Assembly (NCBI GenBank): GCA_936450465.1
Contig: OW388298.1
Coordinates: 10,922,663-10,986,662 of the forward strand
Length of the DNA stretch: 64,000 nucleotides
From: Gibbula magus
Lineage: Eukaryota > Mollusca > Gastropoda > Trochida > Trochidae
Reading direction: 5' to 3'
The notes below the pieces were generated by a model. The model was not told where the DNA came from and did not search any database. It saw nothing but the letters and a program-made list of their open reading frames with translations. How positions within the stretch are numbered: the stretch's first letter is position 1; every line of letters starts with the position of its first letter. Of the stretch, positions 1 to 64,000 are shown piece after piece. A program made the translations under genes and the position numbers.

Positions 1-1590
1 GTTTTCAAACGAAATCATAGCTAGACATGTCAGTTCGAATATATTGCAAATCGATGCCACTGTGTCGTCTCGGCAATATTTTGGTCTGATGTAAATTAAA
101 TACACATGATATAACACCCATGAAATTAACAAGAATGACAAACAAATGCATTTCAATGAATAAATGTGAACAACTAGTGATTGAACCGGCAAATTTACAG
201 TGTAGTCACAAACAACACATGTTGATCACATGGTAAATTGTGTACATTCGAGCTCATCACGTGACACTGTTTCGAACCGAAATTTTGATTGTATTTTTTA
301 AACTTTTTTAAGAACATGTACAAAGTGATTTAGATTATTAGATTTGTTGATTTGACCAAATCTGCAATCGGCGAAGGAAATGCATAACAATGGCAAGCGA
401 CGAGTGTTTGTTGACTGTCATGTTTCGGGATATGATGAATGTTTAACATTGAAATATAAACAAAAACTGTAATGCCGTATGCTTATATTTGGAACACAGA
501 AAAGTGAATAGATATTTTAACCTTTTGTGTAAATTTTATTAAGATGCGTTAGTTTACAAATATTTCACACGGAAGTAAATGCATTGTTCATTGAAGAACA
601 TCCATTATTACCAATTACGTCAACATTTTCTAAATACAAAGGAGATCGTTTATGACAAGCTCTTGTTTACTGAGAGAAAAACACATAACATCATCATAAT
701 TTTGTTCTACTATAAAACTAAATTCTGAACAAAATGGTGTAAAAATTGGCCTTTATACATAATTATTGACAAAATATTTCGAGTTTGAAAATGTAGTACA
801 ATTTTAGAACTACTGTATTATTTCATGATTGTCTTAGACAAGTGTAAAAATAATTGATATTTGAAAAATATTACATTAATATCGTTTGTTAATTTCACAG
901 TATTGCAGCTGGAAGTACATTGAGTAATTCAATTTATTTGGTTGTCATAGTTTTTAAAAAGTCATAAAAGCTGAAACTTAACTAGCACATGTTATTATCA
1001 ATTTATAAAAATCACTCTGAAATCGAAGAAATCAAGAATTGAGTTTACATGAAACTATCATTAATGATTTCATAAAATATTTTTCTTTTTATAAAATACC
1101 AAATAACGCGTTTGGCATCATTGTATTTCGATTAAACATTCTCAATTATTCAATAGTGATCTACATGCCAAACATACAAGCTGTATAACGTGATATAAAA
1201 AAAAAAACTGTGGCCATTGTGAGTTGACTGCTTGTTTGATACACTGTGCCTAACTCTTATACATGTTCCAATTTTCAAATAAGCAAGTACTACTAATTTA
1301 AATATTCTTATTCAATGCGAGGAATTGTATTCAAATCTTTTAACTTTGAACGTGGGTATTTTTCATTTGCATAAGAAAAACATATGTTTCTGTTATAAAT
1401 TCAACAATCAACTAATAGCGCTTCCTAGCTCGCATTTAGTCTTCTTTCTTAATAATTAGCATGTTTATGATAGTATATTTTCATGGATTTAAATACTTTA
1501 GTATTGCAATGTACAAGAAGAAACGTTTCACTGAAAATAGCAATTTTAGAATCATCGCTTCTGCAGTACCGAATGTAAACAGCGATTTCA
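1..1590. other. AT-rich intergenic stretch, nothing recognised
   Basis: AT-rich sequence with many short A and T runs. I see no convincing exon, RNA gene or well-bounded repeat on either strand. Confidence 0.5.
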
Positions 1591-2043
1591 TTGGCTGTCT
1601 GTAAGCAGCTGGAAAGGGGTGTAACACGTGATCACAATAGATGTCGCTGCTTCTATACCGTTGAGGGCAAGGTAAAGAAATGGGTAGAATTTATTTCGAT
1701 ACGTTTTCACCCTGCCTGCCGTGGGAAGATGAGCAAAGAGAGGTCTTTGTCCCAGGAACGCGCCCTCGGATCTTCCCGTAGGGAAAGGCCTTTCTTTGCT
1801 AGAACGCCCGAGGATGAGGGGGGTGTCTATTTTATATACCTCAATACCCAGTCTTTGAACTCAGTTGTTTTTTTCCGGGAGAGCTTCTCTTCTAAAGGAA
1901 CTAAGGCTTTACAATTCCTATTGAGAAGGCCTTCTTCTGGATAATACCCCGCTGAGATGGCCTTGAACAGAATAATAACCTTCCAAGAGGGTATTATCCA
2001 TTATACCCTACTTCTGGTCTCGTTGCTATGGTTTCTTTTGTTA

Positions 2044-2112
2044 CAAGTGTAGGATACACCTACACTTTTTCTGATATACCTATACTTTTTCTGATATACC
2101 TACACTTTTTAA
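2044..2112 (+). repeat. Short tandem repeat, about 20-bp unit x3
   Basis: Three imperfect copies of a TACCTACACTTTTTCTGATA-type unit stand directly next to a tRNA-like fragment. Related TACACTTTTC words recur in the foldback at 2614-2752. Confidence 0.6.
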
Positions 2113-2175
2113 CAACCCGTGGCCTGTTGCTTTCTGGCCGAAAGACCTAACCATTACACCACGAAGCCAGTTGAA
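2105..2175 (-). pseudogene. tRNA-like fragment (SINE head or tRNA pseudogene)
   Basis: The minus strand shows an A-box-like TGGTGTAATGGTTAG and a truncated B-box region (ACGGGTTG). The acceptor and anticodon stems do not pair properly, so I do not call a functional tRNA. Confidence 0.45.
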
Positions 2176-2613
2176 CTTTGAACATTTGTTCATGACCAAA
2201 TGAATAAGGTTCTTATATTAAGTGAAATAATATCACAATTTTATGTATTTCTTTTTATATAAGAATGTAATTTAATTTTGGGTGCAAAATGTCTTAACAT
2301 ACTACAAGTTGTATCTGTTTTGTCTAAACTTTGGCCATGTTGACATTAGCCATGCAGTTTATAGTGTCAGCTCTCAATTTCAGCAAGATGCACGTGCATC
2401 TGTGTTGACAATACCGTCATTGGGCCATATCAATTAGATTTCGAGTCCCAATCATGGGTAACCATGCAACGCAGCAAGGGCTGCGTTGTCACAAATGTGG
2501 CCGTATTTAGGTTGTGCGTTTCATACACAGGCTTGTTTACAGCTGTATTTGTTTAGAAATATTATGAAATAGTATCTGCTTACACTCGACCGTAAGTGGG
2601 GAATAAGACATAC

Positions 2614-2752
2614 ATACCCATACTTTTCCTCGTGTATCAAATGATACCCTACACTTTTCCCCGTTGGAGCCTTACTCGGCTCCGCCTCGTAAGGGCCCCG
2701 GGGGGGGAAAAGTGTAAGGTTTCATTCGATACACTCGGAAAAGTATGGGTAT
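2614..2752. repeat. Foldback (inverted-repeat) element
   Basis: The arms 2614-2662 and 2702-2752 are near-complementary. Each contains ATACCCATACTTTTC and a TACACTTTTCCCC-type block, around a GC-rich loop. This is a MITE-like hairpin with no coding capacity. Confidence 0.65.
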
Positions 2753-2861
2753 ATCTCTCACGTATAAGGCCCTCCAAGTACAATTCTTTGCACCCAAGAA
2801 CGTTCCATTTAGTAAGGTAATCAATCCAAAAAATTGCCAAGTTTAAAATGTTCATAGCAGA

Positions 2862-2936
2862 CAATGCAGGATTCGAACCCACAAACCTTCGCTTTGTAGC
2901 CCAATGCTCTACCACTAGACCACGAAGGATTGGTCA
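2862..2936 (-). pseudogene. tRNA-like fragment
   Basis: The minus strand has an A-box-like TGGTCTAGTGGTAGAGC and a B box GGTTCGAATCC at the right spacing. The acceptor arms (TCCTTCG against ATTGTCT) and the anticodon stem do not pair, so this is a tRNA-derived repeat or pseudogene, not a working tRNA. Confidence 0.5.
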
Positions 2937-3382
2937 CTGAGGTTGATTGTTTGTCACTATTCTGCTGTCAGAGAACTTGATATTTGATATTTTATGTGCG
3001 CTTTATTTTACTTGGTCCTCCTGCAGTAACACATTTAGACAACTGCACTCACGTTAGTTTGTTGTTGGTCTTTATTTCGGTAAATAAAATAGGTAGCACC
3101 CTCATCCTCGGGCGATCTAGCAAAGAAAGGCCCTCTCATTCAGGTGTTATCCATTACAGGATGTATTATTCCGAGGATTATCAACGGGATAGTAACGTAA
3201 TTTATCTCTACCCAGGGCAAGTATCTTAACAATGACCCTTTGCAAATATCTATATGTAATACTGAGATGTTAAGTTTAAGATGAAAGTTAGTGTATGTTA
3301 TGTCTAACTGTATTGAAAAACAACTCAATCTGTTAATTCAAACATCAATCTGCAAATATATATTTTTTTTCTCCAATAGCCC

Positions 3383-3455
3383 GTCTCGAACCCGAAACCT
3401 CCATACTCCTGCACACCACAACCATACCACTGTGCTACAGGGACTAGGCTGATGA
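3383..3455 (-). pseudogene. tRNA-like fragment
   Basis: The minus strand has an A-box-like TGTAGCACAGTGGTATGG and a B box GGTTCGAGAC. It is the third minus-strand tRNA-like piece within 1.4 kb. The anticodon arm is not convincing. Confidence 0.45.
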
Positions 3456-3598
3456 GGTTGTTTGCCAAGTTATCTTACATTTACTGTACGGCCTTTCACC
3501 AAAAGGGGATATTTTATGGACGACTCCTTTTGTTTTCCGTGCTATCAGTTAGAATAGATGTAACATAAAATGTAACCATGGGGTCTGTTTGTAAACTA

Positions 3599-3737
3599 GA
3601 TAAAACATGCCAAAGGGTGTTTATGAGATTTAAAAAAACCTTACCCTGAGGATAAACACTCGGGGCTTACGCCCCTTCTGATTATCCCTCGGGTTGCGGG
3701 TTTTAAGTCTCATAAACACCCTTTGGCATGTTTTATC
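3599..3737. repeat. Foldback/MITE hairpin element
   Basis: The left arm (3599-3635) and right arm (3702-3737) are close reverse complements. They share TAAAACATGCCAAAGGGTGT and its complement. The roughly 65-bp loop contains a smaller inverted motif (AAACACTCGGGGC and its surroundings). Confidence 0.75.
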
Positions 3738-4519
3738 CTATACTAAGGCCTTCTTTATAGGAATTGTAAGGCCCTAGTTCCTTTCGTAGGGAAGTTCTCC
3801 TGGAAAAACAACTGAGTTCAAAGACTGTTAAACGGGCATTGGGGTTTATAAGATTTGTCAGACACGAACTTAACGGTAGCATTACGGTGTGGCATTTTTG
3901 TGTGCTTGTTATTTTAATATTACAACATGATGGCTTGTCATTATTTCAGGTGATTTTGGTAATACTGAACCGAACCTGTAGATAATCTTTTACATAGTGT
4001 AATTCCTGATTCACTAAAAGCCGGAACTTCTGTGAACTTAGAAATTATTTATTATGAACTGCATTTCATTAGGTCTCTCACATTGATGAAACAGGACGTT
4101 TTTCAATGTAAACTGAACGCCAAAAGAAATGTTTTACCTCTTTGAATTTGAATACCATACAAAGTAACGTGTTCAGAGGAATTTGCTTTGTTGTGTTGTA
4201 AGTGTTTTGTGCTAAACTAGCAAACCTGTAATTTTAATGGTAAATACATTATCGCCAGTTCTCATTGGTGGAGTCAATTTTGCCTGTTTCCGATAATGCA
4301 CAAAAACAACAAAACCATAGAATAATCATTAGTTTAATGACAAATTGTATGTGATCAGTATCTGGTATGTCCGCCGTTGGCATTCAAACATGCCTGAACT
4401 CTTCGTCTCACAGAAAACATCAGTCGTCTGATACAAAGCAGTGATATCTGCCTCCATTCGGCCATCAATGGAGCAATTAGTTGTTGACGTGTGTGTGGTT
4501 GGTGTCAACGTTGACGGTT

Positions 4520-4735
4520 CACGTCGTTCTTACTGAAATAAAGTGATCTCACGAACGGTAAACAAGTGTATACCAATGGCTAGATAATACTCCTCAATAA
4601 ATAAAGATAGTTCTGAAAAGAATGTACATGGTTCGGCTAAGCCATGCGAGTCCATTTCCCTTCAAGTGGCCATTTTAATTAATGTATACATTGAGATGGA
4701 CGCTTGAAGGTAGTTTAAGTGAGCTGACTGATGTA
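4520..4735 (+). repeat. Interspersed repeat, copy A (partner at 57.9 kb)
   Basis: Shares ordered blocks with 57,925-58,113: a TGAAATAAAGTG-type start, TGGCTAGATAATACTCC, AGAATGTACA, a CCATTTTAAT block and a GTAATTCAAGTGA-like block. The two copies are in the same orientation. The family is unknown. In the 57.9-kb copy, homology ends at the edge of a long terminal inverted repeat. Confidence 0.6.
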
Positions 4736-4973
4736 CCTAAAACTCAGAGTAGAATGTTAAATATGGCACCATGGTGGAATAGTCAACCATCTAACCATGC
4801 GGACTCTCAAATTCGCACCAGACCTACAAATCTACGTCTAACACCGAAGAGTTCTACACCATTGTCGCTTTATACATCACAAATTTCTTTCAGTTCGGAC
4901 AACCGTTTTCTATGGATACGTTGTATCGGATCGTGTCATGAGATGTTATACCCATAACATTACAAAATAAACA

Positions 4974-5560
4974 TTAACAAATTTGAGAATAAAGTATTTG
5001 CAAAAAGCGTGCTAAAGCGCCTTTAAGGTCTGACGATTGAGTTGGAGAGGTCATGTTTCCTGCGAAACAGATTGTAATATAGCGAGGAAGGACCATAAGA
5101 GCCTGTAGTTTTCGAGATGTTAGATTGTAAAACTGTAACCATTTCGTTCTATTTGAAGGTGGCTGCTGTTTAAATGACAAATACAACAATTTTCCAGGCC
5201 CATCAGCAAGCACATACTTTAACAACATAGAAAAAAAGACCAAATAAGTTGAATGACAATAAAACATCTTTATTTTCAAATTAACATGTTTAAAAAAGCC
5301 GTTCATAATTAAATACGTATACACACACGAGACAAAAGGAAATGGAGCATTTAAAGCAAGAAAGACGTTTCTGTATGCATTATTACCATAGTGGCAATTC
5401 AAGTTCAAAATACTGTAAAATGATCTTTGTTGCATCAGCATTGAGCTTCTGAAAGCAGCGATGCCTTTGAAGCAATTCAAGTCCATGACATTGGGAAATG
5501 TCAATACTTCACAGCATAATCTAGAGTTTACAATAAAGACTGCCTTTCCATGTCCTGCTC
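4974..5560 (-). other. Open stretch of unknown nature next to the dispersed repeat
   Basis: A 207-codon open frame runs 4974-5597 on the minus strand. Its first residues repeat the motif of the neighbouring 5656-5847 segment (Met-Gly-Ala ... Gly-His-Gly-Lys-Ala). The rest is Cys/Tyr/Phe-rich with no recognisable domain, and its 3' third resembles repeat sequence (a GTGCTAAAGCGCCTTTAA-like MITE end near 5010-5030). I do not call a gene. Confidence 0.25.
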
Positions 5561-5985
5561 CTTCTGTGGCACCCATCAAGAGAGTTTCTGCAAGCATTTT
5601 ACTGTAGAGCTATGTCCTGCAAGTATTTTTGCCGTTGAGCTATGTCTTGCAAGTATTATAACCGTTGAGTTATGTCCATGATACTATGAAATGTAATCGG
5701 TTGCATCACAACCACACTGCAGAATCTTGAGCTTGAAACGTTGAAGGCCTTGCCATGTCTAGCTTCACCTCTGGCACCCATCTGGAGGCATAGAGATGCT
5801 GCTTCTTCTTCAACTGAAAAATTGACTGTTGGAAATACGATGGACATTCTTGTATCAGGTTCAGCTGAGCAAGCTCGAGAAACGTTGGTTCAGTAATTTA
5901 CTGTCCAGCACAACTCCCCGGAATGATATTCAACCTTTCTCATGGATACTTTTATAGTAAACGTTGCCATGGGTACACAACCTAC
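5560..5985 (-). repeat. Dispersed repeat of unknown family, minus-strand copy
   Basis: In reverse complement this closely matches 13,865-14,200. The shared order is CATGGCAACGTTTACTATAA, a CATTCCGGGGAGTTGTGCTGG block, then a stretch open in one frame in both copies with a recurring Gly-Ala-Arg-Gly-Glu-Ala-like motif. The matching open stretch is 5656-5847 here and 13,994-14,182 in the other copy. Function is unrecognised; it may be a mobile element or a diverged duplicated exon. Confidence 0.6.
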
Positions 5986-5999
5986 GTACTTTATAGATG

Positions 6000-8190
6000 C
6001 GTCACTAACATTGGTTAACACCTCTCGAGCTGGCCACACAGCGAGTATTTCTTGCTTGCATGAGGTCCGTATGTAATTGTCTCTTTTTTACGAAACATGG
6101 GATGAATTACTGAAACATCGATTGAAACTGTCTAAGCTATCACCCACAGGGACCGGATTTAAATCCCAGTTTAGAAAGTGGGCTGTATTAAACAGGTGCG
6201 GTATTAAAGAGGATTATGCTCAACCATTTCATATTTGCGCTACCAATAAAAACAATGTACATATAAATAACATATATAACATATACAAAATATACAAACA
6301 ATAAAATCAACATTTGGATGGCAACAAGAAAGCCAACATTTTGTTTTCCTTCCCGTGATTTTGTTTTATTATTTATTATAGAGCCTTTTCTTGATTAATG
6401 GAGCCAGACACGGGTAGATTTCTGCTGCATGCAGTCAAAAACCATTCATAAGAGAGAGGGTTAATATTTTCATATTTCCATTATTGAAAAGTTTCTAAAT
6501 AAAAATATTCTTTAAATTCTGTTTGGTAAACATCACGTTTTAAAAACGTCTGAAACAGCTCTTGGATGATTTGATATTTAACTGCTAGTTTTTTTTGGCC
6601 CAGGAGACTAAATCAGTTCTTAAAAGAGTAATATTTAATTAAGCTACATGTATTGTGAACATTAAAGAGCCATCAAGGATATTGATGAACACAAAACAAG
6701 CAGACTAATAGCACTGATTAGTAATGTATTTTCCCAGTCTAAATATAGATCAAGTCTATTTTTTCAAGCTCACACACTGTATACAAAGACACGAAAGAAA
6801 ATTTAAGTTAATGAGCAATGAAAGAAATCGAAATATATATTTTTGGCGGTTATTCATTGACTATTTCATTTAATTATGTATTTTCTACAGATAATTATTA
6901 ATTAATGTTTTACCCAACTAGGTAATTTGCTTGAATGTTATAATCAATGAGAATATATTTGTCACAATTGCTGGTCTCAGGTCAATAAAAAGTACATTAA
7001 ACAGGCAATAATGTGTATGTTATCAGGACGTTTAGAATCAGTGTTTATAAAGCAATAGTCACATTCAGTAATGTGTGACAAGGGTAGCCTAACTTCCAAG
7101 AGAAGCACGTGCAGCAGTTGCTATGGCGACTTGCGCTAAAGACGAGCCTTCACGCTTCTGAAACGCTTGCTGCTGTGTAGTACGTTTAATATAAGAAAGG
7201 GAATTATGTTTATATGACGTCAGATACCCTTGGCGCGCGTTACTCGAAGGGGTTACTTCACTTTGAAACCAATCTTATTACATTGTCGTGAAATGAAAAT
7301 TATTTATCACATGTTGCAGATAAAATATTTCTCTAACTATTGATGTTATAAGTATATTTTCCTGAATAATTTTGTATTTGAAACACTAACATCCTTGATG
7401 GCTCTTTAATTGGGACTGCTCATATAGGTTTGACTTGAGTTATTGTTGACATCTTTGAGCTAATCACACCTGTGCCGGACTTCACAGTGTTTGTTTATCA
7501 CTTTATTTCTTTGTCTCAGGGTACAGCAATTTTCCTTTTCATTTCATGGTTCAACAAAATAAATGATACAATACATTTGACATGCAAATTCATCTTCATG
7601 AATAGTTTCGATTTCAAACCATCCGTTAGCTCTTGCCACAACCTCTTGACACACCTGCATTCATACAGTAAATGGAGACTTCACAGTGTTGATTACAGTG
7701 TAAACTGTTTGTTGGGGCTGTAAAGAAGTGTTGGAATACAGAATACAGACTGGATCCAGATTATACGCAGTTATTGAATAATGATAATACTTCAGACAAA
7801 TTCAGGCCCGAAAATGTATGCCAGTCTGGACAGGAAAATCTATAAGACAGGTGATGGCTTTGACAGTGTCCACAGTTGTAGTATTTGACACAGCTGAAAT
7901 AATGAAACATGGCATCTCAGAGGGTAAGAAATTAAAGATGTTAACCATTACAGATAACTCGGAAATGTGTAATTAAATGTACCACTGCATGTTTGCTCGG
8001 CGAATAAAATCTATCATCAAGGTTTATCGAAACCTGGGTAACTGTGGTAAAGGTCACTTTTGTGACTTTTTAAATTGTATAAAAGTCTGGTTGTTCCTAT
8101 GTATATACTATTTTTGGCCACACATCAGGATAATGTCTGTTCACATTCAATTTTGTAAACGATTCCTAAGACGGAGTAGCTAGATCCAGC
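6000..8190. other. Intergenic stretch, nothing recognised
   Basis: AT-rich sequence with only short chance open frames. No splice-bounded exon or bounded repeat is visible to me. Confidence 0.45.
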
Positions 8191-8194
8191 CGAT

Positions 8195-8322
8195 GCTCGC
8201 AGGTTTCACCGCAGTGCATAGCCACATGGCGTTTCGGGCTTTCTCACTGCCAAAATACTAGCAGCCGAAATATAAGTGAAATACGGCGTTAAACCCCACC
8301 TCACCTCACCTTACAAAATGTA
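8195..8322 (+). mobile_element. SINE 3' end with CCTCA microsatellite tail
   Basis: The stretch has the appearance of a SINE 3' body: GTTTCACCGCAGTGCATAGCC, then TACTAGCAGCCGAAATA. It ends in a GGCGTTAAACCCC motif followed by a short (ACCTC)n tail. A terminal motif plus a short microsatellite is usual in SINEs mobilised by a LINE partner. No tRNA head is visible, so it is probably 5'-truncated. Confidence 0.5.
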
Positions 8323-8329
8323 GATTGAG

Positions 8330-9685
8330 TAAACTACACCGAATAACAGGGCTCTACAGAATGCGGTAAAACCTAGAGCTAACGTATATAACATGTTTTT
8401 AAACTCAAAGTAATGAGCTTCGAAGATCAGGAATGTGTTATTCAAACTGATTTAGATAAGTATGGATGGAACACCAAGAAGGAAACATCGATCTTTTCTT
8501 ATCGGAATTCAAACAACGACTGAAAGATAGTTTAATCTAGATCCAGATCTAGATTCATTTATTTTTAAACGACAACACGATATGTTGCAGTTACAAGTTA
8601 TTCATATCTCTCTTTGATGGAGAAAGTCACTGATATATGACGTCCATACTCATATTATCAAGACTATTCCAATGCAACAATTTCAAACTAATAATAGGAT
8701 CCGGTCGTCATAAAATTATACCTGCAACCAAGGAGTATACACAATATACGTCCTTGATTGAAATAAGTCGATATAAAACAGGACAATCTTTTACGAAAAT
8801 AAATCTGTTGTGAATGTGTATAAATTTAAAACCAATAATATTTTACGTTATTACACACATGTGAGTGAGAACACTTCGAGATATTTTTGGTATCCAACGT
8901 ATGTTAGATACTGCGAGAGACGCATCTGATTGGTCGCTCCATGGTGATGACCCGAGGTCACGAGGGTGGGACTACTTTTGCCATTCATAAGTAAACAAAT
9001 TACTAAAATTCGTAGGAATCACAAAATGAGCACAATCTGGAATATTATATATGAAACAACGACAAAGCCGAATGCGCTCGTCCTATCGTAACCTGTGCCG
9101 TCACACACATCAGCTGCGCATGTGAGTTGTCTCCCTTCAACCGTCAGTGGCGTCACAACGTCGACCGGGTCAAGCTCGCCTCGCTGTGTTACTCGCTACT
9201 CACTCCATTTCGAGACGCTCCAATACATGATACGGGAAACAATCACACAAACGTCTTTGGTTATAATGATCCCGATGCAAAGCGACTTCGTTTTACCGAA
9301 GGTGAGAACCGTAACAAGAACTGACATGGGCTTGTCGTTGCCTAGTTTATGAGCTCCTGTTCGGAAAATGGCGAACTGACAGTGTTTTCACAAGTAAATC
9401 AGAGTTCAAGATTTGAGTTGGCTTTTATCAGTGTTTTGTTTTCCTTAATACTCGGGAACACGTTATCAGGTTATTCCAAAGTTAAGATTCAATTGGTTCA
9501 TAACTTAGCACGCCAATTAGCGCTTAAATCAAAGATTATGTTTGTGTGCGGCATTAGACACTCTTTACCGTTACACATTGTGACGTCACTGACGTGAAAG
9601 TGAACTGTATTACTACGCGCTTCAACAGAACATCTAGAAATTTTCGTTTAAAACTACTCTAATCATGTTGTTTATATGTGTGTAA
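8330..9685. other. Intergenic stretch, nothing recognised
   Basis: Contains short open frames around 9.1-9.6 kb, but none with splice signals plus a recognisable domain. No bounded repeat is identified. Confidence 0.4.
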
Positions 9686-9692
9686 TAAATAA

Positions 9693-9840
9693 AATACCAA
9701 ACTCATTCCCTATGAATACCGTATTTATTACAACTCGTCACTTGTCAAACGTATTTAACTCGCTTTCGCTCGTTAAATACGTTTACAAGTAACTCGCTGT
9801 AATAAATACGGTATCCATAGGGAACTTGTTTGGTATTGTC
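9693..9840. repeat. Foldback element
   Basis: The arms 9693-9730 and 9808-9840 are imperfect reverse complements (AATACCAAACTCATTCCCTA against TAGGGAACTTGTTTGGTATT). The inner arms both spell TATTTAACTCG and its complement around GCTTTCGCTCG. The same inner word recurs in the foldback at 59,206-59,350, suggesting a common family. Confidence 0.75.
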
Positions 9841-9849
9841 TATGTACCA

Positions 9850-11080
9850 TCTAGTCAAGTGAATATTTCTAAGACATTGAAGAAAGCAAGTTTTGTCGTT
9901 AGGCCTATTTCAAACGCGAAGTGATACAAAGAATGGCGTTCTATGTGTCTGTCACATACCTCTCGCCTCGCCAAGTTTTTCACGACAGCTATACCAAAGT
10001 GAAAAAAAGTAATGGTCACCCAGTAAGGTTACCCTCTGGGTAGAATCACTAATCCTCAACAGCTGTCAATTAGGCAAACTGCAGTTGCCAGGAGAAACAG
10101 ACACCACGGACCCAACTTATTAATATTTCTCCTCAAGGTAGGTTTTTTTATCATTAAAGAACCGTTATTTGAAGAAAGAATGACGTTATAAAAGATATGA
10201 AAAAGGCCGCAAACCAGCTCAATCAAACAATCCAGTACAACAGTTACTGCAATATGATATCATGGTGGTAATAAACAAATATTTTAGATTTATACATATT
10301 TAGTTTAGGCTTTATTCAATTGAAAAAGATATATGATATCAATACAAACTTCATTTATTATTATAGTTTAATGAGCACGACTAAATAATAAATGAAATGA
10401 ATCATCATGGGTTGATGTGCCTTTATTGCTTTCAACGTCTTTGGAAATTCATTTTTGGTTGTTCCATGGAAACATAACTTAAAATTAATTTCCAGACCGG
10501 AATTGAAAAAACGGAGGTCCGTAAAGATGAAAGATGGTAGCCTATTGAGAACATGTAGAGGTGCATTTTGGGGTTTTCAACTTCAGACTTATATTTTTAA
10601 CCGTTACCAAAGAAAAAATCCTATCTTCATTTTATTTCTTGAACAAGACTCAAAATGCCGTATTTTAGATTCACATTTTGGGATTTTCAACTTCTTACCT
10701 GTTCCAAAATATGCAATTTACACTTTCGATTACAGAACGGATCTTGAGAACTGTAATGCTGCGACACAGTTTGGGATGAAGAAGAATATTCTTGTGTTTT
10801 TATTAATGATTTGAATAGGTCACAGACACATGTCAAATATCACTATTGAAATCGATTGATGGAAGATATCCGCTGTATATTTACTGTAAGTATGTTTGGC
10901 ACTAGACAGGAGAACGTGGTATTTGTTTTTGACAAATTTGAATTTTTGAATTGAACACATTGTTTTTATGACGACCAGATACAAGTAATAACTGGTATGT
11001 AAATTCAGTATAAACATTTATACAATTTGATGTAGTTTGTTTACAAATATGGCTAGACGTAAGATAACTTTTGCATTTTG
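9850..11080. other. Intergenic stretch, nothing recognised
   Basis: AT-rich. The 119-codon open frame at 10,455-10,814 contains a diverged duplication of a TTTTGGGGTTTTCAACTT-like word and no domain I recognise. Confidence 0.4.
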
Positions 11081-11085
11081 GTTTT

Positions 11086-11445
11086 TAAAGGCGCTGTAGC
11101 ACGTTTTTTGCTAAATTTATTTTTTCAAATTTCCCATTTATAATGATAGTTTATGTCATTTAAATTAACTTTAGAGGGTAAAACATCTTATTACACAAAC
11201 CAATTATATGTAGTGGTAATAACTATATTGCGTATAAAACAAAAATTGCATGGCGGCCATTTTATTGTGAACACAATTTATTATTTTGTATTACAAAAAC
11301 GATTCCCATGGCTTTACCGAAACATGTACACTAATTTTAATATTTATTTTCCGAAGAGAGAATGATGTTTTACTATTGGTGAAATTATTTTTCAAATACA
11401 TTTCATCAACTTTTTTGACTGAAAAAACGTGCTACTGCCCCTTTA
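11086..11445 (+). mobile_element. MITE, intact (TAAAGG..GTAGCACGTTTTTT termini)
   Basis: This 360-bp element starts TAAAGGCGCTGTAGCACG and ends CGTGCTACTGCCCCTTTA, so its termini are inverted repeats of about 22 bp. It is non-coding. The same sequence split in two halves flanks the large pearl-type element at 33.7-38.7 kb, so this copy acts as the uninterrupted reference site. Confidence 0.8.
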
Positions 11446-11854
11446 AGTAGATGTTCAAACTGCGGCATGCTTGGATTTCAATGATGGTGTTGTGGAATGG
11501 TGCTGCTGCGGATAGCAGCGTACAGCGGGCATTGCAGCAATACGTCATACTCGTCGTCCACGTTTACACAATGGGAGCACATGGCTAAATTTATATCATC
11601 GTCTTCAGATGTTATATAGGCTTGTACATTAAGTTTACTAATGTCACACTAACGTTTTGTGTGAGCTCTTCGAAGTTACATGGATGTTAATACATTTAAA
11701 TAAGTTTCATGAATCCATATACATGTGCAAAACCATATTGCAATAACAATATTCTAGTTAATGAGGTCCATTTAGTTTCTCCATTATCGTCAAGGATTTT
11801 CAGCATATGATAACATTGATTAGAATGTCTTGTAATTGGCTGTCTCTTATCGCT

Positions 11855-12015
11855 GTTTCTTTGGTTACTGACTTCTTCACGCTGGCCAAGGGCGGGTAAT
11901 TTGAGTACAGATTCTCCTGATAAGGTTTCCCATGGGTGATATAGTGTAGAGTAACGGAGCATATAGATAAAACCATGGGTAACCGAGGATGCTGTTTAAT
12001 GAAATGATCCTTTAT
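11855..12015 (+). repeat. Interspersed repeat, copy A (partner at 39.5 kb)
   Basis: Shares a long ordered match with 39,505-39,665: TTTGGTTACTGACTTC, GGCCAAGGGCGGGTAATTT, TTTCCCATGGGTGATATAGTG, GAGTAACGGAGCATATA and GGGTAACCGAGGAT. Non-coding and same orientation. Confidence 0.75.
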
Positions 12016-12029
12016 ATACAACAAACGAT

Positions 12030-13860
12030 ACCAAAGATTGAGAATATATATAGAAGTTATTATTTTTCTCTACATTCCCGATAAAATGAAATTGTCACTA
12101 AGTTTTAGGCCTCACACAATGTGTTCTTCATTCTCAGAAGAGTAATTAATGGAGAATAGATTTTTTTCTCTGAAGAACACTTTGATCATTGTATCAGAAT
12201 ATATACTTTGTCATTTACAAAATATGTGTAAGTTTATCTATCAAATCTTCATTCGACACATTATTTTGTATTTCTAATGGTTTATGACAATTATTGATTA
12301 CCATATTCTCCCGGGTATAAAACCACATTCAAGCCTAAGACCACCACACTTTTCGGAGGGTTGTCCTGATTGGGGTTATTCTTGGGTTATAGCCCAACTC
12401 AAATTTTGCCAGATGTTCCATGGTCATACATTACATACATCTATAATATTATTTGAAGTTAAGTGTCAAAAACTTGCATAAAACCTATTCTGACGGTCTC
12501 CTGTATGAATTTTCATCAGAGGGTTCTCTCCCATCTAAAAGCCCACCCCCATGATTTCAAGATGTTTGTTTGTCTGGCCTTATACCCGAGAGAATACGCT
12601 AATAACTAATGTATGGGCATTCAATTTTATTTTGACATGGTCAGTGATAGACAAACACACGAAGTTACGCTATAGAATTGACACTTCAAAATGACACAAA
12701 CAAAAGACAATATCGGTAGATTTACGCTGGAATCCACTCGGCAATATCGGAGATTAAGCAATCTAAACCCATGTGTACAACAGCCAAAGTTAATTAACGA
12801 CTGAACAGAATATGCCGACATTGTTCTAATAGCTTTGATCACGTTGAGGCTGTTTTGACAAGTGAAATCAGCGAAAAATACGTGACGGCTATACGAGTGT
12901 ATAATATAAACAATAACATAAGCCAGATACTCGTTAGGACATGACTCCTGAGTAACACGTCACCTCTCTGCTAGCAACTGATTGGCTAATGAAACGTTTG
13001 GCGGCTGTGTTTATGAAGTTTGTTTTTTTTAAAGTTTTTTCTTCAATTTTGGGGTGGATTTTTAATCCAACACCTTTGTGTCTTTATTCTTTACAGTTGT
13101 CAGAATCATTTCCGCGAAACGTACCACCCTGAGGATAGAGTTGCTTTAAGGACCAGTTTATCACACGAAATACGATAACAATCGTCACCTGTTTGTCTGT
13201 GTTATTTGTCGTATTCCCACAGTATTCTCTGGGTCTGTCTCACTGCTTGGGTGAAGTCCGGGGACACCCTGAATGTCTTGTTGCCTTTCAGATTCGACCT
13301 TGCCGCATGTTCTCTACACCTGTATGAGGAACACTTCACTATTATAGACCGCGGAGTGCGCCTTGTGGGTCGTCTGTGCGCTCTCTCTACACTCTCACGT
13401 GTAGCATCACTCTCACTGAAATTGATTCTTGATTCAAACAAATTCTTGACTTTTTCTTATCTTCTAAGTCCATGTATGTCGACCTGAATCCAAAATGGAG
13501 TTGACCATACAGTATTAAGTTCGGAACAGTCGTCTTGATTGCTCCAGATGGACTAGTCCACATCAGAACTTCAAAGTCTTTATCATACATGTTAGCTGTA
13601 AGAAGGTTTTACCACACTCTGAAGAGTCATGTTATTCGGTGTAATTCACTAACTCTAAGGAATGCTTTACAGAATTGGATGTGACCAGACATTTTATGAT
13701 GTGATGTGCACTTGTATCGATAAATATTTATGATAGATTTATCTTGAATTAACCATATTAATAAAACTATAGGACATATGGTTCTGGAGTACCCAAGGTG
13801 TTGATAATTTAAAAATAATTAAAACTCAATAATTAGTCATCTATCTACTAATGACGCAGA
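12030..13860. other. Intergenic stretch, nothing recognised
   Basis: No exon with supporting splice sites and no bounded repeat is recognised. Short open frames around 13.2-13.6 kb have no identifiable domain. Confidence 0.35.
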
Positions 13861-13864
13861 TTGT

Positions 13865-14530
13865 GTATCCATGGCAACGTTTACTATAAAAGTATCCATG
13901 AGAAAGGTTGAATATCATTCCGGGGAGTTGTGCTGGACAGTAAGTTACTGAACTAACGTTTCTCGAGCTTGCTCAGCTGAACCTCGTACAAGAATGTCCA
14001 TTGTATTTCCAACAGTCAATTTTGCAGTTGAAGAATCAGCGGCATCTCCGTTCCTCGAGATGGGTGCCAGAGGTGGAGCAGGACATGGGAGGGCCTTCAA
14101 CGTTTCAAGCTCTAGATTCTGCAGTGCTGTTGTGATGCAACCAAGACCTTCTAACATTATCATGGACATGACTCAATGGTAATAATGCTTGTAGAATCTC
14201 TCATTATCGGCGTCAGAGGTGAAGCTGGACATGGAAGGGCTTTCGGTGTTGTAGCCTATGTAGGACAACCCTACAAGGCGTCGTTACGAAACGGAGGAAA
14301 GGCGAGACTAGTGGACAGACGACGGAGCGTTTCAGCGTGGTAAATTTTATATTTTGCTGTGCTGAGATGCAACCGAAAGAATCTAAAAATATCATGGACT
14401 TGCTTTGCCTCAACGGCGACGATTTCAGAACATTTCATTGCCTTCTGCTTGTTGGTGTTCCTATTTAATGTGAACGGCCTATTGCAACATGTTCCATCAA
14501 AAATAAAGTTGTGTTACGATTACTGAACGT
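13865..14530 (+). repeat. Dispersed repeat of unknown family, plus-strand copy
   Basis: Inverted partner of 5560-5985. After the shared segment it carries a second diverged motif copy (GTCAGAGGTGAAGCTGGACA near 14,210) and ends near an AATAAA at about 14,500. The repeated Gly-Glu-Ala-Gly-His-Gly-like motif in one frame is intriguing but unrecognised. Confidence 0.5.
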
Positions 14531-14539
14531 ATTTGTTCT

Positions 14540-15520
14540 TATTTTCTATTTTGTTGTTGAAGAAGAAAACATACTAATGTGTCTACATATACATGTAATG
14601 AGAATATCAAAACGTCAGTGTCAAACTGCATTTTAACATTGTCTTACAAACTTGATTTTTGCTAGCATCCACTGGGTACTTCAAATAGAAAACGAGATAA
14701 TCACATTGGTTATAATCTTACAATCTACATTATGTTAAACTTAAAGGTACATCCATTGTGTTGTTTGGGGTTAAATATGCCAAACGTTATAAATGGTCTT
14801 ACTTTATCGAGAAGTACCAACTGTTACCGAAAACTACCATTTTGATGATATTCGACTTAGTATATTTACGATATGAAGGTAAAAGTGTCGATTTCTGATC
14901 GAAAACCGGAAAATGCACCGCGTGTGGCGCGCGCCAATGAGTCAAACGTAATTTTGGAATCTTATTTAAACCAGATGAAATAAAACATTTGGGTTGATAA
15001 TGTTTAATAGGTCATATAACTACTTTGCGTGTAAATATGACATACACTTTCGGTTTCTGCACATGCATTATGATGTTACTCGATTTTAATTGGAAACTAG
15101 TAATTATGATATAATATTTGGTGATCGGGGATGAATATGCAAGCTTAGTGAATTTGTTTGTATTGTAAACAGCACATATGGTGTGTTCGAACGTATTAAA
15201 GTCAAATCAAATTTTATGAAACACAATGGATGCACCTTTAAAATTCTCTAGTGTAGTCGTTAGTCCACACTGATTGGAACAGTTCACTTGAGTGCAGGTA
15301 AGCATATGTAGCTATTAATCCCCGTAGGCGTGTGTCCCTGTACGCGTTATTACGCCTAACCAGTTGTAACTTTAACTTGGCCTCTTATATAAACAGAAAC
15401 CTGAACTCTTATGACGTAGCATTACAATTACTCTCTCTGCCTGACTACTCTGACGACAGTGAAACCTGATGCTCCCCAGTTTTCAGGCAGTGCATAAACA
15501 CAGCTTAGAGTATAAGTGAT
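14540..15520. other. Intergenic stretch, nothing recognised
   Basis: AT-rich, with no exon or bounded repeat recognised. The interval ends at the (ATT)n tail of the LINE. Confidence 0.4.
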
Positions 15521-15526
15521 TTTTTA

Positions 15527-16905
15527 AGTAATAATAATAATAATAATAAATTTATAGAGCGCCTAATATCCACCATGGAGATGCTCAGTGGCGCTATGAC
15601 AGTAATTGAAAATTAATAGGAAGCAGAGAACAGATAGGTCTTCAGAAGAGATTTAAAAGTTTCTTTAGATGAGGTGTTTCTAATGTCACTAGGGAGGGAG
15701 TTCCACAGTTCAGGACTTGCGTAACTGAAGGCTCGATCAGACAGTTTATTTGGAGATCTGTGTTGTGTTAACAGGGAGTCAGACGATGATCTGAGGGTTC
15801 GCTGGGGTACATACACAGAAATAAGTTGCTTCAGATAGTCAGGAAAGTTGTCATTGTAGAGACAGTCATGAGTAAGAATGAGGATTTTGTAGGAGATTCT
15901 AGCAGGGACTGGCAACCAGTGTAGAGACTGTAGTACTGGGGTGATATGGTCATAACGAGAAGTGCGGGTGAGACATCTGGCAGCAGAGTTTTGAATTCTT
16001 TGCAGTTTTTGAAGTGACTTGGAGGAGAGGTTGGCATATAGAGAGTTGCAGTAGTCTAGTTTAGTAGTGACAAGGCAGTGCATCAGAAGTTTACAGGTGT
16101 CAAGGTCAAGGTAGTGACGGACTCTACTGATATTGTGGATGTTGAAGAAGCAGGCTCGACTGATGGCAGTGATGTGAGCATCCATGGACATGGCGGAGTC
16201 GAACATGACACCTAGGTTCCTGACACTCTTGGATGGTTCGACGCTGGTGTCACCGATGTCAAGAGAAGGTGAGATGGAACTGGTCTTCAACTTGGCAAGC
16301 TGGTGTTTCGAGCCAATAAGTAGGAACTCGGTCTTCTCCTCGTTCAGCATCAGGAAGTTGGTAGTCATCCACGACTTAAGCTCCTGTATACACAGTTCAA
16401 GAGTGTTGATGTTGATGGTTAAGTCTCCTGATTCAAAGGCAATGTAGAGCTGTGTGTCATCTGCATAGATGTGGAAACTGATGAAATACTTTCTGATAAT
16501 GTCACCAATTGGGAGAATGTAGACAGTGAACAAGAGAGGCCCGAGAACTGACCCTTGAGGAACACCGTATAACAAGGGTGACTTTGATGATTGTACATCA
16601 CCAACTTTGACAGATTGTGTGCGTCCTTGTAAGTATGAGGAGATCCACTGAAGAGCAGTTCCTCTTACCCCGATACGGTGTTCAAGTCGATGGAGGAGCA
16701 AGTTATGATCTATGGTGTCAAATGCGCTGGAAAGGTCAAGCAGTACTAGCGCTGTCATCTTTTTCTGGCCCATACTGACTAAGATGTCGTTGTGGATTCT
16801 CACCAAGGCTGTCTCCGTACTGTGGGAAACCTTGTAGGCCGACTGGAAGGACTCTGAAAGGTTATTCTTCTCAAGATGTAAAATGTTTTCATTAATAACT
16901 TTTAA
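15527..16905 (-). mobile_element. 5'-truncated non-LTR retrotransposon (L2/CR1-like LINE)
   Basis: A minus-strand LINE fragment that holds the C-terminal part of the reverse transcriptase ORF and a short 3' UTR. The UTR ends GGATATTAGGCGCTCTATAAA followed by an (ATT)n microsatellite at about 15,527-15,550. The 5' end is lost near 16.9 kb, where a TGA and a duplicated 23-bp AT-rich word stand. The endonuclease and ORF1 are absent, so it cannot move by itself. It shares its 3'-terminal motif with the SINE at 25.4-25.7 kb. Confidence 0.85.
15613..16905 (-). CDS. LINE reverse transcriptase, C-terminal fragment
   Basis: The open frame runs uninterrupted to a stop at 15,613 and encodes a non-LTR retrotransposon reverse transcriptase. 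Visible landmarks are a Leu-Asp-Leu-Ser-Ser-Ala-Phe-Asp block carrying the first catalytic aspartate, a GVPQGSVLGPLLF motif, the catalytic YADD box (near 16,460), and the thumb and C-terminal region ending in a LeuLysThrTyrLeuPhe-like tail usual for L2/CR1/Jockey-group LINEs. The N-terminal endonuclease is missing through 5' truncation. No stops interrupt the roughly 430 remaining codons, so the insertion may be fairly young. The exact clade is inferred from memory. Confidence 0.85.
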   Translation of the reverse strand, partial: LKVINENILHLEKNNLSESFQSAYKVSHSTETALVRIHNDILVSMGQKKMTALVLLDLSSAFDTIDHNLLLHRLEHRIGVRGTALQWISSYLQGRTQSVKVGDVQSSKSPLLYGVPQGSVLGPLLFTVYILPIGDIIRKYFISFHIYADDTQLYIAFESGDLTININTLELCIQELKSWMTTNFLMLNEEKTEFLLIGSKHQLAKLKTSSISPSLDIGDTSVEPSKSVRNLGVMFDSAMSMDAHITAISRACFFNIHNISRVRHYLDLDTCKLLMHCLVTTKLDYCNSLYANLSSKSLQKLQRIQNSAARCLTRTSRYDHITPVLQSLHWLPVPARISYKILILTHDCLYNDNFPDYLKQLISVYVPQRTLRSSSDSLLTQHRSPNKLSDRAFSYASPELWNSLPSDIRNTSSKETFKSLLKTYLFSASY

Positions 16906-16929
16906 ATGTTTTCATTAATAACTTTCTTT

Positions 16930-17640
16930 CTTTTTATCCAGAAGACTTGAAATTTTGAACTATGGATATTCCCTAAACATAGATGATATCCTCAAAAGTA
17001 GAGTGTTCTAGGGTCAATCGTTTCTGAGGTGACAAATATACCTTTTTATTACCCATATGGTTGAAAATAACCAAGTTAATATTATTGATATGAGCACATG
17101 TGCACATATCACGTTTGCCTAGCAACGATTGTTTCACCGCGGCTTCCCGTATTCTGTCGTCTGTGACGTCATAAAACGATTGTTCGTGACGTCACTGTTG
17201 CTTGAGAAGTGGGCCACTTTCTGACTTTCTTTACGCGAAACACATGGAGTAGAACGGGTAATAAAGAAATTATTACACTCGAAAGTGTGTCATATGACTT
17301 TTACGAAACTCGTGTGAATTTGTGTATAACGCTCGCTCTCGCTCGGGCAACAATCTCTATATATGAACCCCTACCACAACCAAAGTATTAAAGTTTAAGT
17401 AATGAAATTTTCAAATATTAATCTCCATCTTTTAAAGAAAATGTTGCCTAGGTTTTTGGATATCTCCTATTGATGGTTTATGAGAAGAGGTTTGATTTTT
17501 TAGGGTGAACCTCCTGCAAAGTTCATATTTCATAATTTATCTCAACCAAATTACAAACTCATGCATATCTCCATCCCATAAAGATATTAATGATAAAATT
17601 TCAGATTCCTTTATATCAAGCGCTTTCGGAGAAGAAGTCG
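16930..17640. other. Intergenic stretch with possible degraded MITE
   Basis: AT-rich with a CACGTTTGCCTAGCAACG / GTGACGTCA-rich core around 17.1-17.2 kb of the kind seen in molluscan foldbacks. No arms are clear enough to bound an element. Confidence 0.3.
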
Positions 17641-17652
17641 CTTAAAGGTTTA

Positions 17653-18475
17653 ATATTTGTGGGCGTTGGAATTCATGATGAACAAACTTTGATCCCCTAG
17701 AAGCCAGACACACAACCACCAAATTACAGCTTTAGGAATGCAGCGGTTTTGGAGAAGAATATGAAATGTGAAATTTTACAGATGATAGACCGACGAGGGC
17801 CCATGCCATAAGCACATCTGGCCGAGCTAAAAATGTAATTGTTAGAACATTTTTATCATCGAAACGCACCAGATAATCACATTTCAATAAATTATTTAAC
17901 CATTTTCACGACATGGTCGGGAAATGAAGTGTTGTGGAAGAAGGAGCAACAGACAGCAATCGTACTTTATCCCTTCCTTCCTCTTCGTTCATGGCAGGAA
18001 ATAAAACCTCATTTTCCATTCAATACCCATATACTGTATATATCCCAGTGTATGAAACACGTTGGCGGCCATATTTGTGGGCGTTGGAATTCATGATGAA
18101 CAAACTTTGAGAGGCCAGGTACACACCAACAAAAGTACAGCTTTAGGGATGCAGCTGTTTTGGAGAAGAAGAAAATGTGAAAAGTTTACGGATGACGGAC
18201 AACGGACAACAGCTCATGCCATAAGCACATCTGGCCAAACGTAATGTAATTGTAAGAACATTTTTATCATCGAAAAGCACTAGATAATCAAATTTCAATA
18301 AATAGTTTAACCATTTTCACAAAATGGTCGGGAAATGAAGTGTGGTAGATGAAGGAGCAACAGACAGCGATCCTCCTTTATCCCTTCCTTCCTCTTCGTT
18401 CATGGCAGGAAATAAAACCTCATTTTCCATTCAATACCCATATACTGTATCTATCGCAGTGTATGAAACACGTTG
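17653..18475. repeat. Tandem segmental duplication, about 418 bp x2
   Basis: Copy 1 begins ATATTTGTGGGCGTTGGAATTC at 17,653 and copy 2 begins with the same word at 18,071. Both continue through a pearl-type 3' fragment (CATGCCATAAGCACATCTGGCC) and a block ending GTATGAAACACGTTG (about 18,065 and 18,475). Divergence is low. It lies just beyond the 3' end of PROSER3. Confidence 0.85.
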
Positions 18476-18828
18476 CCATCCTGAAAGAAAGTCCAAGTGT
18501 TTCCACTGTCATACGGTTTCAGTCCAAACACTCTACACCCCGTGTTTGGGAAAAACAACAAAGCACTTTGTATGTGTATCACAGAATATCTTTATCACAA
18601 GAATTGATGGTGATCAGCCATTAGAGAGCCTACAATTTAATCCTTGATATGCCTCATCAATTAGTGTCCATCTGTTTGTGCTGCCTTCAGGATGTCAAAC
18701 TGTGGTCTAATCCAGAATGTTTCAGGAGCTAATGACAAATTCTGGTCTAATCCAGACTGGTTCAGGAGCTGATGACGAGACATATTCCCAGAATGATTCC
18801 ACCCTGGCAGGTGAAGAGTTAAACTGGC

Positions 18829-18874
18829 TTAATGCTGTCCAAAGGAGGACTGTTGAAGGAGGTCGTCAATTTGT
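18829..18874 (-). CDS. PROSER3: PROSER3 coding exon 14 with stop
   Basis: 46 coding nt after acceptor TTACTTTCAG, encoding GlnIleAspAspLeuLeuGlnGln and six more residues before TAA at 18,829-18,831. An ATTAAA variant poly(A) signal on the minus strand near 18,635-18,640 would give a 3' UTR of about 0.2 kb. Confidence 0.78.
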
Positions 18875-21800
18875 CTGAAAGTAAGTAACAAAAGAGCTTT
18901 AAAAACACCATAGTGTATTTACCCTGTAAGTGCCAGTGAATTAGCATTTAAATAGAAACATGTGGACCAGGCCCTGGATCATGTAGTGGCTTTAGACGGG
19001 TTTCCGCACACTCTGGTAGTATCATTAGCTCTGAGTGACAAGAACAGCTAAACATTGACTTGACGTTGATCACATATTCACCTCAATTTCATCTCATACT
19101 CGGCACGTTGTTGACGCAGCATCTTCAAAATGTGATCATCTGGAAACTCACCATCCGAATCACAAGTTTCATCTGAAATTTTGATAAATAGAATCACTCT
19201 TCTCCTTTTTTAATTGGAGAAAATGGGAGGAAGGAGGAGACTAGGAGGTAAAGGGGGAGCTAGGAGAGATGAAGTGAGGTTGAGACAGTAGGAGAGGCAA
19301 GGAGAAAGGAGAGGCCAGGAGAAAAAGAGAGAGAAAAGGAGAGGGGAAAGAAAAGGATTGAATAGAGATGAAGAGAGGAGGGGAACGTGGCAGAAAAGGA
19401 TTGAAAAGAGAAGAAGAAAGAGAGGAAAATAAAGTAGTAGAGCACAGAGCAGGGACAGAAAGAGCAGAGAAGTGAAGATAACAAAAAAAAGGAAGAGAGG
19501 GAGGAGGAGAGAGGAAAGGAGGAGAAAAGGATTGAAAAGAGAAGAAAGGAGAGGAAAAGAAAGTAGTAGAGAACAGAGCAGAGACACATAGAGCAGAGAA
19601 GTGAAGATAACAAAAGGAGAGGAGAAGAGAGGAAAGGAGTTATGGAGAGGGGCAGAAAGGAGAGGAGAGAAGCAGAAAAGAATTGAATAGAAGGAAAGGA
19701 AAGTAGTCAAGAACAGGAGAGAGACACAAAGAGAGGAGAGAGGGGAGAAGAAGTCTGAATAGGACAGAAGACGAAGAGGATGAAAAGAAAGATGAAATGT
19801 ATTTACCAAGTTGTTGTAGGCTACTTGCTGGTTTTCCTGAAGGACCAGCAGATAGCGGAATGTGTGGTCGATGTGTCTGGTCTTTTGAAGGGATTTCCTG
19901 GTTAGACAGAGAATGTGATTGGTCGCCTGGAGGGGACAGAATATTTGATTGGTCGACTGGGTTTGAGGGAACTTGGGATTGGTCAGTGACAGAAGCCCAG
20001 GAGTCGACACTTGAGAGAATAGCACTTGTAGATCCACTGAATAGATGCTCTGAAATAGTCTGGAAAATAAATAAATAACTATATTAGTACTGGTGTTGTT
20101 CTCCAACACTAGATCAAAGAGTCACCCAGTGTGTTTTGGAGTCACATATGCCACAAATGTTACAGATTGTGTTACTTTATGGAGAGAAAATGACTGTTGC
20201 AGAAAAAGACAAATTTAATTATAGTGGATTCAGTATAGTGACGATGAACATGAAATTGTTTCTTTTATGTCACTAGATTTTCATTTGAAATGAATAATTA
20301 TCTTATTTTTGGTGACTGGAGATGAATATGCAACTTTAGTGAAATTATCAACTTCCCAATGCAAGGCATAACTCTTGCCAGTCTCCATTACTGGCTGATT
20401 TAGGCCTTGCAGTATTTCCTTAAGAAATCTGTGTTTAGAAATCCAGGCCCGCTATGCATTTCCAGTGCAGCGATTCACTGCCTCGACACAAGAAAGCGAG
20501 GGAAATACCGCAAGGGTTAACTCAGTCAGTAATGCAGACTGGCAAGAGTTATGCCTTGCGTTTGGAAGTTGTGAAATTATTTGAAATGAAATAATCACAT
20601 ATTTTATTTTGTCACGTATTAAAGCCAAAAAATACTATGAAAAACACTGAATGTCACTTCGCCCAAAGTTATACATTGAAAAGCTGAACAAACAATCTTT
20701 TTAGATTTGAAAATTGTGGATAGGTTACTAAAGTAAAGGCTTGCTCCTTTCAAAATATAGAACATTGCTCCGAATGTCCGGTACATGCGCGAAGTGAAAG
20801 CAGTGACTCCAAACTCTGTTCTGTGTGTGCAGAACATGTTCTATTGCTGTGCAGCTTGCACCTGCTTTTTTTAAAAACATGTTCCGCACACCCAGAACAG
20901 TGTTCACAGCTACTCCTTTCACCTCGCACATGTACCAGACATTCGGAACAAGAGCCAGACAGTGAAAGGAGCAGCCCTTTTGGGTCTGTTACCAATTTGA
21001 ACATTCTCCCCTGCCGTGTAGATACAAATATGGAGAGAAACATACCTGACCAATGGCTGACGATACTGTTGGACGTCCAGGGCTACTTGAATGAACTGGT
21101 CTTGGAGCAGTCTGAAGTTGTTTTCCTTTCTTACAGATTTGTCTCCCTTTGTTTGAACCTTCACTGTGGCATCTAGAGTTATCTCCCTTAGTTTCTTCAC
21201 ACTCTCCTCTTGCTGGTTCAGCATCTCCAAGAAATTCAGAATTAGAACTGGAATCACATTCAGTCTTATTCCACGAAACTCTTTTTCTTTCATGGACATT
21301 TGGATCATAATTATTTGTAGAATGTTCCCCGTCATAAACACGTGTAGAATTTTTTCCATAAGTATCTTCTCTGTTTCTATGATGTCCTTGTTCTTTCTTA
21401 TTTCTAGATTTTCCTCCTTTGTCAATATTTCTTGAAATTCTCTGGTCATCCTCATCAGCAGACATGTTTCTCCTGTTTTTCTCTTCACTTTGAGGTTTCT
21501 CTGCCTGCAGATACTGTTTGTATCGGACCCCATCTGGTGTCGAACTGTCTGAAAATGTCTCATTAAGGTCATTTGAGTACCGTTTGGAAAAGTCTTCAGC
21601 ATGGGGGCAAGGTAAGAGATCGCACATAAGATGGAGGTGGGGTTCAGTACGAGCTTCTTTCTTCCTTGGAAGTGTTGGACTCGCGATCTCCTGATTACTT
21701 GAATTTTGTCTTGGAGGGGAGGAAGGGGGAGGTTTAAGTGGCATAGTTTCAGAAGGAAAATCTTTAGTCATGGAATCTGTTGTTTCGGTGCAAGTGTCTT

Positions 21801-24800
21801 TGGTCTCAAACATGTAGGCTTTTGAAGATCTCTGTGTTTGTACCTCCGCATCAACCTTGAAAACAGAAAGTGACATTCAAATCTCTGAAAAAGAGATTCC
21901 CAGTAGAGCAGGAATTATCTAGCTAAGAAAACATGCCCAAGTTTCCAGACCAAGTATATATGTCTGAATATTAAATAATTACATAAGATGTGATCAAAGG
22001 TTATCATCATGATATGATTAGTGAGATTGCCACTATGAACAATTATATAGAGGTCATCTAATACCATGTACATCTCATCGAGTGAGGTAGAACTATTATA
22101 TTTTCACGAGATGAGATAAATATGGTATTTGTCAAGAATTGACGGATATTCTATTTATCATATGAGGTTTTCCTTGTAATTGCATTCGAAAAGGGTTGTT
22201 TTCTCGCCGTACGGCCGCTGGGAACAACCCGTCACCACAGCAACACTGACTCAATTTCGTCGTGTGAGACCATTGTTTTATGACGTCAAATTATATCAGT
22301 CACTGTTCGCAGTGAAAATATAAGTTATTTTCACTGTAGCAGTTTATTTCACTGATAAATCCCAGTACTTCATTGCTCGTCATATAATAAACCCACTGTC
22401 TATAGAAGTAGTACCTTTATCTCATCTTGTTTCTGTGGTGCGGGTGTAAAGTGAAGAGACGATGATGGTATCCCATTTGTCAAACCTTCAACACGGCGAC
22501 GAAATCCATCCAGTTTACTGTCTGTCTCCTGTCAAATAAATTCTATTGTTACAATTATGTATTTCCATTGACTTGGGCAAATATACTTCACAATTAGCTC
22601 TCTCACAAGCATTCAAATCAAGACCGTAAGAAAATATGATGAGGGGTGTTGTTTATAATATAATCAATACAAGTAAATAAGTAGAGCCACGGACTGAGCT
22701 GATCAGGGTTTGTCGGGTTGCTATGGTTGGTAAATGAAACAGTATTAAATTTGAATTTCATCAGTCATTAAAGGGGTCCACCACTTTATGAAAAGAAAAC
22801 ATCGAAATACAAACAAACACAAAAGAGAAAATCTTCACCTGCTAATGGCTTCTTCTGATTCACAACTAAATGTATTATGTTAGGGGTCATTTCAATTAAA
22901 AATATAATTAAAATTTACAGCATAGAAACCCACTGGATAGCTGTGCTCAATGTATAATAACAAGTTCCATTGAGCATTTTATCACAGCCTAAAAGGAGTG
23001 CGCACCACAGTTAAGTTACACCTTGACCTTGACATCCCGTATAGACGTGTGTTCCGAACCAGTTTAACGCAGCCAAAGGCCAGTCAAATAGCTGACCAAT
23101 CACATCATAGTTTTTAAACGGTCACTGTTTTGAAAGCATTCAAAACAGACAAAAGGATAGCTGTTTGGAGTTATCTGCCCCTAGCTTCTTGCACCGAAAG
23201 CTTTTGTTGGACGTCTTGTGATTTACTGAATTGCGTCAGAACATGGGAGTCTATGGGCTGTTTCCAGACGGTTTGGCGTGGAAACCTCCGAACAATATGA
23301 GTTTGTATCCCGGTAGATGCACAACTTGCACATCTTTTCCGCGGAATACCGTCGGTTTTAATCAGACTGAAGTCTTGGTCAGCATAATACAAAGATGATA
23401 TTCTAAAAAAATAGAGCCATGGGCTCTGTACACAATATTACAGCCTTCTAGGTCAAAAAGTGTGAATGGCGAAGTTGAAAAACGGAGAGATTTGCATAAA
23501 TTATGCAAATGAGGGTATGATCATGCAAAAGGCAAATGTACACATCATTGTGATTGTACATATCAAGTTTCGTAAAATTTTAACAACTAGTGTCATAACT
23601 AGAGTTATGAGCGAAACAAAAGCAATCGCGGCGGATGCACGCACGGACCGACCGACGGGCACGCTAACCGCTATATACCCGCGACTATGTTGAGCAGGGG
23701 TATAAAAAAGGCTTTCTTTGATTAACCCAGGACCCACAGATAAAGGCTTAACTTTACAAAGATAAATGACTTTCTTCCCTTTTTGCATGTGTTGACAACT
23801 AAAAATAACTTCAGAAGCATGTTTTAACCTTTCCTTTGCAGAAATTTACCTTAGATGTATATGACTTCATGGTCTTGAAACCCTGACCTTGACCTGTCTG
23901 TGCGACCTCCATCTTTCTTCGCAACCGCCACTGATAGAGAATGTCATCTTCAGGTTTCTGTGACCGCCGTACGACCTTAATGTCAGGTTGCGGGACTCGA
24001 TTTTCAGGAATTGTGTCTGGTAGGAGTAGAAAAAATACATCATTTTGTCAATCAAGCTGTGTTCCCTGAGGAACATTGCTAGAAGAAATACGTTGACCGA
24101 TTCACCTGGATAGCAGCCTGCTGGGAGGGCCTTACATAGAGAATACTAAACGGCGTCCCCTTTAATAACATTTTCATGAAACGAGTGGATGGCTTTGGTA
24201 AAGTTTCATAAAAATGTTATTAAACGGGATGGAGTTTAGCATTTTATGTATAACACGCTCTAAATTAATGAAAAATGTTATTAAAGTTGAATGTGCATTT
24301 ACGTAGATGTGCACAGGGATACATCTTTTATCATGGATGCATAACGCTATCGCACTAAACACCAAAAATAGACCAAGAAAATATCCATTAATAACATTTT
24401 CTATTTTGAAAAATACAATTTCAAAACACTAATTTATTGTCTTTATGTTGGAACTATAAGAATTGCAAATTGGCAAGTAAACTAAACATTGTATTAATGT
24501 CACTAGATCTTATAAATGATGTCAGGTGATTGTGACGTCTCCGGAATGCGACTGTTTTCAACAGCGATTCAGTTAGTTACAGCTGTACATAGCTACAGCT
24601 GCATTGCCAAAATAGGCTCTGTAACACCCTGATGACAATGATACTGAGGAGAAAAATTACATACAGTTCTGCAGCTAGATTCATCTTGTGAAATTGTGAG
24701 GAGCATTGTCCTTTTTTTGGGGGGTTTGTTTTTTGGGGTTTTTTTTAAATGTTTTTTTTTTAATTCCATTTCAAATTCATACATTCATTTCATTTAAACA

Positions 24801-27800
24801 AACAAAGGCATTGTCCTTGTTGCCTATGAAGTTAACATTGACGGCACAAATTGCTAACAGAAACACCGAAAATGGAGTTCCAACATTTTTAGCCAACGTA
24901 AAAATTTTATATCAACATTGGCAGCCTCCACAACCTCGAAAACTTAAGTGTCGACACGTATGAAGCTAATTTTTTACATTCAAAACAATGAAACCCATTC
25001 CTCAAAGAGAAGAAAATATCAAATTGTACCCTTAAGGATTACAATTTAGTCGCAATAATACTCAACTGATGATTGCCACAGTATTCACGGGTTCAACATG
25101 AAGTTTATTCTTTGTGAATTTAAAATCTACATTAAACTCGGGCTTTGTCAAATCACGAGAACCCTAACGAGATTACATGTCAAGGGAACTAACTCTGAAT
25201 CAACCAAGTGATACTGATTGACAGTAAATTGTGATAGAAGTGTCCGTACAATATTAATCATAAGACTTTATCTGATAGAAAAAAGTGTCTGTAGAAAACC
25301 AGTGTGATCCCAAAAGCCATGTGCAATGTCATACAACAGTGTTGAATTACATTTCAACGTTTCACAACAGCAGTATCTTCAACAAGAGTGTAATAAATAT
25401 TAGTTGAGCACAGTGGTGTAGTGGTTAGCATGCTTGCCTCTCACGCCAACGGCCCGGGTTCGAATCCCAGTGGAGATACCAAACATTTGTGACCTGGGTC
25501 TTATACTGTGTTGTGCCCCTGGGCAAGCCACTTCATCCACATTGCACTCAGTCCACCCAGCTGTTTAAATGGGTACCTGAACACAGGAGGTACGGACCTA
25601 TATGATCGCGCGGAGCGCTTAGTAGCGGCACCAAAAGTACAATTCCTTCAGGGTAATAATTGTACCACCATTGAGCAGTGCTTGCACTGGATATTAGGCG
25701 TTACAATGTATATTATTATTATTATTTATTATTAGTTATCAACATGTGGGAGGGCATTACACAATAGTAAACAACCTGCTGGGAGGGCATTACACAATAG
25801 TAAACAACCTGCTGGGAGGGCATTGCACAATAGTAAAAACCTGCTGGGAGGGCATTGCACAACAGTAAACAATCTGCTGGGAGGGCATTACACAATAGTA
25901 AACAAGATGTGTTTGTTAAACACGGATGCCCCCGGATAACCCAAAGTTATGGCCAAGGTTAAAGTTTTTTGAAAATGTCCACTGCGGCAAGGTCAAAGTC
26001 ACAAGGTCAAATATGATGACCTCATCTGAAAGGTTTCATCACAAGGTATCCACATGCCAAGTATGAAAGCGGCAGCTCTGAGCAATCCAAAGTTATGGCC
26101 AAGTTTGAAGTTTTTGTGGACAAACACAGACAGACGGACAGGTGAAAAACAATATGCCCCCAGAATCTCCGATTTGGGGGGCATAAAAACCTGCTGGAAG
26201 GGCCTTACAAACTAGTTAACAAATAGTAAACAACCTGCTGGTAGGGCATTGCACAATAGTAATCAACCTGCTGGGAGGGCATTGCACAATAGTAAACAAC
26301 CTGCTGGGAGGGCATTGCACAATAGTAAACAACCTGCTGGGAGGGCATTGCACAATAGTAAAAACCTGCTGGGAGGGCACTGCACAATAGTAAACAACCT
26401 GCTGGGAGGGCATTGCACAATAGTAAACAACCTGCTGGGAGGGCATGACACAATAGTAAACAACCTGCTGGGAGGTCATTACATACTAGTAAACGACGAG
26501 ATTGATGACTTACAGGTTTATAACATGAAAGGAATCGTCACTAATCATTTGATCTAGGTAAATCTTCTCATGTTTTCACCAGTCTAGTGTTTTCCTTTCT
26601 TTAGAAGAAATAAAGAAAAGTTTAGAGGGAGTGACACCTAGCACAATCAGAAAACAAGGTCATAGTCAAGAAGGAAGTTTGGTTTGAAGACAGTAGACCA
26701 TCAGTCAGCTGGGTGCACAATGAGAACATCCCTAACAAAGAGAATATTCCAGGACAAGCAGGTAAAGAGTTAATTAACAAGACTTAAGGCATATTTGAAT
26801 CAGATCGAACGTTACACTCTTGTCTTGTTTGTCGACCTGAGTACTTCCCCACAATGGTCATGCCAGGTGACCTCCACTGTGACCTTTTACCTTCAATGCA
26901 TCCAGCTAATCAGAGGCCGTCTTAGATATGGCATTGAATGTGGTGTTTCATATGTCAACTCAAGTCAATCCGATCGCTTTCTTGCCTCGTCAAATGTTTG
27001 GCTGGAGTAAGAGGTCACCCTACACGACCTCTATGGTGCAGTACTCAGATCTTATACGCAGTGCTCTGAGAGAGTAAGTTTGATCTGATTTAAATGAGAT
27101 TGAATGTTCGCCTACCATGTCTTGAGTGCGCAGGGTACTGTGTAAAGATGGGCCTACCATGTCTTGAGTGTGCAGGGTACTGTGTAAAGATGGGCCTACC
27201 ATGTCTTGAGTGTGCAGGGTACTGTGTAAAGATGGGCCTACCATGTCTTGAGTGTGCAGGGTACTGTGTAAAGATGGGCCTACCATGTATTGAGTGTGCA
27301 GGGTACTGTGTAAAGATGGGCCTACCATGTCTTGAGTGTGCAGGGTACTGTGTAAAGATGGGCCTACCATGTCTTGAGTGTGCAGGGTACTGTGTAAAGA
27401 TGGGCCTACCATGTCTTGAGTGTGCAGGGTACTGTGTAAAGATGGGCCTACCATGTCTTGAGTGTGCAGGGTACTGTGTAAAGATGGGCCTACCATGTCT
27501 TGAGTGTGCAGGGTACTGTGTAAAGATGGGCCTACCATGTCTTGAGTGTGCAGGGTACTGTGTAAAGATGGGCCTACCATGTCTTGAGTGTGCAGGGTAC
27601 TGTGTAAAGATGGGCCTACCATGTCTTGAGTGTGCAGGGTACTGTGTAAAGATGGGCCTACCATGTCTTGAGTGTGCAGGGTACTGTGTAAAGATGGGCC
27701 TACCATGTCTTGAGTGTGCAGGGTACTGTGTAAAGATGGGCCTACCATGTCTTGAGTGTGCAGGGTACTGTGTAAAGATGGGCCTACCATGTCTTGAGTG

Positions 27801-30800
27801 TGCAGGGTACTGTGTAAAGATGGGCCTACCATGTCTTGAGTGTGCAGGGTACTGTGTAAAGATGGGCCTACCATGTCTTGAGTGTGCAGGGTACTGTGTA
27901 AAGATGGGCCTACCATGTCTAGAGTGTGCAGGGTACTGTGTAAAGATGGGCCAACCATGTCTTGAGTGTGCAGGGTACTGTGTAAAGATGGGCCTTCCAT
28001 GTCTTGAGTGTGCAGGGTACTGTGTAAAGATGGGCCAACCATGTCTTGAGTGTGCAGGGTACTGTGTAAAGATGGGCCTACCATGTCTTGAGTGTGCAGG
28101 GTACTGTGTAAAGATGGGTCTGTAGGCCACTTCCTCCACGCTACTTCCTGTACCGCAGCTGGTGGATCCCAGACCGTCCGTGCTGACCGCGGGCTCACTG
28201 GAACGCAGACTTCCCAGACTGTAAAAGAACAGGAACAGTCAGACTCTAAGTACTGTAATCAAATATCAGTATGCCCAATTTGGGAGCATAAAATCTCAAT
28301 TTCTCTATTTTGCGAAAGCCGTGTGAGCTAAAAATATGTTTATATTTAATAAATAAACAAATGCTTCTTTAAATAACCTCATCTGATTGCTATGCGACAC
28401 ATACTCTTGGCGAGAAGCTGTTACTTTGACCTAACCCTAACCCTTATTGTATATCCATGCGGAGTTTCAGGTATGATGAAGGTTTTTTTTTAGTTCTCTG
28501 GAAACAAACCTATCTCTGAACAAAGCCCAAATCCAACAAATTTCTAGGCATCACTTCAGTAAGTCGGCAATACACATGCAAACGGTTTTCGAGTTCTGCT
28601 CAGGAAACTAAATGATTATGACAGGGCAACAATTATATCCCACGTTATTACATACCTGTAGGATAAAAACGTATTGACTGTGAGCCGTCAACCAAATTTT
28701 ATTACAACAAAATAAGGTAAAACAAAACAGCATGAGATGTTTCATGGTTTGATGGGTGGGTGTGGATAGTGAACCATGCATGATTGGTTCTGACTCGTAA
28801 TTAGATATGACCATTAGATAAGAAAACTTAATAATTATCCCAATAACCAATGAATGAATATAAGCACCAGCTGTTTTTAAAATGATGAAAATCTAGACCA
28901 GAAGTGCAAAAGAATTATGGAAAGTGTTTGTTCTAGATATTGGAATGCACTGACAACATCATAATAGAAGAAAATAAAATCATACAAATTGAATATGATA
29001 GTTTTTCGGACTTTGAATCAATAGATGGCAACATTCACTCAATGGATAGTGACGAAGCTACGAGTGAATTGGTACGCTTGAGCTTCGGTTCGGTACATAT
29101 TGCGGTACAGGACTCTCGGTTCGGTACATTTTAGGTGTTTTTTTCAATAAACGTATAAACTAAACCATAACATGTTTTCTCAAAATTAGTTTGTAGGGTG
29201 TAGAAATCATTTGGTTTTAAAATTACACAATGGAAAATGTAATGACATCTGAGTGAGTAAAACATAATTGTTTAATTAATTTATATTTTCGGTATACCGA
29301 AAAATCACGTTGATGTACCGTGTACCAAAGCGTAAGCAAAATACAGCGGTTCAACTACTGTAGTTGTGAACCGTTTCACCCCTAGACAAAACATGAAAGC
29401 AACCAAAACCTGTCTTCAAGCAGTCTATCTGCCCGGGCTTGTAGTTTCATCGTGTCTTCATCCACCATTGTGTGAGAAAACTCTTGAAGTGTCTTCTTCG
29501 TAAGGGGAATATTCTGAAACATGATTAAGCAAAAATCTGATGAATATTATGTCTTGATTTATAATATCTACTGAACTTTCAACTGGATATTAACACAAAT
29601 GAGGTGACAGTTGACAGAAATTTGCCTCCTGAAGGAAATATTTTGTCAACATTGCGTTCTTGGTGTTTGAAACAGGACACCAAAGTTCCACTTCAGAAAC
29701 ACATCCAACTCCACTTGACCAGTCAGCAAATATTATAAGTTTCAGCATATTTATGGAAATATTGTCCTGCATTAAAAAGGAAGATAAGCAAGAATCGCGT
29801 CCATGGTGTTCTTGCACACACTTAAAACTGACCTCAACCTTAGAGTAAAATTTTTTAGCAGGTTTATTGAAATATAATGGACAGAAGATAAGCAGAACAC
29901 TAGCTGATAATCTCCTACAAAGTCCTACAAAGGGACGCAACTCACCCCTTGTCTGCCCTGATCTGTAAACTTCCTGCTCCGTGGTTGGTCCTGGTCTTTA
30001 GGTGTGGAGGTGTCGCTAGGGGCGGGTGGACTCTGTGACAACCACCAGAACTCACCTGACTTGCCGCAGATATCAGTGCGACTTCTCTCCTCACGACTCA
30101 TCGGGGCTCCGTGACGGAATCGCTCAATGTAGCTGTTGTGTATAAAACGTTCTGAGATAGAATGAATTTTACCGGGCGAACATAGTTCATGTTCATTTCA
30201 CACTCAATCTTTTATCGCTCATTTCTTTAGCCCTTGGATTACCCTTAGATTGTTTTTAACCCTTTGATCCTTGTTAATGATCTTTTAGGGTTAGCTTGTC
30301 TAGTGTAAAGTTCAGTGCTCCCACGTGAAGACCAGCGGGATGATGAGTAATTGATACTATGATAATTGTGATACTTCATCTGACAATATTTTTATATGCA
30401 CTGTTGAATGAAATTTGTGAATTGGCTACAGGCACTGTAGTTTAGAGTATAATGTCTGAGTTAACATTGTTGCGTTCAATGAACATGCCATTTATGACGA
30501 ATATAACTAAAAATGACAACGCTTGTGAGCATGCTGTACCAAAGCAATCAGAACTCTCTGGCACAGAACAGGGGGCAAAACACAAAAATAGAGCCACTGG
30601 CTCTGAAGCTTATCAGGAATCATGTTATTAATTATCCCTAAGAAAAAGATTAAGATATCACATAATAAGTCATTGCCCAGTCATCAAACTTATTATCAAA
30701 ATTGGTTACACATCAATCCATATTCATTATAAATAATGTAGACCTTTGCAGTTTATTGTTTTACTTCTTATTTTTATTCTAGAATTATCAACATTTATTA

Positions 30801-33800
30801 CATAATGAAAAAGAGAGCCTATTTGTTTCTAAAAATCCTGTTTCTCATAGGCTCCTTTTCAATATTTAATTAATAAATTCTATTGAGCATCTGAGTGTAA
30901 GACTAAATCAGTAACACAGCAGAGAAGTAACCTGAAACCTCTGTGTATAAGCTGCTGTTTGCATCTCTGCCAGGGAGTGGTCACTCCCCAGGTCAACACC
31001 TGCAATTACACAACATGCAGACCCTGGACTCACAGCCAGTAAATTATATATTTTAAACTTTTTTTCCCCCATCTTTATTTATTTTTCTTTATTGGAAAAG
31101 AAGATGTGGTATCACAAACTCATGTAGCTAGTTTTAATAGTCTTATCTTACTTGATCCCCAGTCATATTTAGTTCACATATCTAATGTAAAATAAAACAT
31201 TCCTTAACCCTTTTTAAATTTTTCCTATGCATCCTGTCATAATATTCAGTTCACAGGCTATTCAATAGTTTTTATTTCCCATTGATTACATCAAACATGT
31301 CCATATAATGTAGTATTACTCTTAAGCTGACATATGAAGTGCACATAAAATCTCATTAACTTCACAGCTCATTAAAACAGCTGTTTTAAGTGGTTACCCC
31401 TGTGATCCATATTTGGGGTCACAAGATCACCAAATCTACAATTTAGAATCCCCATTGGCCAAAGAGTCTGTACATAACATTTCAGCTTTCTAGAGCTTTT
31501 GGGAATGGAGAAAAAGATGAAAAATGCTTTTTAGGTTGTGACCCCTGTGGCACTTATTTGGTGTCACAGGGTTACCAAATCTACAATTTAGAATCCACGT
31601 CAGTCAAGGATTCTGTTCATAAAATTTCAGCTCTCTATGTTCATTGGGACTGGAGAAGAAGATGAAAAAAGCTTTTTAGGTAATGACCCCTGTGGCCCTT
31701 ATTTGGGGTCACAGGGTCACCAAATCTACAATTTAGAATCCCCATTGGCCAAGGAGTCTGTACATAAAATTTCAGCTCTCTAGAGTCATTGGTTCTGGAG
31801 AAGAAGTAAAAAAAAATGAAAAGTTTACGGACGGACGCATGGACGGACGCCATCCCATGCCATAAGCCCATCGGGCCTTTCAGGCCTGATGAGCTAAAAA
31901 GGTTTAATTTAAACAGTTACAGACTGGCAAGAGTTATGCCTTTGCAGGTAAAGTTGTGTATAACTCCCAAAAATTAGATCCATGGGCTTTGTAGCTCATC
32001 AAGATTTGTATTATATGATGAAGAAAACCGAAACAAATTGTTCTCAATATAATGCACAATGAATAGCCAAAATGTGCAAAGCTTACAGAAGAGGCCGGAA
32101 AGCCAGATGATGGATGATGGCCAATGCCAAAAGCCAATCTGACGTTAAAGGTCAGATGAGCTAGTAAATTGTGAATTTGTGATTTGTATTCATTGAACGT
32201 CAAACAAACAACCTCAAACATTCGACATTTGATATTGACAAAAGAAACCATGCCCAAATGAATGTTTTTCGACATGATTATCCCACCTTTGTAACACTGA
32301 GCCATTGGTAGGCGGGTCCTGCTTGGTTGTCCCCATGTTGCTCACTGCGCCCGGTATGTGTGTGTTGTACGTCGACTTGAGATAGGAGAGTGCATCCGCC
32401 ATACTGTGATGTGTTCCAAGGTCCTGACTCTCACTCTCCGCTACACTGCAGGTAGAAATATCTCCATTACTACATAATATACAGAGAGATCGGCATTATC
32501 AGTGTATTATAAGCTTGAAAGGTAGCAAGCTTAAAAGTGCTTTTTGCCAAAATTGAAGAAAATACTTACGAAGTTAAGAAGACTAAACATTACCGAGCAA
32601 CAGGCTGTCAGATAGACCTTCGGGAACCAGTGATTTTGTACGAGGAACCGGTTCGTAGGAGAGGTAGCTTCATAGGACGATTCGGTTCATAGGTGATTTC
32701 GTAGGAGTATAACTACCGGTATCTTAATTAAATTAACAGGAAGAAATTTATCGTTGCCAGGCAAAGTAGAAATACCAGGTCAAACAAAATGCTTATTGAA
32801 GCTTGCTTACTGCAAACTCACTTGTGATAAGAAATATATGTACATGTTGTAAATATACCATATAAAAAATAGAACTGTTGACTTGCGGTGTCTGTTATTA
32901 TTGGTTTAATAAAATAGTTGCTCATAACTGTCAAATTGTACATAACATACTTGCCAGTTATATTTATTAATACAAACAACACAAAATAAACACTACTGAT
33001 CAACCAGTATAATCCAGTTAAAACTCTCCTATGAAATCGCCATTCAATCCTCCTATGAAATCACCTACACATTATATACACTCATTACACAAATATATCA
33101 CAACCTGCATAACCTCCAGAGAAAGAGGTCAAAATCAAAGTATTTCAGACTAGTGCATTTGTGAAAGTACTAGCCCATTTGTATTCCAGTTAGCAAAATA
33201 CATAAACATGATGATATCATCTTTAAATGTAACTAGTTGCTAGTTCTAAAAGTACTAGACCAGACTTATTCCAGCTAGCCAAATACATCTCCATGATCAT
33301 TTCACCTCAAATTTTAACTCGTCTTTTGGACTTCTAATTTTTACACTCTACTAATCCAGCTTCTTTTTCACTAGAAAATGGGCTACCGGACAAGTGCTAA
33401 TTTCAATCCCTGTAATACAGTTCATTCCTCTTTACCTAGAATATGAAGGTCTCTCGCTGTGTGGCCAGGACTCCTCAAAATGTGCTGAGTCATCACTTTT
33501 GTCTTTGTTTGTATCTCTCACGGCATATGAGTTACTTCCCTTGAGGAAAGCATCTTCCTCTGGTGTCAGCTTTATACTTGATTTCTTATCCTGTCGACTG
33601 GGGCTCAGCGTTATCTGAAAATGTACGGTAAATAAAATAAATCAGATTTCATACTAACAATTAAGAACTACCACTAAAGGGGCTGAAGCACGTTTTTTGC
33701 AAAATCTATTTTTTCAAATTTCCCATTTATAATGATAGTTTGTGTCATTTAAATTTACTTAAGAGGGGTAAAAGATCTTATTAAACAAACCAATTATCCG

Positions 33801-36800
33801 TAGTAGTTAAAAAGGTGTTGCCTACAAAGAAAAAAATAGAGCCATGGGCTCTGTAGCTCATCAGTATTTCATTGATTTACTATCTTAAGTGATTTAAGTT
33901 ATTTAAGTAATTGTTTACAAGCATAAGATAGGTTCTTAGATCATGACCTCTGTGACCTCATTTGGGGTCACGGGGTTACACAATCTACAATTTAGAATCC
34001 CCATTGGCCAAGGAGTCTGCACACAACTTTTCAGCTCTCTAGACCTTTTCGAACTGGAGAAGAAGATGAAAATAGGTTTTTAAACATGTGACCCCTGTGA
34101 CCCCATTTGGGGTCATGGGGTCACAAAATCTACAATTTAGAATCCCCATTAGCCAAGGAGTCTGCACACAACTTTTCAGCTCTCTAGACCTTTTGGAACT
34201 GGAGAAGAAGATGAAAATAGGTTTTTAAACATGTGACCCCTGTGACCTCATTTGGGGTCATGGGATCACGAAATCTACAATTTAGAATCCCCATTTGCCA
34301 AAGAGTCTGCACACAACTTTTCAGCTCTCTAGACCTTTTGGAACTGGAGAAGATGAAAATAGGTTTTTAAACATGAGACCCCTGTGACCCCATTTGGGGT
34401 CATGGGGTCACGAAATCTACAATTTTAGAATCCCCATTAGCCAAGGAGTCTGCATACAACTTTTCAGCTCTCTAGACCTTTTGGAACCGGAGAAGAAGAT
34501 GAAAATAGGTTTTTAAACATGTGACCCCTGTGACCCCATTTGGGGTCATGGGGTCACAAAATCTACAATTTAGAATCCCCATTAGCCAAGGTGGCTGCAC
34601 ACAACTTTTCAGCTCTCTAGACCTTTTGGAACTGGAGAAGAATATGAAAATAGGTTTTTAAACATGTGACCCCTGTGACCCCATTTGGGGTCATGGGGTC
34701 ACGAAATCTACAATTTAGAATACTCATTGGCCAAGGAGTCTGCACACAACTTTTCAGCTCTATAGACCTTTTGGAACTGGAGAAGAAGATGAAAATAAGT
34801 TTTTAAGGATGTGACCCCTGTGACCCCATTTGGGGTCATGGGGTCACGAAATCTACAATTTAGAATCCCCATTAGCCAAGGAGTCTGCACACAACTTTTC
34901 AGCTCTCTAGACCTTTTGGAACTGGAGAAGAAGCTGAAAATAGGTTTTTAAACATGAGACCCCTGTGACCCCATTTGGTGTCATGGGGTCACGAAATCTA
35001 CAATTTAGAATACTCATTGGCCAAGGAGTCTGCACACAACTTTTCAGCTCTCTAGACCTTTTGGAACTGGAGAAGAAGATGAAAATAAGTTTTTAAGGAT
35101 GTGACCCCTGTGACCCCATTTGGGGTCATGGGGTCACGAAATCTACAATTTAAAATCCGAATTAGCCAAGGAGTCTGCACACAACTTTTCAGCTCTCTAG
35201 ACCTTTTGGAACTGGAGAAGAAGCTGAAAATAGGTTTTTAAACATGAGACCCCTGTGACCCCATTTGGGGTCATGGGGTAACGAAATCTACAATTTAGAA
35301 TACTCATTGGCCAAGGAGTCTGCACACAACTTTTCAGCTCTATAGACCTTTTGGAACTGGAGAAGAAGATGAAATTAAGTTTTTAAGGATGTGACCCCTG
35401 TGACCCCATTTGGGGTCATGGGGTCACGAAATCTACAATTTTAGAATCCCCATTAGCCAAGGAGTCTGCATACAACTTTTCAGCTCTCTAGACCTTTTGG
35501 AACCGGAGAAGAAGATGAAAATAGGTTTTTAAACATGTGACCCCTGTGACCCCATTTGGGGTCATGGGGTCACAAAATCTACAATTTAGAATCCCCATTA
35601 GCCAAGGTGGCTGCACACAACTTTTCAGCTCTCTAGACCTTTTGGAACTGGAGAAGAATATGAAAATAGGTTTTTAAACATGTGACCCCTGTGACCCCAT
35701 TTGGGGTCATGGGGTCACGAAATCTACAATTTAGAATACTCATTGGCCAAGGAGTCTGCACACAACTTTTCAGCTCTATAGACCTTTTGGAACTGGAGAA
35801 GAAGATGAAAATAAGTTTTTAAGGATGTGACCCCTGTGACCCCATTTGGGGTCATGGGGTCACGAAATCTACAATTTAGAATCCCCATTAGCCAAGGAGT
35901 CTGCATACAACTTTTCAGCTCTCTAGACCTTTTGGAACAAGAGAAGAAGATGAAAATAGGTTTTTAAGGAGGTGACCCCTGTGACCCCATTTGGGGTCAT
36001 GGGGTCACAAAATCTACAATTTAGAATCCCCATTAGCCAAGGAGTCTGCACACAACTTTTCAGCTCTCTAGACCTTTTGGAACTGGAGAAGAAGATGAAA
36101 ATAGGTTTTTAAGCATGTGACCCCTGTGACCTCATTTGGGGTCATGGGATCACGAAATCTACAATTTAGAATCCCCATTTGCCAAAGAGTCTGCACACAA
36201 CTTTTCAGCTCTCTAGACCTTTTGGAACTGGAGAAGAAGCTGAAAATAGGTTTTTAAACATGAGACCCCTGTGACCCCATTTGGGGTCATGGGGTCACGA
36301 AATCTACAATTTTAGAATCCCCATTAGCCAAGGAGTCTGCATACAACTTTTCAGCTCTCTAGACCTTTTGGAACCGGAGAAGAAGATGAAAATAGGTTTT
36401 TAAACATGTGACCCCTGTGACCCCATTTGGGGTCATGGGGTCATGGGGTCACAAAATCTACAATTTAGAATCCCCATTAGCCAAGGAGTCTGCACACAAC
36501 TTTTCAGCTCTCTAGACCTTTTGGAACTGGAGAAGAAGCTGAAAATAGGTTTTTAAACATGAGACCCCTGTGACCCCATTTGGGGTCATGGGGTCACGAA
36601 ATCTACAATTTAGAATACTCATTGGCCAAGGAGTCTGCACACAACTTTTCAGCTCTATAGACCTTTTGGAACTGGAGAAGAAGATGAAAATAAGTTTTTA
36701 AGGATGTGACCCCTGTGACCCCATTTGGGATCATGGGGTCACGAAATCTATAATTTAGAATCCCCATTAGCCAAGGAGTCTGCACACAACTTTTCAGCTC

Positions 36801-39800
36801 TCTAGACCTTTTGGAACTGGAGAAGAAGATGAAAATAGGTTTTTAAACATGTGACCCCTGTGACCTCATTTGGGGTCATGGGATCACGAAATCTACAATT
36901 TAGAATCCCCATTTGCCAAAGAGTCTGAACACAACTTTTCAGCTCTCTAGACCTTTTGGAACTGGAGAAGAAGCTGAAAATAGGTTTTTAAACATGAGAC
37001 CCCTGTGACCCCATTTGGGGTCATGGGGTCACGAAATCTACAATTTTAGAATCCCCATTAGCCAAGGAGTCTGCATACAACTTTTCAGCTCTCTAGACCT
37101 TTTGGAACCGGAGAAGAAGATGAAAATAGGTTTTTAAACATGTGACCCCTGTGACCCCATTTGGGGTCATGGGGTCACAAAATCTACAATTTAGAATCCC
37201 CATTAGCCAAGGTGGCTGCACACAACTTTTCAGCTCTCTAGACCTTTTGGAACTGGAGAAGAATATGAAAATAGGTTTTTAAACATGTGACCCCTGTGAC
37301 CCCATTTGGGGTCATGGGGTCACGAAATCTACAATTTAGAATACTCATTGGCCAAGGAGTCTGCACACAACTTTTCAGCTCTATAGACCTTTTGGAACTG
37401 GAGAAGAAGATGAAAATAAGTTTTTAAGGATGTGACCCCTGTGACCCCATTTGGGGTCATGGGGTCACGAAATCTACAATTTAGAATCCCCATTAGCCAA
37501 GGAGTCTGCACACAACTTTTCAGCTCTCTAGACCTTTTGGAACTGGAGAAGAAGCTGAAAATAGGTTTTTAAACATGAGACCCCTGTGACCCCATTTGGG
37601 GTCATGGGGTCACGAAATCTACAATTTAGAATACTCATTGGCCAAGGAGTCTGCACACAACTTTTCAGCTCTCTAGACCTTTTGGAACTGGAGAAGAAGA
37701 TGAAAATAAGTTTTTAAGGATGTGACCCCTGTGACCCCATTTGGGGTCATGGGGTCACGAAATCTACAATTTAGAATCCCCATTAGCCAAGGAGTCTGCA
37801 CACAACTTTTCAGCTCTCTAGACCTTTTGGAACTGGAGAAGAAGCTGAAAAAAGGTTTTTAAACATGAGACCCCTGTGACCCCATTTGGGGTCATGGGGT
37901 CACGAAATCTACAATTTAGAATACTCATTGGCCAAGGAGTCTGCACACAACTTTTCAGCTCTATAGACCTTTTGGAACTGGAGAAGAAGATGAAAATAAG
38001 TATTTAAGGATGTGACCCCTGTGACCCCATTTGGGGTCATGGGGTCACGAAATCTACAATTTAGAATCCCCATTAGCCAAGGAGTCTGCACACAACTTTT
38101 CAGCTCTCTAGACCTTTTGGAACTGGAGAAGAAGATGAAAATAGATTTTTAAGGATGTGACCCCTGTGACCCCATTTGGGGTCATGGGGTCACGAAATCT
38201 ACAATTTAGAATCCCCATTAGCCAAGGAGTCTGCACACAACTTTTCAGCTCTCTAGACCTTTTGGAACTGGAGAAGAAGATGAAAATAGGTTTTTAAGGA
38301 TGTGACCCCTGTGACCCCATTTGGGGTCATGGGGTCACGAAATCTACAATTTAGAATCCCCATTGGCCTAGGAGTCTGCACATAAAATTTCAGCTCTGTG
38401 GAGTTATTGGTTCTGGAGGAGAAGTCGAAAAAGCGAAAAGTTTACGGACGGATGGACGGACGGATGGACGGACGGATGGACGGACGGACGGACGCCGGAC
38501 GCCATCCCATGCCATAAGCCCATCGGGCCTTTCAGGCCTGATGAGCTAAAAATGCATGGCGGCCATTTTATTGTGAACACAATTTATTATTTTGAATGAC
38601 AAAAACGATGCCCATGGGCTTACTGAGCCATGTACACTCATTTTTAACTTGATTTTCAAAGTGATAAGGGTATTGGTAAAATCATTTTTCAAATACAATT
38701 CGACTTACTTGAGCGAAAAAGAATGTGCTACTGCCCCTTTAATAGATCAATATTAATATATTGGAAATTAAATATTGACCTACATGACTGCCATTCTACA
38801 TCCAGTTTGAAATGGTTCATAATAACATTACATGAACAGTGGTGGTTTGCACTGAAATGTATTATTGATGTGTACATGATATCATACATTTTTCATGCAT
38901 GTCTTTTTTATAATAATTAACCTTATTTATCTATAAACATTATCAACATTAAAACTGTAATGGTTCACAACATCGTCAGTTGAACCGTGATTTGTGTTTT
39001 GCTTTCAGTTCAGTACACAGAAGTTCATTTTGGATGTAAACAGCAAACCATACTTTTTTAATGTTTAATTATATATTGTAATAGTTTATGTTATTTATTC
39101 CATGTAATATATTTTCAGTTTTTTATTATGTTTATTTATTTTAAAAAGTTATTTTCAATAAATAAAATTATGATTTGTAGTGATATTAATAGTTTTCATG
39201 CATTGCATTTAATGTAACTGACAGAATGCTCAATTTGAAACAATGTCACAGACACTGATCACAGAACAAATGCTGAATCAATGCTTATCAGGATTCTCTA
39301 TTTCTAGTCAAGAAACATCCTCGGTCAACGAAATCTGTACTAAAATTACCCGCCCTTGGCCTGCGTGAGCCAATCAAACCGCTACGCAGTTTGGACCTGC
39401 AAGCCAATGACAATTCATATCACTTCGTTGTAAAGCATGCTAGGTCATTATGTTAGCCATCCTTCACCGGTTATCTCCCTTGACCATTTCCGTCTTATCG
39501 TATTGAGTATTTTCTTTGGTTACTGACTTCGTCACGCCGGCCAAGGGCGGGTAATTTTAGTAGAGATTTCGCTGACAGAGTTTCCCATGGGTGATATAGT
39601 GGAGAGTAACGGAGCATATATAAAACCCTGGGTAACCGAGGATCGCCAAGAAAGTGCTCCACTTAAAACAGAGGTTATTTGGGAAGACATGACTTGGGTA
39701 ACCTCTGAAAGGTGAGAATGTTGTGAAGGGGAGAGAACTCCTATGGGGTAATGACGACACTGAATAGAGACAACTGAAACGTTGAATACCTTTTTATCTC

Positions 39801-42800
39801 TCTTTTTAAGTTGCTTTTGTCTGCTTGGATGATAAAAAGCTTTTGGAGGTGGATCTCGACCAAATGGATCTCTGAAAAATATAATTGAAACATGAATATC
39901 ATATATATCTTTTCCCTTGGTTTTAATGTTCACATATCATTCATTGCACGAAGATGGTATCTATTGGATACGCTTTTATCGGAATGACTTCAACAAATTT
40001 CTGACTGTTCCAACTCTCCTTCACAATGACCTATGTATGTCTAAATTCAACAGGTTTTTATGGAAACGAACAAAAATCTGAAAATATCAAAAGGCACCAC
40101 TTCAGTTGGTATGTATTACATGGAAAGTTTCTGCTTCTGCTCCACCCGGTCCGGCCGCTAGGCCAGTTCGGCCGCTCGAAGTAACCCAGTTCGGCCGCTG
40201 GTTCATCCGAAGGTTAATTAGTCTCACTGATATCCTACCCATTTCGTCCGCCGCTATGTCCGATGGTTAATAAAAGGATATTTGACTCATTTCGGCCGCC
40301 GATAAGTGTTTCGGGAATGGGTACATGTATTTTAAAATCGGATATATATATCCGGAAAATAACGACAAATAATTATATTAAATCATATGTCTCTTCATAC
40401 TTTATTAATATAAAACTATACTGCATATAAAGTTCATCTTACATTTCATTTTTTTATTTACAATACATGTCTCATCATATTTTAATCAGTATGCATTTGT
40501 CACACGAGTCGCATTGAAGACATTGTTGTCTGGAAGTACACTCTCTAGAGCAGTAGACACAAGGATATCTTACTGGTTCCATGGTGATGAATTGCACAGT
40601 ATTAATGTTTCTCATCTTTTTATATCATTAAACAGTGAGTGAACTGTTATCATCACTAATTATCACCAATCATGTCCTTGAATACACACTAACGGATTAT
40701 CTCACTACAAAAGGATTAACACTTAATTAATTGGTGTCATCTTATCGTAAGTAATTATGAAAACACCAGGAAGAACAGTTCAGTGGTACATGTAGATATG
40801 TAATCCAATCAAATAAAAACAACAATCGATATGTTGTGAGTTTTTAATTGAGAAATGAATTCACTGCTTACATTTGGATCTGTTAATCATTTATTGGAAT
40901 GAGTTATTTATTTAAATGCGATTAGCTTCACAAGTCAACATTGATACCAGGCAAATTTGCTGAATTTTATGATTGAGCTCTCAAATATGATATCAGAGTC
41001 ATGCAAAACGTATGCGGACGGTGACGTTATGTAAATAGACTTATATAATTTAGTCTAGGATAAATACTTTTAACAGAATAGATTCAATGTATTTTTTTTT
41101 CAGCTTGATTTGAAATAATTTCAGCTTGAAGTACATAATTTTCATGAATTTTTCTTACGACAATTTTACTAATGTCATCCGATTTATCTACACGGGTACG
41201 TTTAAGTAAAAACTTTTTTCCATAGACCGCCATGTTATAATGATTTCACATACTTTATAAATGTGAAAAGGATCTACAAATAATATTTATTCTATACGAA
41301 ATTAGCATACAAGTCAATGGAAATAATATGTCACCGTCCGAATACTTTTTTGCACATAACGCATACAGTAGGCCTACCAATATTGCGATCGTCTGTACTG
41401 GTTTTGGTTTGGTCCGAATAACTGGATCTTTGTATAAAGGTCATATGACACCAATATTTGTAGATCATTTGCATAATGGTAAAAATACTTACCCGGCGAA
41501 TTTTATTGACAAATGGTTAGCGGACATAGTGGCGGACGAAACAGGTTAAATATCAACTAGGCTCATTACATTTCGGATGTAGCGGCGGTCGAAATGGGCA
41601 AGATATGCAGCGGTCGAACTGGCCAGCGGCCGGACTGGGTGCTATTCTTACGGACGGACGGACAGATGGACAGGGCGACAACTATATCCCACGGTATTAC
41701 ATACTGGTGGGATAACAAATAGAAACTGCTGATAAATATAGCAGAGACAACTTTTATATGAAAAAATTCAAATTGCTTCAGGTTGCTTGTTTTCACGTTT
41801 CTAGATAAAGAAAGCATTCATTTAAATTATTGTTTATTTGTTTGTAATAGGCGTGCCCTCTGATAGGCAGCCCAGTGACAGTAGCTAATTAGATTGTACC
41901 TTGGTGTTACTCTGTTACATGTTTTATTTGTAGACTTTGCGTTGTGTGATTTTATTGTGTGATGGTAAATTGTAGAAAAACGATGAAACAGTGCACAATC
42001 CCTTCAGTTCAATGGCATTTGTCAATCCTTTCAACCAAGTAAGAACTCAAAGCAGAAATGTAGATAATAACGTTTTATTACTGTAAGAAACAAGGAAATG
42101 TCGGAAATAAATAAAATCAACAAAAGTAAAGCACTCGCTCACAGAAACCTTTCTAACCACTACATTAACGATCCTATTTCATTCCTACCACTGATTTCTC
42201 CCCCTTCCCACTACCTACGTAATAAATAACCTAACTCCCAAATGTACTGTTGACCTCGTTGAACTCTAACCCCTGAAACTACCGTCTATTGTCCCTACAT
42301 CTATTTACCCCTAACTAACATAACGTATATACTCTAATTACTTGTAATGATCTATCGGAAAACGCCAGAGAGATATCCCCCGTAAGCGGCAGTGGAACTT
42401 ACTTAGCAGGCTGCTGCGTCAGTAAGACAACGATTGATAGAGCAACCAGGCCTTTTATACCCATGAGCTAACTCCTGATTGGCTAGCGACAGATTCACTG
42501 CAGCACTAGTCTAACTTCCGGTTCCGCCTCACAACAAACATGGCGGACACCTAGCCGATAAACAGTACTCTAGCGCTACCAACGGAGGAAATTCCAAAGG
42601 AATTTTACTGCCAAATGTAAGTACAAATAGGTTAATAACTACAAGGAAGCTGCATCAATAGAATCCCCACTTAAATCGCAAAAACACGCTAATAAGCCAC
42701 CCGATAATCCCCTTTATTGACATGTTTACTTTACCGGCAAAATACGTGAAAAGCCACCCAACCTCCCGATAACTAAATAATAATGACCCACTATGCTAAG

Positions 42801-45800
42801 TAACTAATTTATACCGCCCATTAACCCATTTATGAATAATAATTACCCTGATTTCCCACATTCCTCCCCCCTTAGATCAGAATTATCCCTAATTATGTCC
42901 CCAGGTTTCTTTTACCAAACACATAATCTCTCACACTCCACTACAGTTTCAGTTATGACGCGGCGACGGCATCAGCTCCATCATCTCGAGCTCTTCTTCC
43001 TCCCTCTCTTCCCTTGAGCGGCGTCGCGATGGCAGGGCATGCCTCCTGTCTGCTTCCTGCTGGCGGAGGAGGAGACGGCCTGGAGACAAGGGCGCTGGCG
43101 GCGGAGTGGATGGGGCTGACGGCGACGTGGTGTGTGACGGCGACGCTGGAGGTGTCCAATCCATGGACTCGAAGGGCCTGTAGGTGCCAAACAGCCTCCC
43201 CTTGTCCCGCAGCCGCTGATCCTTCAAGCTCCTGGGGAGGTGTGTTGGGCGGCTCATCCCGGCGGGTACCGTGGCCCTGGGAAGTTGGAGCTGTCCGGGG
43301 GAAACGAAGGCAGGGTTCTTGATCCACACCTCCTCGCTGGTGGCTTGTCGGTGGCGCTGGAGGTGAAGGCGGGAGGAAGACTTCTTCCTTGACAAGTGTC
43401 CACAGCGTGAACACTTGTACCGCCTCACCTCCGTCCGGTGTGTCTCCAGCCAGTGATCCAACAACCCCCAATATCTGGCAAAATGGGTGTGCTCCGGGCA
43501 GAAGAGCACGTGGCACCTCATGCCCCGCTCGGGGAAGACGACCCTGTCTTCCTCGAGCTCGTCGATCTCCTCTTGTGGAACATTAATTATCATCTCCATA
43601 ATTATTTTCCTGGAAGCGAGAATTGAAAAAGCAAAACTGAACAAAATGCAACTTAAAACAACTAAAAAACAAACAAAGCAAGCGAGCGTAACATAAAATG
43701 GCAGACGAGAAAAGAAAAAAAACTATTAGAAATACATATAGATATACTTAACTGCCTACCCTACAGGTTAAACCCCCCTTGCGTAATCCCTCAGATTTTC
43801 TATACTGGAGAACACTCCAATAAGAAAATACCATCAATAAAATCCTGGCTAAAAGCAAATGTAGTAACAAATCAAGGAGAATATATACATCTTGGCTTCA
43901 CTGCTCTCCCGACTCTTGTCCTCACTGGAGATTTCTCAAGTGGAGAATTAACAACAAACCCCCCTCCCCCCATAGAAAAAGACTCAGAATCGTCCTCAGA
44001 TTCCGAGTCCACACGACATGATACCTCACGACTGGTCTCAGCTGAACCATCTAACCAGTTGTGCGGTATGGAACTACCCTGGAATGGTTTCAAATGATCA
44101 ACATGTACAGAAATTACTGGAGCACCAGCATTCTTCTGAATCCTAAACGTTAGATCTGAAACCTTATCAACCACAAGATAGGGACCATCCCATCCTAAAC
44201 CAAGCTTTTGATTAGCTTTCGGTGGATACCACCTCCAAACAAACTCCCCAGACTCAAAAGTCCTAGATTTCAAACCCTGATCATAATTTCTTTTCTGTGC
44301 AGTAGCAGCAACTCCTAACTGTTCTGATGCAAACTGGAAAACCTTCTGCGTAGTGTCCTGTAACCATCTAACATATTCAACTGGACAATCGGAAGCATGT
44401 TCTGATGGACTTTCCACCATGACATCTATGGGAACCCTAATCTCACGCCCTAGCATCATTAAGTTTGGAGAACAATGAGTGCTCTTATGTTCACTACAAC
44501 GGTATGCCATGAGAAGATAAGGAAGATGATCATCCCAATCGAGTGGTTCCTGATGAACATAAATGGACAACATCTGCTTGAGTGTTCTATTAAATCTCTC
44601 TACCATACCATCTGACTGCGGGCGATAAGGAGTGGTTCTAGTCTTGTCTATCCCTAACAACCTACAGACCTCAGCAAACAGATTAGACTCAAACTCCCTT
44701 CCCTGATCTGTATGCAACTGCAGTGGACAACCAAAACGACAAAAGACTTCGGAAACCAACTTATCGGCAACAGTCACTGCTGTATGATTGGGGATTGCAA
44801 ACGCTTCCTTCCATTTTGTGAAGTAATCTCCTACCACCATGATGTACTCACTGCCATTACGACTGATAGGTAGAGGGCCAACAATGTCAAGTGCCATACA
44901 TTCCAGAGGTGAACGCACCTTAAACTGCTTCAAGGGAGACTTTCCTTTACCAGGACCTGGCTTACACCTAGCACAGAATAAGCAAGACTTGCACCACCGC
45001 TTAATATCGTTAGACATGTCAGACCAGTAAAACCTCTGTTTGATTGATTTGAGTGTCTTGTCTCTGCCAAAATGACCTGCAGTTCTATCTGTATGTAGAT
45101 GTTGAAACACACTATCCCGTACAGTTGAAGGAGCGACCAACTGTAGTCGAGGACCAAATATATCACACTCAACTTTCCGGTACAGAAGCCCATTTTGAAC
45201 AACTAAGTTGTGCCACTGACCCCAAAGACTTTTAGCATCTGCAGGAAGATCTACAATCTCTGCCCTGGATGGCTTATCTGGATTTTCTCTGAGCAATCTC
45301 AAAATAGGACCTATCCCTAAATCATCCTCCTGTCCCTTCAAAAGTTCATCCCTAGTCCAGACTGGTAACCAATTTGAAACGCTAGATGTCAGTGTATCAG
45401 TTTGAGTCTGTGACAGGAAACACCCATCTCTCTCATCTGAAGACTGATCCCCCTGTGGTGAAGACACACTATCACTAACAGACAGTGGAGCAACTCTGGA
45501 CGAGGTAACATCTCCAACATAATCAACCTCACTAGAACCTTGAGAATCCCTACAGTCAGAACATTCCTGGAAGCTGCATTTCCGTACTGGTCTACGAGAC
45601 AAACCATCAGCATTGCCATGCTTAGTGCCTGCACGATACTGGATCTGATAACTGTATGTCTCAATGACACTTAGCCACCTTGCCAAAATTCCCTCTGGAT
45701 CCTTAAAGTTCTTCAACCAGATGAGAGGAGCATGATCTGTACGAATCAAGAACTGCCTACCGTACAAGTAGTGACGGAAAGTCTTCAAGAATGTAACTAC

Positions 45801-48800
45801 TGCTAACAATTCCCTTTTTGTAGTACAGTAATTCCTCTGTGCGGGACCTAACGTTTTGCTGGCATAAGCTAACACTTTTTCTGACCCATTTTGCATTTGC
45901 GAGAGAACAGCTCCCATACCGTATGCACTAGCATCCGTATCCAAGATGAACAAGCCTTCTTCTTGAGGAAATGACAATACTGGTGAATCTATCAGACACT
46001 GCTTTAACCGGCTAAATGCGCTATCACACTGCTCTGTCCACACAAAAGGAACACCTTTCCGTGTGAGCCGATTCAAAGGAAAAGCTATCTGGGAAAAATC
46101 CGAAATGAAGTGCCTGTAGTATCCCACTAGTCCGAGAAAACTACGAACCTCAGTACGACTTTCAGGAATTGGCCAAGCTTTGACAGAACTGATCTTATCA
46201 GGATTACACTTAATTCCTTCTACTGAGACTATGTGACCTAGATAAGCAACTTCCGTTTGAAAGAGTGTACACTTTTTAGGTTTCAACTTCAGGTTTGCAT
46301 GACGTAACTGTGTAAAGACCATCCTTAGATTTATTAATGCCTCGCCGAAATCTGACCCAAAGACGATGACATCATCAAGATAACACAGACATTTCTTCCA
46401 CCTGAGTTTACCAAGGACTTTATCCATTAGCCTTTCAAATGTAGCTGGTGCATTAGTTAAACCAAACGGCATAACTTTGAAATGGTACAGCCCAACATGC
46501 GTAGCAAACGCAGTTTTATGCTTATCCCTTGGATCCATCTTAACCTGCCAATAACCGCTAGCCAAATCAAGAGTACTAAACCATTTTGACCCTCCCAAAG
46601 TCTCAAGAGTCTCATCGATACGAGGTAGCGGATACGCATCCCGAGTACAAACAGAGTTGAGTTTTCTAAAGTCAACACAGAACCTACAACTACCATCCTT
46701 CTTAGTCACTAAGCAAACTGGAGCTGACCAAGGACTGTCACTAGGTTCAATGACACCATGTTCTAACATTTTGTCAACTTCATCCTCTATCACCTGTTTT
46801 CTACGCAAAGGCACTCTCCTAGCAGGAAGCTTAATGGGGACTGCCCCAGAAGTGTCTATCTTATGAGTCTCCACACTAGTCTGTCCTAACTTCCCATCTT
46901 CACCAACAAAAATATCCTCAAACTCAGAAACTAAGTGAGTCAAAGCCTGCTTCTGTTCAACCGAGAGCTTGTCTGAACTATTGTCAATCAAAGGCTGTAA
47001 GTGAGGAGGGAGCTCCTGTTCAACTTGTTCCAGCTTCTGATCTTGACACTCAACCACCTGATCAATAGCACTGACTGTACCAACTAATGATCAGCTGTTT
47101 AATGATACACCCTTGTTACTGAGATTCAAAACTGAAACCACAACCGTATCCTTAGGCCTGACTAAGCTTCTAGCCACAAAAAGACCTCTACTCCGCAACT
47201 GGTTATTCGGTTCAATCAAACCATGCTCATGTGAAAAGGGACCTACCACCTTACACTCAATAAACTTTTCTGTACCTTCAGGAACAACAACTCTGTCCAT
47301 TACTAGTATACGAGAACAGTTGTACGTTTTCTGTTTGTACAGCTTAAGCTTGCCCTGTGAAGTACTAAGTACCTTCCTTCTGATTTTGATCTCACAATCA
47401 TACCTGTCTAAGAAATCCATACCAACGATACTGCTCAAATGCCCTAGGTCTGCAACCACAAACTCTTGCACAAACAGCGCACTACCAACAGTAAATTCAA
47501 ATGTTGCACAGCCATACACATCAACAGGAGTACCGTTAGCTGTGAAAATTTCCCTATCGACATCAATCAAAATAGAATCACTGAGACCCAACTTCAGAAA
47601 ATCATTGTATGACAGTACTGAAACAGGAGAACCCGTATCGACCAGCACTGTACATACATCTGACATAAACTTAACATCCAGAAAAAGACAAGTTTTACCA
47701 CTAGTACTAGCACGTAATACAACTGGCTCTCGTACACTAGGATGACTATCATCACCATGTGATAACACCTTCCCTACAGTACAACTCTCAGTTGGCCTAT
47801 CAACTTGCTCTATATTGGCTGAAATCTCGGCCTCGATCCCAGCCTGACCTAGTTTCCCTCATTAGCCCTAGCCTTAGCCTTAGCTGAAACTGGCAAACCT
47901 AACTTAGCCAAATGTGGACATTTATCCCTCATATGCCCAGGGTCCTGACAAACAAAGCACCTAACTGTTCTAGGCCTCTGTAATGTTTTTGCAAACCTTT
48001 CTAGTTTTTCATCAATCAACTTGCTAACAGCATCTAAAGTCAAACCCTCATTCGACACTGGCTCAGAAACCATAGCAACACGATCACATGTTTCAGGCTT
48101 TTTGGTTCTATGTCCCTCAACTGCTTCAAATTCAACACCATGAGCAATAGCTTCCTCTAACGTTTGGGGATGTGAAAAAGTAATGTGCTTTTTCATATTG
48201 AAATTCGATAAGCCTGTAAGAAACTGATCTATGACATGTGGCTCCAGAGAAACAAAGGTGGCTTCTGGAAATGCCAGAAGTGCCAATCTTCGCAACTGAT
48301 AGCCATAATCAGAAACTGACTCTTCTTTCCCCTGTCTACGATTTCTAAACTCTGAACGGAAAGCTACACCTCGTTCTTTAGGGCTAAACCTCTGGGTAAG
48401 TACACTTTTAACTGCACTGTAGTCACTCAACTGTAGTACCGTAAGGTTGCTAAGAAGTTTTTGAGCAGTACCTCGTAAACACATAGTTAATTGCTGTGCC
48501 TTTTCACCATTAGACCAACCATTCCACGAAGCAACTTGTTCGAAATGAACGAGAAAGTCCTGCCATTCACAACTTCTACCATCAAAGAAATCTGGTCTAA
48601 CTTCACGACGCGTAGGTTTCAACATGGGAGGTGACACAAACGAGCTACCGTAGTCACTCTGATAAACCATATCCCCTGTCAAGTTAGAATCTAAGAAAGA
48701 AGTATTACCTGACTGACCAGGAACCAACCCTGCTACCGAAGATGTCCTATGATTCTGTCTAAGGAAATCATTCTGCCTGTCGTATTCCGTATTCGGAACA

Positions 48801-50631
48801 CCGAAATGTACAGAACGACTATCCTGTCTTGCACTTCTACCAAAAGCAGACCCATGAGGTAAATTATAACCTGGTTCATCTACAGACTGAGAAATACCCA
48901 CTCTCCTAGTATTAATGTTTTGTGAACTAACACTTGGAAAAATACCAGAAGAAGCAATGTTATCACGTGACTGATGGACATAAGGTGTAGAAGCTACGAA
49001 CCCTGGTTGACCTGAATCTGACAAATCAATTAGAGCGTCATCCAGAGTATCTGGAATAAACTCTCCCGGATCACGTGAGACGCTAAACAAATCCTGTGTC
49101 TGTTCAGATGCCATAATGTTTGACAAAAGATGTTGAAAGACAAGAAACCTAAATATAGTCAAAGAACCAATTAATCAGTTTCAACAGGACACACCTGTAT
49201 AGTGAAACAGATTTAACCTTCAAAATTTCACTAAATTCTACATTTTATTTATCCTTGTTTCTAAATGCTAATAGTTACATATTCTGACAAGAAACCTAGA
49301 AGTATCATTAAGTAATTGACAAATCCGGGTCACGGCACCAAATCTGTAATAGGCGTGCCCTCTGATAGGCAGCCCAGTGACAGTAGCTAATTAGATTGTA
49401 CCTTGGTGTTACTCTGTTACATGTTTTATTTGTAGACTTTGCGTTGTGTGATTTTATTGTGTGATGGTAAATTGTAGAAAAACGATGAAACAGTGCACAA
49501 TCCCTTCAGTTCAATGGCATTTGTCAATCCTTTCAACCAAGTAAGAACTCAAAGCAGAAATGTAGATAATAACGTTTTATTACTGTAAGAAACAAGGAAA
49601 TGTCGGAAATAAATAAAATCAACAAAAGTAAAGCACTCGCTCACAGAAACCTTTCTAACCACTACATTAACGATCCTATTTCATTCCTACCACTGATTTC
49701 TCCCCCTTCCCACTACCTACGTAATAAATAACCTAACTCCCAAATGTACTGTTGACCTCGTTGAACTCTAACCCCTGAAACTACCGTCTATTGTCCCTAC
49801 ATCTATTTACCCCTAACTAACATAACGTATATACTCTAATTACTTGTAATGATCTATCGGAAAACGCCAGAGAGATATCCCCCGTAAGCGGCAGTGGAAC
49901 TTACTTAGCAGGCTGCTGCGTCAGTAAGACAACGATTGATAGAGCAACCAGGCCTTTTATACCCATGAGCTAACTCCTGATTGGCTAGCGACAGATTCAC
50001 TGCAGCACTAGTCTAACTTCCGGTTCCGCCTCACAACAAACATGGCGGACACCTAGCCGATAAACAGTACTCTAGCGCTACCAACGGAGGAAATTCCAAA
50101 GGAATTTTACTGCCAAATGTAAGTACAAATAGGTTAATAACTACAAGGAAGCTGCATCAATAGAATCCCCACTTAAATCGCAAAAACACGCTAATAAGCC
50201 ACCCGATAATCCCCTTTATTGACATGTTTACTTTACCGGCAAAATACGTGAAAAGCCACCCAACCTCCCGATAACTAAATAATAATGACCCACTATGCTA
50301 AGTAACTAATTTATACCGCCCATTAACCCATTTATGAATAATAATTACCCTGATTTCCCACATGTTATTTTCTATCAGTCATTTTGCAATCAAAGGAATC
50401 TGTGACAGCCAGTGAAAATAGTGTTGAAATTTCGGTGCCACAGTGTTAACAGAAATGAAAATTAAGCCAATGATTCATTATGACCCCTGAAGTAGTTTAC
50501 TGACCACAATTTCTTTGACATTGACAGGTACAAACATGTTCCTAATATCCAATCGTCAAACGAGTTCGAGTAGCGACAGAGCCGTCAAATGCTTACTTGA
50601 ATTGACTGCGTTTATGGGAAAGTTGTTCCAT
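18829..50631 (-). CDS. PROSER3: PROSER3 homologue (proline and serine rich protein 3), 14 coding exons
   Basis: A multi-exon minus-strand gene. Coding exons in order: 50597-50631, 39790-39871, 33436-33614, 32287-32445, 30932-30966, 29946-30151, 29410-29513, 27116/28082-28218, 23850-24016, 22415-22528, 21046-21855, 19807-20059, 19082-19172, 18829-18874. Every junction has GT-AG and phases close exactly: 2418 nt with one minisatellite unit, or 3384 nt with all 24. Landmarks I remember from vertebrate PROSER3 appear in order: an Asp-Pro-Phe-Gly N-terminus, a PheGluGluSerTrpPro block, TyrIleGluArgPheArg followed by SREER and PheTrpTrp, and EDDILYQWR with a basic RRKM tail. The protein is larger than the human one. 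Its function is poorly known; I assign none. The identification comes from memory and not from alignment. Confidence 0.8.
19082..19172 (-). CDS. PROSER3: PROSER3 coding exon 13
   Basis: 91 nt, acceptor AAATTTCAG, donor GTGAAT. Encodes an acidic start and a conserved-looking helix LysMetLeuArgGlnGlnArgAlaGlu, typical of the PROSER3 C-terminus as I remember it. Ends in phase 2. Confidence 0.82.
19208..19795. repeat. Polypurine/polypyrimidine tract filling PROSER3 intron 12
   Basis: About 590 bp are almost pure A/G on the plus strand (C/T on the transcript), with imperfect internal repeats of about 180 bp built on AAAGGATTGAAAAGAGAAG and GAAGTGAAGATAACAAAA. The tract makes up about nine-tenths of the 634-bp intron between exons 13 and 12. 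Such mirror-type tracts can adopt triplex DNA. Confidence 0.85.
19807..20059 (-). CDS. PROSER3: PROSER3 coding exon 12
   Basis: 253 nt, acceptor TATTTTCCAG, donor GTAAAT. Ser/Pro/Gln-rich with three spaced AspGlnSer repeats (ThrAspGlnSerGln, ValAspGlnSerAsn, GlyAspGlnSerHis). Ends in phase 1. Confidence 0.8.
20359..20565. repeat. Foldback element in PROSER3 intron 11
   Basis: The arms near 20,359-20,400 and 20,525-20,565 are reverse complements: AAGGCATAACTCTTGCCAGT against ACTGGCAAGAGTTATGCCTT. One arm also occurs alone at 31,920-31,945, so this is a family. Confidence 0.8.
20735..20965. repeat. Imperfect palindrome with arms of about 100 bp, PROSER3 intron 11
   Basis: The two halves are reverse complements at roughly three-quarters identity. 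Shared words include GCTCCTTTCA, CCGAATGTC, GGTACATG and CAGAACATGTT. The loop is small. It lies 81 bp beyond the exon 11 donor. Confidence 0.75.
21046..21855 (-). CDS. PROSER3: PROSER3 coding exon 11 (large)
   Basis: 810 nt, acceptor TTTTCAAG, strong donor CAG|GTATGT, phase 0 at both ends. Begins ValAspAlaGluValGlnThrGln and includes HisLeuHisLeuMetCysAspLeuLeuProCysPro, a Cys-containing block. It is followed by a long hydrophilic Lys/Arg/Glu/Asn-rich region that is probably disordered. Confidence 0.85.
22415..22528 (-). CDS. PROSER3: PROSER3 coding exon 10
   Basis: 114 nt (38 codons), acceptor TTTGACAG, donor GTACTA, phase 0 at both ends. Encodes an Arg-rich then Ser/Pro segment ending GlnAspGluIleLys. 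Confidence 0.8.
23850..24016 (-). CDS. PROSER3: PROSER3 coding exon 9
   Basis: 167 nt, acceptor CTCCTACCAG, donor GTAAAT. Encodes the hallmark LysProGluAspAspIleLeuTyrGlnTrpArg segment followed by ArgArgLysMetGlu. This is the strongest single piece of evidence for PROSER3. Confidence 0.9.
24133..24262. repeat. Diverged foldback (family of 59.2 kb)
   Basis: Shares GAGAATACTAAACG, TTTAATAACAT and TCATGAAACGAGTGG with the left arm of the 59,206-59,350 foldback, plus a matching right arm (TGTTATTAAACGGGATGGAGTTTAGCATTTTA). It is shorter and decayed. Confidence 0.65.
25396..25735 (+). mobile_element. tRNA-derived SINE with LINE-like 3' tail
   Basis: The head carries a pol III A box (TGGTGTAGTGGTTAGCATG) and B box (GGTTCGAATCCCA) at tRNA spacing. 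A body of about 200 bp follows, then a 3' end with CATTGAGCA, GGATATTAGGCGTT and an (ATT)n run. That end matches the last bases of the LINE at 15.5 kb, which suggests the LINE machinery mobilised it. It lies in PROSER3 intron 8 in antisense. Confidence 0.85.
25745..26490. repeat. Minisatellite, about 33-bp unit, split by an insertion
   Basis: The unit is ACAATAGTAAACAACCTGCT plus GGGAGGGCATTGC. About five copies lie before 25,905 and about nine after 26,190, with 1-3 bp length variants. A 280-bp element interrupts the array. Located in PROSER3 intron 8. Confidence 0.88.
25906..26187 (+). mobile_element. Small non-autonomous element nested in the minisatellite
   Basis: Begins AGATGTGTTTGTTAAACACGG with GATGCCCCCGG and ends ATTTGGGGGGCATAAAAA. 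The termini carry the inverted words ATGCCCCC and GGGGGCAT. The interior has TTATGGCCAAG repeated twice and a GACAGACGGACAG run. It interrupts the 33-bp array precisely. Confidence 0.75.
27112..28119 (-). repeat. 24-copy, 42-bp coding minisatellite
   Basis: Exactly 1008 bp, or 24 units of 42 bp, nearly identical with only a few single-base variants. No unit has a stop in the PROSER3 frame. On the transcript, each unit contains an acceptor-like CCCATCTTTACACAG and a donor-like CATG|GTAGG. Two units have GTTGG and one has GAAGG at the donor position. Confidence 0.95.
27116..28218 (-). CDS. PROSER3: PROSER3 coding exon 8, ending in a coding minisatellite
   Basis: The acceptor TTTTACAG lies at 28,219. 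The exon opens with a Ser/Gly-rich segment and runs in frame into 24 copies of a 42-bp unit encoding Arg-Pro-Ile-Phe-Thr-Gln-Tyr-Pro-Ala-His-Ser-Arg-His-Gly. At the end of most units stands CATG|GTAGGC, and splicing after the G gives phase 1, the phase exon 9 needs. Using the first unit's donor the exon is 28,082-28,218 (137 nt); using the last it is 27,116-28,218 (1103 nt). Both totals are in frame. The frame hits a TAA at 27,090 soon after the array, so a donor inside the array must be used. Confidence 0.7.
28940..29385. repeat. Degraded GGTAC-rich repeat in PROSER3 intron 7
   Basis: TTCGGTTCGGTACAT words, a TTTTCGGTATACCGAAAA palindrome at about 29,285-29,303 and a TGAACCGTTTCACCCC end suggest a decayed DNA transposon. 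A short acidic open frame at 28,940-29,134 borders it but is unrecognised. A related GAACCGTGATTTGTGTTTTGC piece lies at 38.98 kb. Confidence 0.4.
29410..29513 (-). CDS. PROSER3: PROSER3 coding exon 7
   Basis: 104 nt, acceptor CATGTTTCAG, donor GTTTTG. Encodes a helical segment with LysLeuGlnAlaArgAla..ArgLeuLeu, matching the short Leu-rich helix of PROSER3. Ends in phase 2. Confidence 0.8.
29946..30151 (-). CDS. PROSER3: PROSER3 coding exon 6
   Basis: 206 nt, acceptor CTATCTCAG, strong donor GTGAGT. Encodes the conserved core SYIERFRHGAPMSREERSR and the GluPheTrpTrpLeu motif, followed by a Ser/Pro-rich tail. One of the two most diagnostic exons. Confidence 0.88.
30588..30660 (+). mobile_element. 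Pearl-type element, 5'-end fragment
   Basis: AAAATAGAGCCACTGGCTCTG followed by AGCTTATCAGG resembles the 5' end of the large element at 33,837. Only the terminal piece is present. Confidence 0.5.
30932..30966 (-). CDS. PROSER3: PROSER3 coding exon 5 (microexon, tentative)
   Basis: A 35-nt exon with acceptor CACTCCCTGGCAG and donor GTTACT. Its length (2 modulo 3) is exactly what is needed to bring exon 4 (phase 2) into the frame of exon 6 (phase 1). A better-looking acceptor 35 nt upstream would create an immediate stop. The donor is weak. Phase logic supports the exon; RNA would decide. Confidence 0.5.
31380..31902 (+). mobile_element. Short pearl-type element (about 3 core repeats)
   Basis: About three core repeats (CTGTGACCC..TTTGGGGTCAC..ATCTACAATTTAGAATCC) are followed by an ACGGACGG microsatellite and the 3' end CATCGGGCCTTTCAGGCCTG-ATGAGCTA. 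In PROSER3 intron 4. Confidence 0.75.
31965..32166 (+). mobile_element. Diverged pearl-type element without core array
   Basis: Starts TTAGATCCATGGGCTTTGTAGCTCATCA and ends GGTCAGATGAGCTA, so both terminal motifs are present within 200 bp but the tandem core is missing. Confidence 0.6.
32287..32445 (-). CDS. PROSER3: PROSER3 coding exon 4
   Basis: 159 nt, acceptor CTACCTGCAG, donor GTGGGA. Open only in the frame set by exon 3; the other two frames hit stops at once. Encodes a Ser/Asp/His-rich linker with no known motif. Confidence 0.7.
33120..33412. mobile_element. MITE copy, partial (family of 51.97 kb)
   Basis: Shares ACTAGTGCATTTGTGAAAG, TTCACCTCAAATTTTAACT, CACTCTACTAATCCAGCTTC and the end GCTAATTTCAATCCCTG with the more complete copy at 51,968-52,180. 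Confidence 0.65.
33436..33614 (-). CDS. PROSER3: PROSER3 coding exon 3
   Basis: 179 nt, acceptor ATTTTCAG, donor GTAAAG, ends in phase 2. Encodes a Leu-Ser-Pro-Ser-Arg-Gln segment and a Phe-Glu-Glu-Ser-Trp-Pro block, both PROSER3 landmarks. Confidence 0.8.
33837..38548 (+). mobile_element. Giant pearl-type (Helentron-derived?) element with about 31 core repeats
   Basis: The 5' end is TAGAGCCATGGGCTCTGTAGCTCATCAG: a hairpin, then TAGCTCATCAG. The 3' end has a hairpin (CATCGGGCCT TTC AGGCCTGATG) followed by AGCTA. TAGCTCATCAG and CTGATGAGCTA are exact reverse complements. Between them are about 31 tandem core units of 144-147 bp and then an ACGG/ATGG microsatellite (38,446-38,492). Terminal sequence, core repeats and ACGG microsatellite in this order match the pearl elements described from bivalves, which resemble Helentron-associated elements. 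It has no coding capacity. Confidence 0.8.
33940..38400 (+). repeat. Satellite-like core array, about 145-bp unit x about 31
   Basis: The unit runs GTGACCCCTGTGACCCCATT, TGGGGTCATGGGGTCACGAA, ATCTACAATTTAGAATCC, CCAAGGAGTCTGCACACAAC and on to GAAAATAGGTTTTTAA. Variant units (AACCGGAG, TTTTAGAATCC, GAGACCC, ATACTCATTGG) recur in the same order at steps of about 1016, 879, 726 and 580 bp, showing higher-order duplication of 4-7 unit blocks. Confidence 0.9.
39328..39665. repeat. Foldback plus interspersed repeat, copy B (partner at 11.9 kb)
   Basis: Arms at about 39,335-39,365 (TACTAAAATTACCCGCCCTTGGC) and 39,533-39,560 (GGCCAAGGGCGGGTAATTTTAGTA) are reverse complements. The right part continues as the repeat shared with 11,855-12,015. 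In PROSER3 intron 1, immediately after the exon 2 donor in transcript direction. Confidence 0.75.
39790..39871 (-). CDS. PROSER3: PROSER3 coding exon 2
   Basis: 82 nt between an acceptor TATTTTTCAG and a donor GTATTC. Encodes the conserved Asp-Pro-Phe-Gly-Arg-Asp-Pro-Pro start followed by a Lys/Arg-rich stretch. Separated from exon 1 by a 10.7-kb intron holding the Gypsy element and a DNA transposon. Confidence 0.8.
40138..41643. mobile_element. DNA transposon with CGGCCGC-repeat termini
   Basis: The ends are inverted: CACCCGGTCCGGCCGCTAGG at the left against CCAGCGGCCGGACTGGGTGC at the right. Each end holds several spaced TTCGGCCGC-type words (CAGTTCGGCCGCT, CATTTCGTCCGCCGC). A minus-strand mini-ORF at 40,474-40,582 starts MetGluProValArgTyrProCys and has a Cys-rich pattern like the zinc-finger head of a transposase. 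The superfamily is uncertain (MULE-like is a guess). Length about 1.5 kb, so non-autonomous. Confidence 0.7.
41843..42860 (-). repeat. 3' LTR of the Gypsy element
   Basis: 1018 bp copy of the 5' LTR at a constant offset of 7502 bp. Its AATAAA at 42,074-42,079 (minus) is the likely poly(A) signal of the element. Confidence 0.97.
42861..42873 (-). promoter_or_regulatory. Polypurine tract
   Basis: AAGGGGGGAGGAA abuts the 3' LTR on the minus strand. It serves as the plus-strand DNA primer in the family. Confidence 0.88.
42949..43599 (-). CDS. Extra ORF of the Gypsy element: C2H2 zinc-finger protein
   Basis: 216 residues from the ATG at 43,599, between pol and the polypurine tract where env would stand. 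It holds an unusual finger with C-x4-C-x14-H-x4-H, then a classical finger C-x2-C-x12-H-x3-H after a Tyr-Lys. A Pro/Ser/Thr-rich linker follows, and the tail is basic then acidic (Arg-rich, Glu-rich). It has no signal peptide or membrane segment, so it is not an envelope. A strong acceptor TCTCGCTTCCAG ends 10 bp before the ATG and a CAG|GTGTGT donor lies in the leader at 49,194. Expression from a spliced RNA is likely. GC content is higher than in its neighbours. Function unknown; DNA or RNA binding is inferred. Confidence 0.8.
   Translation of the reverse strand: MEMIINVPQEEIDELEEDRVVFPERGMRCHVLFCPEHTHFARYWGLLDHWLETHRTEVRRYKCSRCGHLSRKKSSSRLHLQRHRQATSEEVWIKNPAFVSPGQLQLPRATVPAGMSRPTHLPRSLKDQRLRDKGRLFGTYRPFESMDWTPPASPSHTTSPSAPSTPPPAPLSPGRLLLRQQEADRRHALPSRRRSREEREEEELEMMELMPSPRHN
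43872..47090 (-). CDS. pol: Gypsy pol: reverse transcriptase, RNase H, integrase
   Basis: Counting from 47,057: RT around residues 95-280 with D164 and the YLDD box (226-229); RNase H around 365-480 with D373, E416 and D441; integrase HHCC finger (H655, H662, C692, C695); catalytic D724, D784, E820 (35 residues between the last two); GPY module at 958-960. All key residues are present. It is in the same frame as the protease, separated only by the TGA at 47,091. There is no ATG near its start, so it is presumably made as a protease-pol extension. It copies the RNA to DNA and inserts it. Confidence 0.95.
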   Translation of the reverse strand, partial: SLVGTVSAIDQVVECQDQKLEQVEQELPPHLQPLIDNSSDKLSVEQKQALTHLVSEFEDIFVGEDGKLGQTSVETHKIDTSGAVPIKLPARRVPLRRKQVIEDEVDKMLEHGVIEPSDSPWSAPVCLVTKKDGSCRFCVDFRKLNSVCTRDAYPLPRIDETLETLGGSKWFSTLDLASGYWQVKMDPRDKHKTAFATHVGLYHFKVMPFGLTNAPATFERLMDKVLGKLRWKKCLCYLDDVIVFGSDFGEALINLRMVFTQLRHANLKLKPKKCTLFQTEVAYLGHIVSVEGIKCNPDKISSVKAWPIPESRTEVRSFLGLVGYYRHFISDFSQIAFPLNRLTRKGVPFVWTEQCDSAFSRLKQCLIDSPVLSFPQEEGLFILDTDASAYGMGAVLSQMQNGSEKVLAYASKTLGPAQRNYCTTKRELLAVVTFLKTFRHYLYGRQFLIRTDHAPLIWLKNFKDPEGILARWLSVIETYSYQIQYRAGTKHGNADGLSRRPVRKCSFQECSDCRDSQGSSEVDYVGDVTSSRVAPLSVSDSVSSPQGDQSSDERDGCFLSQTQTDTLTSSVSNWLPVWTRDELLKGQEDDLGIGPILRLLRENPDKPSRAEIVDLPADAKSLWGQWHNLVVQNGLLYRKVECDIFGPRLQLVAPSTVRDSVFQHLHTDRTAGHFGRDKTLKSIKQRFYWSDMSNDIKRWCKSCLFCARCKPGPGKGKSPLKQFKVRSPLECMALDIVGPLPISRNGSEYIMVVGDYFTKWKEAFAIPNHTAVTVADKLVSEVFCRFGCPLQLHTDQGREFESNLFAEVCRLLGIDKTRTTPYRPQSDGMVERFNRTLKQMLSIYVHQEPLDWDDHLPYLLMAYRCSEHKSTHCSPNLMMLGREIRVPIDVMVESPSEHASDCPVEYVRWLQDTTQKVFQFASEQLGVAATAQKRNYDQGLKSRTFESGEFVWRWYPPKANQKLGLGWDGPYLVVDKVSDLTFRIQKNAGAPVISVHVDHLKPFQGSSIPHNWLDGSAETSREVSCRVDSESEDDSESFSMGGGGFVVNSPLEKSPVRTRVGRAVKPRCIYSP
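47094..47852 (-). CDS. pro: Gypsy protease region
   Basis: Open in the -1 frame relative to gag, from the slip site to a TGA at 47,091-47,093. Carries the retropepsin active-site motif Val-Asp-Thr-Gly-Ser (Asp near 47,638) and a hydrophobic flap-like region further on, with IVGMDFLDRYD typical of the C-terminal part of retropepsin-like domains. It has no convincing ATG of its own, so expression by frameshifting is the likely route. The stop that ends it is in frame with pol and may be read through or may be a recent nonsense mutation. Confidence 0.88.
47849..49114 (-). CDS. gag: Gypsy gag polyprotein
   Basis: 421 residues from the ATG at 49,114, the first ATG after the leader that starts a Gag-like sequence; the open frame itself reaches 49,162. 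The N-terminal half is Ser/Gln-rich. The middle holds a capsid-like domain with a Trp-Gln-Asp-Phe-Leu-Val-His-Phe-Glu motif. Near the C-terminus stands a CCHC zinc knuckle (CFVCQDPGHMRDKC; C-x2-C-x4-H-x4-C) for RNA binding. It ends at TAG 47,849-47,851, directly after a GGGAAAC heptamer. Gag packages element RNA in cytoplasmic particles. Confidence 0.93.
   Translation of the reverse strand: MASEQTQDLFSVSRDPGEFIPDTLDDALIDLSDSGQPGFVASTPYVHQSRDNIASSGIFPSVSSQNINTRRVGISQSVDEPGYNLPHGSAFGRSARQDSRSVHFGVPNTEYDRQNDFLRQNHRTSSVAGLVPGQSGNTSFLDSNLTGDMVYQSDYGSSFVSPPMLKPTRREVRPDFFDGRSCEWQDFLVHFEQVASWNGWSNGEKAQQLTMCLRGTAQKLLSNLTVLQLSDYSAVKSVLTQRFSPKERGVAFRSEFRNRRQGKEESVSDYGYQLRRLALLAFPEATFVSLEPHVIDQFLTGLSNFNMKKHITFSHPQTLEEAIAHGVEFEAVEGHRTKKPETCDRVAMVSEPVSNEGLTLDAVSKLIDEKLERFAKTLQRPRTVRCFVCQDPGHMRDKCPHLAKLGLPVSAKAKARANEGN
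47852..47858 (-). promoter_or_regulatory. Likely -1 ribosomal frameshift site (G GGA AAC)
   Basis: The heptamer GGGAAAC fits X XXY YYZ in the gag frame and is followed at once by the gag stop TAG. Slipping back one base enters exactly the open frame of the protease, which is otherwise closed just upstream by TGA. Confidence 0.8.
49322..49340 (-). promoter_or_regulatory. Primer-binding site, tRNA-His
   Basis: Four bases inside the 5' LTR, the minus strand reads TGGTGCCGTGACCCGGATT. This is complementary to the 3' end of eukaryotic tRNA-His (AATCCGRGTCACGGCACCA), with at most one difference from the form I remember. Confidence 0.88.
49345..50362 (-). repeat. 5' LTR of the Gypsy element
   Basis: 1018 bp, TG...CA. 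Contains TATAAAAGG (minus strand, 49,953-49,961) as a core promoter and AATAAA (about 49,576-49,581). Same length and, as far as I can see, same sequence as 41,843-42,860. Confidence 0.97.
49953..49961 (-). promoter_or_regulatory. TATA box of the 5' LTR
   Basis: TATAAAAGG on the minus strand, about 370 bp upstream of the LTR AATAAA. That spacing is reasonable for U3-R. Transcription would run in the direction of PROSER3. Confidence 0.75.
50597..50631 (-). CDS. PROSER3: PROSER3 coding exon 1
   Basis: ATG at 50,631, 35 nt, ending in phase 2 before a GTAAGC donor. The 11 complete codons plus the split AA|A lysine join directly to the Asp-Pro-Phe-Gly of exon 2, giving an N-terminal spacing like that of vertebrate PROSER3. 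The exon is very short, so the start is inferred from donor quality, phase and position. A 9-codon upstream ORF (50717-50746) would lie in the 5' UTR if transcription starts above it. Confidence 0.6.
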
Positions 50632-51023
50632 GTCATCTAGAAAACTTGACACACTTCATGACAGTTAACATACATTTATAACCTGATGAGATACACTCAA
50701 ACATTAGCAAAAACGTCAATGTTTTGTTTTCAAGTCCACCGCCATAGCTAATGAACTTCCGCTTCCGGTGAAGTCGATTAGAGTACTACTTTACTTACGC
50801 CTTATTTTAATTTTTATACGTTTTGCCAAAATTGGCGAACCGCACATTAATTCAGAATTAATATCTCACCCATATAAACATTCTTTCATAGAATTGTTTG
50901 TATTTGGCAAACGATGTTATCTCAAGACTGTCGAATAATATATTTATGATAGGGATAATGTTGAATTGAAAAGTAGTTGTAGGTTTACGTAATCTTTGTC
51001 GTTCAAAACGAGGCTGATTAAAC
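50632..51023. promoter_or_regulatory. Shared bidirectional promoter region PROSER3 / PFDN2
   Basis: 392 bp separate the divergent start codons. At 50,754-50,772 two ETS-type words stand in tandem (ACTTCCG and CTTCCGGT), a signature often seen in bidirectional housekeeping promoters. No TATA box at a sensible distance is obvious. Transcription start sites cannot be read from sequence. Confidence 0.65.
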
Positions 51024-51160
51024 ATGGCGTCGACTAATGCTGCGAAGGGGAAAGGAAAATCCCAAGAACAGATAGTTTCTGGATTTCAAGAACTTCGTCA
51101 ACAACAACGAATATTAGCAACAAAAATATCTGAAATAGAAATGGATATGAAGGAACACGA
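51024..51160 (+). CDS. PFDN2: PFDN2 exon 1
   Basis: 137 nt from ATG to a GTAATG donor. Encodes the N-terminal tail and first coiled-coil helix. Ends in phase 2; the split codon is glutamate. Confidence 0.93.
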
Positions 51161-52885
51161 GTAATGAAATATTCCTTTGTTTTCACATTGACCATCTCTT
51201 CTCTGGCACACATTTTCTCCAAGTTTCACACGTGCTTCATATTATGTTTCAGAATTGCTATTGACAACCAGTCACATTTCCAAGTTGTTATGTTGATTTT
51301 ATGTGATCGACTGATCTCATTATTGATGCCACGTTTTAATGATTGCAATGAAACATGATTATATTGTCCCATATTCCATATCTTTCACAACATTGCAAGG
51401 AGCAACTATAGAATTGGAATATGGGACAATATAATCATGTTTCATTGACATTTATGCAAAGCAAAACTAAGCAGTTTCAAGAAAACAATTGCATACATCT
51501 TGTATGCTAATAGTATTATGACTGATTTGTGACATCTCAAAATCCCCAGAAATTGTTGAAATATGTTCTCGCTACCTTGATGAAGATGTGGCTTTTCTAT
51601 GTAGATCACACAAATTTGACCATTTCATACATTCCCAAACAGTAGTGGTATGTTTCCTTAAACCTGAAAGGTTGTAATAATAGGCCTATGTTGATTATTT
51701 GTTCTTGTTTTCAGATTGGTTATAGAAACACTGAAGGAAGTAGACACTGATAGGAAATGCTACAGAATGGTAGGCGGAGTCCTCGTTGAACGCACTGTCA
51801 AAGATGTTCTACCAGCTCTTGTTAATAACAAAGATCAAGTACGTAACAGCATAAAATCTTATTTCTTACAGATGATATTTTCATGGCTTACCAAATATAA
51901 CTGAAAACTGATTTATTTGTGACAGAATTTAGGAAAGTGGGTCCAGATGAGAAAACATTAGTGATTCTCAGGGGTCGAAATTAACCTTTTCAATGCAGTA
52001 GCCACTCGGACTAGTGCATTTCTGAAAGAACTAGTCCAGACTTATTTCAACTAGCCAAATATATCATTTCACCTCAAATCTTAACTAGTCCTCCGGACTA
52101 CCAGTTTTAACACTCTACTAGCCCAGCTTCTTTTTCAATAGCCATTGGCTTCCGGACTAGTGCTAATTTCGAACCCTGGATTCTTGTTGCTGAGAATTTA
52201 TTCTTTTATTTTGAAATAATTGCAAAAGGAAGAACCTCTCTACTCTCAGATCTTTGCAACCAAATACACTCTGATTTTATGATAAGATAACAGCAAATCT
52301 ATGAATGCAATGTATCCAATTATTGTGTTATTGTTTCATATTTAGCCAGTTTGCTGCTTCCAGGCACAATATGCAGGTTTCATTGTAATACTTATTCACA
52401 ATGGTATTGTTGGCTTTCTGCCTGCTTTAATACCAATAAAGATTTTAAAGGGACACTGCGTCGAGGATAAAAATGAGTCTCATCTTTATCTAACTAAGCT
52501 AATTAGAGCGTCTGCAAACGAGTTACGCTTCACTTCACTGTCTACATGCAGTAGTTGCTATTACCAATTACGTCAATTGTCTGAAATTGGGTGTCTGTGA
52601 CTTGTTAGAAGACATGTTAATTAGCATAATCTGATATTTATCCTCGACACGGTGTCCCTTTAAACCCTCTATCAGCTCATACCGCCATCTGATCATCAGT
52701 TTATTTTCTTTCAGATGGGCAGTTTAGTTGGTACATTAACAAAGCAACTGGAAACTAAAGGAACAGACATCAACAAGTACAGAGAAGAACATCAGTTGAA
52801 GATCCGGGGGGAGGAAACTAAAGAGCCAGACACCCAGGATAAAGAAACTAAATCTGGGGGCGTGCTTGTTGCAAAGAACTCATAA
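51024..52885 (+). CDS. PFDN2: Prefoldin subunit 2
   Basis: Three exons (51,024-51,160; 51,715-51,838; 52,715-52,885) encode 143 residues, close to the roughly 150 of vertebrate PFDN2. This is a beta-type subunit of the cytosolic hexameric chaperone that captures unfolded actin and tubulin and passes them to CCT/TRiC. Visible: an N-terminal coiled-coil (residues ~15-45, Gln/Glu/Leu heptads), the highly conserved LVIETLKEVD..RKCYRMVGGVLVERTV hairpin core (47-76), a C-terminal coiled-coil, and a Val-Leu-Val end. Introns have GT-AG and phases 2 and 0. A foldback and two MITEs lie in the introns. The ATG is the first in frame. Confidence 0.95.
51346..51447. repeat. Perfect 33-bp inverted repeat in PFDN2 intron 1
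   Basis: The arms 51,346-51,378 and 51,415-51,447 are exact reverse complements (outer end CAATGAAACATGATTATATT) around a 36-nt loop. A transcript would form a stable hairpin. Confidence 0.92.
51715..51838 (+). CDS. PFDN2: PFDN2 exon 2
   Basis: 124 nt, acceptor TTGTTTTCAG, donor GTACGT. Encodes the conserved beta-hairpin region (Cys-Tyr-Arg-Met-Val-Gly-Gly-Val-Leu-Val-Glu). Confidence 0.95.
51968..52180. mobile_element. MITE (GGGTTCGAAATTAGCAC-type ends), PFDN2 intron 2
   Basis: The ends are inverted: CAGGGGTCGAAATTAAC at the left against GCTAATTTCGAACCCTG at the right. The interior repeats CGGACTAGTGC and ACTAGTCC words. A related copy is at 33,120-33,412. Confidence 0.8.
52446..52664. mobile_element. 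MITE with TTAAAGGGACAC termini, PFDN2 intron 2
   Basis: The termini are inverted repeats of about 27 bp (TTAAAGGGACACTGCGTCGA against TCGACACGGTGTCCCTTTAA), with TTAA at both borders. About 215 bp, non-coding. Confidence 0.85.
52715..52885 (+). CDS. PFDN2: PFDN2 exon 3 with stop
   Basis: 171 nt, acceptor TTTCTTTCAG. Encodes the second coiled-coil helix and the charged C-terminal tail, TAA at 52,883-52,885. Confidence 0.93.
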   Translation: MGSLVGTLTKQLETKGTDINKYREEHQLKIRGEETKEPDTQDKETKSGGVLVAKNS

Positions 52886-53613
52886 TCCGTTGATGTTTAT
52901 TGACTGTAAAGAACTGTGAATGTGTTGAAGGCTTTCCCTGTGGTGCGTGTAACAGAGCACAGTACTGTGTCTAAACTGTGGGCTAAGTGACTCCTGTCTT
53001 TGGGGTCTAGTTTCTCCAAAGTGATCAAGTTTATATTCTCTCAGGCAATTTTCTCCCACTGGAAACTTCATTAATATGAAAACTGATGTCGTTTCCTTTT
53101 TCCGAATTTTCAGGTTGGGATATTTTTTCATGGGATGGAAATATTTTGACTTTCTTGTAATTTCCGCATTTAATAGTAACATTTCTGTCTTTGAAAATTG
53201 TGGTGTTTAAATTAAGCTTGAAAACTAGTCAGCCCAATAATAGTGTAAGTTTGTCAATTTGACAAATTGAATATTAAACTTTAAGTTTAAAGTTAACTGG
53301 TCCAGACAAAAATCATCAGGTCAGAAGGGTAGGCTATATTTTTTCACTAAAAAAAGTGAAATAGTTTTGTTGAATTATATTTTATTAATAACTTAAAATT
53401 TTGTTGTTTATACATACTCATTTGTGAAAGTCAAAGTTGATAAACTACACTTTGAGAGATGTCCGTGGTTTTACTTGCGTCTTGAGATCAACACATCCAT
53501 TGTTGCTGCAATTTGAATGGGAGGAAGCACTCATAAAATATAATATTCAACATTACAAATGCTTGTACATCCAATGTTAATAAATTAAAATATGTACCTT
53601 ATCCATTTGTGCT

Positions 53614-53715
53614 TATTGATTTCTGCGGACACTATTCTATTGATTTCTGCGGACACTATTCTATTGATTTCTGCAGACACTATTCTATTGATTTCTGCGG
53701 ACACTATTCTATTGA
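53614..53715. repeat. 24-bp minisatellite x4
   Basis: Four near-identical units of TTGATTTCTGCGGACACTAT plus TCTA downstream of PFDN2. One unit differs (CTGCAG for CTGCGG). Confidence 0.9.
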
Positions 53716-53849
53716 TGTGTTCACATGAAACTGCAAGTTCTCTTTTTTGAGTAATGAAGATTATTTGAAATTGCGATAAATGATTATTGAATGTCATGTC
53801 AGATGTCAACCTGTCTGCAGAATAGGAGATATCTTGAAAGATTAATTTC

Positions 53850-53955
53850 AGCTCATCAGGCTTGAAAAGGCAGATGGGATTATGGCATGGACAGTTGCCC
53901 GTTGGGCGGCGTCTGTCGTCCTTGGCTTAAACTTTCACATTTTCAACTTCTCCTC
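53850..53955 (-). mobile_element. Pearl-type 3' fragment
   Basis: AGCTCATCAGGCTTGAAAAGG..GGGATTATGGCATGGACAG matches the reverse complement of the pearl 3' end. No core repeats follow. Confidence 0.6.
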
Positions 53956-54059
53956 CAGAATTCTAACATCCCTCCAACACTTTCAGATCAATATATCTTA
54001 AACTCGATGCATGCTTTTGATATACATCAGTTATACACATATTGATAGTTCAGAGCTAA

Positions 54060-54340
54060 CACTGGGGCGGGATAGCGCAGTGTTTAGCGTGTTAGGCTTT
54101 GGATGATTTCGAATCCTACAATGCATAGCTACCATGGTGTTGCAAGTTTTCTCCCTGCAACAATACTAGCATTCACGATTATCCAGAGTATACACTCCAA
54201 AAAAGATACTCGGTATACTCTGGACCCATGTATGGCTTGGCCCGATAGCTTTATTACCTCCCTTGGCTGGTATTTCATCCAATCAGCGGCCTATGCTGAG
54301 AAATTGAGCGTACCAAGCAAAAGACTGCTGAAGTGACACA
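54060..54340 (+). mobile_element. tRNA-derived SINE, divergent
   Basis: The head has an A-box-like GATAGCGCAGTGTTTAGCG and a B-box-like TTTCGAATCC. The body follows and has no clear tail repeat. It is distinct from the 25.4-kb SINE family. Confidence 0.5.
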
Positions 54341-54819
54341 CTTCTGTAAAACAGATGGATTGACTTTGATTGTGTATATTCTCGCCTTAGCGTCAAAAAA
54401 GTTTATTCAATTACAGTTACAGTGAAAGCTCTTTGAAGTGATGGATGTTTTCTTGGTCATCAAAACTTGGAAAATATATTTACTACCAAGATACAGCAAA
54501 GTGCGTCATCGTTTCGGCTGGAATGTTTATAATTACATTTGACTTACAGAAGGGGCTGTTTACATGTGAGCTCATTCGACTGAATGGTATGTTGCCAAGT
54601 GTTATGAGGCCTATGTCGCAAAAAACTTTCTCATAACTCAAATGTTTTTATATTATCCCGTTCGGAAGTTTTTACCTGATAGGATTGTGCGAGTTTCTTC
54701 ATGCATTGTAGTTTTGATTATCATTTGTTTTCTTAATTATGTCCCCCGAAATTTTTTTCGGGAGACATAATGTTTTCGCCTCCGTCCGTCATTCCGTCAT
54801 TCCGTTATTCCGAAATGCT

Positions 54820-55456
54820 TTCTTTTCCGGACCATATCTCAAAAACCGTTCAATATTTTTTCACGAAACTTGGTATGTGGTTAGACCTAGTGGTGGAGTG
54901 GTGCCTTTTGCTATTTTGGTTATTCTGAATTTTTTATTTGTTCTGGTTTCCATGGAAACAATTTGAACTTAGTGCAAATTGGGGGTAGGGACCTTTTCCG
55001 GCCTCTATTTCAAAATCTATTTAGTATTTCTTTACGAAACTTGGTATGTAGTTAGACCTAGTGGTGGAGTGGTGCCTTTTGCTATTTTGGTTATTCTGAA
55101 TTTTGTATTTTTTCTGGTTTCCATGGAAACAATTTGAACTTAGTGCAAATTGGGGGTAGGGACCTTTTCCGGCCTCTATTTCAAAATCTATTTAGTATTT
55201 CTTTACGAAACTTGGTATGTGGTTAGACCTAGTGGTGGAGTGGTGCCTTTTGCTATTTTGGTTATTCTGATTTTTTGATTTTTTCTGGTTTCCATGGAAA
55301 CAATTTCAACTTAGTGCATATTGGGGGTAGGGACGTAGGGACGTTTTACGGCCTCTATCTCCAAAACCGTTCAATATTTTTTCACCAAACTTGGTATTTG
55401 CTTAGACCTAGTGATAGAGTGGTGCCTTTTGCTACTTTGGCTATTCTGGATTTTTT
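54820..55456 (+). repeat. About 171-bp tandem repeat x4
   Basis: Units begin near GGACC..TCTCAAAAACCG and restart at about 54,993, 55,165 and 55,342. The middle units are nearly identical. Confidence 0.85.
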
Positions 55457-55457
55457 A

Positions 55458-57549
55458 TAAGCTCATCAGGCCTGAAAGGCCCGATGGGCTTATGGCATGG
55501 CATGGTGTCCGGCGTCCGTCCATCCGTCCGTCCATCCGTCAATCCGTCCATCCGTCCATCCGTAAACTTTTTGCTTTTTCGACTTCTTCTCCAGAACCAA
55601 TGACTCCACAGAGCTGAAATTTTATGTGCAGACTCCTTGGCCAATGGGGATTCTAAATTGTAGATTTCGTGACCCCATGACCCCAAATGGGGTCACAGGG
55701 GTCACATCCTTAAAAACCTATTTTCATCTTCTTCTTCAGTTCCAAAAGGTCTAGAGAGCTGAAAAGTTGTGTGCAGACTCCTTGGCCAATGGGGATTCTA
55801 AATTGTAGATTATGTGACCCTGTGACCCCAAATGGGTCACCAGGGTCACATCCTTAAAAACTTATTTTCATCTTCTTCTCCAGTTCCAAAAGGTCTAGAG
55901 AGCTGAAAAGTTGTGTGCAGACTCCTTGGCCAATGGGGATTCTAAATTGTAGATTATGTGACCCCATGACCCCAAATGGTCCCACCGGGGTTACATCCTT
56001 AAAAACTTATTTTCATCTTCTTCTCCAGTTCCAAAAGATCTAGAGAGCTGAAAAGTTGTGTGCAGACTCCTTAGCCAATGGGGATTCTAAATTGTAGATT
56101 ATGTGACCCCCGTGACCCAAAATGGGGTCACAGGGGTCACATCCTTAAAAACCTATTTTCATCTTCTTCTCAAGTTCCAAAAGGTCTAGAGAGCTGAAAA
56201 ATTGTGTGCATACTCCTTGGCCAATGGCGATTCTAAATTGTAGATTATGTGACCCCGTGACTGCAAATGGGGTCACAGGGGTCACATCCTTAAAAACCTA
56301 TTTTCATCTTCTTCTCCAGTTCCAAAAGGTCTAGAGAGCTGAAAAGTTGTGAGCAGACTCCTTGGCCAATTGGGATTCTAAATTGTAGATTTCGTGACCC
56401 CATGACCCCATGACCCCAAATGGGGTCACAGGGGTCACATCCTTTAAAAACCTATTTTCATCTTCTTCTCCAGTTCCAAAAGGTCTAGAGAGCTGAAAAG
56501 TTGTGTGCAGACTCCTTGGCCAATTGGGATTCAAAATTGTAGATTTCGTGACCCCAAATGGGGTCACAGGGGTCACATCCTTAAAAACCTATTTTCATCT
56601 TCTTCTCCAGTTCCAAAAGGTCTAGAGAGCTGAAAAGTTGTGTGCAGACTCCTTGGCCAATGGGGATTCTAAATTGTAGATTATGTGACCCCATGACCCC
56701 AAATGGTCCCACCGGGGTTACATCCTTAAAAACTTATTTTCATCTTCTTCTCCAGTTCCAAAAGATCTAGAGAGCTGAAAAGTTGTGTGCAGACTCCTTA
56801 GCCAATGGGGATTCTAAATTGTAGATTATGTGACCCCCGTGACCCAAAATGGGGTCACAGGGGTCACATCCTTAAAAACCTATTTTCATCTTCTTCTCAA
56901 GTTCCAAAAGGTCTAGAGAGCTGAAAAATTGTGTGCATACTCCTTGGCCAATGGCGATTCTAAATTGTAGATTTCGTGACCCCGTGACTGCAAATGGGGT
57001 CACAGGGGTCACATCCTTAAAAACCTATTTTCATCTTCTTCTCCAGTTCCAAAAGGTCTAGAGAGCTGAAAAGTTGTGAGCAGACTCCTTGGCCAATTGG
57101 GATTCTAAATTGTAGATTTCGTGACCCCATGACCCCATGACCCCAAATGGGGTCACAGGGGTCACATCCTTTAAAAACCTATTTTCATCTTCTTCTCCAG
57201 TTCCAAAAGGTCTAGAGAGCTGAAAAGTTGTGTGCAGACTCCTTGGCCAATTGGGATTCAAAATTGTAGATTTCGTGACCCCAAATGGGGTCACAGGGGT
57301 CACATCCTTAAAAACCTATTTTCATCTTCTTCTCCAGTTCCAAAAGGTCAAGAGAGCTGAAAAGTTGTGTGCAGACTCCTTGGCCAATGGGGATTCTAAA
57401 TTGTAGATTGTGTGAACCTGTGACCCCTAATGGGGTCACAGTGGTCATGATCTAAGAACCTATCTTTTGCTTGTAAACAATAACTTAAATATTCAACTTT
57501 AGATAGTAAAACAATGAAATCCTGATGAGCTACAGAGCCCATGGCTCTA
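55458..57549 (-). mobile_element. Pearl-type element, reverse orientation, about 12-13 core repeats
   Basis: The reverse complement of the family at 33.8 kb: the 3' hairpin end is at 55,458, a CCGT/CCAT microsatellite at 55,509-55,562, then core units, and the 5' hairpin TAGAGCCATGGGCTCTG ends at 57,549. A five-unit block of 727 bp is duplicated almost exactly (identical open stretches at 56,331-56,576 and 57,058-57,303). Confidence 0.88.
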
Positions 57550-57924
57550 TTTTTTCTCGTTACAAATGCAGTATTGAACTTAGTGCTTAGCATAAGTGAA
57601 AAATAAGGGTAATATGACTAGGTTGGATTGAAAGTTGGAGCGGGGGACATCACAGTGCATCACATGCACATATTTCTAGTTATCTTCAATGTTTGCATTT
57701 CGGATTCCTTCGTTGGAGTTCTCTCCATCAAAATAAATTTCAGATGTTCGAACATTTCATGCTGAATGCCAATCTGTCTACATGATTCCCTTCCTAAATA
57801 TGCTTCTCACACAGCAAGTAGAGTCGACAAGCTGTCACTCACTTTAAAAGACACATTCGAGTGGCTGGTGAGAAAAGGCAGGCGAGCCAAGGGAGGTAAT
57901 AAAGTTGTCGTTACCTATAGGACG

Positions 57925-58113
57925 TTTTTCTTACCGAAATAAAGTGCTCTCACAAAAATATGAATAAGTTACCAACGGCTAAATAATACTCCTGCATCAA
58001 TTAATAAAGGTCTTAAAACGAATGTACACTTTTTTCTGATCAAGCAGCCATTTTAATGTGTTCACATTAAAATGGTCGCTCCAAGGTAATTCAAGTGATC
58101 TGGCGGATGTAGC
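57925..58113 (+). repeat. Interspersed repeat, copy B (partner at 4.5 kb)
   Basis: Same family as 4520-4735. Homology stops where the long inverted repeat of the 3.3-kb element begins. Confidence 0.6.
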
Positions 58114-59205
58114 ATTACCTACCCCCTATATCACTGTATCATCGTACACAGGAAGTAGAGAGGTGTACATCGATGATATGTTTGTAGAGAGGAGTAGAAA
58201 ACAAAACACACGGTATGTAACAGCCGATTTATCCTATTGCATATTATGTTTTGTACACAGCAATGAATACATTAGGAAAATAATATATTTTGTGAATGCG
58301 GGAGGCTGTTTTAGTGTACTGCGGCATATATAAATAATCCAAAACTTGCTTTGCTCATCAACCCTATCGACATTTTTTATGCGATAGTGATGTTTTACAT
58401 GAAAATTTGACAAAAAATATACAATTTTGTAATGAAATTCACTGGTATGCATAAATTGACTCCTGCAGAAAGGAACCCATGCCTGGGAAATCGCTTCAGG
58501 TTGTTGTTTTTTTCCTTTCGTAGCTTGTGTAGTTTGTATCATAAATTGCTGCTTCGCTGTACCGTTTGTAGTTTCAGTTGATGTACCGCTTGTAGATTTA
58601 CATAAGTAAACAGCAAAACATTTCTGACACACAAAATCAGCTCTTCTCGTAAAACATATTGTGTCTGCATCACTTACAGGTTATGTTCGATATAAATGTA
58701 CGTGTATGTTATCATGAGCTTCCCTCGAAATAGGATTATTAGTTTCTGGCACAACAACACACTGATGACTCATTGATGGCCAGGTTTGCACCACGAAATA
58801 ATATAATTGGTATCGTTGCAAAATATGTCCACGAAATAAGACCAGATAACATCCGTTAAGGCACCAGAAGTGCGGTATTCCAGGTCGGAAACTGGTCAGC
58901 TGACAACAATGAACGACAGATATTTGTTGTAATTGTCAATATTTCAAAACTGTTCTGTCACACAAGGGGACATTTCTGTAATCCATATGACATCATCCTT
59001 TTTTCATCATCTGTATCCACTGGGTCGTAGTCATCAGCTGAGTCAGGAGCAGTATTTTCATTGTTTAATTATCGTCTGTGCGTACTTGCATGTTAAAGCC
59101 TTTACCGTAATTTGGAAGAAAGACATAATAACAAGCAATACCTTATACTCACATTTAATCAACACTTCTTTTCTGTGTAACAGTAATATAATTTCCTATG
59201 TATAT

Positions 59206-59350
59206 AGAGAATACTAAACGATGTCCTGTTTAATAACATATTTATGAAACGAGTGAGTGGTTTGGTATTTAACGAGCGAAAGCGAGTTAAATACCAATAC
59301 CATCTCACGAGTTTCATAAATATGTTATTAAACAGGACAGAGTTTAGTAT
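59206..59350. repeat. Foldback element with about 66-bp arms
   Basis: The arms 59,206-59,273 and 59,285-59,350 are reverse complements (AATACTAAACGATGTCCTGT against ACAGGACAGAGTTTAGTATT; inner TTGGTATTTAAC against GTTAAATACCAA) around GAGCGAAAGCGA. Family members lie at 24.1 kb and, for the core word, 9.7 kb. Confidence 0.88.
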
Positions 59351-59351
59351 T

Positions 59352-60220
59352 TTATTTATTAATCACCCAGCATTAACAAAATAATGCGCAAACGAAAGGC
59401 CGGTTCCAGTGCATTATGCCAGCATAACTAGGTCAGGCGTATGAATACATTGTAATGAGGCTGCTGTCATTCCGTTTTACGTTAACACTGAACAACGATC
59501 TAAATCAATTAAAGATCAACACGATTTTACGAACCAAACATCATATTTAATGAAAAAACAACAACTTGACATAACTTTTTTAATCACAAATTTCAATTCT
59601 CGGGAATATTTTTTAAGTGCGTTGTATCATAGCTTTCAAGTTGTGCACCGCCTCAAAGAAGCGTGGCTGTTCGTGTGGCACGAACGTTTGAAACAGTTTG
59701 AAAAGTTTTAAGAAGTATGAAAGTTAACATGGATCACTGAGTTGTTTATTGGTTCTGCAAAGATAGGGCCAAGGGATTGCATTTGAGAACGGCTAACATT
59801 TAGAGTGTTTGTGTTTGTATGCAAATTTGAAACACTTGCTCGATTTGGACCAATGTCAACAACAGTGCACTCCCGTGACCCCGCATCAGCTGGACGGTTG
59901 ATCAAGTCGCTGATTTGACGATGTTGATTGTCAGAGATGTGAGAATAATTGTTTATACTCTGCAAGTTCTTGTGACCACTAATTTGTATAATTATTTATT
60001 ATTTAGAAATCAATGCTGCGATAGTCATTTAAAAGGATATTGTAAAAGTAAAAATGTCTGAAATAATGCTTCTTCGAGATGTTGTGATTGACACCTGACA
60101 TTGTTTTGGTCATGTGACCAAGTGCAAGTAGTTCCGACAGCACGCGATGTTATTACACTAAGTGTAATAACACGGTAGATTTATTACACTGCGATATCTT
60201 CAACGGGTGATTAATAAATA
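59352..60220. mobile_element. Segment bounded by TATTTATTAATCACCC inverted ends
   Basis: TTTATTTATTAATCACCCAG at the left and GGGTGATTAATAAATA at the right are inverted. They enclose the recombinase-like fragment and a GTTATTACACTTAGTGTAAT palindrome near 60,150-60,172. Whether these are true element ends is uncertain. Confidence 0.5.
59708..59990 (-). pseudogene. Tyrosine-recombinase (Crypton-like) C-terminal fragment
   Basis: The minus strand encodes Ile-Ser-Gly-His-Lys-Asn-Leu-Gln-Ser-Ile-Asn-Asn-Tyr followed by a Ser-Asp..Gln..Gln-Ile-Ser stretch. This is the His..Tyr box at the end of Crypton-type tyrosine recombinases (the DUF3504 family also found in ZMYM/QRICH1 proteins). About 60 hydrophilic residues follow before the stop at 59,708. 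In-frame stops lie just upstream (about 59,998), although an AAATTAG acceptor-like site would allow it to be a last exon. The upstream catalytic residues are missing here. Confidence 0.65.
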
Positions 60221-61729
60221 TATATATGTTCTCTTTCGCACTCTTTCTCTCTCATTTGATGTGACAATTGAGAGAAGACCAATTGCTACTTCTATTCTTT
60301 GTTACCCAATTATATTTTATTATTATCTTATTATTTTCTATACACTTTTGGCCATTTCTGTTTGAGCTCTGAGTAATTTCTCCGCCGAAATGTATCGATT
60401 AGTGTTTGACTAATGGAATCATTCCAGTTTAGCGCGACTAACGTATCTGTGTTATGACAGGACTTTAAGTACTCTCGACAAGACACAGGTTACTGAAGTC
60501 TTTGATATGTTCATAGAATATCTAACTACAACAGTATTGTGGTCATTTGAGTCAGGAAAAGTTACAAGTGGGCAGTGATCACCGTGTAAAAAAAAGTGTT
60601 CAATCAAACCCTGGAGGAGTGTAATCTGGAAAATCGGACATATTCTTGATCTACATTGATTGAATATGTTTCTCCCCCCTGTTTAGAACATATTAGAACG
60701 TATTTTTGCCACCACTCAATCTTTTCAGAATCACGATTTCTCTTTCATGGTGTGTTAAATGCATGGTTGATAATGTCATAAATTATATCCTCCTTTTCAC
60801 AGTTCTTGAAATATACATAACGAATATAGAATTTGTCACCTCTTTGAGACCTGGAAATTAAGGATACGGATGATACAGATGATTTACGTCATTCCGTAAA
60901 GATACTACAAACGGTACACAAAATATCTACAAACTGTACACAAAGGAAAATCCATACCGATGTTTTACAGACTGAAAAAAACAAACTTGAATAGCATATT
61001 GGTAGAATTCACACTATCGTTAGGTAAATATGATGCTTAATAAAGACATTTCTCGTGTGAGTGAATCAGAATGTAACATGTATTTTTCAAGAAATGATCA
61101 AAATGTGTGAACATATGCCACTCAAAATACAACCTCCAGACTGAGCAACGCGAAAATACAATGATATAAGTATATATAATAATAAACTAGCAATGTTGTT
61201 CTTTATCGTAAACGCGAAAAGAAAACATTCATGGCAAAGTTTATTGTGATAATTATCTGTCCTCGATGTTATTTCCAAATAAAGCTGAAAATGTAGCTAT
61301 TTTACTCCTCTCTACAAACATATCATCGATGTACGCCAATCTACACCTGGTGTACGATGATACACAGTGTATATAATATAGAGTACTTTACTATAGGGGG
61401 TAGGTTTTTTATGCCTACGTTTTACCTACTTTTTAATTACGATGTAGGGTCATGTAATGAGATGTTTGGCTCCTTAACGTACCAATATATTGTATAAACG
61501 TTAATACTAAATGGCAAATGTGAGAAATCATAACATGCGAAAAACGTGCTTCCCCAGCTCGCCTCACCTGAGCTCGGAGCAAACATAATTTAAGAGTTTT
61601 TTTCAGTGATAGGTTTTGATACTTGATATGTAAATCCAGAGAGAGGTTTGTTCAAGTAAAGGGGCTACGGGTCATTTATACAATGTGCAGAGTCACGAAG
61701 CGCCAATAAAATCATTACACAGTCAGATC

Positions 61730-61940
61730 AGGCTGTACACAGGGCTCCGTTCAATAACAGCGAGCGCTTATAATTGCTCATTGATCGCTCAATGTAGCGC
61801 TCATTCTCTCCTGAACGACACGGTGCAATTCCTCTATCTTCGCTCGCCTTGCTATGTAGCGCTACATTGAGCAATCGCGTTCAAGAGAGGTTTAAAAGTA
61901 ATCGTTAATTGAGCGATTACTTTGAAACCTCTCTTGAACA
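61730..61940. repeat. Foldback with nested palindromes
   Basis: GTTCAAGAGAGGTTTAAAAG (61,880 onward) pairs with CTTTGAAACCTCTCTTGAAC (to 61,939), and ATTGATCGCTCAATGTAGCGCT (61,780) pairs with AGCGCTACATTGAGCAATCG (61,858). MITE-like. Confidence 0.75.
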
Positions 61941-62639
61941 TGGCTCATGATATGGGTGATACTGATTTTATCTACCCAAGAACGCATCACGTTTCTTAAA
62001 AGCTAAATATAAATAATTACCAAGATTATTGATGACTAATGGATTCTTTGACATGAACAATTGGAAAGAACTTCTCGTGTGATGGAAATTGAAAATAATC
62101 TTCGGAAGATCATTGTAAAATAGACATTCAAGGCAGAAATTATACACATCTCAATAATAGGAACAATGCAAAGTGGGCAGAGGCGATCACCTCGCTCAAG
62201 GCCTAAGCGTCTACCTTATGTGACTGATGTATACATTTTAATTCATAAGAGAAATTTCATTTAATGTTTATTAACAAATCCAATTTTGAGGTATACGAAA
62301 TACCCTCCTTCCATGACTGAGTATCGTTGTCAATGCATCTTTGTTAAAATAGAGACAAAATACTTTGATCAGATATTTCCAACAGTCAAGTTGATCGAAC
62401 CGTACATTTCCAAACCCATAGCGGGTTGGAAGGTCTTTCACATTCAATGCCAAACATTGGCGACCTTTCTCTGCAAGGCTATAATGATATTTATGTTCTC
62501 TTCAATATAAAATCATCATCTTGGGAGATCAATCTATTTGAATATTTCACTACTTTACAATATAGTCAGGTAAAAATACAGTTTAACCCCAAAAAAATTG
62601 CTACAAAAGGTTTCTCAACTGATTCTGGTAGGGTTTAAT

Positions 62640-63130
62640 GTGCTTCATAACATACTAAAAGTTTACCAAAGTTGGACCCCCGGAAACGTGTTTTTTTTTC
62701 AAGATGGCCGCCAAAACGTCTTAATGATCATAACTCTGTAACCATAAACTCTAATACATTGATCTTGGTGTCTATTCTTAGTTTTTTGGGAGCAACGAAT
62801 ACATTAAGATCATAAAAAATGGTGTTTGTCTATAATACAACACAGAAATCCAATATGGCGTCAAAATGGCCGCTAACATCTCCAAATAACCACTACTCCA
62901 TTACTAGTCACTCAAATTTTATTATCTAGATGTCTATTTTAACGTTTTTGAGGGCAAGGAACACATTAGGACCATAAGAAATGAAATTAGGCAATTATAT
63001 TATAAGTTAATCTAACTTTGTCCAACGTGACACTATCATTTGACCTACATGTCAGTCGAATTTTATTAAATTTGATGATCTAGATCCCCAGTTTTAGGTG
63101 ACAAAGAACACCTCACGACAACTTTGGACA
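62640..63130. repeat. Degenerate tandem repeat, about 160-bp unit x3
   Basis: Blocks near 62,735, 62,905 and 63,050 share TAACTCTGTAACC..TCTAATACATTGATCTTGGTGTCTATT..GGGAGCAACGAATACATTAAGATCATAA-like order with heavy divergence. An AAGATGGCCGCCAAAA word recurs in part. Confidence 0.5.
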
Positions 63131-64000
63131 TCAGTGAGCTGTTTTATCATTATAAATCCATGACCTTCAGCTGTCCACTTTCACCTTATGCACAACCATT
63201 TTTGTCCATAGAGTTTCAAAGCGTTCAGTTGTGAGTGTCATCCTCCTGTTCCTGCTCCTTGACATACTTGATTTGTTCGGGAAAAGTGTATAATACTCAC
63301 CGAAATCAATTATTTACAGTAACGGTATCGTCATAATATTATGTAGATATTGCCATGGTCGGTTTACTAGGCCACCCCACCCTCTTAAAAAATTAATTTA
63401 AGATTAAGCTTGTATAGGTCTGTGGCGAATTACCCAGGATGATACTTTCCATTCATTCAGCATAATAAAGCCTTACAAAAATGTCATGACTGTATGTTAA
63501 TGTATACATGTACCTTTTTCACTGCTCGGAATTGTACGATATACTAATAAGCCTGATACAGTCCACTTGAAACATATAACTTCTGTTTTATAAAACTTCT
63601 TAGAACAAATTATGTAGCTTGTCTAGTGTCATTTCAACGAAAATACTATCGTCTTACCACACCAAAGCAGGTTCAAGAGCATGCACTACTTTTCAAGAGA
63701 CAAAACAGTAAGGTGAAGACCAAGGAAAAGTAAAAAATCATTAATCGCAAAGATGATGACAACCTTTTCGCTCAAAATTCATTGCATGCTAATTCCGCCA
63801 AGCTGATTGGACACACTTTTCAATTTCGAAAATCACCCATGGCCACCAACTTTGTAACAACATGGAAACTTCAGACTTACAACTTTCAAATCTGAACTTT
63901 CGGATTGCATGAAAATCTTCAGGATACTCTTAAAGTAGATGCTAACGTGTTTGATGTAGCATCAATTGTCCATACACTGCCAAGAGGTAATGTGTCATTC
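63130..64000. other. Intergenic stretch, nothing recognised
   Basis: AT-rich sequence without a supported exon or repeat boundary. Confidence 0.4.

Follow-up and report, generated by a model that had tools for sequence, protein, structure and literature searches.

A 24-unit minisatellite that repeats the inferred end of a coding exon together with its splice donor

The array described here resembles a rare arrangement that has already been described, with human IFI6 as the published precedent. The unit of the IFI6 minisatellite is 12 bp long and therefore in frame, compared with 42 bp or 14 residues here, and the choice of an alternative donor keeps the IFI6 reading frame. In the cited part of the IFI6 report, two downstream minisatellite units are used as alternative donors, which yields three mRNA species (PMC4526556). 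In both loci a minisatellite provides one exon with several splice donors. They differ in the gene concerned and in that donor use was measured in IFI6, whereas here it is predicted from the DNA sequence.

The second comparison is with the VNTR in intron 18 of human ABCA7, which has a 25-bp repeat in 23.7 reference copies and includes the exon 18 donor. According to the sections cited, the form longer by one unit makes up 2 ± 1% of transcripts, unvarying with repeat length; it is frameshifted and prone to decay, and cycloheximide raised such forms (PMC5954066). As decay removes the frameshifted form, use of the second donor has to be higher than 2%. In both cases a tandem repeat flanks the exon, the units begin with the exon's donor and the reference holds about 24 copies. 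However, one 25-bp unit shifts the ABCA7 frame, whereas 42 bp always stays in frame, and length variation and its splicing effects were measured for ABCA7, whereas one assembly is considered here.

A tandem exonic unit with both GT-start and AG-end signals is also known from intron gain by tandem duplication, as in the Rogers model and in fission yeast, where introns lie across several copies of 24-bp repeats (excerpt of PMC4974935). In contrast to that model, with its duplicated AGGT and unchanged peptide, AGGT is absent from the present unit and splicing within the array breaks the frame, so that a new intron arising here would not be silent.

Extent and rarity of the array

In the 64-kb stretch of Gibbula magus DNA analysed here (the window), Tandem Repeats Finder reported 24.0 copies of period 42 with 98% matches at 27110-28118. 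An in-register table of the units gave the following limits.

27111..28118, minus strand: minisatellite of 24 x 42 bp, head-to-tail, consensus CCCATCTTTACACAGTACCCTGCACACTCAAGACATGGTAGG
28118-28077 and 27152-27111, minus strand: array units 1 and 24

A pattern search allowing up to three mismatches found 24 unit copies in the window, compared with 0 expected from 100 shuffles. The exactly 24 units of 42 bp proposed in an earlier note on this DNA were thus recovered by all three procedures. The array holds six substitutions per 1008 bases, and 18 of its 24 units match the consensus exactly. Among the matches scored in its own 1.47-Gb genome (40 of 48 candidates), none was a unit copy outside the locus. 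With the DNA of exon 8 and the array as query, the locus was present once in its own assembly among the matches listed, and neither a paralogue nor a second haplotype with a single-copy exon end was found among them; the protein of exons C-10 as query gave no second gene copy in the genome among the matches listed.

An open frame through a 42-bp unit is a cheap feature. Three of the six frames are open through the array, and among 20,000 random 42-mers from the window a given frame was open in 45%, and in 58% at least three of the six frames were. The splice-like motifs in one unit are rarer than an open frame: a donor and an acceptor at array-like scores occurred together in approximately 1% of random 42-mers from the window (n = 20,000).

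Coding on the opposite strand was set aside, as the 343-residue cysteine-rich ORF at 27094-28125 (plus strand) had no Pfam match and open frames are expected in such arrays. A reading of the array as part of a mobile element is not supported: the unit was not covered by any match outside the locus (40 of 48 candidates scored) and was absent from all eight aligned copies of the adjacent transposon. Rfam scans at the gathering threshold and tRNA scans gave no matches.

The predicted exon and its donors

Seven exons (C, D, 8, 9, 10, 11 and 12), all predicted from the sequence, were joined around the array.

29946..30151, minus strand: exon C, 206 nt, in the same frame
29410..29513, minus strand: exon D, 104 nt, ending in phase 2 as exon 8 requires
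28082..28218, minus strand: exon 8 to the unit 1 donor, 137 nt, the predicted main form, whose frame fits both neighbours
27116..28218, minus strand: exon 8 to the unit 24 donor, 1103 nt, the longest in-frame form
23850..24016, minus strand: exon 9, 167 nt, needing one base from exon 8, which every array GT donor supplies
19807..22528, minus strand: exons 10 (22528-22415), 11 (21855-21046) and 12 (20059-19807), in one open frame

The acceptor of exon 8, CCTGTTCTTTTACAG/T at 28218 (slashes mark the splice point), scored 10.51 and ranks top of the eight inferred acceptors. From this acceptor the frame PIFTQYPAHSRHGR stays open through 24 of 24 units, which agrees with the earlier statement that no unit has a stop in the frame of the exon. 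The introns flanking exon 8 are 1191 nt and 3099-4065 nt long. Skipping of exon 8 leads to an early stop, and the gene model thus depends on an exon with this phase at the site. Depending on the donor used, the seven-exon product has 596 to 918 residues, at 14 residues per unit; the 805 to 1127 residues given previously span the same 322 residues, a spread that is retained over the seven joined exons. The full length of the protein and the numbering of this exon as exon 8 are provisional, as the upstream exons B and C do not join properly. Together, our data support the view that the array straddles the 3' end of the inferred exon and has multiplied this end along with the donor.

The donor ATG/GTAGGC is intact in 21 of the 24 units (1 and 5-24) and a GT donor is present in 23, in an array that straddles the exon-intron boundary of the gene model.

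27951..28076, minus strand: array units 2-4, with donors GTTGG, GAAGG and GTTGG, those of units 2 and 4 weakened and that of unit 3 lost (no GT)
27111..27950, minus strand: array units 5-24, twenty ATG/GTAGGC donors whose bases -3 to +6 are those of unit 1

The earlier description that nearly every unit ends in CATG/GTAGG therefore applies to 21 units and fails for units 2 and 4 (GTTGG) and 3 (GAAGG). The 37 exon bases that precede the donor are identical in 21 of the 24 units, and short RNA reads confined to the junction cannot distinguish the unit that was spliced. Because the donors of units 2-4 are poor or absent, the likely range is 1 or 5-24 repeats and not the continuous 1-24 copies that had been proposed.

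Splice sites were scored with general matrices, which may not reflect the animal's own splicing habits. On this scale the array donor (6.36) outscored each of the nine GT sites that exon 8 holds in its unique portion; the best of these reached 5.42, and its use would leave a 20-nt exon. Of the 7560 GT sites counted on the two strands of the window, leaving out the minus strand of the array, 2.1% scored at least as high, and among the eight donors inferred in the gene (range 0.47-9.67) the array donor ranked fifth. Judged by these scores, it appears to be a credible donor of only moderate strength. The U1 pairing of the intact donors was -7.7 kcal/mol among the units listed. Since the first five units folded less stably than 200 of 200 shuffles, their donors do not look buried.

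As in IFI6, donor choice is neutral for the frame: exon 9 was joined in frame from 23 of 23 array GT donors and the frame stayed open through exons 9-12, which confirms the earlier claim that splicing in the array leaves the phase needed by exon 9. As the unit length is divisible by three and the exon's frame runs through each unit free of stops, any GT donor can replace another without a change of frame.

This does not extend to the acceptor-like motif, which the earlier note had reported for each unit. The motif is indeed present in 24 of 24 units, with a score of 6.63 compared with 10.51 for the exon's own acceptor. Removal of one internal array intron created a stop in 2066 of 2066 combinations, joining exon D to an array acceptor did so in 297 of 297, and of the micro-exon chains of one to four (four tried) the chain of three alone kept the frame. 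We therefore rejected internal acceptor use as a simple source of protein variants.

The six changes in the array (three synonymous, three non-synonymous) gave no sign of coding constraint on the repeat peptide (P = 0.14 for at least three of six synonymous, with low power; P = 0.084 with units 2 and 4 taken as one event). Three of the six fell into 5 of the 42 positions, the donors of units 2-4 (P = 0.026, or 0.11 with units 2 and 4 counted once), with clustering in the three bases GTA at P = 0.006 (0.044 when they count once). These tests were all chosen after the data were seen. The pattern suggests, but does not establish, a loss of the competing donors beside unit 1.

Intron 8 contains two further kinds of element beyond the array.

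26793..27102, minus strand: old MITE-like short inverted-repeat transposon, terminal sequence CAATCTCATTTAAATCAGATC; the far end is degraded and 26793 approximate
25733..26494, minus strand: two 33-bp minisatellites (26222-26494 and 25733-25905)

The transposon, with its boundary at 27102, begins 13 nt beyond the exon end in unit 24, and the frame meets a stop at codon seven after the array; as both lie just beyond, the exon must end within or before the array. The sequence past the array is dispersed, with 39 of 62 matches elsewhere in the genome, none of which covers the unit (40 of 48 candidates scored). The 33-bp minisatellites carry a weak donor-like CAG/GTTGTT in eight places (six and two) and serve as a control for how cheaply splice-like repeat features arise.

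Choice among the donors

Most probably, with a probability of about 0.6, the donor of unit 1 is dominant and the array is mostly intron, with a small leak to later donors. Computation gave the array, its position at the inferred exon end, the donor scores, the phase and the transposon; the gene model, the choice of donor and the leak are inferences. The duplicated segment would have been 42 bp long, comprising the last 37 exon bases and the first five intron bases, and its tandem amplification to 24 copies would have multiplied the splice donor as well. Exon definition would then begin at the strong acceptor and stop at the first good donor, in unit 1, for an exon of 137 nt with a single repeat; units 2-24 would mostly leave the transcript with intron 8, whose beginning they form. 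Low-level use of later intact donors, of which unit 5 (305-nt exon) has the nearest, would lengthen the protein by 14-residue repeats. Since the array would be mostly intronic and such leakage harmless, little constraint would oppose its expansion and homogenisation.

In the cited part of a study of human donors, the upstream one of near-equal competing donors with long flanking introns is favoured under exon definition, and the upstream donor was the only one used in five minigenes that combined two identical strong donors with introns of 365 nt (PMC9225289). Against dominance of unit 1, approximately 60% of all human events favour the downstream donor before strength is equalised, and minigenes with larger exons skip the exon when both donors are weakened (same excerpt, PMC9225289). 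Moreover, the combined pull of some 20 equal donors may exceed that of the first one.

We consider it unlikely that splicing makes appreciable use of several or many among the 21 intact donors and so yields proteins with 1 or 5-24 copies of the 14-residue repeat; such a ladder might be possible but would not be the default expectation. As all 23 GT donors are in frame, longer forms would escape removal as frameshifts, unlike those of ABCA7. The identical bases -3 to +6 of the 21 donors with their U1 pairing, the open folding of the first five units and the use of two downstream repeat units in IFI6 (PMC4526556, part cited) point in the same direction. The upstream preference under exon definition (PMC9225289, part cited), the weak or dead donors of the three units next to unit 1 and the six changes with no sign of coding constraint (P = 0.14, little power) argue against it, as does the next donor of ABCA7 at 2 ± 1% independent of repeat length, a value lowered by decay (PMC5954066, part cited). 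Still less likely is a working ladder of 21 frame-neutral donors, whose graded proteins (1 or 5-24 repeats) would shift in range with allele length; if true, a single locus would create length variants in its DNA and again in its RNA.

We regard it as improbable that the intron-proximal donor of unit 24 is the default, so that the protein would always contain about 24 repeats encoded by the 1103-nt exon. The frame is open through all units, the 810-nt exon 11 of the gene model implies that long exons may be tolerated, and the downstream preference in about 60% of human events, uncorrected for strength, would fit (PMC9225289, part cited). However, the flanking introns are long and 20 equally good donors lie upstream, a situation in which near-equal donors show upstream preference (PMC9225289, part cited).

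Equally improbable is a regulatory array, whose donor-like sites would serve chiefly as decoys for U1 or would tune splicing or expression according to array length, and would not diversify the protein. U1 binding can shield AATAAA/ATTAAA motifs, and the five in intron 8 might be protected in this way. For ABCA7, the sections cited correlate repeat length with skipping of the downstream exon and lower expression (PMC5954066).

Least probable is an error in the gene model, with exon 8 terminating ahead of the array or being no exon at all: the model was predicted from the sequence alone, the junction from upstream exon B to exon C does not fit and no convincing candidate for a missing exon between them was found, no Pfam family was above cut-off for the predicted protein, the PROSER3 label given in the earlier note is provisional, and the other intron-8 arrays have similar though weaker features, but the acceptor is strong, the phase is correct on both sides, the seven exons form one open frame of 596 residues that is stopped if exon 8 is skipped, and the unique part before the array contains no better donor.

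The locus represents a natural experiment in which the spliceosome chooses among about 20 identical donors in 42-nt steps, and frame neutrality spares the splice products from decay as frameshifts. A profile of donor use against distance would report on many sites at once, while the minigenes in the cited part of PMC9225289 probe two at a time. It would also bear on whether the end of a coding exon can turn into a repeat array harmlessly because the first donor is kept.

The array and the inferred gene

The array, from 28118 to 27111 on the minus strand, consists of 24 copies of a 42-bp unit, and 6 of its 1008 bases are substituted (units about 99% alike). Count and unit size agree with the earlier note, and the array itself is plainly more than chance. 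The acceptor at 28218 fixes a frame in which the consensus unit translates to PIFTQYPAHSRHGR. Three of the six substitutions fall in donor bases of units 2-4 (27951-28076, minus strand), which adjoin unit 1 (uncorrected P = 0.026, or 0.11 should two of them have a common origin). Opposite the array, a 343-residue open frame (27094-28125, plus strand) has three cysteines per 14-residue repeat (GLPCLECAGYCVKM); it had no Pfam match and probably reflects nothing more than the opposite strand of the repeat.

The following exons of the putative PROSER3 homologue were inferred by open-frame joins.

30151-29946, minus: exon C
29513-29410, minus: exon D
from 28218, minus: exon 8
24016-23850, minus: exon 9
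22528-22415, minus: exon 10
21855-21046, minus: exon 11
20059-19807, minus: exon 12

Joined, these seven exons read through in a single open frame, giving 596 residues if one unit is included and 918 if all 24 are. Upstream of C, exons A and B are in frame with one another, but the junction of B (32287-32445, minus) to C (29946-30151, minus) is out of phase, probably because an exon is missing or a boundary lies elsewhere; the exon number 8 and the total of 805 residues given in the earlier note are therefore provisional. Any exon between D, which ends two bases into a codon, and 9, which requires one base from the exon before it, must have a length of 2 modulo 3. Exon 8 has this length whatever its unit number, which bears out, in the inferred model, the claim that splicing within the array leaves the phase required by exon 9. 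Skipping of exon 8 leads to a stop four codons on. Genome searches covered the 1.47-Gb assembly of 140 contigs, in which the window lies on a 77.5-Mb contig (C10). A search of this genome with the translated exons C-10 found no paralogue; all five matches were exons of the same locus.

Predicted donors and acceptors

Splice sites were scored with vertebrate-type matrices. The array donor (ATG/GTAGGC, near the end of most units) scores 6.36, fifth of the gene's 8 scored donors (range 0.47-9.67); of the 7560 GT sites counted on both strands of the window, leaving out the array's minus strand, 2.1% reach this value. The unique part of exon 8 contains 9 GT sites, the best of which scores 5.42 and would give a 20-nt exon. 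Units 2 and 4 have donors that score only 2.33 and unit 3 lacks the GT, which leaves 21 of the 24 units with an equal and credible predicted donor. By score, the suggestion of about twenty usable donors fits these 21, but not the weak units 2 and 4 or unit 3. In RNA folding, each of 200 shuffles of the first five units was more structured than the real sequence (z = 3.46), which hence gave no hint of hidden donors there.

The acceptor-like sequence said to lie in each unit, CCCATCTTTACACAG, is indeed present in 24/24 units and scores 6.63, compared with 5.07-10.51 for the gene's acceptors and 10.51 for exon 8's own. Joining an array donor to a later array acceptor, before the final splice out of the array, met a stop in all 2066 combinations, as did splicing from exon D directly to an array acceptor in all 297. 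In the single case tried, a chain of three 22-nt micro-exons preserved the frame; some use of the motif is therefore conceivable, but simple added variants are unlikely.

Boundaries and neighbouring repeats

Unit 1 directly continues the unique exon sequence, while unit 24 ends in GTAGGC and is followed by unrelated sequence. Repeats downstream of the array are as follows.

26793-27102, minus: old, short MITE-like transposon of about 310 bp with terminal inverted repeats (CAATCTCATTTAAATCAGATC), identified by genome matches
26222-26494 and 25733-25905: minisatellites with a 33-bp unit, both within intron 8 (tandem-repeat calls)

The transposon starts at 27102, 13 nt beyond the exon end at the donor of unit 24. 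Among the 62 listed genome matches to a unit plus flank, 39 are elsewhere and cover the flank only (40 of 48 candidates scored). The copy beside the array and 8 of the 15 other copies compared all begin abruptly at CAATCTC; over the longest stretch matched from the 27102 terminus, BLAST identity to those 15 is 69-84%. Given units about 99% alike, the array as it now stands probably postdates the insertion, unless homogenisation kept the units alike. The seventh codon past the array is a stop in the exon 8 frame; with the transposon at 27102, this means that the inferred exon 8 ends in or before the array. In the simplest history, an ancestral exon end ...CATG/GTAGGCGAACATT would have had its last 37 exon bases and 5 intron bases duplicated to 24 copies.

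The array's open frame is not remarkable, since a given frame is open in 45% of random 42-mers and the 33-bp arrays of intron 8, also with a unit that is a multiple of three, have at least one open minus frame. A donor and an acceptor at the unit's scores occur together in about 1% of random 42-mers, more rarely than an open frame; the pair is expected if the unit came from a real exon end. In the intron 8 arrays, CCCTCCCAGCAG/GTTGTT puts a weak acceptor directly next to a weak donor, CAG/GTTGTT occurring at 8 places (6 + 2) with a donor score of only 2.0.

Other features of the window are listed below.

31374-31814, 33944-38397 and 55610-57447: 145-bp satellite arrays, by eye apparently one family; the largest holds about 31 copies, and the consensus at 55610-57447 looks (by eye) reverse-complemented relative to the others
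43875-49174, minus: LTR-type retrotransposon by its Pfam domains, which are gag (Retrotrans_gag, E 7e-6) and, in a pol frame open over 1072 codons, reverse transcriptase, RNase H and integrase
15613-16911, minus: 432-codon open frame containing an RVT_1 reverse transcriptase domain (E 2e-26) and resembling that of a non-LTR element
53614-53716: 24-bp tandem repeat, 4.3 copies, inside a 113-codon open frame

Expected splicing and known systems

The closest natural case is human ABCA7, whose 25-bp repeat (23.7 reference copies) has units beginning with the donor of exon 18 (PMC5954066). A form longer by one unit makes up 2 ± 1%, independent of repeat length, and is subject to decay (PMC5954066), so that donor must be used somewhat more than this. 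The introns flanking exon 8 are long (1191 and 3099-4065 nt), and human donors of near-equal strength with long introns tend towards use of the acceptor-nearest donor; where two strong donors were identical, all five minigenes used it exclusively (PMC9225289). On these grounds, and by analogy with ABCA7, we expect the unit 1 donor to dominate, with a small in-frame leak to later array donors. Two observations of the minigene study count against this expectation: over all events without a strength filter the downstream donor was favoured in about 60%, and weakening both donors caused exon skipping in larger-exon minigenes (PMC9225289). If unit 1 dominates, the array would be mostly intronic and its growth nearly free, which would explain how so long an array could grow at an exon end.

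The minisatellite of human IFI6 also supplies multiple splice donors (Turri et al. 1995, via PMC4526556); there, two downstream repeat units act as donors, giving three mRNAs (PMC4526556), whereas donor use in the present array is predicted. Among open-licence papers, including most of those listed for PROSER3, none that we found describes an array of this sort in the gene, although one under another gene name may be missed. This kind of arrangement is already in print, and the array adds a further case, notable for its unit length, its number of intact donors and its frame neutrality.
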